Part shown: positions 1-64,000 of the stretch, piece after piece
Numbering within the stretch: the first letter of the stretch is position 1
Layout of the letters: every line of letters begins with the position of its first letter
Source: Bolinopsis microptera
Taxonomy: Eukaryota; Ctenophora; Tentaculata; Lobata; Bolinopsidae
NCBI RefSeq assembly: GCF_026151205.1
Contig: NC_087075.1
Span: forward strand, 2,452,359 to 2,516,358
Reading direction: 5' to 3'
Length of the DNA: 64,000 nt
Notes under the pieces: generated by a model
The model's database searches: none
Told to the model about the DNA's origin: nothing
The model's input: only the letters and a program-made list of their open reading frames with translations
Translations under genes and position numbers: made by a program

Positions 1-1014
1 GCCTTGTATCTTGTATCACCGGGAGTGACCTAGCCTTGTATCTTGTATCACCGGGAGTGACCTAGCCTTGTATCTTGTATCACCGGGAGTGACCTAGCCT
101 TGTATCTTGTATCACCGGGAGTGACCTAGCCTTGTAGCTTGTATCACCGGGAGTGACCTAGCCTTGTATCTTGTATCACCGGGAGTGACCTAGCCTTGTA
201 TCTTGTATCACCGGGAGTGACCTAGCCTTGTATCTTGTATCACCGGGAGTGACCTAGCCTTGTATCTTGTATCACCGGGAGTGACCTAGCCTTGTATCTT
301 GTATCACCGGGAGTGACCTAGCCTTGTATCTTGTATCACCGGGAGTGACCTAGCCTTGTATCTTGTATCACCGGGAGTGACCTAGCCTTGTATCTTGTAT
401 CACCGGGAGTGACCTAGCCTTGTATCTTGTATCACCGGGAGTGACCTAGCCTTGTATCTTGTATCACCGGGAGTGACCTAGCCTTGTATCTTGTATCACC
501 GGGAGTGACCTAGCCTTGTATCTTGTATCACCGGGAGTGACCTAGCCTTGTATCTTGTATCACCGGGAGTGACCTAGCCTTGTATCTTGTATCACCGGGA
601 GTGACCTAGCCTTGTATCTTGTATCACCGGGAGTGACCTAGCCTTGTAGCTTGTATCACCGGGAGTGACCTAGCCTTGTATCTTGTATCACCGGGAGTGA
701 CCTAGCCTTGTATCTTGTATCACCGGGAGTGACCTAGCCTTGTATCTTGTATCACCGGGAGTGACCTAGCCTTGTAGCTTGTATCACCGGGAGTGACCTA
801 GCCTTGTAGCTTGTATCACCGGGAGTGACCTAGCCTTGTATCTTGTATCACCGGGAGTGACCTAGCCTTGTATCTTGTATCACCGGGAGTGACCTAGCCT
901 TGTATCTTGTATCACCGGGAGTGACCTAGCCTTGTATCTTGTATCACCGGGAGTGACCTAGCCTTGTATCTTGTATCACCGGGAGTGACCTAGCCTTGTA
1001 GCTTGTATCACGTA
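1..1014. repeat. 33-bp tandem array (about 30 copies, open at left edge)
   Basis: A near-perfect unit starts GCCTTGTATCTTGTATCACC and continues GGGAGTGACCTAG. The only common variant is TATCTT/TAGCTT. It lies in the intron after exon J. The last partial copy joins TAAAAAGCCTGC and then the exon J donor. The array continues past position 1, so its true size is unknown. Confidence 0.97.
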
Positions 1015-1031
1015 AAAAGCCTGCTACTCAC

Positions 1032-1194
1032 ATAAACAGCTTTAACCCCAGCAGCATCACACAGCGCCTTGAAGAGGTTAGCATAGCCTGCACACACACT
1101 GGTACGGTTAGCTAGGGTACCCTCTGCCGTTACATCTGGGTACCGCATAGCTAGGTAGTCCGCTACTGCATAGCTTATATTCTCCGTTATCCAT
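1032..1194 (-). CDS. Exon J: transglutaminase-like catalytic Cys exon
   Basis: The acceptor is CACATCCCAG|A and the donor GTTTAT|GTGAGT. It has 1 nt plus 54 codons: WITENISYAVADYLAMRYPD, VTAEGTLANRTSVCAGYANL, FKALCDAAGVKAVY. The Cys in SVCAGYANLF (codon at 1094-1092) is the expected nucleophile. Later exons lie beyond the 33-bp array at 1-1014, outside the window. Confidence 0.92.
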
Positions 1195-4100
1195 CTGGGA
1201 TGTGGTGCTTACATTAGTTGGTGTTGATTCATTTGGGATGTGGTGTTTACATTAGTTGATGTTGATTCATTTGGGATGTGGTTTTTACATTAGTTAGTGT
1301 TGATCCATCTGGGATGTGGTGTTTACATAAGTTGGTGTTGATCCATCTGGGATGTGGTGTTTACATTAGTTGGTGTTGATCCATCTGGGATGTGGTGTTT
1401 ACATTAGTTGGTGTTGATTCATCTGGGATGTGGTGTTTACATAAGTTGGTGTTGATCCATCTGGGATGTGGTGTTTACATTAGTTGGTGTTGATTCATTT
1501 GGGATGTGGTGTTTACATTAGTTGGTGTTGATTCATTTGGGATGTGGTGTTTACATTAGTTGGTGTTGATTCATTTGGGATGTGGTGCTTATGCATAAGT
1601 TGGTGTTGATTCATTTGGGATGTGGTGCTTACATTAGTTGGTGTTGATTCATTTGGGATGTGGTGTTTACATTAGTTGATGTTGATTTATTTGGGATGTG
1701 GTGTTTACATTAGTTGGCGTTGATTCATCTGGGATGTGGTGTTTACATTAGTTAGTGTTGATTCATTTGGGATGTGGTGTTTACATTAGTTGGTGTTGGT
1801 TCATTTGGGATGTGGTGCTTACATAAGTTGGTGTTGATTCATTTGGGATGTGGTGCTTACATTAGTTGGTGTTGATTCATTTGGGATGTGGTGTTTACAT
1901 TAGTTGGTGTTGATTCATTTGGGATGAGGTGTTTACATTAGTTGATGTTGATTTATTTGGGATGTGGTGTTTACATTAGTTGGCGTTGATTCATCTGGGA
2001 TGTGGTGTTTACATTAGTTAGTGTTGATTCATTTGGGATGTGGTGTTTACATTAGTTGGTGTTGATTCATTTGGGATGTGGTGTTTACATTAGTTGGTGT
2101 TGATTCATTTGGGATGAGGTGTTTACATTAGTTGGTGTTGATTTATTTGGGATGTGGTGTTTACATTAGTTGGCGTTGATTCATTTGGGATGTGGTGTTT
2201 ACATTAGTTGGTGTTGATTCATTTGGGATGTGGTGTTTACATTAGTTGGTGTTGATTGTGTTTATGAGGTTGGTTTGCGCAGGTAATGGATGATGTGAGT
2301 ATATGATTCACACTCAGTAGAATGGTCCGGATCACTCATGTCCTTTCTGACGATGTTAAAGTATATTACAATGAACATATTCACGAAGTAACCAAATACC
2401 TGTAGATAGCTCTGGCCTTGTGGCCTTCATCAGAGAACTTGCTGGTTAGGTACTGAGCTAACATCTGTAATGACTCTGTAGCCTCAGTAGGAGCGTTGAT
2501 TGCGTGCATATCTATATCCCTGGGATCATGTGTAGTCTTACTACTAGTGTTACTTGTAGGAACTGGGATCATGTGTAGTCTTACTACTAGTGTTACTTGT
2601 AGGAACTGGGATCATGTGTAGTCTTACTACTAGTGTTACTTGTAGGAACTGGACAGGACTGTCAACAACAAGACAAAAGGAAATCAGGCTTATTCTGCGT
2701 CTCACTAATGGCTCAGTTCGTACTAGTAGCACTATACTATATAGAAGCAGTAATAAATAATAATGAGAACTTACTGGAGCTCTTTGGGAGCGTTTTTTAT
2801 CTTCTCTGCCTTTTTCCTAGCGCGGTAGTTTCTCACAAGTCTCTGTATCAGTACCTTGGGTACAATAACAATAACAATAACGATAACAATAACAATAACA
2901 ATAACAATAACAATAACAATAACAATAACAATAACAATAACGATATCATTACCTGGGGACCTCAGGCTATTAATCACGGATCAGGAAACCGAATAAAACC
3001 AACACTTCGTTTTAATTTACCTCTTTTTGTTTGTTTATTGTTTTTCAGCTATTAAAATAAACCTGGATACTGTATATTAAAGTCACTTTTGTGACGGTAC
3101 ATTAGAACTAGGCTCCCTCTCTAGCTCTGATACGTGACAGGAATTAACGACTGTCACGTGTCAAGCCAGCACTGTCACGTGTCAAGCCAGCACTTACCAC
3201 AGCTCGGCACTTGTTAAGCTGTCACGTGTTAAGCCAACACTGTCACGTGTCAAGCCAGCACTTACCACAGCTCTGCTGAGTGTCCACATTGAGGCGGTGT
3301 TTTTCTCAACTTTGTAGAAAGCTACCATGTTGGGTCTCGCGAATACACCTCTGCCCAGCTCACACTTGAAATACCTGCAACAGGAACATATTTAGTAACC
3401 GTAGTAACCGTAGTAACCACAGTAACCGTAGTAACCACAGTAACCGTAGTAACCATAGTAACCTCTGCTACCATGTTGGGTCTCGCGAAAACACCTCTAC
3501 CCAGCTATACCTGCAACAGGAACAAATTTAGTAACCGTATTAACTGTAGTAACCACAGTAACCGTAGTGACCATAGTAACCACTGCTACCATGTTGGGTC
3601 ACCTCTACCCAGCTATACCTGCAACAGGAACGTGCTGTTCTTAAATTCTTAAAACTATCAAATAACGGAGTAGTTCGCTGTTTATTAGTCTCATGATTGA
3701 AATACTGATAGTTGGATATTATCCGGTTTGAAGAGACAAGGACAAATGAAATAACTTCCTTGTTTCATTTGTCCTTGTCTCTTCAAACCGGATAATATCC
3801 AACTATCAGTATTTCTTAAACTATAGCGTGATAACACCTATCAAGTGGTTAGATGGTAACACCAGTAATAGTATCCAGAACTACCACCTCCCCACACGTG
3901 ATGCCCATATAAGGAAATGTTAAAACTACTACAGAACTCCTCACTAGTATCCAGAACCACCACCTCCCCCCACGTGATGCCCATATAAGGAGATGTTAAA
4001 ACTACTACAGAACTCCTCACTAGTATTCAGAACTACCACCTCCCCACACGTGATGCCCATATAAGGAGATGTTAAAACTACTACAGAACTCCTCACTAGT

Positions 4101-7100
4101 ATCCAGAACTACCACCTCCCCACACGTGATGCCCATATAAGGAGATGTTAAAACTACTACAGAACTCCTCACTAGTATCCAGAACTACCACATCCCACAC
4201 GTGATGCCCATATAAGGAGATGTTAAAACTACTACAGAACTCCTCACTAGTATCCAGAACTACCACTTCCCCACACGTGATGCCCATATAAGGAGATGTT
4301 AAAACTACTACAGAACTCCTCACTAGTATCCAGAACTACCACCTCCCCACACGTGATGCCCATATAAGGAGATGTTAAAACTACTACAGAACTCCTCACT
4401 AGTATCCAGAACCACCACCTCCCCCCACGTGATGCCCATATAAGGAGATGTTAAAACTACTACAGAACTCCTCACTAGTATCCAGAACTACCACCTCCCC
4501 ACACGTGATGCCCATATAAGGAAATGTTAAAACTACTACAGAACTCCTCACTAGTATCCAGAACTACCACCTCCCCACACGTGATGCCCATATAAGGAGA
4601 TGTTAAAACTACTACAGAACTCCTCACTAGTATCCAGAACTACCACCTCCCCACACGTGATGCCCATATAAGGAGATGTTAAAACTACTACAGAACTCCT
4701 CACTAGTATCCAGAACTACCACCTCCCCACACGTGATGCCCATATAAGGAGATGTTAAAACTACTACAGAACTCCTCACTAGTATCCAGAACTACCACCT
4801 CCCCACACGTGATGCCCATATAAGGAGATGTTAAAACTACTACAGAACTCCTCACTAGTATCCAGAACTACCACCTCCCCACACGTGATGCCCATATTAG
4901 GAGATGTTAAAACTACTACAGAACTCCTCACTAGTATCCAGAACTACCACCTCCCCACACGTGATGCCCATACAAGGAGATGTTAAAACTACTACAGAAC
5001 TCCTCACTAGTATCCAGAACTACCACCTCCCCCCACGTGATGCCCATATAAGGAGATGTTAAAACTACTACAGAACTCCTCACTAGTATCCAGAACTACC
5101 ACCTCCCCACACGTGATGCCCATATAAGGAGATGTTAAAACTACTACAGAACTCCTCACTAGTATCCAGAACTACCACCTCCCCACACGTGATGCCCATA
5201 CAAGGAGATGTTAAAACTACTACAGAACTCCTCACTAGTATCCAGAACTACCACCTCCCCACACGTGATGCCCATACAAGGAGATGTTAAAACTACTACA
5301 GAACTCCTCACTAGTATCCAGAACTACCACCTCCCCACACGTGATGCCCATATAAGGAGATGTTAAAACTACTACAGAACTCCTCACTAGTATCCAGAAC
5401 TACCACCTCCCCACACGTGATGCCCACAAGGAGATGTTAAAACTACTACAGAACTCCTCACTAGTATCCAGAACTACCACCTCCCCACACGTGATGCCCA
5501 TATAAGGAGATGTTAAAACTACTACAGAACTCCTCACTAGTATCCAGAACTACCACCTCCCCACACGTGATGCCCATATAAGGAGATGTTAAAACTACTA
5601 CAGAACTCCTCACTAGTATCCAGAACTACCACCTCCCCACACGTGATGCCCATACAAGGAGATGTTAAAACTACTACAGAACTCCTCACTAGTATCCAGA
5701 ACTACCACCTCCCCACACGTGATGCCCATACAAGGAGATGTTAAAACTACTACAGAACTCCTCACTAGTATCCAGAACTACCTCCTCCCCACACGTGATG
5801 CCCATATAAGGAGATGTTAAAACTACTACAGAACTCCTCACTAGTATCCAGAACTACCACCTCCCCCCACGTGATGCCCACAAGGAGATGTTAAAACTAC
5901 TACAGAACTCCTCACTAGTATCCAGAACTACCACCTCCCCACACGTGATGCCCATATAAGGAGATGTTAAAACTACTACAGAACTCCTCACTAGTATCCA
6001 GAACTACCACCTCCCCCCACGTGATGCCCATATAAGGAGATGTTAAAACTACTACAGAACTCCTCACTAGTATCCAGAACCACCACCTCCCCCCACGTGA
6101 TGCCCATATAAGGAAATGTTAAAACTACTACAGAACTCCTCACTAGTATCCAGAACCACCACCTCCCCCCACGTGATGCCCATATAAGGAGATGTTAAAA
6201 CTACTACAGAACTCCTCACTAGTATCCAGAACTACCACCTCCCCACACGTGATGCCCATATAAGGAGATGTTAAAACTACTACAGAACTCCTCACTAGTA
6301 TCCAGAACTACCACCTCCCCCCACGTGATGCCCATATAAGGAGATGTTAAAACTACTACAGAACTCCTCACTAGTATCCAGAACCACCACCTCCCCCCAC
6401 GTGATGCCCATATAAGGAGATGTTAAAACTACTACAGAACTCCTCACTAGTATCCAGAACTACCACCTCCCCCCACGTGATGCCCATATAAGGAGATGTT
6501 AAAACTACTACAGAACTCCTCACTAGTATCCAGAACTACCACCTCCCCACACGTGATGCCCATATAAGGAGATGTTAAAACTACTACAGAACTCCTCACT
6601 AGTATCCAGAACTACCACCTCCCCCCACGTGATGCCCATATAAGGAGATGTTAAAACTACTACAGAACTCCTCACTAGTATCCAGAACTACCACCTCCCC
6701 ACACGTGATGCCCATTTAAGGAGATGTTAAAACTACTACAGAACTCCTCACTAGTATCCAGAACTACCACCTCCCCACACGTGATGCCCATATAAGGAGA
6801 TATTAAACTACTACAGAACTCCTCACTAGTATCCAGAACTACCACCTCCCCACACGTGATGCCCATATAAGGAGATGTTAAAACTACTACAGAACTCCTC
6901 ACTAGTATCCAGAACTACCACCTCCCCACACGTGATGCCCATATAAGGAAATGTTAAACTACTACAGAACTCCTCACTAGTATCCAGAACTACCACCTCC
7001 CCACACGTGATTCCCATATAAGGAGATGTTAAAACTACTACAGAACTCCTCACTAGTATCCAGAACTACCACATCCCCCCCCCACGTGATGCCCATATAA

Positions 7101-10100
7101 GGAGATGTTAAAACTACTACAGAACTCCTCACTAGTATCCAGAACTACCACCTCCCCACACGTGATGCCCATATAAGGAGATGTTAAAACTACTACAGAA
7201 CTCCTCACTAGTATCCAGAACTACCACATCCCCCCCCACGTGATGCCCATATAAGGAGATGTTAAAACTACTACAGAACTCCTCACTAGTATCCAGAACT
7301 ACAACATCCCCACACGTGATGTCCATATAAGGAGATGTTAAAACTACTACAGAACTCCTCACTAGTATCCAGAACTACCACCTCCCCACACGTGATGCCC
7401 ATATAAGGAGATGCTAAAACTACTACAGAACTCCTCACTAGTATCCAGAACTACCACCTCCCCACACGTGATGCCCATATAAGGAGATGCTAAAACTACT
7501 ACAGAACTCCTCACTAGTATCCAGAACTACCACATCCCCCCCACGTGATGCCCATATAAGGAGATGTTAAAACTACTACAGAACTCCTCACTAGTATCCA
7601 GAACTACCACCTCCCCCCACGTGATGCCCATATAAGGAGATGTTAAAACTACTACAGAACTCCTCACTAGTATCCAGAACTACCACCTCCCCCCACGTGA
7701 TGCCCATATAAGGAGATGCTAAAACTACTACAGAACTCCTCACTAGTATCCAGAACTACCACATCCCCCCCCCACGTGATGCCCATATAAGGAGATGTTA
7801 AAACTACTACAGAACTCCTCACTAGTATCCAGAACTACAACATCCCCACACGTGATGTCCATATAAGGAGATGTTAAAACTACTACAGAACTCCTCACTA
7901 GTATCCAGAACTACCACCTCCCCACACGTGATGCCCATATAAGGAGATGCTAAAACTACTACAGAACTCCTCACTAGTATCCAGAACTACCACCTCCCCA
8001 CACGTGATGCCCATATAAGGAGATGCTAAAACTACTACAGAACTCCTCACTAGTATCCAGAACTACCACATCCCCCCCACGTGATGCCCATATAAGGAGA
8101 TGTTAAAACTACTACAGAACTCCTCACTAGTATCCAGAACTACCACCTCCCCCCACGTGATGCCCATATAAGGAGATGTTAAAACTACTACAGAACTCCT
8201 CACTAGTATCCAGAACTACCACCTCCCCCCACGTGATGCCCATATAAGGAGATGTTAAAACTACTACAGAACTCCTCACTAGTATCCAGAACTACCACCT
8301 CCCCCCACGTGATGCCCATATAAGGAGATGTTAAAACTACTACAGAACTCCTCACTAGTATCCAGAACTACCACCTCCCCCCACGTGATGCCCATATAAG
8401 GAGATGCTAAAACTACTACAGAACTCCTCACTAGTATCCAGAACTACCACCTCCCCCCACGTGATGCCCATATAAGGAGATGTTAAAACTACTACAGAAC
8501 TCCCCACTAGTATCCAGAACTACCACCTCCCCACACGTGATGCCCATATAAGGAAATGTTAAAACTACTACAGAACTCCTCACTAGTATCCAGAACTACC
8601 ACCTCCCCACACGTGATGCCCATATAAGGAAATGTTAAAACTACTACAGAACTCCTCACTAGTATCCAGAACTACCACCTCCCCACACGTGATGCCCATA
8701 TAAGGAAATGTTAAAACTACTACAGAACTCCTCACTAGTATCCAGAACTACCACCTCCCCACACGTGATGCCCATATAAGGAGATGTTAAAACTACTACA
8801 GAACTCCTCACCTTTTGAACTTATGAGTACCGTCGTTACCTCCAGGCACCATCTTATCTCCCTCCATTCCCACCCACACTCCTTCAGCTATTTCAGTAGG
8901 TCCTACATATCTGTTAGATAAAGATAAAGATTATAGAATGAAAAAGCTTTTCAACTTTTTATAATCAGTTTTGAAGGACCCTTATAATTCTTCCATTATA
9001 AACTCTCTTAAAGTTCTGTAATAACCTGACAGTTCCAGTGTATCCTAAAGTAATAACCTGACAGTTCCAGTGTATCCTAAAGTAATAACCTGACAGTTCC
9101 AGTGTATCCTTAAGTAATAACCTGACAGTTCCAGTGTATCAAGTAATAACCTGACAGTTCCAGTGTATCCTAAAGTAATAACCTGACAGTTCCAGTGTAT
9201 CAAGTAATAACCTGACAGTTCCAGTGTATCCTAAAGTAATAACCTGACAGTTCCAGTGTATCCTAAAGTAGCGACCCTGTCTCCCGCCTGGAACGGACAC
9301 GTTGTGTCGTCGCTCTTCCTACAAAGGAGTGTTAGTTTTATTTGTTCAATACTGAAGTCTATTTCTAATAGTTGATGATCTTGAGATCTGTGATATTGAT
9401 AACTTTTGGTGGAATGTAATTTTTTGGTGGAATGTAATTTCACTTTCAAAAGATTGCTATACTCTAATCTTGCCAACAATATAATATTTGAATTAAGGAT
9501 AGATTGTATGTACTTAGAGATGCTGATAACAAGCGCTCTCAGCAGCCTATCAAAGTCTTTGAGCGCATGCTCGAAGTCCTCCAGCGCTGTGAGCAGTGCC
9601 TCCTCCCCTATCTCCATGTAAGTTCCCAGTTCAGCCAGGTTTATCAGTGCTAACAACTCTGTCGTCTGGCGGGAGCCAGAGAGGGTCAAGTTGTGTCATT
9701 TGTAATGATTTTATCAGAAGGATTATAGTGTGTTGTTTAATCAAGATGTCAGGCTTTTGACGATATGTTATTCGATAAAAATGAACTCCTGTGTTATTTC
9801 TCTAGAGGATATTAGAGCGGTGTAATAAAACACTTACCACACTGTAATAAAACACTTACCACGCTGTAATAAAACACTTACCACACTGTAATAAAACACT
9901 TACCACACTGTAATAAAACACTTACCACACTGTAATAAAGCACTTACCACGCTGTAATAAAACACTTAACACGCTGTAATAAAGCACTTACCACACTGTA
10001 ATAAAACACTTACCACGCTGTAATAAAACACTTACCACGCTGTAATAAAACACTTACCACACTGTAATAAAACACTTACCACGCTGTAATAAAACACTTA

Positions 10101-13100
10101 CCACACTGTAATAAAACACTTACCACACTGTAATAAAACACTTACCACACTGTAATAAAACACTTACCACACTGTAATAAAACACTTACCACACTGTAAT
10201 AAAACACTTACCACACTGTAATAAAACACTTACCACACTGTAATAAAACACTTACCACACTGTAATAAAACACTTACCACGCTGTAATAAAACACTTACC
10301 ACACTGTAATAAAACACTTACCACACTGTAATAAAACACTTACCACACTGTAATAAAACACTTACCACACTGTAATAAAACACTTACCACACTGTAATAA
10401 AACACTTACCACACTGTAATAAAACACTTACCACACTGTAATAAAACACTTACCACACTGTAATAAAACACTTACCACGCTGTAATAAAACACTTACCAC
10501 ACTGTAATAAAACACTTACCACGCTGTAATAAAACACTTACCACACTGTAATAAAACACTTACCACACTGTAATAAAACACTTACCACACTGTAATAAAA
10601 CACTTACCACACTGTAATAAAACACTTACCACGCTGTAATAAAACACTTACCACACTGTAATAAAACACTTACCACACTGTAATAAAACACTTACCACAC
10701 TGTAATAAAACACTTACCACACTGTAATAAAACACTTACCACACTGTAATAAAACACTTACCACACTGTAATAAAACACTTACCACACTGTAATAAAACA
10801 CTTACCACACTGTAATAAAACACTTACCACACTGTAATAAAACACTTACCACACTGTAATAAAACACTTACCACACTGTGCTAAAACACTTACCACACTG
10901 TAATAAAACACTTACCACACTGTAATAAAACACTTACCACACTGTAATAAAACACTTACCACGCTGTAATAAAACACTTACCACACTGTAATAAAACACT
11001 TACCACGCTGTAATAAAACACTTACCACGCTGTAATAAAACACTTACCACACTGTAATAAAACACTTACCACACTGTAATAAAACACTTACCACACTGTA
11101 ATAAAACACTTACCACACTGTAATAAAACACTTACCACACTGTAATAAAACACTTACCACGCTGTAATAAAGCACTTACCACACTGTAATAAAACACTTA
11201 CCACACTGTAATAAAACACTTACCACGCTGTAATAAAACACTTACCACGCTGTAATAAAACACTTACCAAACTGTGCTAAAACACTTACCACGCTGTAAT
11301 AAAACACTTACCACACTGTAATAAAACACTTACCACACTGTAATAAAACACTTACCACACTGTAATAAAACACTTACCACACTGTAATAAAACACTTACC
11401 ACACTGTAATAAAACACTTACCACACTGTAATAAAACACTTACCACACTGTAATAAAACACTTACCACGCTGTAATAAAACACTTACCACGCTGTAATAA
11501 AACACTTACCACACTGTAATAAAACACTTACCACACTGTAATAAAACACTTACCACACTGTAATAAAACACTTACCACACTGTAATAAAACACTTACCAC
11601 GCTGTAATAAAACACTTACCACACTGTAATAAAACACTTACCACACTGTAATAAAACACTTACCACACTGTAATAAAACACTTACCACACTGTAATAAAA
11701 CACTTACCACACTGTAATAAAACACTTACCACACTGTAATAAAACACTTACCACACTGTAATAAAACACTTACCACACTGTAATAAAACACTTACCACAC
11801 TGTAATAAAACACTTACCACGCTGTAATAAAACACTTACCACACTGTAATAAAACACTTACCACACTGTAATAAAACACTTACCACACTGTAATAAAACA
11901 CTTACCACACTGTAATAAAACACTTACCACACTGTAATAAAACACTTACCACACTGTAATAAAACACTTACCACACTGTAATAAAACACTTACCACGCTG
12001 TAATAAAACACTTACCACACTGTAATAAAACACTTACCACACTGTAATAAAACACTTACCACACTGTAATAAAACACTTACCACACTGTAATAAAACACT
12101 TACCACACTGTAATAAAACACTTACCACGCTGTAATAAAACACTTACCACGCTGTAATAAAGCACTTACCACGCTGTAATAAAACACTTACCACGCTGTA
12201 ATAAAACACTTACCACACTGTAATAAAACACTTACCACGCTGTAATAAAACACTTACCACACTGTAATAAAACACTTACCACACTGTAATAAAACACTGA
12301 CCACACTGTAATAAAACACTTACCACACTGTAATAAAACACTTACCACACTGTAATAAAACACTTACCACACTGTAATAAAACACTTACCACACTGTAAT
12401 AAAACACTTACCACACTGTAATAAAACACTTACCACACTGTAATAAAACACTTACCACACTGTAATAAAACACTTACCACGCTGTAATAAAACACTTACC
12501 ACGCTGTAATAAAACACTTACCACACTGTAATAAAACACTTACCACACTGTAATAAAACACTTACCACGCTGTAATAAAACACTTACCACACTGTAATAA
12601 AACACTTAACACACTGTAATAAAACACTTACCACACTGTAATAAAACACTTACCACGCTGTAATAAAACACTTACCACGCTGTAATAAAACACTTACCAA
12701 ACTGTAATAAAACACTTACCAAACTGTAATAAAACACTTACCACACTGTAATAAAACACTTACCACGCTGTAATAAAACACTTACCACGCTGTAATAAAA
12801 CACTTACCAAACTGTAATAAAACACTTACCACGCTGTAATAAAACACTTACCAAACTGTAATAAAACACTTACCAAACTGTAATAAAACACTTACCACGC
12901 TGTAATAAAACACTTACAAGACTGTAATAAAACACTTACCACACTGTAATAAAACACTTACCACACTGTAATAAAACACTTACCACGCTGTAATAAAACA
13001 CTTACAAGACTGTAATAAAACACTTACCACACTGTAATAAAACACTTACCACGCTGTAATAAAACACTTACCACGCTGTAATAAAACACTTACCAAGACT

Positions 13101-16100
13101 GTAATAAAACACTTACCACACTGTAATAAAACACTTACCACGCTGTAATAAAACACTTACCACGCTGTAATAAAACACTTACCACGCTGTAATAAAACAC
13201 TTACCAAACTGTAATAAAACACTTACCAAACTGTAATAAAACACTTACCACACTGTAATAAAACACTTACCACACTGTAATAAAACACTTACCACGCTGT
13301 AATAAAACACTTACCACACTGTAATAAAACACTTACCACACTGTAATAAAACACTTACCACACTGTGCTAAAACACTTACCACACTGTAATAAAACACTT
13401 ACCAAACTGTAATAAAACACTTACCACACTGTAATAAAACACTTACCACACTGTAATAAAACACTTACCAAACTGTAATAAAACACTTACCAAACTGTAA
13501 TAAAACACTTACCACGCTGTAATAAAACACTTACCAAACTGTGCTAAAACACTTACCAAACTGTAATAAAACACTTACCACGCTGTAATAAAACACTTAC
13601 CACACTGTAATAAAACACTTACCACACTGTAATAAAACACTTACCACGCTGTAATAAAACACTTACCACACTGTAATAAAACACTTACCACACTGTAATA
13701 AAACACTTACCAAACTGTGCTAAAACACTTACCACACTGTAATAAAACACTTACCACGCTGTAATAAAACACTTACCACACTGTAATAAAACACTTACAA
13801 GACTGTAATAAAACACTTACCACACTGTAATAAAACACTTACCACGCTGTAATAAAACACTTACCACGCTGTAATAAAACACTTACCACGCTGTAATAAA
13901 ACACTTACCACGCTGTAATAAAACACTTACCACGCTGTAATAAAACACTTACCACACTGTAATAAAACACTTACCACGCTGTAATAAAACACTTACCACA
14001 CTGTAATAAAACACTTACCACACTGTAATAAAACACTTACCAAACTGTGCTAAAACACTTACCACACTGTAATAAAACACTTACCACACTGTAATAAAAC
14101 ACTTACCACGCTGTAATAAAACACTTACCACGCTGTAATAAAACACTTACCACACTGTAATAAAACACTTACCACGCTGTAATAAAACACTTACCACACT
14201 GTAATAAAACACTTACCACACTGTAATAAAACACTTACCAAACTGTGCTAAAACACTTACCACACTGTAATAAAACACTTACCAAACTGTAATAAAACAC
14301 TTACCACACTGTGCTAAAGCACTTACCACGCTGTAATAAAACACTTACCACACTGTAATAAAACACTTACCACACTGTGCTAAAACACTTACCACACTGT
14401 AATAAAACACTTACCACGCTGTGCTAAAACACTTACCACACTGTAATAAAACACTTACCAAACTGTGCTAAAACACTTACCACACTGTAATAAAACACTT
14501 ACCACACTGTGCTAAAACACTTACCACACTGTAATAAAACACTTACCACGCTGTGCTAAAACACTTACCACACTGTAATAAAACACTTACCACACTGTGC
14601 TAAAACACTTACCACACTGTAATAAAACACTTACCACACTGTGCTAAAACACTTACCACACTGTAATAAAACACTTACCAAACTGTGCTAAAACACTTAC
14701 CACACTGTAATAAAACACTTACCAAACTGTAATAAAACACTTACCACACTGTAATAAAACACTTACCACACTGTGCTAAAGCACTTACCACGCTGTAATA
14801 AAACACTTACCACACTGTAATAAAACACTTACCACACTGTGCTAAAACACTTACCACACTGTAATAAAACACTTACCACGCTGTAATAAAACACTTACCA
14901 AACTGTGCTAAAACACTTACCAAACTGTGCTAAAACACTTACCACGCTGTAATAAAACACTTACCACACTGTAATAAAACACTTACCACACTGTAATAAA
15001 GCACTTACCACACTGTGCTAAAACACTTACCACACTGTAATAAAACACTTACCACACTGTAATAAAACACTTACCACGCTGTAATAAAACACTTACCACA
15101 CTGTAATAAAACACTTACCAAACTGTAATAAAACACTTACCACGCTGTAATAAAACACTTACCACACTGTAATAAAACACTTACCACACTGTAATAAAAC
15201 ACTTACCAAACTGTGCTAAAACACTTACCACACTGTAATAAAACACTTACCACGCTGTAATAAAACACTTACCACACTGTAATAAAACACTTACAAGACT
15301 GTAATAAAACACTTACCACACTGTAATAAAACACTTACCACGCTGTAATAAAACACTTACCACACTGTAATAAAACACTTACCAAACTGTGCTAAAACAC
15401 TTACCACACTGTAATAAAACACTTACCAAACTGTAATAAAACACTTACCACGCTGTAATAAAACACTTACCACACTGTAATAAAGCACTTACCACACTGT
15501 AATAAAACACTTACCACGCTGTAATAAAACACTTACCACGCTGTAATAAAACACTTACCACGCTGTAATAAAACACTTACCACACTGTAATAAAACACTT
15601 ACCAAACTGTGCTAAAACACTTACCACACTGTAATAAAACACTTACCACGCTGTAATAAAACACTTACCAAACTGTAATAAAACACTTACCACGCTGTAA
15701 TAAAACAATTACCAAACTGTAATAAAACACTTACCACACTGTAATAAAACACTTACCAAACTGTAATAAAGCACTTACCACACTGTAATAAAGCACTTAC
15801 CAAACTGTAATAAAACACTTACCACGCTGTAATAAAACACTTACCAAACTGTAATAAAACACTTACCACACTGTAATAAAGCACTTACCACACTGTAATA
15901 AAACACTTACCACGCTGTAATAAAACACTTACCACGCTGTAATAAAACACTTACCACGCTGTAATAAAACACTTACCACGCTGTAATAAAACACTTACCA
16001 AACTGTAATAAAACACTTACCACACTGTAATAAAACACTTACCACACTGTAATAAAACACTTACCACGCTGTAATAAAACACTTACCACGCTGTAATAAA

Positions 16101-19100
16101 ACACTTACCACACTGTAATAAAACACTTACCAAACTGTAATAAAACACTTACCACGCTGTAATAAAACACTTACCAAACTGTAATAAAACACTTACCACA
16201 CTGTAATAAAACACTTACCAAACTGTAATAAAACACTTACCACGCTGTAATAAAACACTTACCACACTGTAATAAAGCACTTACCACACTGTAATAAAAC
16301 ACTTACCACGCTGTAATAAAACACTTACCACGCTGTAATAAAACACTTACCAAACTGTAATAAAACACTTACCAAACTGTAATAAAACACTTACCACACT
16401 GTAATAAAGCACTTACCACACTGTAATAAAACACTTACCACACTGTAATAAAACACTTACCACGCTGTAATAAAACACTTACCACACTGTAATAAAACAC
16501 TTACCACACTGTAATAAAACACTTACCACGCTGTAATAAAACACTTACCAAACTGTAATAAAACACTTACCACACTGTAATAAAACACTTACCAAACTGT
16601 AATAAAAAACTTACCACGCTGTAATAAAACACTTACCACACTGTAATAAAGCACTTACCACACTGTAATAAAACACTTACCACGCTGTAATAAAACACTT
16701 ACCACGCTGTAATAAAACACTTACCAAACTGTAATAAAACACTTACCAAACTGTAATAAAACACTTAACACGCTGTAATAAAACACTTACCACACTGTAA
16801 TAAAACACTTACCACACTGTAATAAAACACTTACCACGCTGTAATAAAACACTTACCAAACTGTGCTAAAACACTTACCACACTGTAATAAAACACTTAC
16901 CACACTGTAATAAAACACTTACCACGCTGTAATAAAACACTTACCAAACTGTGCTAAAACACTTACCACGCTGTAATAAAACACTTACCACGCTGTAATA
17001 AAACACTAACCACTCTGTAATAAAACACTTACCACACTGTAATAAAACACTTACCAAACTGTAATAAAACACTTACCTCACTGTAATAAAACACTTACCA
17101 CACTGTAATAAAGCACTTACCACGCTGTAATAAAACACTTACCACACTGTAATAAAACACTTACCAAACTGTAATAAAACACTTACCACGCTGTAATAAA
17201 ACACTTACCACGCTGTAATAAAACACTTACCACGCTGTAATAAAACACTTACCAAACTGTGCTAAAACACTTACCAAACTGTGCTAAAACACTTACCACA
17301 CTGTAATAAAACACTTACCACACTGTAATAAAACACTTACCACGCTGTAATAAAACACTTACCACACTGTAATAAAACACTTACCACACTGTAATAAAAC
17401 ACTTACCAAACTGTGCTAAAACACTTACCACACTGTAATAAAACACTTACCACACTGTAATAAAACACTTACCACACTGTAATAAAACACTTACCACACT
17501 GTAATAAAACACTTACCACGCTGTAATAAAACACTTACCACACTGTAATAAAACACTTACCACACTGTAATAAAACACTTACCACGCTGTAATAAAACAC
17601 TTACCACACTGTAATAAAACACTTACCACGCTGTAATAAAACACTTACCACGCTGTAATAAAACACTTACCACACTGTAATAAAACACTTACCACGCTGT
17701 AATAAAACACTTACCACACTGTAATAAAACACTTACCACACTGTAATAAAACACTTACCACGCTGTAATAAAACACTTACCACACTGTAATAAAACACTT
17801 ACCACACTGTAATAAAGCACTTACCACGCTGTAATAAAACACTTACCACACTGTAATAAAACACTTACCACGCTGTAATAAAACACTTACCAAACTGTGC
17901 TAAAACACTTACCACACTGTAATAAAACACTTACCACACTGTAATAAAACACTTACCACACTGTAATAAAACACTTACCACACTGTAATAAAACACTTAC
18001 CACGCTGTAATAAAACACTTACCACACTGTAATAAAACACTTACCACACTGTAATAAAACACTTACCACGCTGTAATAAAACACTTACCACACTGTAATA
18101 AAACACTTACCACGCTGTAATAAAACACTTACCAAACTGTGCTAAAACACTTACCACACTGTAATAAAACACTTACCACACTGTAATAAAACACTTACCA
18201 CACTGTAATAAAACACTTACCACACTGTAATAAAACACTTACCACGCTGTAATAAAACACTTACCACACTGTAATAAAACACTTACCACACTGTAATAAA
18301 ACACTTACCACGCTGTAATAAAACACTTACCACACTGTAATAAAACACTTACCACACTGTAATAAAACACTTACCACGCTGTAATAAAACACTTACCAAA
18401 CTGTGCTAAAACACTTACCACACTGTAATAAAACACTTACCACACTGTAATAAAACACTTACCACGCTGTAATAAAACACTTACCACACTGTAATAAAAC
18501 ACTTATCACACTGTAATAAAGCACTTACCACACTGTAATAAAACACTTACCACACTGTAATAAAACACTTACCACGCTGTAATAAAACACTTACCACGCT
18601 GTAATAAAACACTTACCAAACTGTGCTAAAACACTTACCACGCTGTAATAAAACACTTACCAAACTGTAATAAAACACTTACCACGCTGTAATAAAACAC
18701 TTATCAAACTGTGCTAAAACACTTACCACGCTGTAATAAAACACTTACCAAACTGTAATAAAACACTTACCACACTGTAATAAAACACTTACCACGCTGT
18801 AATAAAACACTTACCAAACTGTGCTAAAACACTTACCACACTGTAATAAAACACTTACCAAACTGTAATAAAACACTTACCACACTGTAATAAAGCACTT
18901 ACCACACTGTAATAAAACACTTACCACGCTGTAATAAAACACTTACCACACTGTAATAAAACACTTACCAAACTGTGCTAAAACACTTACCACGCTGTAA
19001 TAAAACACTTACCACACTGTAATAAAACACTTACCAAACTGTAATAAAACACTTACCACACTGTAATAAAGCACTTACCACACTGTAATAAAACACTTAC

Positions 19101-22100
19101 CAAACTGTGCTAAAACACTAACCACACTGTGCTAAAGCACTTACCACACTGTAATAAAACACTTACCAAACTGTAATAAAACACTTACCACACTGTTATA
19201 AAACACTTACCACGCTGTAATAAAACACTTACCACACTGTAATAAAACACTTACCACACTGTAATAAAACACTTACCAAACTGTAATAAAACACTTACCA
19301 AACTGTGCTAAAACACTTACCACGCTGTAATAAAACACTTACCAAACTGTAATAAAACACTTACCACACTGTAATAAAACACTTACCACACTGTAATAAA
19401 ACACTTACCACACTGTAATAAAACACTTACCACACTGTAATAAAACACTTACCAAACTGTGCTAAAACACTAACCACACTGTAATAAAACACTTACCAAA
19501 CTGTAATAAAACACTTACCAAACTGTGCTAAAACACTTACCACACTGTAATAAAACACTTACCACACTGTAATAAAGCACTTACCACACTGTAATAAAAC
19601 ACTTACCACACTGTAATAAAACACTTACCACACTGTAATAAAACACTTACCTCACTGTAATAAAACACTTACCACGCTGTAATAAAGCACTTACCACACT
19701 GTAATAAAACACTTACCACACTGTAATAAAACACTTACCACGCTGTAATAAAACACTTACCACGCTGTAATAAAACACTTACCAAACTGTGCTAAAACAC
19801 TAACCACGCTGTAATAAAACACTTACCACGCTGTAATAAAACACTTACCACACTGTAATAAAACACTTACCACGCTGTAATAAAACACTTACCACACTGT
19901 AATAAAACACTTACCACACTGTAATAAAACACTTACCAAACTGTAATAAAACACTTACCAAACTGTGCTAAAACACTTACCACACTGTAATAAAACACTT
20001 ACCACGCTGTAATAAAACACTTACCACGCTGTAATAAAACACTTTCCACACTGTAATAAAACACTTACCACACTGTAATAAAACACTTACCACACTGTAA
20101 TAAAACACTTACCACACTGTAATAAAACACTTACCAAACTGTAATAAAACACTTACCACACTGTAATAAAACACTTACCACACTGTAATAAAACACTTAC
20201 CACACTGTAATAAAACACTTACCACACTGTAATAAAACACTTACCAAACTGTGCTAAAACACTTACCACACTGTAATAAAACACTTACCACACTGTAATA
20301 AAACACTTACCACACTGTAATAAAACACTTACCACACTGTAATAAAACACTTACCACACTGTAATAAAACACTTACCACGCTGTAATAAAACACTTACCA
20401 CGCTGTAATAAAACACTTACCACACTGTAATAAAACACTTACCACGCTTTAATAAAACACTTACCACACTGTAATAAAACACTTACCACACTGTAATAAA
20501 ACACTTACCACACTGTAATAAAACACTTACCACACTGTAATAAAACACTTACCACACTGTAATAAAACACTGACCAAACTGTAATAAAACACTTACCAAA
20601 CTGTACTAAAACACTTACCACACTGTAATAAAACACTTACCACACTGTAATAAAACACTTACCACACTGTAATAAAACACTTACCACACTGTAATAAAAC
20701 ACTTACCACACTGTAATAAAACACTTACCACACTGTAATAAAACACTTACCACACTGTAATAAAACACTTACCAAACTGTGCTAAAACACTTACCACACT
20801 GTAATAAAACACTTACCACACTGTAATAAAACACTTACCAAACTGTAATAAAACACTTACCACGCTGTAATAAAACACTTACCACGCTGTAATAAAACAC
20901 TTACCACACTGTAATAAAACACTTACCAGACTGTGCTAAAACACTTACCACACTGTAATAAAACACTTACCACACTGTAATAAAACACTTACCACACTGT
21001 AATAAAACACTTACCAAACTGTGCTAAAACACTAACCACACTGTGCTAAAACACTTACCACGCTGTAATGAAACACTTACCACACTGTAATAAAACACTT
21101 ACCACACTGTAATAAAACACTTACCAAACTGTGCTAAAACACTTACCACACTGTAATAAAACACTTACCACACTGTAATAAAACACTTACCACACTGTAA
21201 TAAAACACTTACCACACTGTAATAAAACACTTACCACACTGTAATAAAACACTTACCACACTGTAATAAAACACTTACCACACTGTAATAAAACACTTAC
21301 CACACTGTAATAAAACACTTACCACACTGTAATAAAACACTTACCACACTGTAATAAAACACTTACCACACTGTAATAAAACACTTACCACACTGTAATA
21401 AAACACTTACCAAACTGTGCTAAAACACTTACCACGCTGTAATAAAACACTTACCACACTGTAATAAAACACTTACCACACTGTAATAAAACACTTACCA
21501 CACTGTAATAAAACACTTACCACACTGTAATAAAACACTTACCACACTGTAATAAAACACTTACCACGCTGTAATAAAACACTTACCACACTGTAATAAA
21601 ACACTTACCACACTGTAATAAAACACTTACCACGCTGTAATAAAACACTTACCACACTGTAATAAAACACTTACCACGCTGTAATAAAACACTTACCACA
21701 CTGTAATAAAACACTTACCACACTGTAATAAAACACTTACCACACTGTAATAAAACACTTACCACACTGTAATAAAACACTTACCACACTGTAATAAAAC
21801 ACTTACCACACTGTAATAAAACACTTACCACACTGTAATAAAACACTTACCACGCTGTAATAAAACACTTACCACACTGTAATAAAACACTTACCACACT
21901 GTAATAAAACACTTACCACACTGTAATAAAACACTTACCACACTGTAATAAAACACTTACCACACTGTAATAAAACACTTACCACACTGTAATAAAACAC
22001 TTACCACACTGTAATAAAACACTTACCACACTGTAATAAAACACTTACCACACTGTAATAAAACACTTACCACACTGTAATAAAACACTTACCACGCTGT

Positions 22101-25100
22101 AATAAAACACTTACCACACTGTAATAAAACACTTACCACGCTGTAATAAAACACTTACCACGCTGTAATAAAACACTTACCACACTGTAATAAAACACTT
22201 ACCACGCTGTAATAAAACACTTACCACACTGTAATAAAACACTTACCACACTGTAATAAAACACTTACCACACTGTAATAAAACACTTACCACACTGTAA
22301 TAAAACACTTACCACACTGTAATAAAACACTTACCACACTGTAATAAAACACTTACCACGCTGTAATAAAACACTTACCACACTGTAATAAAACACTTAC
22401 CACACTGTAATAAAACACTTACCACGCTGTAATAAAACACTTACCACACTGTAATAAAACACTTACCACACTGTAATAAAACACTTACCACACTGTAATA
22501 AAACACTTACCACACTGTAATAAAACACTTACCACACTGTAATAAAACACTTACCACACTGTAATAAAACACTTACCACGCTGTAATAAAACACTTACCA
22601 CACTGTAATAAAACACTTACCACACTGTAATAAAACACTTACCACACTGTAATAAAACACTTACCACACTGTAATAAAACACTTACCACACTGTAATAAA
22701 ACACTTACCACACTGTAATAAAACACTTACCACGCTGTAATAAAACACTTACCACACTGTAATAAAACACTTACCACACTGTAATAAAACACTTACCACG
22801 CTGTAATAAAACACTTACCACACTGTAATAAAACACTTACCACACTGTAATAAAACACTTACCACACTGTAATAAAACACTTACCACGCTGTAATAAAAC
22901 ACTTACCACACTGTAATAAAACACTTACCACGCTGTAATAAAACACTTACCACACTGTAATAAAACACTTACCACACTGTAATAAAACACTTACCACACT
23001 GTAATAAAACACTTACCACACTGTAATAAAACACTTACCACACTGTAATAAAACACTTACCACACTGTAATAAAACACTTACCACACTGTAATAAAACAC
23101 TTACCACACTGTAATAAAACACTTACCACACTGTAATAAAACACTTACCACACTGTAATAAAACACTTACCACACTGTAATAAAACACTTACCACACTGT
23201 AATAAAACACTTACCACACTGTAATAAAACACTTACCACACTGTAATAAAACACTTACCACGCTGTAATAAAACACTTACCACACTGTAATAAAACACTT
23301 ACCACACTGTAATAAAACACTTACCACACTGTAATAAAACACTTACCACACTGTAATAAAACACTTACCACACTGTAATAAAACACTTACCACACTGTAA
23401 TAAAACACTTACCACACTGTAATAAAACACTTACCACGCTGTAATAAAACACTTACCACACTGTAATAAAACACTTACCACACTGTAATAAAACACTTAC
23501 CACACTGTAATAAAACACTTACCACACTGTAATAAAACACTTACCACGCTGTAATAAAACACTTACCACACTGTAATAAAACACTTACCAAACTGTAATA
23601 AAACACTTACCACGCTGTAATAAAACACTTACCACGCTGTAATAAAACACTTACCACACTGTAATAAAACACTTACCACACTGTAATAAAACACTTACCA
23701 CACTGTAATAAAACACTTACCACACTGTAATAAAACACTTACCACACTGTAATAAAACACTTACCACACTGTAATAAAACACTTACCACACTGTAATAAA
23801 ACACTTACCACACTGTAATAAAACACTTACCACGCTGTAATAAAACACTTACCACACTGTAATAAAACACTTACCACACTGTAATAAAACACTTACCACA
23901 CTGTAATAAAACACTTACCACACTGTAATAAAACACTTACCACACTGTAATAAAACACTTACCACACTGTAATAAAACACTTACCACACTGTAATAAAAC
24001 ACTTACCACACTGTAATAAAACACTTACCACACTGTAATAAAACACTTACCACACTGTAATAAAACACTTACCACACTGTAATAAAACACTTACCACACT
24101 GTAATAAAACACTTACCACACTGTAATAAAACACTTACCACACTGTAATAAAACACTTACCACACTGTAATAAAACACTTACCACACTGTAATAAAACAC
24201 TTACCACGCTGTAATAAAACACTTACCACACTGTAATAAAACACTTACCACGCTGTAATAAAACACTTACCACACTGTAATAAAACACTTACCACACTGT
24301 AATAAAACACTTACCACACTGTAATAAAACACTTACCACACTGTAATAAAACACTTACCACGCTGTAATAAAACACTTACCACACTGTAATAAAACACTT
24401 ACCACACTGTAATAAAACACTTACCACACTGTAATAAAACACTTACCACACTGTAATAAAACACTTACCACACTGTAATAAAACACTTACCACGCTGTAA
24501 TAAAACACTTACCACGCTGTAATAAAACACTTACCACACTGTAATAAAACACTTACCACACTGTAATAAAACACTTACCACACTGTAATAAAACACTTAC
24601 CACACTGTAATAAAACACTTACCACACTGTAATAAAACACTTACCACACTGTAATAAAACACTTACCACACTGTAATAAAACACTTACCACACTGTAATA
24701 AAACACTTACCACACTGTAATAAAACACTTACCACACTGTAATAAAACACTTACCACACTGTAATAAAACACTTACCACGCTGTAATAAAACACTTACCA
24801 CACTGTAATAAAACACTTACCACACTGTAATAAAACACTTACCACACTGTAATAAAACACTTACCACACTGTAATAAAACACTTACCACACTGTAATAAA
24901 ACACTTACCACGCTGTAATAAAACACTTACCACACTGTAATAAAACACTTACCACACTGTAATAAAACACTTACCACGCTGTAATAAAACACTTACCACA
25001 CTGTAATAAAACACTTACCACGCTGTAATAAAACACTTACCACACTGTAATAAAACACTTACCACGCTGTAATAAAACACTTACCACACTGTAATAAAAC

Positions 25101-28100
25101 ACTTACCACGCTGTAATAAAACACTTACCACACTGTAATAAAACACTTACCACGCTGTAATAAAACACTTACCACACTGTAATAAAACACTTACCACACT
25201 GTAATAAAACACTTACCACACTGTAATAAAACACTTACCACGCTGTAATAAAACACTTACCACACTGTAATAAAACACTTACCACACTGTAATAAAACAC
25301 TTACCACGCTGTAATAAAACACTTACCACACTGTAATAAAACACTTACCACGCTGTAATAAAACACTTACCACACTGTAATAAAACACTTACCACGCTGT
25401 AATAAAACACTTACCACACTGTAATAAAACACTTACCACGCTGTAATAAAACACTTACCACACTGTAATAAAACACTTACCACACTGTAATAAAACACTT
25501 ACCACGCTGTAATAAAACACTTACCACGCTGTAATAAAACACTTACCACGCTGTAATAAAACACTTACCACACTGTAATAAAACACTTACCACACTGTAA
25601 TAAAACACTTACCACACTGTAATAAAACACTTACCACACTGTAATAAAACACTTACCACACTGTAATAAAACACTTACCACGCTGTAATAAAACACTTAC
25701 CACGCTGTAATAAAACACTTACCACGCTGTAATAAAACACTTACCACACTGTAATAAAACACTTACCACACTGTAATAAAACACTTACCACGCTGTAATA
25801 AAACACTTACCACGCTGTAATAAAACACTTACCACACTGTAATAAAACACTTACCACGCTGTAATAAAACACTTACCACACTGTAATAAAACACTTACCA
25901 CGCTGTAATAAAACACTTACCACGCTGTAATAAAACACTTACCACGCTGTAATAAAACACTTACCACACTGTAATAAAGCACTTACCACGCTGTAATAAA
26001 ACACTTACCACGCTGTAATAAAACACTTACCACACTGTAATAAAACACTTACCACACTGTAATAAAACACTTACCACACTGTAATAAAACACTTACCACG
26101 CTGTAATAAAACACTTACCACACTGTAATAAAACACTTACCACACTGTAATAAAACACTTACCACACTGTAATAAAACACTTACCACACTGTAATAAAAC
26201 ACTTACCACACTGTAATAAAACACTTACCACGCTGTAATAAAACACTTACCACGCTGTAATAAAACACTTACCACACTGTAATAAAACACTTACCACACT
26301 GTAATAAAACACTTACCACACTGTAATAAAACACTTACCACACTGTAATAAAACACTTACCACACTGTAATAAAACACTTACCACACTGTAATAAAACAC
26401 TTACCACACTGTAATAAAACACTTACCACACTGTAATAAAACACTTACCACACTGTAATAAAACACTTACCACGCTGTAATAAAACACTTACCACACTGT
26501 AATAAAACACTTACCACGCTGTAATAAAACACTTACCACACTGTAATAAAACACTTACCACACTGTAATAAAACACTTACCACACTGTAATAAAACACTT
26601 ACCACGCTGTAATAAAACACTTACCACACTGTAATAAAACACTTACCACACTGTAATAAAACACTTACCACGCTGTAATAAAACACTTACCACACTGTAA
26701 TAAAACACTTACCACGCTGTAATAAAACACTTACCACACTGTAATAAAACACTTACCACGCTGTAATAAAACACTTACCACACTGTAATAAAACACTTAC
26801 CACGCTGTAATAAAACACTTACCACACTGTAATAAAACACTTACCACGCTGTAATAAAACACTTACCACACTGTAATAAAACACTTACCACACTGTAATA
26901 AAACACTTACCACACTGTAATAAAACACTTACCACGCTGTAATAAAACACTTACCACGCTGTAATAAAACACTTACCACACTGTAATAAAACACTTACCA
27001 CGCTGTAATAAAACACTTACCACACTGTAATAAAACACTTACCACGCTGTAATAAAACACTTACCACACTGTAATAAAACACTTACCACGCTGTAATAAA
27101 ACACTTACCACACTGTAATAAAACACTTACCACGCTGTAATAAAACACTTACCACACTGTAATAAAACACTTACCACACTGTAATAAAACACTTACCACA
27201 CTGTAATAAAACACTTACCACGCTGTAATAAAACACTTACCACGCTGTAATAAAACACTTACCACACTGTAATAAAACACTTACCACACTGTAATAAAAC
27301 ACTTACCACACTGTAATAAAACACTTACCACACTGTAATAAAACACTTACCACGCTGTAATAAAACACTTACCACACTGTACTAAAACACTTACCACGCT
27401 GTAATAAAACACTTACCACGACTGTAATAAAACACTTACCACACTGTAATAAAACACTTACCACACTGTAATAAAACACTTACCACACTGTAATAAAACA
27501 CTTACCACACTGTAATAAAACACTTACCACACTGTAATAAAACACTTACCAAACTGTGCTAAAACACTTACCACACTGTAATAAAACACTTACCAAACTG
27601 TAATAAAACACTTACCACACTGTAATAAAACACTTACCACACTGTAATAAAACACTTACCACACTGTAATAAAGCACTTACCACACTGTAATAAAACACT
27701 TACCACACTGTAATAAAACACTTACCACGCTGTAATAAAACACTTACCACACTGTAATAAAACACTTACCACGCTGTAATAAAACACTTACCACACTGTA
27801 ATAAAACACTTACCACGCTGTAATAAAACACTTACCACACTGTAATAAAACACTTACCACGCTGTAATAAAACACTTACCACACTGTAATAAAACACTTA
27901 CCACACTGTAATAAAACACTTACCACGCTGTAATAAAACACTTACCACGCTGTAATAAAACACTTACCACGCTGTAATAAAACACTTACCACACTGTAAT
28001 AAAACACTTACCACACTGTAATAAAACACTTACCACACTGTAATAAAACACTTGCCACACTGTAATAAAACACTTACCACACTGTAATAAAGCACTTACC

Positions 28101-31100
28101 ACGCTGTAATAAAACACTTACCACGCTGTAATAAAACACTTACCACGCTGTAATAAAACACTTACCACACTGTAATAAAACACTTACCACGCTGTAATAA
28201 AGCACTTACCACGCTGTAATAAAACACTTACCACGCTGTAATAAAACACTTACCACGCTGTAATAAAGCACTTACCACGCTGTAATAAAACACTTACCAC
28301 ACTGTAATAAAGCACTTACCACGCTGTAATAAAACACTTACCACGCTGTAATAAAACACTTACCACGCTGTAATAAAACACTTACCACACTGTAATAAAG
28401 CACTTACCACGCTGTAATAAAACACTTACCACGCTGTAATAAAACACTTACCAAACTGTAATAAAACACTTACCACACTGTAATAAAACACTTACCACAC
28501 TGTAATAAAACACTTACCACGCTGTAATAAAACACTTACCACACTGTAATAAAACACTTACCACACTGTAATAAAACACTTACCAAACTGTAATAAAACA
28601 CTTACCAAACTGTAATAAAACACTTACCACACTGTAATAAAACACTTACCACGCTGTAATAAAACACTTACCACGCTGTAATAAAACACTTACCACACTG
28701 TAATAAAACACTTACCACACTGTAATAAAACAATTACCACACTGTAATAAAACACTTACCACACTGTAATAAAACACTTACCACACTGTAATAAAACACT
28801 TACCACACTGTAATAAAACACTTACCACACTGTAATAAAACACTTACCACACTGTAATAAAACACTTACCACACTGTAATAAAACACTTACCACGCTGTA
28901 ATAAAACACTTACCACACTGTGATAAAACACTTACCACGCTGTAATAAAACACTTACCACACTGTAATAAAACACTTACCACACTGTAATAAAGCACTTA
29001 CCACACTGTAATAAAACACTTACCACGCTGTAATAAAACACTTACCACACTGTAATAAAACACTTACCACACTGTAATAAAACACTTACCACGCTGTAAT
29101 AAAACACTTACCACACTGTAATAAAACACTTACCACGCTGTAATAAAACACTTACCACACTGTAATAAAACACTTACCACGCTGTAATAAAACACTTACC
29201 ACACTGTAATAAAACACTTACCACGCTGTAATAAAACACTTACCACACTGTGATAAAACACTTACCACGCTGTAATAAAACACTTACCACACTGTAATAA
29301 AACACTTACCACACTGTAATAAAACACTTACCACACTGTAATAAAACACTTACCACGCTGTAATAAAACACTTACCACGCTGTAATAAAACACTTACCAC
29401 ACTGTAATAAAACACTTACCACGCTGTAATAAAACACTTACCACACTGTAATAAAACAATTACCACGCTGTAATAAAACACTTACCACACTGTAATAAAA
29501 CACTTACCACGCTGTAATAAAACACTTACCACACTGTAATAAAACACTTACCACGCTGTAATAAAACACTTACCACACTGTAATAAAACACTTACCACAC
29601 TGTAATAAAGCACTTACCACGCTGTAATAAAACACTTACCACGCTGTAATAAAACACTTACCACGCTGTAATAAAACACTTACCACACTGTAATAAAACA
29701 CTTACCACACTGTAATAAAGCACTTACCACACTGTAATAAAACACTTACCACACTGTAATAAAACACTTACCACGCTGTAATAAAACACTTACCAAACTG
29801 TGCTAAAACACTTACCACGCTGTAATAAAACACTTACCACGATGTAATAAAACACTTACCACACTGTAATAAAACACTTACCACACTGTAATAAAACACT
29901 TACCACACTGTAATAAAACACATACCACACTGTAATAAAACACTTACCAAACTGTAATAAAACACTTACCAAACTGTGCTAAAACACTTACCACACTGTA
30001 ATAAAACACTTACCAAACTGTAATAAAACACTTACCACACTGTAATAAAACACTTACCACACTGTAATAAAACACTTACCACACTGTAATAAAGCACTTA
30101 CCACACTGTAATAAAACACTTACCACACTGTAATAAAACACTTACCACACTGTAATAAAACACTTACCACACTGTAATAAAACACTTACCACACTGTAAT
30201 AAAGCACTTACCACACTGTAATAAAACACTTACCACACTGTAATAAAACACTTACCACGCTGTAATAAAACACTTACCAAACTGTGCTAAAACACTTACC
30301 ACACTGTAATAAAACACTTACCACACTGTGCTAAAACACTTACCACGCTGTAATAAAACACTTACCACACTGTAATAAAACACTTACCACACTGTAATAA
30401 AACACTTACCACACTGTAATAAAACACTTACCACACTGTAATAAAACACTTACCACACTGTAATAAAACACTTACCACACTGTAATAAAACACTTACCAC
30501 ACTGTAATAAAACACTTACCACACTGTAATAAAACACTTACCACACTGTGCTAAAACACTTACCACGCTGTAATAAAACACTTACCACACTGTAATAAAA
30601 CACTTACCACACTGTAATAAAACACTTACCACGCTGTAATAAAACACTTACCACACTGTAATAAAACACTTACCACACTGTAATAAAACACTTACCACAC
30701 TGTAATAAAACACTTACCACACTGTAATAAAACACTTACCACGCTGTAATAAAACACTTACCACGCTGTAATAAAACACTTACCACACTGTAATAAAACA
30801 CTTACCACACTGTAATAAAACACTTACCACACTGTAATAAAACACATACCACACTGTAATAAAACACTTACCAAACTGTGCTAAAACACTTACCACGCTG
30901 TAATAAAACACTTACCACGCTGTAATAAAACACTTACCACACTGTAATAAAACACTTACCACACTGTAATAAAACACTTACCACACTGTAATAAAACACT
31001 TACCACACTGTAATAAAACACTTACCACACTGTAATAAAACACTTACCACACTGTAATAAAACACTTACCACACTGTAATAAAACACTTACCACACTGTA

Positions 31101-34100
31101 ATAAAACACTTACCACACTGTAATAAAACACTTACCACACTGTAATAAAACACTTACCACGCTGTATGAAACACTTACCACACTGTAATAAAACACTTAC
31201 CACACTGTAATAAAACACTTACCACACTGTAATAAAACACTTACCACACTGTAATAAAACACTTACCACACTGTAATAAAACACTTACCACACTGTAATA
31301 AAACACTTATCACACTGTAATAAAACACTTACCACGCTGTAATAAAACACTTACCACACTGTAATAAAACACTTACCACACTGTAATAAAACACTTACCA
31401 CACTGTAATAAAACACTTACCACACTGTAATAAAACACTTACCACGCTGTAATAAAACACTTACCAAACTGTAATAAAACACTTACCACACTGTAATAAA
31501 ACACTTACCACACTGTAATAAAACACTTACCACACTGTAATAAAACACTTACCACGCTGTAATAAAACACTTACCACACTGTAATAAAACACTTACCACG
31601 CTGTAATAAAACACTTACCACACTGTAATAAAACACTTACCACACTGTAATAAAACACTTACCACGCTGTAATAAAACACTTACCACACTGTAATAAAAC
31701 ACTTACCACACTGTAATAAAACACTTACCACACTGTAATAAAACACTTACCACGCTGTAATAAAACACTTACCACGCTGTAATAAAACACTTACCACGCT
31801 GTAATAAAACACTTACCACACTGTAATAAAACACTTACCACACTGTAATAAAACACTTACCACACTGTAATAAAACACTTACCACACTGTGATAAAACAC
31901 TTACCACACTGTAATAAAACACTTACCACACTGTCATATGCGTCTCGGAGTAGGGAGGGGTTCTTACCCGCTATCTTAATACCCTTCACAAAGGAGGAAA
32001 CCTGGGGGAAATAGTGAATATTATAAAGGAGGAAACCTGGGGAAATAGAGAATATTATAAAGGAGGAAACCTGGGGAAATAGTGAATATTATAAAGGAGG
32101 AAACCTGGGGAAATAGTGAATATTATAAAGGAGGAAACCTGGGGAAATAGAGAATATTATAAAGGAGGAAACCTGGGGAAATAGTGAATATTATAAAGGA
32201 GGAAACCTGGGGAAATAGAGAATATTATAAAGGAGGAAACCTGGGGAAATAGTGAATATTATAAAGGAGGAAACCTGGGGAAATAGAGAATATTATAAAG
32301 GAGGAAACCTGGGGAAATAGAGAATATTATAAAGGAGGAAACCTGGGGGAAAATAGTGAATATTACAGAGGAGGAAACCTGGGAGGAAATAGTGAATATT
32401 ACAGAGGAGGAAACCTAGGAGAAAATAGTGAATATTACAAAAGAGGAAACCTGGGGGAAAATAGTGAATATTACAAAGGAGGAAACCTGGGGGAAATAGT
32501 GAATATTATAAAGGAGGAAACCTGGGGGAAAATAGTGAATATTACAGAGGAGGAAACCTGGGGGAAAATAGTGAATTTTACAGAGGAGGAAACCTAGGAG
32601 GAAATAGTGAATATCACAAAGGAGGAAACCTGGGGGAAAATAGTGAATATTACAGAGGAGGAAACCTGGGAGGAAATAGTGAATATTATAAAGGAGGAAA
32701 CCTAGGAGGAAATAGTGAATATTACAAAGGAGGAAACCTAGGAGAAAATAGTGAATATAACAAAGGAGGAAACCTGGGAGAAAATAGTGAATATTACAAA
32801 GGAGGAAACCTAGGAGGAAATAGTGAATATCACAAAGGAGGAAACCTGGAGGAAATAGTGAATATTACAAAAGAGAAAACCTAGGAGAAAATAGTGAATA
32901 TTACAAAAGAGGAAACCTAGGAGGAAATAGTGAATATAACAAAGGAGGAAACCTGGGAGGTTTAATGAAATAGTGACCTAAATCCATTCGATTATGAAAG
33001 TGAGTAATTTAACTGTGTCAAATCAATCTAAGGGAAACTTAGACAGCAGTATGGTGGACCATGAGTATCACTAATTTTTTTAGGGGGTGGGACATATTGA
33101 CCCATGCCCCATCAGTATCAATGATATTTTTAGGGGGTGGGACATACCTGTCCCATGCCCCATCAGTATCAAAATATTTTTTTCAGAGGGTGGGCCGCCC
33201 CATCAGTATCAAGAAGAAAACATTGGTGGGATTTCGTGTACCATGCCCCATGAGTATCAATAAAAATTTTATGGGGTGGGAAATACCTGTCCCATGCCCC
33301 ATCAGTATCAAAATATTTTTTCAGAGGGTGGGCCGCCCCATCAGTATCAAGAAGAAAACATTGGTGGGATTTCGTGTACCATGCCCCATGAGTATCAATA
33401 AAAATTTTATGGGGTGGGAAATACCTGTCCCATGCCCCATCAGTATCAAAATATTTTTTTCAGAGGGTGGGCCGCCCCATCAGTATCAAGAAGAAAACAT
33501 TGGTGGGATTTCGTGTACCATGCCCCATGAGTATCAATCAAATTTTTGTGGGGTGGGACATACCTGACCCATGCCCCATCAGTATCAAAAACATTTTCAG
33601 AGGGTGGGCCGCCCCATGAGTATCAAAATTTCTTTTTAACGGGTGGGCCGCCCCATGAGTATCAAAATTTCTTTTTAACGGGTGGGACATACCTGACCCA
33701 TGCCCCATCAGTATCAACATTTCTTTTTAACGGGTGGGCCGCCCCATGAGTATCAAAATTTCTTTTTAACGGGTGGGCCGCCCCATGAGTATCAAAATTT
33801 CTTTTTAACGGGTGGGACATACCTGACCCATGCCCCATCAGTATCAAAAACATTTTCAGAGGGTGGGCCGCCCCATGAGTATCAAAATTTCTTTTTAACG
33901 GGTGGGCCGCCCCATGAGTATCAAAATTTCTTTTTAACGGGTGGGACATACTTGACCCATGCCCCATCAGTATCAAAATTTCATTTTAACGGGTGGGCCG
34001 CCCCATGAGTATCAAAATTTCTTTTTAACGGGTGGGCCGCCCCATGAGTATCAAAATTTCTTTTTAACGGGTGGGCCGCCCCATGAGTATCAAAATTTCT

Positions 34101-37100
34101 TTTTAACGGGTGGGACATACCTGACCCATGCCCCATCAGTATCAAAAACATTTTCAGAAGGTGGGCCGCCCCATGAGTATCAAAATTTCTTTTTAACGGG
34201 TGGGCCGCCCCATGAGTATCAAAATTTCTTTTTAACGGGTGGGACATACCTAGCTGACCCATGCCCCATCAGAGTTAGTGGGGACCATAGGCGGCAGCCC
34301 GGCGGCGATCAGATCAGGGAATCATTAAAACCTGTACGAGTGGGACGGTGTGGTTTGGGTAAACGTTAGGGTTAGAGTAAGGGTTAGGGCCAGGGATAGA
34401 TGAGGTTAGGGTTAGGGTTAACGGGTGATACTCGTAAAATATCTGTTCCATATACAGGACCGTCGACGAGTCCAACTCGGCGCGCGTCCTGGTAGGTTGT
34501 AAACCTACAAGGTTAGGGTTAGGGTTAGGTAATACAAACCTTCCTACCTGTACAGATTACAATTGGACCCATCAGATCAAGGGACAGAGGCTGCTTGCCT
34601 TCCGATCAATCTCCGTAACCGTTGCTATTTTTCTGAGTCTGTGCGCGGACGTTTCCATTTCCCGTTGGTTTTGGATCATTACGAAATCCGAAAGACGTCA
34701 AACTGACATGCAACATGGTCACGCACATTCACTGCACTGGTAAGTTGGGTAATTGTAGCGCAGATCGTCCAAACGATCGCTGTCCTGTCGCGTCTTTCGA
34801 ATCATTCCATGTTATATGTGCCGAAATTTAAATTTTAATTGTGAGCCTATTTCGAATTTTTCTGTTTATAATTATAATTGATCGGGATTGGATACAATGC
34901 TCCATGCACGCGAAAGATATAGCGGCCTTGGCAGAGCATTTTACAGTAACGTAGCTTGGGCCAATAAGAATTTAGAACGGTTTGTATTACCTTATTTTAA
35001 TATAACGCGACGCCCACCGGGAGAACTGACAAGTGATGTTACACTACCACTACGGTCTATGCATGTTACGCTTGTGCGCGGGTCTCAAGTTAGGATAAAG
35101 ATTCAGGTTAGGGTTAGTAACCCTAACCTGAACCCTATCCCTATAGGTTAGCGTCACTCGTCAGTTCCTCATGTCACTTTTACAGTAAATTTAAAATTTG
35201 AAATTTCGGACACGCGCGCCGAAATAAAATTTGATAATTACCACAGATACTGTAAACGTATTAATTAGCGCGCGCATTTAATACGCTGTATTAAATGCGC
35301 GTTATTTTCGAAAAATGAGCCTTTCCGCGTTAATTAATGGGCGCGTTAATTTTAAACAATTAAAAAAGCTACGCATTTCTGGATTTTTGCCCATTTTTAG
35401 CTGATTTTGCCCTGTTACATAAAAAACAGGCGTGCGCGTATGAAAATTCAGCTTTGTGCGCGTTAATTAATACGCGCGTTAATTAATAACGCGTTAATTA
35501 CTACGCGCAATCCAATAATCAAATTTTACAATCTAACTCAGCGCGCGGCTCCTGTAGCGTATACGTCATTTTTCTCTGATTGGCACGTGTTTTTTCTGAG
35601 GCTACAATTGGTTCTTAACGATCACGTGAATGCTGGTCTCGCGCACACCAACTTCCAATAAGTATCCGCACTTTTTTCAGGGCGATGGAGGTCGTAATTC
35701 ACTCAGCCCTAATAGAGATTAGGCGGAATGACAGGCTGAGCGCGGCCCAGTAAGCATGATGACGTGGTTACCATGCATGGTATGCGCGTGAAATTGGTAG
35801 ACTGGTTTCTGACGAGTGACATGAGGAACTGAATGACGAGTGACGCTAACCTATAGGGATAGGGTTCAGGTTAGGGTTACTAACCCTAACCTGAACCCTT
35901 ATCCTAACTTGAGACCCGCGCGCAAGCGTAACATATACTGTAGTGGTAGTGTAACATCACTTGTCAGTTCTCCCGGCGGGCGTCGCGTTATATTAAAATA
36001 AGGCAATACAAACCGTCCTAGATTCTTATTGGCCCAAGCTACGTTATACTGTAAAATGCTCCGCCAAGGCCGCTATATCTTACGCGTGCATGGAGCACTG
36101 TATCCAATCCCGATCAATTACAATTATAAACAGAAAAATTCGAAATAGGCTCACAATTAACATTTAAATTTCGGCACATATAACATGGAATGATTCGAAA
36201 GACGCGACAGGACAGCGATCGTTTGGACGATCTGCGCTACAATTACCCAACTTACCAGTGCAGTGAATGTGCGTGACCATGTTGCATGTCAGTTTGACGT
36301 CTTTCGGACTTCGTAACGATCCAAAACCAACGGGAAATGGAATCGTCCACGCACAGACTCAGAAAAATAGCAACGTTTACGGAGATTGATCGGAAGGCAA
36401 GCGGCCTCTGTCCCTTGATCTGATGGGTCCAATTGTAATCTGTACAGGTAGGACGGTTTGTATTACCTAACCCTAACCCTAACCCTAACCTCATCCCTAA
36501 CCCTAACCTCATCCCTAGCCCTAACCCTAACACAAACCCTAACCCTAACCCTTACCCTAACCCTAACGTTTACCCAAACCATACCGTCCCACTCGTACAG
36601 GTTTTAATGATTCCCTGATCTGATCGCCGTCGGGGCTGCCACCTATGGTCCCCACTAACTCTGATGGGGCATGGGTCAGGTATGTCCCACCCGTTAAAAA
36701 AAAATTTTGATACTCATGGGGCGGCCCACCCGTTAAAAAGAAATTTTGATACTCATGGGGCGGCCCACCCTCTGAAAATGTTTTTGATACCGATGGGGCA
36801 TGGGTCAGGTATGTCCCACCCGTTAAAAAGAAATTTTGATACTGATGGGGCATGGGTCAGGTATGTCCCACCTGTTAAAAAGAAATTTTGATACTCATGG
36901 GGCGGCCCACCCGTTAAAAAGAAATTTTGATACTCATGGGGCGGCCCACCCTCTGAAAATGTTTTTGATACTGATGGGGCATGGGTCAGGTATGTCCCAC
37001 CCGTTAAAAAGAAATTTTGATACTCATGGGGCGGCCCAACCGTTAAAAAGAAATTTTGATACTGATGGGGCATGGGTCAGGTATGTCCCACCCGTTAAAA

Positions 37101-39763
37101 AGAAATTTTGATACTCATGGGGCGGCCCACCCGTTAAAAAGAAATTTTGATACTCATGGGGCGGCCCACCCTCTGAAAATGTTTTTGATACTGATGGGGC
37201 ATGGGTCAGGTATGTCCCACCCGTTAAAATGAAATTTTGATACTCATGGGGCGGCCCACCCGTTAAAAAGAAATTTTTATACTCATGGGGCGGCCCACCC
37301 GTTAAAAAGAAATTTTGATATTCATGGGGCGGCCCACCCGTTAAAAAGAAATTTTGATACTCATGGGGCGGCCCACCCTCTGAAAATGTTTTTGATACTG
37401 ATGGGGCATGGGTCAGGTATGTCCCACCCGTTAAAAAGAAATTTTGATACTCATGGGGCGGCCCACCCGTTAAAAAGAAATTTTGATATTCATGGGGCGG
37501 CCCACCCTCTGAAAATATTTTTGATACTGATGGGGTATGGGTCAGGTATGTCCCACCCGTAAAAAAGAAATTTTGATACTCATGGGGCGGCCCACCCGTT
37601 AAAAAGAAATTTTGATACTGATGGGGCAAGGGTCAGGTATGTCCCACCCGTTAAAAAGAAATTCTGATACTCATGGGGCGGCCCACTCGTTAAAAAGAAA
37701 TTTTGATACTCATGGGGCGGCCCACCCTCTGAAAATGTTTTTGATACTGATGGGGCATGGGTCAGGTATGTCCCACCCGTTAAAAAGAAATTCTGATACT
37801 CATGGGGCGGCCCACCCGTTAAAACAAATTTTGATACTCATGGGGCGGCCCACCCTCTGAAAATGTTTTTGATACTGATGGGGCATGGGTCAGGTATGTC
37901 CCACCCCCTAAAAATATCATTGATACTGATGGGGCATGGGTCAGATATGTCCCACCCGTTAAAAAGAAATTTTGATACTCATGGGGCGGCCTACCCGTTA
38001 AAAAGAAATTTTGATACTCATGGGGCGGCCCACCCTCTGAAAATGTTTTTGATACTCATGGGGCATGGGTCAGGTATGTCCCACCCGTTAAAAAGAAATT
38101 TTGATACTCATGGGGCGGCCCAACCGTTAAAAAGAAATTTTGATACTGATGGGGCATGGGTCAGGTATGTCCCACCCGTTAAAAAGAAATTTTGATACTC
38201 ATGGGGCGGCCCACCCGTTAAAAAGAAATTTTGATACTCATGGGGCGGCCCACCCTCTGAAAATGTTTTTGATACTGATGGGGCATGGGTCAGGTATGTC
38301 CCACCGGTTAAAAAGAAATTTTGATACTCATGGGGCGGCCCAACCGTTAAAAAGAAATTTTGATACTGATGGGGCATGGGTCAGGTATGTCCCACCCGTT
38401 AAAAAGAAATTTTGATACTCATGGGGCGGCCCACCCGTTAAAAAGAAATTTTGATACTCATGGGGCGGCCCACCCGCTAAAAAGAAATTTTTATACTCAT
38501 GGGGCGGCCCACCCGTTAAAAAGAAATTTTGATACTGATGGGGCATGGGTCAGGTATGTCCCACCCGTTAAAAAGAAATTTTTTTTTCTTTTTTTTTGTT
38601 TTTTTGGTTTTTTTTCTTTTTTTTCTTTAAAAAAAAGAAAAAAAAAGAAATTTTGATACTCATGGGGCGGCCCACCCTCTGAAAATGTTTTTGATACTGA
38701 TGGGGCATGGGTCAGGTATGTCCCACCCCACAAAAATTTGATTGATACTCATGGGGCATGGTACACGAAATCCCACCAATGTTTTCTTCTTGATACTGAT
38801 GGGGCGGCCAACCCTCTGAAAAAAATATTTTGATACTGATGGGGCATGGGACAGGTATTTCCCACCCCATAAAATTTTTATTGATACTCATGGGGCATGG
38901 TACACGGAATCCCACCAATGTTTTCTTCTTGATACTGATGGGGCGGCCCACCCTCTGAAAAAAATATTTTGATACTGATGGGGCATGGGACAGGTATTTC
39001 CCACCCCATAAAATTTTTATTGATACTCATGGGGCATGGTACACGAAATCCCACCAATGTTTTCTTCTTGATACTGATGGGGCGGCCCACCCTCTGAAAA
39101 AAATATTTTGATACTGATGGGGCATGGGACAGGTATGTCCCACCCCCTAAAAATATCATTGATACTGATGGGGCATGGGTCAATATGTCCCACCCCCTAA
39201 AAAAATTAGTGATACTCATGGTCCACCATACAGCAGCCCTATTTTTATTAAATGAAAGCGATAACTGCTACTATTTAAGTATTAATGAAAGTAAAAGTAA
39301 TAACTAACTACAGTAAAACCTCGATTTACCGCAAACCCCGATTTACCGCAAACCCCGATTGACCGCAAACCCCGATTGACCGCAAACCCCGATTTACCGC
39401 AAACCCCGATTTACCGCGGCCAATGGCCATTTCCTTCTGGCTTCTCCCAAATAGGACTTAAAAATATTAGAACCTGGTCGTAGAAGAATTTGAACATTTC
39501 CATCCCATCCTGTACAATTTCTTTAAAGTAGACATTGTCGTCAGTCAGATCCACATAATTCTTTATCTGAACAAAGTAAGTTTTAATATTATTGATGTTT
39601 GGGACACTGTTCCGACTAACAGTAACACGCATGTGGGCAACTTTAATTACTTACTACTAACCTTGTGCAGTTTGCCGTATATTCCTGATTTGTTCCGACT
39701 CTTGATATCCTCCATAGTGCTCTCATCTCTGTTCCACAAATCAGACATGTTCTTCTTCAGGTC
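1032..39763 (-). CDS. Multi-exon gene: helical N-terminus, CAP-Gly, IQ motif, transglutaminase-like protein (3' end beyond window)
   Basis: Ten exons can be joined on the minus strand: A 39662-39763, B 39474-39566, C 31927-32001, D 9514-9665, E 9244-9318, F 8812-8910, G 3266-3374, H 2775-2854, I 2400-2519, J 1032-1194. All introns are GT-AG, every phase agrees, and the sum is 1068 nt (356 codons). Numbering from the Met in exon A: 1-136 is helix-rich; 147-211 is a CAP-Gly domain (AGDRVATLGYTGTV, then YVGPTEIAEGVWVG, GGNDGT, YFKCELGRGVFARPNMV); 231-241 is an IQ motif (VLIQRLVRNYR); 258-351 begins a transglutaminase-like/kyphoscoliosis-peptidase-like domain (KARAIY, WITENISY, RTSVCAGYANLF with catalytic-type Cys331). 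CAP-Gly domains bind tubulin or EB-type tails and IQ motifs bind calmodulin, so a cytoskeletal role is likely. The His/Asp part of the catalytic triad should lie in exons beyond position 1. The first exon and the B-C link are the least certain. Confidence 0.85.
1195..2258. repeat. 38-bp minisatellite abutting exon J, units carry the splice acceptor
   Basis: There are about 28 copies of a 37-38 bp unit (GATTCATTTGGGATGTGGTG, then TTTACATTAGTTGGTGTT). On the minus strand the unit reads ...CACCACATCCCAG|ATGGAT, the real acceptor and first bases of exon J. The AG is kept in many copies near the exon and changed to CCCAAATG in most distant ones. Confidence 0.95.
2400..2519 (-). CDS. Exon I: N-terminal part of the transglutaminase-like domain
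   Basis: The acceptor is CATGATCCCAG|G and the donor ATCTACAG|GTATTT. It has 1 + 117 + 2 nt: DIDMHAINAPTEATESLQML, AQYLTSKFSDEGHKARAIY. The KARAIY end followed by R-W-I is characteristic of the transglutaminase-like/KY peptidase family. The AG remainder plus the A of exon J makes the Arg of RWITENISY. Confidence 0.9.
2521..2649. repeat. 43-bp triplication abutting exon I, carries the acceptor CATGATCCCAG
   Basis: Three identical 43-bp copies start at 2521, 2564 and 2607. On the minus strand each ends CACATGATCCCAG. Only the exon-proximal copy is followed by exon I (GGATATAG); the others are followed by TTCCTACAAG. Confidence 0.95.
2775..2854 (-). CDS. Exon H: IQ motif
   Basis: The acceptor is TTGTACCCAAG|GTACTG and the donor GAGCTCCA|GTAAGTTC. 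It has 26 codons plus two bases: VLIQRLVRNYRARKKAEKIK, NAPKEL. IQRLVRNYRAR fits the calmodulin/light-chain IQ pattern with Asn in place of Gly. The intron before it is a TTATTG hexanucleotide run that is itself open in this frame (Ile-Val repeat), so the exact acceptor is less certain than the donor. Confidence 0.8.
2862..2945. repeat. AATAAC hexanucleotide microsatellite
   Basis: About 14 copies of AATAAC with two C/T-type interruptions (ACGATA). On the minus strand this is a TTATTG run directly before the exon H acceptor, where it may act as part of the pyrimidine-rich tract. Confidence 0.95.
3151..3272. repeat. Short repeats copying the exon G donor
   Basis: Units of CACGTGTCAAGCCAGCACT and variants are interleaved with CTTACCACAGCTC. 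On the minus strand the second motif is GAGCTGTG|GTAAG, the exon G end and donor. It occurs at the real site (GT at 3265-3264) and again 68 bp downstream (3197-3196). Confidence 0.85.
3266..3374 (-). CDS. Exon G: end of the CAP-Gly domain
   Basis: The acceptor is TTCCTGTTGCAG|G and the donor AGAGCTGTG|GTAAGT. It has 1 + 108 nt: YFKCELGRGVFARPNMVAFY, KVEKNTASMWTLSRAV. The GVFARPNMV end matches the (G)(L/V)FVRP end of CAP-Gly domains. Partial degenerate copies of the acceptor plus the start of this exon lie upstream at 3472-3520 and 3588-3635. A second copy of its donor lies downstream at 3196-3197. Confidence 0.9.
3378..3640. repeat. Degenerate partial copies of exon G and its acceptor, with GTAACC repeats
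   Basis: Two further copies of the CCTGTTGCAG acceptor (AG sides at 3511-3513 and 3619-3621) are followed by a shortened exon G start. The copies lack TATTTCAAGTGTGAGCT or more and are separated by GTAACC(G/A)TA-type repeats. They are duplicated exon-intron boundaries, not usable full exons. Confidence 0.8.
3699..3815. repeat. Perfect 53-bp inverted repeat (hairpin, 11-nt loop)
   Basis: The left arm 3699-3751 and right arm 3763-3815 are exact reverse complements, with loop TAACTTCCTTG. It sits in the F-G intron between exon G copies and the 76-bp array. It could be a tiny MITE or a recent palindromic duplication; no target-site duplication is evident. Confidence 0.95.
3866..8811. repeat. 76-bp minisatellite filling the F-G intron (about 65 copies)
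   Basis: The unit is about 76 bp (AGTATCCAGAACTACCACCT and on to ACAGAACTCCTCACT) with variants CCCCAC/CCACAC, ATATAAGG/ACAAGG and short deletions. On the minus strand each unit contains TA|GTGAGGAGTTCTG, the same core as the exon F donor AAAAG|GTGAGGAGTTCTG at the array's edge. Short open reading frames inside are by-products of the repeat. Confidence 0.97.
8812..8910 (-). CDS. Exon F: core of the CAP-Gly domain
   Basis: The acceptor is TTATCTAACAG|A and the donor TTCAAAAG|GTGAGG. It has 1 + 96 + 2 nt: YVGPTEIAEGVWVG, MEGDKMVPGGNDGTHKFK. It contains the GxWVG strand and a GGNDG variant of the CAP-Gly GKNDG signature, with Lys replaced by Gly. The two leftover bases AG join the G of exon G to give Arg before YFKC, exactly where CAP-Gly domains have (R)YF. 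Confidence 0.9.
9021..9270. repeat. 32-bp repeats copying the exon E end and donor (about 8 copies)
   Basis: The unit contains GTAATAACCTGACAGTTCCA, then GTGTATCCTAAA. On the minus strand it reads ACACTGGAACTGTCAG|GTTATTAC, the last codons of exon E plus its donor. Two copies carry a small deletion (TATCAAGTAAT). Confidence 0.93.
9244..9318 (-). CDS. Exon E: start of the CAP-Gly domain
   Basis: The acceptor is CTCCTTTGTAG|G and the donor ACTGTCAG|GTTATT. It has 1 + 72 + 2 nt: KSDDTTCPFQAGDRVATLGY, TGTV. The GDRV...GYTGTVR start is typical of CAP-Gly domains. Reading on through the donor hits TAG within four codons. The donor and the exon end are re-copied about eight times downstream (array 9021-9270). 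Confidence 0.9.
9514..9665 (-). CDS. Exon D of the CAP-Gly/IQ/TGase-like gene
   Basis: The acceptor is GGCTCCCGCCAG|ACG in phase 0 and the donor TCTCTAA|GTACAT in phase 2. It holds 50 codons plus two bases: TTELLALINLAELGTYMEIG, EEALLTALEDFEHALKDFDR, LLRALVISIS. The peptide is strongly helical. The phase 2 remainder AA joins the G of exon E to give Lys. Confidence 0.85.
9818..31927. repeat. 22-kb satellite of a 22-bp unit inside the C-D intron, every unit with donor and acceptor
   Basis: Roughly 1000 copies (22,110 bp / 22) of TAATAAAACACTTACCAC + ACTG run without interruption. On the minus strand the unit is TGTG|GTAAGTGTTTTATTACAG: a consensus donor and acceptor 18 nt apart and a 4-nt interval. 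Variation is concentrated at a few sites (CACAC/CACGC/CAAAC; TAATAA/TGCTAA; AAAACAC/AAAGCAC). The donor-encoding TTACC and the CTG for the acceptor are almost always kept. The exon C donor at 31926-31925 is the last unit. Confidence 0.97.
31927..32001 (-). CDS. Exon C of the CAP-Gly/IQ/TGase-like gene
   Basis: The acceptor is TTCCCCCAG|GTTTCC and the donor GACAGTGTG|GTAAGTG. It has 25 codons, phase 0 at both ends: VSSFVKGIKIAG then KNPSLLRDAYDSV. Both edges run directly into tandem arrays. On the acceptor side the 34-bp array repeats CCCAG|GTTTCCTCCTTT; on the donor side the 22-bp array repeats GTG|GTAAGTG. Confidence 0.8.
31990..32958. repeat. 34-bp minisatellite copying the exon C acceptor (about 28 copies)
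   Basis: The unit is AAAGGAGGAAACCTGGGGAA, then ATAGTGAATATTAT (34-35 bp), more diverged toward 32400-32960. On the minus strand it reads TTCACTATTTCCCCAG|GTTTCCTCCTTT, that is, the exon C acceptor and the first 12 nt of the exon. The copies beside the exon are the most uniform. Confidence 0.95.
34365..34526. repeat. Telomere-like TTAGGG repeats, left arm of foldback
   Basis: Imperfect GGGTTA runs occur at about 34365-34421 and 34510-34527. They mirror CCCTAA runs at 36466-36566 in the right arm, so they belong to the element and do not mark a chromosome end. Confidence 0.85.
35104..35130. repeat. Telomere-motif palindrome inside foldback arm
   Basis: CAGGTTAGGGTTA-G-TAACCCTAACCTG is a perfect 13-bp-arm palindrome. 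The same palindrome recurs in the right arm at about 35869-35895. Confidence 0.9.
35177..35815. other. Central unpaired segment of the foldback element
   Basis: About 640 bp rich in CGCG and TTAATTAA, with small palindromes around 35268-35310 and 35460-35510. No coding sequence was recognised. It holds a motif (35722-35753) that recurs outside the element at 40000-40032. Confidence 0.6.
36466..36566. repeat. Telomere-like CCCTAA repeats, right arm of foldback
   Basis: Runs of CCCTAA with CCTCATC interruptions. They are the inverted counterpart of the left-arm block and longer than it, showing copy-number drift between the arms. Confidence 0.88.
39311..39417. repeat. 17-bp tandem repeat with a pogo/Tigger-like terminus
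   Basis: TACAGTAAAACCTCGATTTA is followed by six CCGCAAACCCCGATT(T/G)A units. The CAGTAAAACCTCG start resembles pogo/Tigger-type terminal inverted repeats, but no matching second end or transposase was found, so it may be a remnant or a solo end. Confidence 0.5.
39474..39566 (-). CDS. Exon B of the CAP-Gly/IQ/TGase-like gene
   Basis: The acceptor is ACTTTGTTCAG|ATAAAG and the donor GACCAG|GTTCTA. The exon has 31 codons in phase 0 at both ends (IKNYVDLTDDNVYFKEIVQD, then GMEMFKFFYDQ). The amphipathic helical character continues into exon C (VSSFVKGIKIAG), which would suit a BAR-like or other coiled-coil region; that assignment is only a suggestion. The intron that follows is 7.5 kb and holds the foldback element. 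Confidence 0.65.
39662..39763 (-). CDS. Exon A of the CAP-Gly/IQ/TGase-like gene (possible first coding exon)
   Basis: The acceptor is GCTCCAG|GAC and the donor CACAAG|GTTAGT, phase 0 to phase 0, 34 codons. A Met six codons in (39748-39746) could be the start: MSDLWNRDESTMEDIKSR, then NKSGIYGKLHK. No upstream exon with a matching phase 0 donor was found in the 700 bp before it, so translation may begin here or an upstream exon may lie further away. The peptide is charged and helix-prone. Confidence 0.6.
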
Positions 39764-39820
39764 CTGGAGCGTTCATTTTAAGATCATTCAAATAATGATC
39801 TTTAGAGTATTTTTTTAACT

Positions 39821-39947
39821 TTACGATTCATCATTTTCTGAAAACAAATCCAACGTACCCAAACCTAACAAGAAATGCGGCCGCTTTTCTTTTGTGGATG
39901 GCCGCTCAATTTCCCGATCCGGGATGAAGTATTCTATCATATTCCAT
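39821..39947 (-). other. Unassigned coding-like segment
   Basis: On the minus strand, after a CCCCAG acceptor-like site, a frame reads LVWNMIEYFIPDREIERPST, KEKRPHFLLGLGTLDLFSEN, DES and stops at TAA (39823-39821). The composition looks protein-coding. Neither donor candidate in it has a phase fitting exon A, so it may be an exon of an alternative transcript, a terminal exon of another gene, or a transposon fragment. I do not recognise it. Confidence 0.35.
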
Positions 39948-40316
39948 ACCAGTACCACCTGGGGACCCCAGTCTTTGCTGTTTATAAGCATGCAGATATG
40001 GCGGAGTGACAGGCCGAGCGCCGCCCAGTTAATATAATTCTATATTGAATTTGAAAATCGTGTATATTTCTATGTAACTATAATTATATGTTTATTGTTT
40101 ATGCAACCTGACACGGATCTGTGCAAAATAGTAATACTAACTCAAAATAATAATACAATGCTATCAATTAGTCCCTATCGGGATGCGTACATGGTAAAAT
40201 TAACAATGTACTTGAACATTTCAGCACCGCGCGCCAACAATTGTTTAATTCAGATGATCGCGCAAAATAACTTTGCGCAGGCAGACACGTGGGCGATAAC
40301 TAGACTGGGGGCGAGG

Positions 40317-40340
40317 GCACGCACGCACGCACGCACGCAC
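40317..40340. repeat. GCAC tetranucleotide microsatellite
   Basis: Six consecutive GCAC units, followed by GGTCGC. It lies in the spacer between the two minus-strand genes. Confidence 0.9.
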
Positions 40341-40394
40341 GGTCGCAAAGCTACCATATACAAAAAAAAACCTCGATCGCTAACCCTTGTCCTT

Positions 40395-40424
40395 GACTCT
40401 TTTGTGCCTTCGGCACTTTGAGTC
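40395..40424. other. Nested hairpin just downstream of the 698-residue gene's stop
   Basis: GACTC-TTTT-GTGCC-TTC-GGCAC-TTT-GAGTC forms two stacked 5-bp stems with small internal loops. It lies 20 nt past the stop codon on the minus strand, so it would be in the 3' UTR. Confidence 0.6.
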
Positions 40425-40444
40425 ATGGATCGGGAAAAAATATC

Positions 40445-43255
40445 CTATTTAGTGCGAACCTTTTTTGATGTCTCGCGAGTAAGTTTCCGTTTCTCTACAC
40501 CCTTTCTACTTTTCTTCTTTTTCTTCTTTTTCTTATTCTCGTCATCCGACGAAGAAGAAGACGAAGAGCTCCAGTCATGTTCCTTCTTCAGTTCTTTTTT
40601 AGTTCTTTTCAAAATACCAGTCCACGTGTAGTCGAAATCGAATAAACCTGAAATTTCTTGGTTTGATTTTACTTGATTGAAACCTGTCATTGTGTGTTAA
40701 ATGTAAGTGTGATAACATAATCTCGTCTACTAGCACCACTAAAACAAGATTACACACATAAGAGGATCTAACCTGAGTCAGTTCCAGCTACCTCATCATC
40801 AGACCCTCCCCCTCCTGGTCCTGCTGCCCAGTCCAACTGTCTTGTTGGAATATTGTCTCCTCCTCCTCCTCCTTCTCCTCCTCCTTCTCCCCCTGGGCAA
40901 GTTAATTCAATAACAAGGTCCTACATTGGTTATAATGGATTCTTTAATTAGAAAAATCTTTTGAAATTATTTACGAATCTCTAAATTCTACCTCCACTGG
41001 GAGAATGCTCCGGAAGAGGAGGAGTGACACTAGTAACATTCTCCTCTCCAGCCTGAGCTATCAGCTCCTCCTCCTCCTCCTCCTCCTCTGGGTCATTGCC
41101 AACATCTGACCTGTAATGATACTCTATTCAAGAGGGGAGGCAACTTCACTGTTCAGTTACGGTGAAAAGCACCGAAACTTAGTTACGAAAGAAAAGCTCC
41201 AATACTTCTCCTATTCAATATTTCAACACAGTTGCATTATAATGGTTCTGCCGGAGAACACAGAAATCCTCGCCATTATTCGTTACCTTGTTTCTACCGC
41301 CCCGGATAAAACTGGTTGAGGATCTACTAAATTACTGGGTTGTTTTGACTGGAATCTGGCTGGAGTTAGAATCTCTCGCTCTAACGATCTGAGCTCCATC
41401 AGGGTCACTGAAATAATACTTACTCATTACAATTTAATTACTTACATCACAAATAATTAAATAGTGCTCGTCGGGGACCATGTTAGATTTTGTTTTATTT
41501 CAGCACATTGTTAATACTCAAGGCAGTGTTTTAAGTGTTTTGGTTTACTTTAGTCCAGATTTCAGATGAATATCCTCACCTTTACCACCGTTAGCTCCTG
41601 ATGTTCTGCTCCCCTTTCCTTCACATCCGTATATTTTCTTTAAGATGTCCTCTTTCTTACGATTAAATCCCGATGTTAACGACAGATTTTGAGAACCAAA
41701 CTTTGACTGGTTTCTGGAAGAAGACGTTACAAATGTTTGGTTTATTTTCTGAAGATCGTTTAAATAATCGTAACCAGTATTCCTCTGTAGTACGCCCGAT
41801 GCAGTCATCCTAGCTAATTTACTGCTTTTAACCGTGTAATCCGAGTTTGAAAACGTCACTCGTTTATTTCCAACTATAGTGGCCTCAACTGCCGCCCCAA
41901 CTATAGTGGCTTCCACTGCCGCCATCCTCTCCTCGATAGAGCCTCTCTTCATCGCTGGAGCACAATTTCGTCTCGTTTCAAATAATCTGTCGTTGATAGG
42001 CAAAACTGATCTAATTTTGTCGATCTCAGAGTTTTTACCATCCAGCAACTTTCTTGAAGTAGTTTTACCGCAAATCAATCCCAAGTTTCTTTGATTTATA
42101 AATTCTAGCTTCCTTGCGTCTGTGACAAAACTCATTGCTGGTCTGCTGCTCAATCTCTTAATTTCAGTTGAAGAAATGGGGGCGAGAAAAGTACCGATAT
42201 TGTCAAGTAATTTATCGGGGAGCTTATCAGGCGCAGGATAAGAGCCCTGAGTGCTGTGAGAGACCTGATCCTGAGTGCTGTGAGAGACCTGATCCTGAGT
42301 GCTCTGAGAGACCTCATCTTGAGTGCTGTGAGAGCCCTGAGTGCTGTGAGAGCCCTGATCCTGAGTGCTGTGAGAGCCCTGAGTGCTGTGAGAGCCCTGA
42401 TCCTGAGTGCTCTGAGAGACCTCATCTTGAGTGCTGTGAGAGCCCTGATCCTGAGTGCTCTGAGAGACCTGATCCTGAGTGCTCTGAGAGACCTCATCTT
42501 GAGTGCTGTGAGAGCCCTGAGTGCTCTGAGAGACCTGAGTGCTGTGCTCTAAGGTGAGGATGTCGGGTGCACTTGGTGGATCTTGAGGGTGAAACTCCTC
42601 CTTCCTGGCAGGTTCCTGTAAACAGATTATATATGTACATATGATTAACATAATTCCTTGTAATATAATAATTATGATTCCAGTTAAGATCAAATCGTTA
42701 ATTTTTTATGGGATGACACAGACATTAAACAGGAAAATAAACAATAATTGTATTTACTGGATCCAGATTTCGTTGTTCCAAGGCTTTCAGCAGCCGGTCA
42801 ACCTCATCTGCTTTCATTTTCTCGGGATCACATAAACCCACTACTTGCTTAGTAGGGGTACTCATTTCAGAGGATGGAGGTGACATGTCAGGTGATATGG
42901 TTGCTGGAGGTGCTGGGTAGGTGGTGATAGTTGCGCTAGAAACCACTGACTCTTTATTGGTGGGCGGTGAGCAAGATGAGGTTAATGTTACCGAGCCTTT
43001 TTCAGCGATGGGTTTGCTACTTCCACTAAGTCCTCCAGTATCAGGTTCTGTTGAAGTGTCACATCCTACAATCTCCTGAGGTTTTTTATTAGAGGGACCC
43101 CCTCCAGAGGGACCCCCTCCAGGAGGGGGATCTATCCCCTCCATAAACTGCCTCTGAACCTGGGTTCGTGGGTGCTCTGAGGGGTGCTCCTTGTCGTACA
43201 TTATGGACAGTCTCCTGAGACGGGAGATGCTGTTTGTAGAGGTTGAGGTTGCCAT
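40445..43255 (-). CDS. Six-exon gene for a 698-residue low-complexity, SQ/TQ-rich protein
   Basis: Exons: 42758-43255, 41580-42615, 41287-41407, 40992-41110, 40773-40892, 40445-40647. All introns are GT-AG, phases match throughout, and the total is 2097 nt. The start is the first ATG after an in-frame TAA 12 nt upstream; the stop is TAG. Features in order: a Ser/Pro/Gly-rich N-terminus; a short helix (DEVDRLLKALEQRNLDP); an STQ repeat of about 14 STQ motifs encoded by 42235-42545; a basic middle region with KRVTF, an RVxF-type PP1-docking candidate, just after a 9-residue AAVEATIVG duplication; a Glu run (E7); a Gly run; and a C-terminus with S8-DDE, a Lys run and basic clusters. These suggest a disordered nuclear phosphoprotein. 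I do not recognise the family. A minus-strand AATAAA lies at 40096-40091. Confidence 0.85.
42235..42545 (-). repeat. Coding minisatellite (STQ repeat) in exon 2
   Basis: Units of 18, 24 and similar lengths encode (D)(E/Q)VSQSTQ, (D)QGSHSTQ and GSHSTQ. All lengths are multiples of three, so the frame is kept, and two other frames also stay open as an artefact. Confidence 0.9.
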
Positions 43256-43960
43256 TGGGTGGTGTTAAGGTTTTGGGCTGAAAGAAACTTTCAGACAGCC
43301 ATTTTCCCTGAATCCTTGAGACAATCAAAGTTATTTTTATATTTACCTTTAGCGAACTTGAAGCTGTACCTACACTTTATAACTCAATATAAACGTTAAA
43401 ACTAGAGGAGTAGAGACTAGAGTCTCTCGTTCACATTGCTATTAATTTAAAACTTTTAAGTTACTTAAACCAAAATCTTACGGTCCACTGAAGATGCTTA
43501 TGAATACAATCTGTAAACAAATCAGCCGAAATAATGTCGAGCAGACAGGCAGACGACTCAAGGAACCATGCGATGCTAAAAGTCTCCCTCGGTAGTTACT
43601 GCGAGCTGTAAATCAAGCTGCTGACACGAATACAGGAACTCACGGTGATTTAGAAATCCGTATACTTATTAATTTATACATATGCATAAATATCAGAAAT
43701 ATATCCGGTCCTTCTGAACACCAGTAGCCCTTGTTAAACGAGACGCAATGTAATTATATGAATTATTAATGAGCTATTCATTTTTTATTCTTAGGATGAC
43801 TTACAATACTCTTGAAGTCTTTAAAAGTAGAAATTAAGCAAAAATTCAACCATATCCCAAACTTCATCTGACTTGTCATTTGGTATCTCGACTCATTCTG
43901 GTTTAATGACAAAGCTCAGAGAGGACCTCAATCAGTTCTCACCGAGTTCTCATCTCAGGG
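43256..43960. other. Upstream region of the 698-residue gene
   Basis: No gene seen. On the minus strand a possible 5' UTR intron runs from TTCGCTAAAG|GTAAAT (about 43345) to GGATTCAG|GGAAAA (about 43310). The mini-ORF ATGGCTGTCTGA follows before the main start. The promoter is not identifiable. Confidence 0.4.
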
Positions 43961-43969
43961 TTATAAACT

Positions 43970-44062
43970 ATCATATACTCACAAAAGCTCACCACTTTAT
44001 ACACGTTACTCACAAAAGTTCACCACTTAATATACACGTTACTCACAAAAGCTCACCACTTT
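43970..44062. repeat. 31-bp repeat, first block (about 3 copies)
   Basis: Copies of ACTCACAAAAGCTCACCACTTTATA... run up to a GTTT-rich stretch at 44065-44090. On the minus strand each carries GTG|GTGAG and GTGAGT donor-like sites. A second block of the same family lies at 44526-44665. Confidence 0.85.
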
Positions 44063-44525
44063 ATATGTTTGTGTTTGTTTGTTTGTTTATAGAACCCGTC
44101 CCCAATCTCGTATTGGAAAATGACTAAACTCAGGTCTGAGTGTGAATACGGGTGGTACCTGCAAGAGTGTTCATTAAGCATTTAGAGTTCTGTAAAACTG
44201 CAGTTACAATTGTGCTAGAGTATTTTTAGTATATACGATTGGTATCAGAAATATATCCCTACATGCTTCCAAAATTTGTAAAGCCGTAGTACATACATAT
44301 CACATTACACCAGAGCCTACACAGTGCAATCTCCTCCAGTCTATCTGCGCCGCGTATATTTGTATAAGCACACGGCGCAGACTGGAAAAAACCACACTCT
44401 GCAAGTTCAATCCAGTGCAATGCTACATGTACGTACTAGGGCTTCATCTCCAACTTTCTGCACAATGTACTGGAATGTTTTGAAGGAAAAGAAAGAACAA
44501 AAAAAGTAATATATATAAATAAAAT

Positions 44526-44665
44526 CACCACTTTATACACGTTACTCACAAAAACTCACCACTTAATATACGTTACTCACAAAAACTCACCACTTTATAC
44601 ACGTTACTCACAAAAACTCACCACTTTATACACGTTACTCACAAAAACTCACCACTTTATACACG
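44526..44665. repeat. 31-bp repeat, second block (about 4-5 copies)
   Basis: The unit is ACTCACAAAAACTCACCACT, then TTATACACGTT. On the minus strand there are two GTGAGT motifs per unit. It is separated from the first block by about 460 bp without recognisable genes, which includes an inverted repeat at 44344-44381 (TCTGCGCCG...CGGCGCAGA). Confidence 0.88.
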
Positions 44666-45135
44666 TTACACAAGGTCCATGTCACAATAGGCTAATAGGG
44701 CAACGACTAAGAGTAAACTTCATTACACTCCTTTGTAATTATAACACAAAGTTATTTTCAAGGTTCATTTGCATTCTGCTCTCACTTTGTTGTCCTAGCT
44801 TTACAGTTTTAGTAGACAGCTTTAGTACACGTCTAACCGTGTAGATTTGGGGAGACTAATGCTCTAGTTAATAATAATGTTAATTTGCATGATTCTCTAG
44901 ATAAGAGGTTTTAGATCTTTGTGCTGTTTCCCCGCACTAGCAGTTTGTGATACCTCCGCTAATTACATTAATTGTACCTCCTACTTTATATTTGTGCTGG
45001 CTTGTTTCTTTACAGGGTGGTCATTAATTTCCTGCAGTTCTACTTCTTTAATCAAGGAATTATAAGTTAACTGTTCATAAATACGTAATCTACAGATTAG
45101 TAAGTATCAACAGCATATTCCCACTAATATCTCTC

Positions 45136-46631
45136 CTAAGATGGGCAACTTGTACGAACACCGATGGGACAGTAAGACAACATTAAGACAACATTAAGAC
45201 AACAATAAGACAACATTAAGACAACATTAAGACAACATTAAGACAACAATAAGACAACGTTAACGCAACAAACACCAATAAGACAACAAACGATAAGACA
45301 ACATTAAGACAACATTAAGGCAACATTAAAGCAAACATTAAGAAAACATTAAGGCAACATTAAGACAACATTAAGGCAACAATAAGGCAACAATAAGACA
45401 ACAATAAGACAACAATAAGACAAGATTAAGACAACAAACACCGATAAGACAACAAAATAGGATAAAATATTAAGACAACATTAAGACAACATTAAGACAA
45501 CATTAAGACAACAAACTCAATTAAGACAACATTAAGACAACATTAAAACAACAAGCTCATTTAAGACAACATTAAGACAACAAACTCGTTTAAGACTACA
45601 TTAATGCAACAAAATGTTTAGAATATGGGCCGGGATTTCATTGCCGCAGTTAAAAAGGGTAGGATTATTACACACACAGATTTTTGAAATTATCTGTTAA
45701 GATACTTTGGACTGCTAGTTAAAAGTCGGAAATTTAAATTGATTATTGATTGTCGACGTGTAGTCGGAAAATGGGTGCTGGGTGGGTTCTGTAGGACTAC
45801 TGGCGAATGCTTCTTAGTGGAGTGTACCGGCAATCGACGCGATCACAACACCCTAATCACACTCATCAAGGAGCACGTTCTACCGGGTACAACTATTCTC
45901 ACCGACAAGTGGAAAGGTTATAACGCCCTGCAACACCACGGATTTCCTCATTAAGTTGTCAACCATAGTCGAGGATTTGTGGACCCGGTCACTGGTGTTC
46001 ACACCAACAGCTGCGAAGGGATGTGGTTCCACGCTAAGAACCACATGAGAAGAGGAACCGGTCGTACCCGAACGGATTCAGCAGCCATGACTGTAGCCCT
46101 GTCAGAATTTATGTGGTGTAAGCGATACGGACTGACAAGAGACAACGCCTCCGTGAGGAAAGCCTTCAACCAAAATATCCCAGCCCTATTCAGAAGAATT
46201 TTTGATTAATTTATTGCTCTGTAGATTTGTATTACCTGATAAATAATGAGACCTAATTATTTCATTTTCAGAGTTTAAGTCACAATTTCGTATTACTCTA
46301 ACTCAGTTGATGAAGTAAAATATAATTTGACAAAGTAAAATATATTCGAAGAAATAGTGTTATACTGTTATACATAATTTGTTGTCTTAAACGAATTTGT
46401 TGCTTTAATGTTGTCTTAATGTTGCCTTAATGTTGTCTTAATATTGTCTTATCGTTTTTTGTCTTATTGGTGTTTGTTGCGTTAATGTTGTCTTAATGTT
46501 GTCTTATTGGTGTCTTAATGTTGTCTTATTTTTGTGTTAATGTGTCTTATTGGTGTCTTAATGTTGTCTTATTGTTGTCTTAATGTGTCTTAATGTTGTC
46601 TTAATGTCCCATCGGTGTTCGTTCTAAGATG
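45136..46631. mobile_element. Merlin-type (IS1595/ISXO2-like) DNA transposon, degenerate
   Basis: The inverted ends share ACGAACACCGATGGGACA, then (A/T)TAAGACAACATTAAGACA. CTAAGATG flanks both sides (45136-45143 and 46624-46631), an 8-bp target duplication as expected for Merlin. The right end would then lack about ten terminal bases present on the left. Each end continues as tandem 11-12 bp ATTAAGACAAC units in opposite orientation (45170-45610 and about 46380-46610). The transposase lies between them. Confidence 0.8.
45706..46209 (+). pseudogene. Merlin/ISXO2-like DDE transposase, broken
   Basis: One frame reads KSRKFK, RRVVGKWVLGGFCRTTGE, ILTDKWKGYNALQHHGF, then an in-frame TAA (45952-45954), then VNHSRGFVDPVTGVHTNSCE, GMWFHAKNHMRRGTGRTR and stops at 46207-46209. 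The TDxWxGY and HTNSxEGMWxxxK blocks are typical of the ISXO2-like transposase domain. The expected first catalytic Asp block before KSRKFK is not recognisable (FGLLV instead) and no good start codon is seen. The element is therefore inactive unless the stop is a sequence error. Confidence 0.8.
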
Positions 46632-47450
46632 AATAGAGAACGCGGAGAGAATCCCACAGGAAGATGAGAATAACACAAAAGATAGCTCTCTCTATCTCAC
46701 CATCATCACCGACATCACTGATCAGCAATGTCATGATAATGTGATACAGTATTTATATGTTATATAATCTCTCTGGACCAAGGATGATCCCGGACAATTA
46801 TTAAGACTTCTCGAATAACTTAAAGTTAGAGTGATGAAGTGTGCGGATAATTCACTTCATATCCTAGAAAATGATCCACAAAGGGACGTGTTATAATGGG
46901 CCATTCTTACAATAAAGTTGTCTGGAAATATCATACATACTGAGGAAAAGCTCATTTAACATTTGATTTTTCTGCGATGATAAAGTGATGTGATACGGTA
47001 CTTAAAACACGCTGAGTGCTGATACTGTTTATTTAATACCTCAAAGAAATTCCTTATTTATTACTCAAAAGTCTGACTATAGTGTTCGATTAAATAGGCG
47101 CTGTTTGAAAATCGCGTACGTTGGAGACACTTATTAGCCTCAAGATTTCCTAAATGGACACCTGTGTAGTGGGACAGTACTGTGATCTAAACAAGTTAGA
47201 TTGAATTATCGGCTTCAGGTATTAAATTCAACAATTTTCCAAAATTGCGCTTACAACTATATGAGTTGGACAAAGGCAAAGTTTTTGTATCCCATTGCAC
47301 ATGGGCAACAATAAACAATGATTACATTTTGATAAAACGTTTTTTCCCTCTATTTTATGGTTTTTCTTAATCTTATTAATGGTTCCATCTGAATAACAAT
47401 AAAGATTGAGTTAATCAATTATCCGAACTCAAGCCACGTAGATGCACGAT
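46632..47450. other. Intergenic, nothing recognised
   Basis: AT-rich sequence between the Merlin element and the small secreted-peptide gene. No repeats, RNA genes or convincing coding frames were seen. Confidence 0.5.
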
Positions 47451-47456
47451 CGAGAC

Positions 47457-47465
47457 TATAAATAT
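47457..47465 (+). promoter_or_regulatory. TATA box of the secreted-peptide gene
   Basis: TATAAATAT lies 46 nt upstream of the start codon. A start site about 30 nt downstream would give a 5' leader of roughly 20-25 nt. A strong TATA box fits a highly expressed, tissue-specific gene. Confidence 0.65.
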
Positions 47466-47510
47466 GACTTGACCGGAGATAAACTCATAACGTTTAACTA
47501 AGATTTGACA

Positions 47511-47750
47511 ATGAAGCTGATCCTACTTGTATGTATTACACTTGCTGTGGTTTCCGGACTGAGGATGGAGAAACGTGCCCCTAAACCTTGCAAGGGGAAC
47601 CGTTACTGTCCTATGAGATGTGTTAAGAACAGTGTGCCCTGTGGTGGGGCTCAACTGCAGACAGAGGAAGTGAAGGAGAAGAGAGCCCCCTGCCCAGCAG
47701 GGGAACGCTGGTGTTATGGCAGATGCCACGATGGCAAGTCATGTTTTTAA
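47511..47750 (+). CDS. Secreted precursor with two KR-flanked four-Cys peptide modules
   Basis: The ORF encodes 79 residues from the ATG at 47511. A signal peptide (MKLILLVCITLAVVSG) and short LRMEKR spacer are followed by module 1 (C-x5-C-x3-C-x6-C), a linker ending EVKEKR, and module 2 (C-x6-C-x3-C-x5-C-F, stop). Each module begins AP after a dibasic KR, so furin-type cleavage would release two related peptides of about 25-30 and 21 residues, each with two disulfides. This is the layout of a neuropeptide, antimicrobial or venom-type precursor; I cannot assign a family. There is no intron in the coding part. Flanking signals are a TATA box at 47457 and an AATAAA at 47991. A longer start is not supported because the codons upstream of the ATG are not ATG. 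Confidence 0.75.
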   Translation: MKLILLVCITLAVVSGLRMEKRAPKPCKGNRYCPMRCVKNSVPCGGAQLQTEEVKEKRAPCPAGERWCYGRCHDGKSCF

Positions 47751-47990
47751 TCAACAATTAACCTTTTAATGTGTTGTTTACTTATGTATTTTAAAATTTA
47801 TTATTTATGTGTTTGATTTGCTTCCACAAAATTGTTCAGAAAATCGAATTGATGGATAAGCCAAAAATTACAACTGCAAGTGGTTTGGCTTGAAAAGATT
47901 TGTATGGCCATTGGCCGTCATAAAGGAACATCTTTTAAATGTTAAAAAAAATTCATGTAGTGTACCTTCTAGGGGGGAAAATCCGCCTTA

Positions 47991-47996
47991 AATAAA
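47991..47996 (+). terminator. Candidate polyadenylation signal
   Basis: AATAAA lies 241 nt after the stop of the secreted-peptide gene. It is the first perfect hexamer downstream. Confidence 0.4.
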
Positions 47997-48100
47997 TTAT
48001 CACTGACTCGCCTGTTGCAGCTGCTGTTGACAGTGTACTGGTTTCGTTTAATTCCATGTCCCTAATTTACAGGCTCGTATGAGGTACAGGATATGGCAGC

Positions 48101-48590
48101 AATCAGCATGTCAATTAATCATAGTCTTAAGTAATTGCATCCAAGACACCAAATTGAGAATAATCTTGTGCGAGGGTAGGGACCCAGATGTCGTTTCTAA
48201 CCTGTAAACAAACTTTAAAGAGGCTTCTCATCAGTAGCCGCACCTCCTTACTCGGTTTCTGAACTGGAATTCTATGGGCTTCCAGACGGTCAGACCGAGT
48301 ATTACCATCCCATCCTTCTAGAGTTCATCAGAACGAGCACCCACCTTGAAGATCTTTGACACCCAGACACACCCCATTGGCGAACAAACTTTGGATATAA
48401 TATTACATGCTCCCGAAGGAATCCCTCGTTTATGGTCTTTCTCAACGTCCCCAGCACTTTCACTAGGTCACCAGCTCTTTCACTGAAGTCATCAGCCCTA
48501 TCACTGAAGTCATCAGATGTGACTCTGATTTAATCAGCATGTTAATTAATAATAGTCGTAAGTAATTGCATCCAAGATACCATTCATATG
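48101..48590. repeat. Two copies of a roughly 57-bp dispersed repeat
   Basis: AATCAGCATGT(C/T)AATTAAT... through AGTAATTGCATCCAAGA(C/T)ACC occurs at about 48101-48156 and again at about 48532-48586 in the same orientation. Between and around them (47997-49170) no genes were recognised. Confidence 0.75.
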
Positions 48591-49170
48591 ATTTACCATC
48601 AAGGCATAAGTAGTCCGCGGACTGAGTCGGGGTTTTTGGACATTACCAGTAATTTATATTTGGAATTACTTGAACTTGAAGTTAAACATAAAATTTAAAA
48701 TAAGGAAATTTGTGGAATGGAGCTCATTTAACAATAACTATAATATACATGTATTGTTCGTATACATTTCAAGATAATTTCAAAGTCAACGTAATTAAGG
48801 GGAATAGCTGCAACCCTGAGGGGCACAATTATGATGAGTATTCCTGACAAGATAGTGGAGGTAACTTAGTTATCAGAGTCTAATATCAAAGTACCAAGTT
48901 ACCGGAAGTCTTGCTTCCCCTTCATATAAATGGACACTGGACAGGCCCTTTTCATTCAAAATCCTAATAAAATGAAATGAATTTAATATTTAATGTTTCA
49001 TCCATAGTAGAGACAAGAGCCACTTTTTTTGGAGTCCAAAATTTGGACACGAAGAGGATTAGGACTTCGAACTACATTTCTATGTTCTTTTTTACGTCCT
49101 AAATATAGTATATTTATAGATTCTTTATTTAGTTTATGATGGAGGAATGATGGGGGTTTATTTATCAAAA

Positions 49171-52100
49171 TTCCTGCACTGCTAGGACAGTTCCCTGCAC
49201 TGCTAGGACAGTTCGCTGCACTGCTAGGACAGTTCGCTGCACTGCTAGGACAGTTCACTGCACTGCTAGGACAGTTCACTGCACTCATAGGACAGTTCAC
49301 TGCACTGCTAGGACAGTTCACTGCACTGCTAGGACAGTTCACTGCACTGCTAGGACAGTTCACTGCACTGCTAGGACAGTTCACTGCACTGCTAGGACAG
49401 TTCACTGCACTGCTAGGACAGTTCACTGCACTGCTAGGACAGTTCACTGCACTGCTAGAACAGCTTACTGCACTGCTAGGACAGTTCACTGCACTGATAG
49501 GTCAGTTCACTGCACTGCTAGGACAGTTCACTGCACTGCTAGGACAGTTCGCTGCACTGCTAGGACAGTTCACTGCATTGCTAGGACAGTTCACTGCACT
49601 GCTAGGACAGTTCACTGCACTGCTAGGACAGTTCACTGCACTGCTAGGACAGTGTACTGCACTGCTAGGACAGTTCACTGCACTGCTAGGCCAGTTCACT
49701 GCACTGCTAGGACAGTTCACTGCACTGCTAGGACAGTTCACTGCACTGCTAGGACAGTTCACTGCACTGCTAGGACAGTTCACTGCACTGCTAGGACAGT
49801 TCACTGCACTGCTAGGACAGTTCACTGCACTGCTAGGACAGTTCACTGCACTGCTAGGACAGTTCACTGCACTCATAGGACAGTTCACTGCACTGCTAGG
49901 ACAGTTCACTGCACTGCTAGGACAGTTCGCTGCACTGCTAGGACAGTTCACTGCACTGCTAGGACAGTTCGCTGCACTGCTAGGACAGTTCGCTGCACTG
50001 CTAGGACAGTTCACTGCACTGCTAGGACAGTTCCCTGCACTGCTAGGACAGTTCGCTGCACTGCTAGGACAGTTCGCTGCACTGCTAGGACAGTTCACTG
50101 CACTGCTAGGACAGTTCACTGCACTCATAGGACAGTTCACTGCACTGCTAGGACAGTTCACTGCACTGCTAGGACAGTTCACTGCACTGCTAGGACAGTT
50201 CACTGCACTGCTAGGACAGTTCACTGCACTGCTAGGACAGTTCACTGCACTGCTAGGACAGTTCACTGCACTGCTAGGACAGTTCACTGCACTGCTAGAA
50301 CAGCTTACTGCACTGCTAGGACAGTTCACTGCACTGATAGGTCAGTTCACTGCACTGCTAGGACAGTTCACTGCACTGCTAGGACAGTTCGCTGCACTGC
50401 TAGGACAGTTCACTGCATTGCTAGGACAGTTCACTGCACTGCTAGGACAGTTCACTGCACTGCTAGGACAGTTCACTGCACTGCTAGGACAGTGTACTGC
50501 ACTGCTAGGACAGTTCACTGCACTGCTAGGCCAGTTCACTGCACTGCTAGGACAGTTCACTGCACTGCTAGGACAGTTCACTGCACTGCTAGGACAGTTC
50601 ACTGCACTGCTAGGACAGTTCACTGCACTGCTAGGACAGTTCACTGCACTGCTAGGACAGTTCACTGCACTGCTAGGACAGTTCACTGCACTGCTAGGAC
50701 AGTTCACTGCACTCATAGGACAGTTCACTGCACTGCTAGGACAGTTCACTGCACTGCTAGGACAGTTCGCTGCACTGCTAGGACAGTTCACTGCACTGCT
50801 AGGACAGTTCGCTGCACTGCTAGGACAGTTCGCTGCACTGCTAGGACAGTTCACTGCACTGCTAGGACAGTTCACTGCACTGCTAGGACAGTTCACTGCA
50901 CTGCTAGGACAGTTCACTGTACTGCTAGGATAGTTCACTGCACTGCTAGGACAGTTCACTGCACTGCTAGGACAGTTCACTGCACTGCTAGGACAGTTCA
51001 CTGCACTGCTAGGATAGTTCACTGCACTGCTAGGACAGTTCACTGCACTGCTAGGATAGTTCACTGCACTGCTAGGACAGTTCACCGCACTGCTAGGACA
51101 GTTCACTGCACTGCTAGGACAGTTCACTGCACTGCTAGGACAGTTCACTGCACTGCTAAGACAGTTCACTGCACTGCTAGGACAGTTCACTGCACTGCTA
51201 GGACAGTTCACTGCACTGCTTGGACTGTTTACTGCACTGCTAGGACAGTTTACTGCACTGCTAGGAGAGTTCACTGCACTACTAGGACAGTTCACCGCAC
51301 TGCTAGGACAGTTCACCGCACTGCTAGGACAGTTCACTGCACTACTAGGACAGTTTACTGCACTGTTAGGACAGTTCACTGCACTGCTAGGACAGTTCAC
51401 CGCACTGCTAGGACAGTTCACCGCACTGCTAGGACAGTTCACTGCACTGCTAGGACAGATAACTGCACTGCTAGGACAGTTCACTGCACTGCTAAGACAG
51501 TTCACTGCACTGCTAGGGCAGTTCACTGCACTGCTAGGACAGTTCACCGCACTGCTAGGACAGTTCACCGCACTGCTAGGACAGTTCACCGCACTGCTAG
51601 GACAGTTCACTGCACTGCTAGGACAGTTCACTGCACTGCTAGGACAGTTCACTGCACTGCTAGGACAGTTCACTGCACTGCTAGGACAGTTCACTGCACT
51701 GCTAGGACAGTTCGTTGCACTGCTAGGACAGTTCACTGCACTACTAGGACAGTTCACTGCACTGCTAGGACAGTTCGCTGCACTGCTAGGTCATTTCACT
51801 GCACTGCTAGGATAGTTCACTGCACTGCAAGGACAGTTCACTGCACTGCAAGGACAGTTCACTGCACTGCTAGGACAGTTCACCGCACTGCTAGGACAGT
51901 TCACTGCACTGCTAGGACAGTTCACCGCACAGCTAGGACAGTTCACTGCACTGCTAGGACAGTTCACTGCACTGCTAGGACAGTTCACTGCATTGCTAGG
52001 ACAGTTCGCTGCACTGCTAGGACAGTTCACTGCACTGCTAGGACAGTTTACTGCACTGTTAGGAGAGTTCACTGCACTACTAGGACAGTTCACCGCACTG

Positions 52101-52795
52101 CTAGGACAGTTCACCGCACTGCTAGGACAGTTCACCGCACTGCTAGGACAGTTCACTGCACTGTTAGGACAGTTCACTGCACTGCTAGGACAGTTCACTG
52201 CACTGCTAGGACAGTTCACTGCACTGCTAGGACAGTTCACTGCACTGCTAGGACAGTTCGTTGCACTGCTAGGACAGTTCACTGCACTACTAGGACAGTT
52301 CACTGCACTGCTAGGACAGTTCGCTGCACTGCTAGGTCATTTCACTGCACTGCTAGGATAGTTCACTGCACTGCAAGGACAGTTCACTGCACTGCAAGGA
52401 CAGTTCACTGCACTGCAAGGACAGTTCACTGCACTGCTAGGACAGTTCACTGCACTGTTAGGACAGTTCACTGCACTGCTAGGACAGTTCACTACACTGC
52501 TAAGACAGTTCACTGCACTGCTTGGACTGTTCACTGCACTGCTTGGACTGTTTACTGCACTGCTAGGAAAGTTTACTGCACTGCTAGGACAGTTCACTGC
52601 ACTGCTAAGACAGTTCACTGCACTGCTAGGACAGTTCACTGCACTGCTAGGACAGTTCACTGCACTGCTAGGAGAGTTCACTGCACTACTAGGACAGTTC
52701 ACCGCACTGCTAGGACAGTTCACCGCACTGCTAGGACAGTTCACCGCACTGCTAGGACAGTTCACCGCACTGCTAGGACAGTTCACTGCACTGCT
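49171..52795. repeat. 21-bp satellite with 840-bp higher-order repeat (about 170 copies)
   Basis: The unit is ACTGCACTGCTAGGACAGTT + C. Because 21 is a multiple of three, several frames stay open for hundreds of codons (for example LGQFTAL and TARTVHC on plus, NCPSSAV on minus). There is no signal, domain or codon bias to call a gene. Marker variants (CTAGAACAGCTTACTGC; AGTGTACTGC then GGCCAGTTC) recur exactly 840 bp apart (40 units). In the distal part TCATTTCACTGC recurs 546 bp apart (26 units). Confidence 0.96.
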
Positions 52796-53663
52796 TAGTG
52801 TGGTTGTTTTTATCCGATTTTTTTAGATTTTTATGGAGGTTGTACCATTGTAAAACTTACATTGTGACAGTATAGATGGCGAAATATTTTTGAAAATGGT
52901 CCTAACACAGCTTTGATAGTAACAATAACATTGGGTGAATATATTGGGTGAACAAACTATGAAGCAGGCAATTATATGTGCTCATCCATCATTCTGCATA
53001 TGTAAGCACAGTAGTTTAATTGCTGATTCATACTAAATGGTGACTCGATAGTAGTCATGTGAGGGAGATCACGTGACAACACCTTCTCATAATTATAGCC
53101 CTCAGGATCGCATTGCAGGTTACGTTCACTGTAATGTTTATTGAGGTATGTGCTGTACTTGGCGGGCTATGTTTCAATATATAATATCAGAGATTAGTAT
53201 ATACATTCTACTCTGAGTCATTGAGTAAATATTCCTGTTATGTTGGAACACACAGGGGAATACCAAAATATTAAACTATTAAAACATAACCCTGAGCAAA
53301 ATTAATTGTAGTTGTAGTTGTACACCTAATAGGATCAATAAAACTAACTTATAGTTTATTTTTACGGACATAAGTTAATAGTTGCAGATGCTACAAGTTA
53401 AGCCCTAGCGTTTATTTTAATTTCCGCTCAAAATTATGCCGGCCGTTCACATTATGTCCGGTGGCGGTACGGGTAAAATAACGTCCGATGAGCTATGTTT
53501 TAAAAATAACCTTTAGAACTAAAAGCAAGTGTAAAGTGTGAAGTGACCGTTGATAAGTTCAACATGGTACGCTTCTTACAATTATTACTCTTAACTTTAC
53601 TGTTAGTAATATAGTATGTAACAAACATACAGTTAAAAGTTACACAGTATTAGTATTACTCCG
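52796..53663. other. Region upstream of LINE ORF1, probably including its 5' UTR
   Basis: No gene seen in the first 600 bp. A CpG-richer stretch at 53439-53500 could begin the LINE 5' UTR. A 27-bp sequence at 53621-53647 is repeated exactly at 53686-53712, inside the start of ORF1. The LINE 5' end cannot be placed. Confidence 0.45.
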
Positions 53664-56600
53664 ATGTACGCGGAGTTTGGGAGAAACAAACATACAGTTA
53701 AAAGTTACACAGGCTCGATGTGGAAGTCTGCAAAGAATGTTTCCCTGTTCGGCCGAAACTTACATCAAGACAAAGATGGTAATACCTTCGAGAGACCGAC
53801 TGAAGATGATCCAAACATATCAGAAATCAGCAATCTAAGTGGTTTATCGAATATATCGGAACTGTCCTTTGTATCTATCCAAAATACCACTTTATTAGAG
53901 GAGAATGTCCCGAGGAACGGACATACCACTGACACTGATACTAATAAAGTTGACGTTAGCCACCATGATGAGGAAGACAAAGAAAACAACAAGAACGTTA
54001 CTACCTACACCGGGACAGCTTGTCCCGAGATCACTCCCATCGCGCTGAGACTCAAGGGTCGCATCAGAACTAGATCAGAAAACTCTCCACTCACTAGAAC
54101 CGGCCCTTACGATGTACCACCATCACACCTCCTGAGGAAAAAACAAAGAGCAAACTTGAAATCTCTTTCGACGTTCCCAAACCAAACCCCGGTGCTTAAG
54201 CGGAAGAGAAATCTATCAGAATCTATTGGTATTTCTCCATCCCACAGTAAGGGTGGAATAGACTGTGTGAGGGTAAGAGATCCTGGACTATACAACTGTA
54301 GTGCTGGTCTAGGGAGCTACATCCACCTTGAGCACAATTATCTCGACAAGCAAGACACTGGAAGAATCGATAGAGGGAAACTTATGGCAGAAATTTCCAA
54401 GGCCCTCTCAATACATGGTGACGACATAAGTCATCGAGAAACAGACATTTCTGTCAATATGGCCTGGTGTGAGGAAGAAATAGAAGCAGTGTCACAGAAA
54501 CACTCAAACAGAAACACACTCCACCCAATTGATCAGAGAAACTGTTTACTTTACCTACTCAGTAGGTTGAATATTCACCAAACTCGTCTGCTGTCCAACA
54601 AACCAAACTTCAATGGACTAATATTAACCATCCTCCCAGAAAGAACAGAAAAGTTTCCTATAAAGTGCCATCCTGACAGTGATGGACAGCCTATCACCCT
54701 CTTGTACTTAAGCAATGATAGTAGATGCGTCAACATCATTGCAAAAAAACTCGACCAGAAGCGCCTAAGTGTTTATGACATCGAACTGGAGAACAACTCT
54801 CTCCTAACAATCTTCCCAGACACCTACCAGCATATGAACATCAGCTTGCCTAGCGAAGGGATTCATCCAAAGGGCAAAGGAGATTTTAGTATTATCATAA
54901 CACCTTGCTTTGTCAAAACAGAGAACACTCTGGATCTTGCGATTGAAAAGCAACAAACCGAAGTCCTCAATTGTTCAGTAGAACACACCGAAATTGTCCC
55001 AAATTCGTCTACCCCTGAAGAGACTGTTTCAAATTCCTCCTCTACCCCTGAGAAGATGACACCTACTGATCCTAATGAGGCAGAACAAACTAAGACTGTC
55101 TCGAATTCTTGTGTCCCTGTGGAGACGTCAGCAAATGACCCCATAGAAGTAGAGCACGCTATGACTGTCCAAAATACTTCTACCCCTGAGAAGACAACAG
55201 ACACTGATCCCGCAGAAGCAGAAAAAACTAAAAGTGTCTCAAATACTTCTACCCCTGAGAAGACGACAGCAAATGACCCCGTAGAGAAGGCGACAGTTCC
55301 TGACTCCAATAAAGCAGAACAAACTAAGACCGCCTCAAATACTTCTACCCCTGAGAAGAAGACAGCAATTGAGTCCGCAGAAGCAGATCACGTTATGACT
55401 GTCATAAATTCGTCTACCCCTGAGAAGGCGACAGTTACTGACTCCAATAAAGCAGAACAAACTATAAAGACTGCCTCAAATACTACTCATCCTGAGGAGA
55501 CGACAGCTCCTGCCCCACCGAGTGTGGAGACACAGAGCACCATCGACCCCTCGAAAGAGTCGGCACCGGACGCGGCATTCATTGATACCAAAACTCTTAA
55601 ACTGTTTCTGAGTAAAGAAACATTGGTGCAACTTGCTGACCGAAACTCGAAATCTAAAATCATCGAGCTGGTGAAGCTGTGCCACATGAGAGTAGCGCAT
55701 ACTTCAGAACAAAACAGGAAGATGGTTCTTGACCACCTGTTGGATGCTTCGCAAGGAAAAGTGAAACTCCAGCCGAGTCTAATCGATAAACTTGTCAAGA
55801 GACTTAATGATGAAGCAGTCACTGCCGAACTGATGAACATGGGTCTTGAGGTGCCTCAAAGTGCTAGAATGCGTAAAAACGCCCTTGAAACCTACCTCAA
55901 TAATGAATTCAGTACTCTTAACTCAAGTGACTTCAATGAAACCTGTTGCTTGGAAAAAAGTAGAATCGGAAGCCCTAAGACAAAAAAACAAAACCCAAAG
56001 GGAAAGAAAAACAAGAGCAACAAAAAGACTAGGGCAACCAAGAAAACTAACGACAATGCAGCTAACACTACCGCAGAAACGAGAAATTGTGCTAATGTCA
56101 CTTCGGATAGCAATGCTATATTACATGCCACTCAGCAGAACGGAGAGGATGATAAAATCACTGAAAACACCGATGAACCGTCTGCACAAGACTCAAAGAC
56201 TGCTAGGTGTTTTCCTACCACACCAGAAGAATCTGCTGAACCACATGAACTTGTCCCCAAGAAAGGCAAACCAAAAATCGGAAGAACAGAGGAAAAAAAA
56301 CCAGACCCAACAAATCAAGCTACTGGAAGCCTTGGAATGAGCACTCCAGCATTTGAAAAACCCCTCAAAATACTTGAGAATAGTATTCTCAAGCTCCAAG
56401 AAACAACGAGCAATCAACAAGCTCAGCTGGAACTTTTCAAGAAAGACCAAATAGCCAAAAGCGTCGACGCAGAGTTGTCAGACCTGAAAAGCAAAGTGCT
56501 ATCCCTCTTAGAGATGATAAAGATTCAGCAAAGCACCCTTGACAACCTTGTTAATCAAAGATCGACTCAAGAGCAACAAGTTGGGACTTCCAAAGCTCTA

Positions 56601-57857
56601 CTTACAAATCCACCCAAACAAATGATGAACAGAGAAACCCAAACTACAAACCCCCATGATCACAAAATAAATGACAGAGGGACTCATACCGAAACATCAT
56701 GTCAAACAGATCAACCAGCTTATAATACATCACCATCTCTGATTGAAAGCAAAGAAACCCAGACCATCCTTATGATCAGAGAAGCGCCCTCGCCAAACCA
56801 GAGATCTACCACTTGTAGGGCTACAGCTAACAATATTGAACAACAGCCGGAAAATAAAGAAATTCCTCCCAGCGGAGCTGACCAAACTGAAGAAAAAACC
56901 CAAACTAGTACTCCATCACAAGCGAACAAAGTTGTATTAGCTACAGCTAACAAGATTGAACGACAGCCGGAAAACAAAGAAACTCCTCCCAGCGGAGCTG
57001 ACCAAACTGAAGAAAAACCCCAAATCAGTACTCCATCACAAGCGAACAAAGTTCTTTTACCTACACCATTCGTCGCTAAGAAAGCTCACGACCAACATGC
57101 TGGAAAAAAGACTGCCAAGCAACACGGCTCCAAAAAAGATAACCAGTATGATAAAAACTACAGCCACCGTGATGGTTCTATTAGTAGTCACCAGGAGAAA
57201 AATAAAGAGACGACACCACCACGTAGCACAAATGACACTAATAAAAAGCCACGATGCCTTCTTGTTTTTGACGACCAGCTGAACGAATTCGAAAGTGATA
57301 AATTCAGTAAACAGTTTGATATCAACACATACAAGGTGTTTTCTGTAAATGATATCCTGTCAAGAGGCGGCCTGGTAGCAAAAATAAAGAATGTCTCATA
57401 CGACACAGTCTTTCTCCATGTGGGACTCCAAGATCTACACTGGCTTAAGACAACCCCTGAAGATCTACACGATAAGTACAAACAGCTTATTTATAAACTC
57501 CTAGAAACAACTAATACCAGAATCTGTGTTTCTCAAATCATCCCCATCAAGGGATATCCGTACCTGAACGAAAGGATACAACAAGTCAATGAAATGATGT
57601 CCTCCCTGATAAGCTCGATCAGGCTTACTTATGAGTACAAAAAACGTATCTTCACTTCCTGCAATGACAATTTAGCTAACCTTATCACAAGGGCTGTTGG
57701 AAGTCATGGAATTGAACTAACCCTATCGCCTGAGGGTAAAAGGAAAATCTGGCTGCTAGTTAAGGATTCCTTGCAAAGAACCCTTGGACTTAATAGAGAT
57801 AGAGTAAGAAAACTCAATATCTCAAGATACACAAATAAGGACAGAGACAATGACTAG
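53664..57857 (+). CDS. LINE ORF1 protein with degenerate SGNH-like domain
   Basis: 1397 residues from the ATG at 53664; a second Met is at residue 19, after the repeated 27-bp segment. Residues about 450-610 are a degenerate repeat of STPEKTTA-DP-EAEQTK-V type. About 890-975 contains a predicted coiled coil (QETTSNQQAQLELFKKDQ and following). About 1050-1132 contains a 40-residue tandem duplication (ATANKIERQPENKE and its partner). About 1195-1365 resembles the SGNH/GDSL esterase-like domain of CR1/L2 ORF1 proteins (CLLVFDDQLNEF, VFLHVGLQDLHW, ICVSQIIPI, LTLSPEGKRKIW). The block I Ser (DDQ instead of GDS), the block III Asn (GLQD instead of GxND) and the terminal His are absent, so hydrolase activity is unlikely. 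Probable role: RNA-binding or particle formation. Confidence 0.85.
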   Translation: MYAEFGRNKHTVKSYTGSMWKSAKNVSLFGRNLHQDKDGNTFERPTEDDPNISEISNLSGLSNISELSFVSIQNTTLLEENVPRNGHTTDTDTNKVDVSHHDEEDKENNKNVTTYTGTACPEITPIALRLKGRIRTRSENSPLTRTGPYDVPPSHLLRKKQRANLKSLSTFPNQTPVLKRKRNLSESIGISPSHSKGGIDCVRVRDPGLYNCSAGLGSYIHLEHNYLDKQDTGRIDRGKLMAEISKALSIHGDDISHRETDISVNMAWCEEEIEAVSQKHSNRNTLHPIDQRNCLLYLLSRLNIHQTRLLSNKPNFNGLILTILPERTEKFPIKCHPDSDGQPITLLYLSNDSRCVNIIAKKLDQKRLSVYDIELENNSLLTIFPDTYQHMNISLPSEGIHPKGKGDFSIIITPCFVKTENTLDLAIEKQQTEVLNCSVEHTEIVPNSSTPEETVSNSSSTPEKMTPTDPNEAEQTKTVSNSCVPVETSANDPIEVEHAMTVQNTSTPEKTTDTDPAEAEKTKSVSNTSTPEKTTANDPVEKATVPDSNKAEQTKTASNTSTPEKKTAIESAEADHVMTVINSSTPEKATVTDSNKAEQTIKTASNTTHPEETTAPAPPSVETQSTIDPSKESAPDAAFIDTKTLKLFLSKETLVQLADRNSKSKIIELVKLCHMRVAHTSEQNRKMVLDHLLDASQGKVKLQPSLIDKLVKRLNDEAVTAELMNMGLEVPQSARMRKNALETYLNNEFSTLNSSDFNETCCLEKSRIGSPKTKKQNPKGKKNKSNKKTRATKKTNDNAANTTAETRNCANVTSDSNAILHATQQNGEDDKITENTDEPSAQDSKTARCFPTTPEESAEPHELVPKKGKPKIGRTEEKKPDPTNQATGSLGMSTPAFEKPLKILENSILKLQETTSNQQAQLELFKKDQIAKSVDAELSDLKSKVLSLLEMIKIQQSTLDNLVNQRSTQEQQVGTSKALLTNPPKQMMNRETQTTNPHDHKINDRGTHTETSCQTDQPAYNTSPSLIESKETQTILMIREAPSPNQRSTTCRATANNIEQQPENKEIPPSGADQTEEKTQTSTPSQANKVVLATANKIERQPENKETPPSGADQTEEKPQISTPSQANKVLLPTPFVAKKAHDQHAGKKTAKQHGSKKDNQYDKNYSHRDGSISSHQEKNKETTPPRSTNDTNKKPRCLLVFDDQLNEFESDKFSKQFDINTYKVFSVNDILSRGGLVAKIKNVSYDTVFLHVGLQDLHWLKTTPEDLHDKYKQLIYKLLETTNTRICVSQIIPIKGYPYLNERIQQVNEMMSSLISSIRLTYEYKKRIFTSCNDNLANLITRAVGSHGIELTLSPEGKRKIWLLVKDSLQRTLGLNRDRVRKLNISRYTNKDRDND

Positions 57858-60800
57858 CACAATCGAGTCTTGCTCCTCCGTTCTTAACATATCGCAGCCC
57901 AATGTTAGACTGGAAACCAAAATCCTCTCGGAACTCCCGATCTTATCTTGGAACATCCACGACACCGTGATGAGCGAAGAGGGCCTTAAAACAAATGACA
58001 GTGATTTTGTGGAAATCCTGCAGCAAAGCTTGATTTTCTGTCTCCAAGAAACCAAACAAAACTTCTCGCTTCCCAATTACGAGTGTTTCAATAGCTTAAG
58101 AGCTGACTCTCGCTCTGGTGGCATATGTATTGGTGTACACCGTTCCCTCACTTCGAACGTCAAGCTGTTAAGAACGGGATGTCCGGATCTCCAGGCCATC
58201 ACTGTATTCCCCCAAGATGATAGTCGGAAATTCACTATTATAAATGTGTATGACTCCCCTGAACAATCCTCTTACAAAGCACGACGAAAAGGATTGTCAG
58301 AACCGAGTACATTAGATCTCTTATTGGAATTTAGGGCCAAAACCCCCAATTTAGGAGAAACACTCCTGGTAGGTGATCTGAATGCAAGAACTGCCGGTAA
58401 AAACACCACACCAGAAGAGCTCAGTGATGAACATGAACCGGAAGTAAATTACCCTATAAGTTTTCCTGAGTCGGTCGAGAGAATTAGTAAGGACCAAATA
58501 CACAACTCAAGGGGAGCGCTTTTTCTGGACTTCTTAGCATGCAACAATCTACAAATCCTAAATGGGTGTACACTTGGAGATATATTCGGAGATTTCACCT
58601 CGGTTAACTACAACGGAAGCAGTGTAGTTGATTATTTTGCTGCTACTCCTAATACCCGCGAGAGAGTATCTTCATTCCAAATCCTAGAACTCACCAAGTT
58701 CTCTGACCACAAACCGGGTTTCTGCAAACTAAAATGTAAAAGTGTTATCTCCGACGCGGAAGCGCTAACAGAAACCCTGGAAGATGCACCCCAAAAACAT
58801 AAATGGAACGGGGCTGAAAATGAAGCGAACCGGTATCGCTATATTGCAGTACAAAATACCCCTCAGTTTGCAGACCAAATTGAAAGTATAATAGGAACTG
58901 AATGTTATAACAAAGAAGACGTGATACGTCTAAGTCAAGGTATTGTTAAGATTCTAAATGATGTTGCCGACAAAATGACTCCTAATAATAAAACAAAACA
59001 AAATAGGAAAAAGCGCCAAAAATACCGAGGAAAAAAGGCTCGGATGAAACCCAAAGCACCCTGGTTTGATGCTGCGTGCATCAATAGCAAGCGAGAACTG
59101 AATCGTCTCGCCAAGTCATACGGAAAAAACCCGGCAAGCCAATACCTTAGAAACAGCTACTATGAGAAACGTCGTCTTCACAGAAAACTCATCAAACTTA
59201 AGAAGTCATCCTTCTTTAAAGAACTGTGTAGTGATATTGAATCAGGTGACAATATTAATTGGGCAAGATTCAAGAAACTTAAAGAACTGAAGACAGAAGG
59301 TAGCAAACTTGACGTCTTTGACATGCTAAACTTCTGCAAATTCTTTAAAGATCTATATGGCAAACCTTCAATCGATGAAACTAGAATCGAGCAACTGCAG
59401 AACGGGATGACTAGGAGTAATTTGCAGTCGGAACTCTCTGAATCTCTCGATCAAAACATAACACACGAAGAACTCCTTAGATGCATCAACTCCCTTAAAA
59501 GAGGCAAAGCGGTTTCCGAGGATTGTGTCCTGAACGAATTTCTTAAATCTTCGAACATGAACATGCAGACCGCTATCTTACACTTGTTCAATAAGTGCCT
59601 CTCTTATGGTGTCTACCCCTGGAGCACCTCAGTCGTAACCCCGCTGCACAAAAAAGGTAGTATATACGACCCAAACAACTACAGAGCAATTGCTGTTGCT
59701 AGTAATATCGGGAAGCTATTTTCTGGTATACTTCTACAGCGCCTGATCAGTTTCAGAAATCTTGCTTGTCCTGACACCTCGAATCAACTAGGGTTCTGCA
59801 AAGGAGCACAAACTGCTGACCATATGCTAACCCTTTCAACATGTGTAGAGAAGTATATATCAAAGAAGAAAGAGCGAGTCTACGCGTGCTTCGTCGACTA
59901 TGCCAAAGCTTTCGACACAGTTTGCAGAGAAGCTCTCTTATACAAGATTTGGCACTTAGGAATACAAGGCCGATTCTTCAGCTGTTTGAAACACATGTAT
60001 ACTAACTCATCAGCGAAAATTAAACTCTTGAACAAACTGTCAGAAAGGATTGATGTTCTTTGTGGCACAGAACAGGGTCACCCAATGTCTCCTGAACTCT
60101 TTAAGATATTTATCCATCAGCTCTCTGAAGACCTTAACGAGCTGGAAGAAGTTGAAGTGCCTATCATCAATTCGACACGAGTAACTCACTTACTCTGGGC
60201 TGATGATCTAATACTGCTTGCCCTAAATTCGATGAGTCTCCAGAAAATGCTCAACACTCTCGAATCCTACTGCCTTGAGTGGGGCTTGTCAGTTAACATA
60301 TCTAAAACAGCTATCATGGTTTTCAACCGTGCTGGGAGGATACTAAAAGAAAGCAAAAACTTCACTTACGGCCAAATATCCATCTCCTCTGTCCGAGAAT
60401 ATACCTACCTCGGCATAACATTTACTCTTACTGGAAGTCTGAAGCTAGCACAAGTGAAATTGAAGCAGAAAGCTATCAGAAGCTACTTCTCACTCAAAAG
60501 TATGATTGACCTACAGTCAATTAAGAAAACTGTGATATTTAAGCTTTTCGACGCCTTAGTTCTCCCTATCGCCTCTTACGGTTGTCAGATATGGTTACCC
60601 CAGACCAAATTCACGACGGCATTCTCTTCCCGGAACAAGTTCCCTCAACTCAAGGAAATTGCCGAAGATCAGATCGAGAAAGTTCACCTCTCCTTCCTAA
60701 AGTGGACTATAAGCGTCGGCAAAAGAACCTCCAATGCAGGAGTGTGGGGCGATACGGGTCGATACCCTCTTGCTATTGAGGCCAGTCCCCAAGTATTTAA

Positions 60801-61467
60801 CTATGTTCGAAGACTAGAAAGCATGGAAACTTCCGGATCGGACGCCCTTGTTCGACATGCTTTCACAGAACAAAAGAAAATGGGCCTATCATGGTACTCC
60901 GGCATTACGTCGATGAATCAATTTCTGGCAGAAACGAACGAAAGGCAACTATCACCCATTCAGAAACGAGATGTTCTCCGTTCTTGCTTTAGAACGCAAT
61001 GGGATGAAGAGAGACAGCTCAACAGAAAACTTGGATTTTACAATTCGATTAAATCAAGTTTTGGTTGTGAAAAATACCTCTCTCTCTATCTTCCATATAA
61101 CCAGTCAAAAAGACTAGCCCAAATAAGGACTAGCTCTCACCGCCTAAATATTGAAACGGGACGCCATGGACAAGACAGAAGAAACAACATCCTAAATCGT
61201 ATCTGTCCTACATGTTCCACTAAGGACAAGAACACTCTGGAGTACATGGCAGAGTTACCCTTTTTTGATCCCATAATTGAAGATGAGGTTCATGTGCTTA
61301 GAACCTGCCCCCTCTACCAAGACAACAGGGACCGCCTTAGCCCTGAAGCTAAAACCAACCTCTTCGAGGGAATGGATCTCATATTCACTCAACCAAAGCT
61401 TTTAAAAGAGATTGCTAAATTTTTAGTTAATATAGATTCACTTCGTTTCCCGAGAGACTTAGCTTAA
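57850..61467 (+). CDS. LINE ORF2: APE endonuclease and reverse transcriptase
   Basis: 1205 residues. Its ATG overlaps the ORF1 stop by 8 nt (ATGACTAG), suggesting coupled reinitiation. Endonuclease about 30-290: SWNIHD, FCLQET, INVYDSP, LLVGDLNART, VVDYFAAT and SDHKPGF keep the catalytic Asn, Glu, Asp/Asn and Asp-His positions. Reverse transcriptase about 560-830: VVTPLHKKGS, YRAIAVAS, ACFVDYAKAFDTV, GTEQGHPMSPELF, LLWADDLILL (ADD box with Trp before it where Tyr/Phe is usual), LSVNISKT. The C-terminus has a CPTC...H-x4-C zinc-knuckle-like motif (ICPTCSTKDK ... DEVHVLRTCPLY). No disruptions; it looks functional by sequence. Confidence 0.92.
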   Translation: MTSTIESCSSVLNISQPNVRLETKILSELPILSWNIHDTVMSEEGLKTNDSDFVEILQQSLIFCLQETKQNFSLPNYECFNSLRADSRSGGICIGVHRSLTSNVKLLRTGCPDLQAITVFPQDDSRKFTIINVYDSPEQSSYKARRKGLSEPSTLDLLLEFRAKTPNLGETLLVGDLNARTAGKNTTPEELSDEHEPEVNYPISFPESVERISKDQIHNSRGALFLDFLACNNLQILNGCTLGDIFGDFTSVNYNGSSVVDYFAATPNTRERVSSFQILELTKFSDHKPGFCKLKCKSVISDAEALTETLEDAPQKHKWNGAENEANRYRYIAVQNTPQFADQIESIIGTECYNKEDVIRLSQGIVKILNDVADKMTPNNKTKQNRKKRQKYRGKKARMKPKAPWFDAACINSKRELNRLAKSYGKNPASQYLRNSYYEKRRLHRKLIKLKKSSFFKELCSDIESGDNINWARFKKLKELKTEGSKLDVFDMLNFCKFFKDLYGKPSIDETRIEQLQNGMTRSNLQSELSESLDQNITHEELLRCINSLKRGKAVSEDCVLNEFLKSSNMNMQTAILHLFNKCLSYGVYPWSTSVVTPLHKKGSIYDPNNYRAIAVASNIGKLFSGILLQRLISFRNLACPDTSNQLGFCKGAQTADHMLTLSTCVEKYISKKKERVYACFVDYAKAFDTVCREALLYKIWHLGIQGRFFSCLKHMYTNSSAKIKLLNKLSERIDVLCGTEQGHPMSPELFKIFIHQLSEDLNELEEVEVPIINSTRVTHLLWADDLILLALNSMSLQKMLNTLESYCLEWGLSVNISKTAIMVFNRAGRILKESKNFTYGQISISSVREYTYLGITFTLTGSLKLAQVKLKQKAIRSYFSLKSMIDLQSIKKTVIFKLFDALVLPIASYGCQIWLPQTKFTTAFSSRNKFPQLKEIAEDQIEKVHLSFLKWTISVGKRTSNAGVWGDTGRYPLAIEASPQVFNYVRRLESMETSGSDALVRHAFTEQKKMGLSWYSGITSMNQFLAETNERQLSPIQKRDVLRSCFRTQWDEERQLNRKLGFYNSIKSSFGCEKYLSLYLPYNQSKRLAQIRTSSHRLNIETGRHGQDRRNNILNRICPTCSTKDKNTLEYMAELPFFDPIIEDEVHVLRTCPLYQDNRDRLSPEAKTNLFEGMDLIFTQPKLLKEIAKFLVNIDSLRFPRDLA

Positions 61468-62545
61468 ATTATGATATTTGTTTTTTCACGGTTTTCGTAT
61501 CTGATTTCTAGGTTATGATTTCATTCTTGTATTGTCAAGCCAGGAGTGTTAGGGCTTCTCTTGACCAATTAACGTTTAATCCGTTTAAGGGGGGGGGGGG
61601 CCAATGGATATTTTTTTGTGAAACTTGTTTTCGAGATAGCAGTTGACCAACAAACTAGGACCAGTGACCAAACTTTTGAGGGGGTCCCGGACCCCAACCG
61701 CCAAACGGTGCCCGCGGGGCAGCCACGCCCATATCTGGTCCAAATTAGGCCAAATTTAGCCAAATACCCTGAACATGCCCAAAACCCAAATTTTAGGTGC
61801 TCTACTTGTAGCTAGTGGTCTCCTAAACTCGTATATGAAATTTCATCAAGATTGGACAAAAAATGACTGAGTTATGAGCCAAAAACTATATGCCCATATT
61901 TGGGCATACGCACCAAATTTGGTAGATTTCGTCCCATAAATTGGTCAAATATCAATATTTTTCATCGAAACTTACTTTATATGAAAGGTAGGCCTAAACT
62001 ACATATTCTCTGTAAGTTATAGCTTTATATCTGTTTCAATGTGGAAACTAAGGCGAAAAGACCACAAAAAATGAACTAAATTGCCCATATCTTGGTTCGC
62101 GATATTCGCGGAATCGATCTCATTAAAATTGTAACAACTCAATCAGTTCAAGAAAACAACAAATTTCAAGAAAACAACAAATTTTTATTTAAATCAATTA
62201 TAGCAACAATTTGAAAAACTTTAAAGCTCTTCTATTACCATGGAATATACTACGGGTATGGTGACTTGGGCTATTGAGTTGTTAAGTAGATTAAGATTAG
62301 TAAACCTGCACTTGCATTGTATATTTTATAAAAACTAGAAATTAGGCTTCACGGTAAAATGGAGAAGCAGGCTGATCTTGGAGAGAGCAGACCGTAAAGT
62401 TTACGCACCCACCAGGGCTACCTACCTACCCCAGTTGTTCTTTTTGGTTTATCAGCTTGTATTGTTATATTTATGGACCCCAAGTCACCACACTAAGAAG
62501 GAGTATGTAAAAAAAATAAATAATAATAATAATAATAATAAATTA
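61468..62545 (+). other. LINE 3' region with hairpins and (AAT)n tail
   Basis: Non-coding. Contains a G run (61590-61600), a GGGGTCC-C-GGACCCC palindrome near 61680-61696, a perfect hairpin TATGCCCA-TATT-TGGGCATA (61889-61908), a doubled CAAGAAAACAACAAATTT (62149-62186), and the AATAAATAAT tail. Part of it may be an older inserted repeat; I could not find clear ends. Confidence 0.5.
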
Positions 62546-62692
62546 AGTTAATATCATCATGAATCTGTTTAAAACAGTAAAAGTCAAGTTGAGGATTGAC
62601 TTTCCTAGTTAATTTAAAGGTTCAAACGTTTGGGAATATAATAATGTTGGTATTTGTATCTGCTGCAGCAATAATATCGAAATATCATTTGT

Positions 62693-64000
62693 CTAGAAAA
62701 TTTTCGCCACTTCAATAGATATTGGGTCGGCAATTTGGTGAGTGAGTGATGAAATGGTTTGGTCTGTGATTGAGTGAGGGGCGATGTGAAAGTTGTGGTA
62801 AGTCCAGGTGTTATTATTGTTGATGGATTGAGATCCCAGGATGATACTTTTACAGCGTAATTTAACCAAAGCTACAGAAGTAGTGAGGATTTCCCCATTC
62901 TCATTTAGAATCCGTTTATGTATGCTATTCCACAATTTGGAGGCTATATAAAGAAAAGTGTTGGTTTTTCTTGGGAGGATTATGACATTGCTTGTATCAC
63001 GTTTTGATGAGTCTATAGTACAATACAACGAGTATGGAGTGCGAAATTTCATAATTCGAAATATCTCAGATATACAGTGGTATTTGTACAAGTTTTGAAC
63101 AGTAAGCAATTTTAGTCGATTAAAAATGGGCTTGGTGTGCTCTTTTTCGAAAAAAGCAGCTCCTAACCTCTGTTTTGTATAAGGTCTGGCTCGTGCACAA
63201 GTGGCATGTTTGTCGAGGTATGCATTTAGGTCTCCAAAAAGGATTCTTATACAACGTTTCTGAGTTATGAACAGCTTATCGTTTGGTTGGTCTTTGAGAG
63301 CTGAGCCCCAAACACTTATTCCGTAAGCAAGATGTGATTCCAATAATGCAGAGTATATTTTTTGGTAGTGTTCCCCTGGAACTGAATGTTTAATCCTGTT
63401 AAGTGCTCCTGTAGTGGATCTAATTTTTTTCTTAGATATTCTATATGTGGGCCCCAGCTAAGTTTTTCATCAATTACTACACCAAGAAATTTGGTGTTGC
63501 TAACCTTGACAATTTTGTGTCCATTTATAAATATTCCTTGTGATTTGTCATGTTCATTGGCATACGGCCTAACCCTGGCGCAGGTTTCATCAGATTCGTA
63601 TGCAGGTAGAAAATGTATGTAGCAGCATTTAGACATATTTATATGTAAGAGATTACTTCTCATGAATTTGCATACGAAATCAAGAACTTTATTGGCCTTC
63701 AAGTATGTTGCTTCTTTGGACGGTCCAGTGATAAATATATTTGTGTCATCAGCATAGAGCACAAATTTGCATTCATCGCCTTTGTAACAGTTTATTATGT
63801 CGTTCATATATAATAAGAAAAGTAGAGGGCCTAGTATGGAACCTTGGGGAACTCCATATTTTACATTCATAGTCTCTGATGTAGTGTTGAGAAATGAAAC
63901 ATACTGTGATCTATCGGATAAATAGCTTTTTAGAAGTCCTAGAGCTAGACCTCTAACCCCATAATTTTCCAGTTTCCTCAGAAGAATGCCATGGTCAAGA
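62693..64000 (-). pseudogene. Second LINE: 3' part of reverse transcriptase ORF, one frameshift, open at window edge
   Basis: The minus frame from 64000 reads LDHGILLRKLENYG, SYLSDRSQYVSF, KYGVPQGSILGPLLFLLYMN, FVLYADDTNIFI (YADD box), KFLGVVIDEKLSWGPHI. At a T7 run (63424-63430; A7 on the coding strand) the frame shifts by one. The other frame continues as RSTTGALNRIKHSVPGEHYQ, SALLESHLAYGISVWG, CARARPYTKQRLGAAFFEKE, HTKPIFNRLKLLTVQNLYKY and stops at 62693. The palm-to-thumb order is normal, so only the one base is missing. It is a different lineage from the plus-strand LINE. The N-terminal part lies beyond the window. Confidence 0.88.

What the first reader, a model, noticed from the sequence alone, without database searches (positions are those of the whole stretch)
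9818..31927. A 22-kb intron made of about 1000 intron-like units
On the minus (gene) strand each 22-bp unit reads TGTG|GTAAGTGTTTTATTACAG: a consensus 5' splice site and a complete 3' splice site 18 nt apart. The real exon C donor (GACAGTGTG|GTAAGTG) is simply the terminal unit. The intron therefore offers about 1000 equivalent donors and 1000 acceptors. Any long pairing leaves a clean junction, and alternative pairings add only multiples of 22 nt. This could buffer splicing, drive recursive or stepwise intron removal, or sequester U1/U2. I know of no described satellite with this property.
Basis: partly seen in the sequence, partly recalled or inferred. Interest (0 to 1): 0.92.

Follow-up and report, generated by a model that had tools for sequence, protein, structure and literature searches.

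The report
Splice-junction repeat array filling an intron
In what appears to be a comb jelly, the end of one exon and the start of its intron have been copied about a thousand times in a row; this is a giant case of a repeat type known from lancelets, and a natural test of how cells pick one splice site among many identical ones.

Summary
The array is real: about 1005 units of 22 bp (9821-31938); 980 of 1004 full units keep both GTAAGT and CAG. It starts inside exon C of a CAP-Gly/transglutaminase-core gene on the minus strand, modelled with an open frame across 12 exons.

The unit duplicates the exon/intron junction: 8 exon bases (ACAGTGTG) plus 14 intron bases. Its "3' splice site" is a hybrid of intron TTTTATT and exon ACAG. 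Function is not supported: 10 of 18 rare variant types hit the splice motifs, and of 13 donors tested only the first keeps the frame.

It is not alone. In 8 of this gene's 11 modelled introns an array touches or crosses a splice site; two sampled genes show the same. This is the "mirage" minisatellite described in amphioxus. The genome's size and chromosomes match the comb jelly Bolinopsis microptera.

The scale, and perhaps the phylum, are new; the kind is not. Most likely: junction-spanning duplication, neutral expansion, splicing from the exon-proximal donor. No RNA was examined.

The parts
9821..31938 (-). 22-bp array, about 1005 copies; each unit = last 8 bases of exon C + first 14 intron bases; covers the donor of exon C and nearly the whole intron C-D
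   Evidence: TRF; unit survey; boundary
31927..32001 (-). exon C (VSSFVKGIKIAGKNPSLLRDAYDSV), donor GTG|GTAAGT
   Evidence: gene model
9514..9665 (-). exon D (TTELLALINLAELG...), acceptor CGCCAG|ACG; its donor is weak in the model
39662..39757 (-). exon A with the first ATG used; true 5' end not established
39474..39566 (-). exon B; its donor is weak in the model
31988..32957 (-). 36-bp array crossing the acceptor of exon C by about 14 bases; CAG|GTTTCCTCC in 20 units, TAG in 5 (about 27 units)
9244..9318 (-). exon E, start of the CAP-Gly domain
9018..9270 (-). 32-bp array crossing the donor of exon E by 27 bases; CTGTCAG|GTTATTA in 8 of 8 units
8812..8910 (-). exon F (CAP-Gly domain)
3869..8811 (-). 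76-bp array starting exactly at the donor of exon F; GTGAGGAG 64 times in 65 units
3266..3374 (-). exon G
3150..3262 (-). 21-bp array starting 3 bases inside the intron after exon G
2862..2945 (-). 6-bp array ending 7 bases before the acceptor of exon H (not counted as touching)
2775..2854 (-). exon H
2520..2652 (-). 43-bp array ending exactly at the acceptor of exon I
2400..2519 (-). exon I
1192..2257 (-). 38-bp array crossing the acceptor of exon J by 3 bases; internal copies read CCCAG 8 times and CCCAA 20 times
1032..1194 (-). exon J (transglutaminase-like core)
1..1011 (-). 32-bp array starting 20 bases after the donor of exon J, running on into L009 (not counted as touching)

Best explanation
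The array is a 'mirage': a minisatellite seeded by a tandem duplication of 22 bp spanning the exon C/intron junction (8 exon + 14 intron bases; read directly from the sequence), then expanded to about 1000 copies by ordinary tandem-repeat turnover such as slippage or unequal exchange (inferred). Because the extra copies lie downstream of an intact donor they fall in the intron and are tolerated. Each copy inherits the donor; the acceptor arises where intron TTTTATT meets exon ACAG. Splicing uses the exon-proximal donor and the exon D acceptor, and internal sites are silent or their products are lost as frameshifted RNA (inferred). The internal sites persist because the array is homogeneous, not because selection keeps them.
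For: Unit = exon end + intron start. Splice motifs not better kept than other bases (10 of 18 rare variant types in the core). Only donor 1 of 13 tested keeps the frame. Exons F-K are constrained between the two gene copies: 13 synonymous and 2 non-synonymous codon differences of 223, so the gene appears to be in use. In 8 of 11 modelled introns of this gene an array touches or crosses a splice site, and also in RPC1 (4 arrays) and SLC30 (2 arrays). Sister arrays differ in copy number between the two gene copies, e.g. 76 bp 65 against about 118, 38 bp 28 against 12, 21 bp 5 against 18, which shows turnover. A null in which seeds may span junctions explains most of the contacts. Amphioxus mirages are reported not to disturb splicing (PMC3087553, passages).
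Against: No RNA was examined. Internal sites are as strong as the real ones, so proximity or exon definition must be assumed. The four clonal common variants all lie outside the core, which would fit weak constraint. Junction contacts exceed the spanning null overall (13 of 28 against 7.1, p=0.004), so a junction preference is not ruled out. Donor motifs are not enriched in 27 sampled array units (4 observed, 3.2-6.2 expected).
Confidence: 0.78

Rival explanations
1. Stepwise removal: internal donors and acceptors pair with each other (nested splicing) or with exon C (recursive splicing), so the 22-kb intron is shortened in steps before the final joining.
For: 980 of 1004 units hold both motifs, as strong as the real sites by a generic matrix. 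Pairings wholly inside the array would not change the mRNA (inference).
Against: Joining exon C to one internal acceptor adds 4 bases and gives a stop; three such steps would restore the frame but were not tested. Motifs are not better kept than other bases. The nearest acceptor to any donor is 18 nt away, so only longer pairings are plausible (general knowledge).
Confidence: 0.1
2. The transcribed array acts by binding U1 (and perhaps U2), as a sponge or to protect the long transcript from early ending.
For: About 980 strong donor motifs in one transcript.
Against: No conservation of the motifs above the rest of the unit; other junction arrays in the same gene have different units, and one (38 bp) has mostly lost its acceptor AG, 20 of 28 units, so no common binding role is seen.
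Confidence: 0.04
3. The array is largely an assembly artefact: a short mirage inflated or homogenised by long-read consensus and gap closing.
For: The published B. microptera assembly used wtdbg with gap closing, if that is this assembly. A partial near-identical copy next door (15 of 669 bases different) could be a second haplotype assembled in tandem.
Against: 43 distinct unit types in a patchy order and many different junction arrays in several genes are hard to make by assembly error.
Confidence: 0.04
4. Exons C and D are not joined; the array lies outside the functional transcript or the gene ends there.
For: No transcript was examined; the modelled donors of exons B and D are weak (-0.5 and -0.3).
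Against: C and D join in phase 0 into one open frame of 405 codons.
Confidence: 0.04

Closest known systems
'Mirage' minisatellites of amphioxus (Adh3, globins BflGb6/BflGb9, TnC; PGBD5 similar)
   Same: Tandem repeats whose unit spans an exon-intron boundary, at 5' or 3' splice sites, many units with AG/GT signals, copy number variable (PMC3087553 and PMC3902484, passages).
   Different: Far more copies (about 1005; the globin case read has 3-6), both a donor and a complete hybrid acceptor in a 22-bp unit, several junctions of one gene affected, and a genome that matches a comb jelly rather than a lancelet.
Dual-specific splice sites in tandem repeats (human UBC, VCX3A; PMC10809524, passages)
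   Same: Splice signals multiplied by tandem repeats.
   Different: There one AGGT serves as both sites and coding repeats are spliced variably; the unit here has no AGGT, with 4 bases between AG and GT.
Recursive splice sites (ratchet points)
   Same: 3' and 5' splice motifs close together inside an intron.
   Different: Ratchet points are AG|GT and leave no bases (definition as given in PMC10809524); here each step would leave 4 bases.
Intron gain by tandem duplication and human boundary repeats (PMC2812944 passages; PMC4974935, PMC2891723 listings only)
   Same: Tandem duplication near splice signals changes gene structure.
   Different: Those make new introns or alternative transcripts; here an existing-looking intron seems to have grown in length.

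Membership tests
Mirage minisatellite | Tandem repeat unit contains an exon-intron boundary | tested here: met
   Unit = ACAGTGTG (exon C end) + GTAAGTGTTTTATT (intron start)
Mirage minisatellite | The array abuts or crosses the authentic splice site | tested here: met
   TRF array reaches 31938, 12 bases into exon C (31927-32001)
Mirage minisatellite | Regular splicing is not disturbed | not testable with these tools
   No RNA data; frame analysis only
Mirage minisatellite | Copy number is unstable | tested here: inconclusive
   Sister arrays differ between two gene copies; the 22-bp array was not seen in the second copy, so it could not be compared
Recursive splice site | AG|GT ratchet leaving no bases | tested here: not met
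   4 bases (TGTG/CGTG) lie between AG and GT in the common units; inclusion of TGTG gives a stop
Dual-specific splice site array | AGGT core used as both donor and acceptor | tested here: not met
   The consensus unit read in tandem holds no AGGT
Intron gain by tandem duplication | Intron absent from the gene before the duplication | not tested
   No orthologue from a related species was at hand; 155 bp of non-array intron remain at the D side, which suggests an older short intron

The most novel reading that the evidence does not exclude
In this lineage junction-seeded minisatellites are a main source of intron length, and the 22-kb intron is dismantled by nested splicing among its roughly 1000 internal donor/acceptor pairs before the exon-proximal donor is joined to exon D. 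The array would then be an intron made of repeated spliceable steps, invisible in the mRNA.
Probability: 0.1. Interest if true: 0.85.

Novelty: new member of a known kind. Interest (0 to 1): 0.5.

Why it matters
It extends mirage minisatellites from lancelets (the only animals in which my searches found them named) to a genome that matches a comb jelly, at a copy number far above the examples I read, and with several different cases in one gene. One exon faces about 1000 near-equal donors of which, among those tested, only the first is productive, so public RNA reads could measure how strictly the spliceosome prefers the exon-proximal site. It also illustrates how an intron may grow from a few hundred bases to 22 kb without breaking the gene.

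Tried and rejected
Motif enrichment in array units: 27 of 111 non-redundant arrays from a 200-kb sample (chosen by period 10-100, at least 3 copies, at least 60 bp). Donors (score 6 or more): 4 observed, 6.2 expected from shuffles, 3.2 from non-array sequence. Acceptors (7 or more): 5 observed, 2.1 and 2.5 expected; no significance test was made.

A hot spot at junctions: strongly suggested if arrays are confined to introns, much weaker once seeds may span the junction. In RPC1, 4 of 7 arrays touch a junction (p=0.087) and 7 of 7 lie within 25 nt (p=0.00015), but 25 nt was chosen after seeing the data, and a long intron holding a nested gene, one intron with an unresolved donor and the last introns were left out.

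Higher-order repeats in the 22-bp array: only weak, short blocks. Protein homologue search: 35 hits, all by the transglutaminase-core part as far as their domains show, no help with the organism. Organism: a Hormiphora spliced-leader pattern with up to 3 mismatches gave 0 matches; let-7 gave 0, but the tool's controls did not ring either. An exon near B1 19.5 kb that I first took by eye for XPR1 matched RPC1 weakly (E 0.1), and neighbouring reading frames fit the RPC1 order as I recall it. A blind test on chaperonin genes (PF00118) could not be run because the genome search did not complete.
Full report
What is there. TRF reports one array at 9821-31938, period 22, 1005.3 copies. A wrap-around tiling gives 1006 units, 558 of them TGTGGTAAGTGTTTTATTACAG on the minus strand, with 43 distinct unit strings. 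Of 1004 full units, 982 keep GTAAGT, 1002 CAG and 980 both. All 477 exact matches of a 42-base probe in the 264.65-Mb genome lie in the window.

The host gene. I built a 12-exon model on the minus strand (A-J in the window, K-L in L009) from GT/AG signals and open frames. It gives an open frame of 405 codons, with CAP-Gly (4.5e-18) and transglutaminase-core (1.6e-16) domains in Pfam and dynactin-1 CAP-Gly as the best solved-structure match (1.8e-12). Likeness to KY/hillarin proteins is recalled, not tested. Exon C ends at 31927 and exon D starts at 9665, both in phase 0. The gene's true ends were not established. A second, partial, near-identical copy lies downstream (L010, L011). In exons F-K it differs at 15 of 669 bases, with 13 synonymous and 2 non-synonymous codon differences of 223, so these exons look constrained. 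Its exon D region looks broken by eye, and exons A-C were not seen in the stretch I read. Whether it is a paralogue or a second haplotype I cannot tell.

Origin of the unit. The 22 bases ACAGTGTG+GTAAGTGTTTTATT are the last 8 bases of exon C and the first 14 of the intron. The acceptor-like TTTTATTACAG forms only where two copies meet. This follows from the sequence.

Are the internal sites kept? Five substitutions are common (positions 1, 2, 12, 17, 18; 17G and 18C have nearly equal counts and appear together in the commonest variant units, so four events) and all lie outside the core. Rare variants (12 copies or fewer) comprise 18 types, 10 of them in the 9 core positions of 22, and 39 occurrences, 22 in the core (p=0.23). 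With a generic recalled matrix, internal donor and acceptor score 9.5 and 6.5, equal to the real C donor and D acceptor, so sequence strength alone does not explain silence.

Consequences of using them. With donor 1 the frame is open through the 405 codons. Donors 2 to 13, the only others tested, give a stop at codon index 99-103 (exon C ends at 85), and one 4-nt microexon gives a stop at 97. Among those tested, only exon-proximal use is productive. Pairings entirely inside the array would not change the mRNA and remain possible (inference).

Not one intron but many. In this gene 8 of 11 modelled introns have an array within 3 nt of, or across, a splice site: acceptor of C (36 bp), donors of C (22), E (32), F (76) and G (21), acceptors of I (43), J (38) and L (57). 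That is 8 of 22 junctions against 0.53 expected for random placement within introns (0 of 200,000 simulations). A-B has no array; in D-E the nearest gap is 73 nt and in J-K 20 nt. In other arrays of the gene the internal sites are kept in part: 25 of about 27 units (36 bp), 8 of 8 (E), 64 of 65 (F), 42 of 44 (L), but only 8 of 28 at J and 1 of 12 at J of the second copy.

Other genes. In four 50-kb samples from other chromosomes, 19% of bases lie in tandem arrays of any period. An RPC1 gene there (one exon matches human RPC1, 1.4e-61; the intron model leaned on splice scores and on the human sequence as I recall it) has 3 of 20 junctions in ten modelled introns touched (p=0.006; by introns 2 of 10, p=0.064). 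An SLC30 gene (3.2e-31) has 2 of 4 (p=0.0075); it was noticed through its arrays, so it is not blind. A further RPC1 exon has an array crossing its donor by 36 nt. Two 9-bp arrays in a kelch-like gene (named by eye) lie away from junctions. Donor motifs were not enriched across 27 sampled units; acceptors were somewhat more frequent than expected.

Hot spot or neutral? If a duplicated segment may lie anywhere that overlaps the intron, junction-spanning seeds are expected often, since the non-array intron is short (107-214 bp in six of the eight touched introns). Under this null 13 of 28 arrays touch a junction against 7.1 expected (p=0.004): 8 of 20 against 3.7 in this gene (p=0.011) and 5 of 8 against 3.4 in the other two (p=0.17). 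Strict crossing is 9 against 6.3 (p=0.13). Neutral duplication explains most; a modest preference is open.

Organism. Thirteen contigs of 15.2-26.2 Mb make up 258.07 of 264.65 Mb (the sum is mine), and the fourteenth is 0.2 Mb. A table in PMC11797021 (passage) gives Bolinopsis microptera 265 Mb, 13 chromosomes, largest 26.2 Mb, though with 346 scaffolds against 232 contigs here. I infer this species; it is not proven by sequence, and the spliced-leader test was negative.

Literature. [quoted passage not shown] PMC3902484 (passages) adds TnC and PGBD5. The original Adh paper was not read. PMC10809524 (passages) covers dual-specific sites in tandem repeats and PMC2812944 (passages) human boundary repeats. 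The capped listings of searches showed no title or abstract on such arrays in comb jellies, and the passages I saw of three comb jelly genome papers do not mention them; that is not proof of absence.

Verdict. A real, very large member of a known kind, probably in a phylum where I found no report of it. The functional reading is not supported; RNA would settle it.

Noticed in passing
window 33059-34272 and 36686-39221: Two blocks of tandem repeats that read as reverse complements of each other flank 34.3-36.6 kb inside intron B-C; it looks like a large foldback-type inverted-repeat element.
   Followed up: no
window 45688-46209: Neighbouring reading frames with an ISXO2/IS1595-like transposase domain (Pfam PF12762, 2.9e-9), flanked by 11-bp arrays.
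   Followed up: partly
window 53637-61467: Two long overlapping open frames (1406 and 1219 codons) that look by eye like a non-LTR retrotransposon; no domain search was made.
   Followed up: no
window 49174-52795: 21-bp array of 172.5 copies; because the period is a multiple of 3 it leaves long spurious open frames (up to 1215 codons).
   Followed up: no
window 47502-47750: Small open frame (82 codons) that looks by eye like a secreted cysteine-rich peptide.
   Followed up: no
L010 and L011 (contig C4, just below the window): Partial near-identical copy of the host gene carrying the same arrays at other copy numbers (76 bp about 118 against 65, 38 bp 12 against 28, 21 bp 18 against 5); paralogue or second haplotype.
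   Followed up: partly
window 1192-2257 and L011 7868-8323: In the 38-bp acceptor array most internal copies have lost the acceptor AG (CCCAA 20 of 28 and 11 of 12) while the terminal, real one keeps it; decay or selection against cryptic acceptors.
   Followed up: partly
G000 C1, C3, C4: Several dynein heavy chain matches lie in open frames of 2539-3703 codons, so some dynein genes here look nearly intronless.
   Followed up: no
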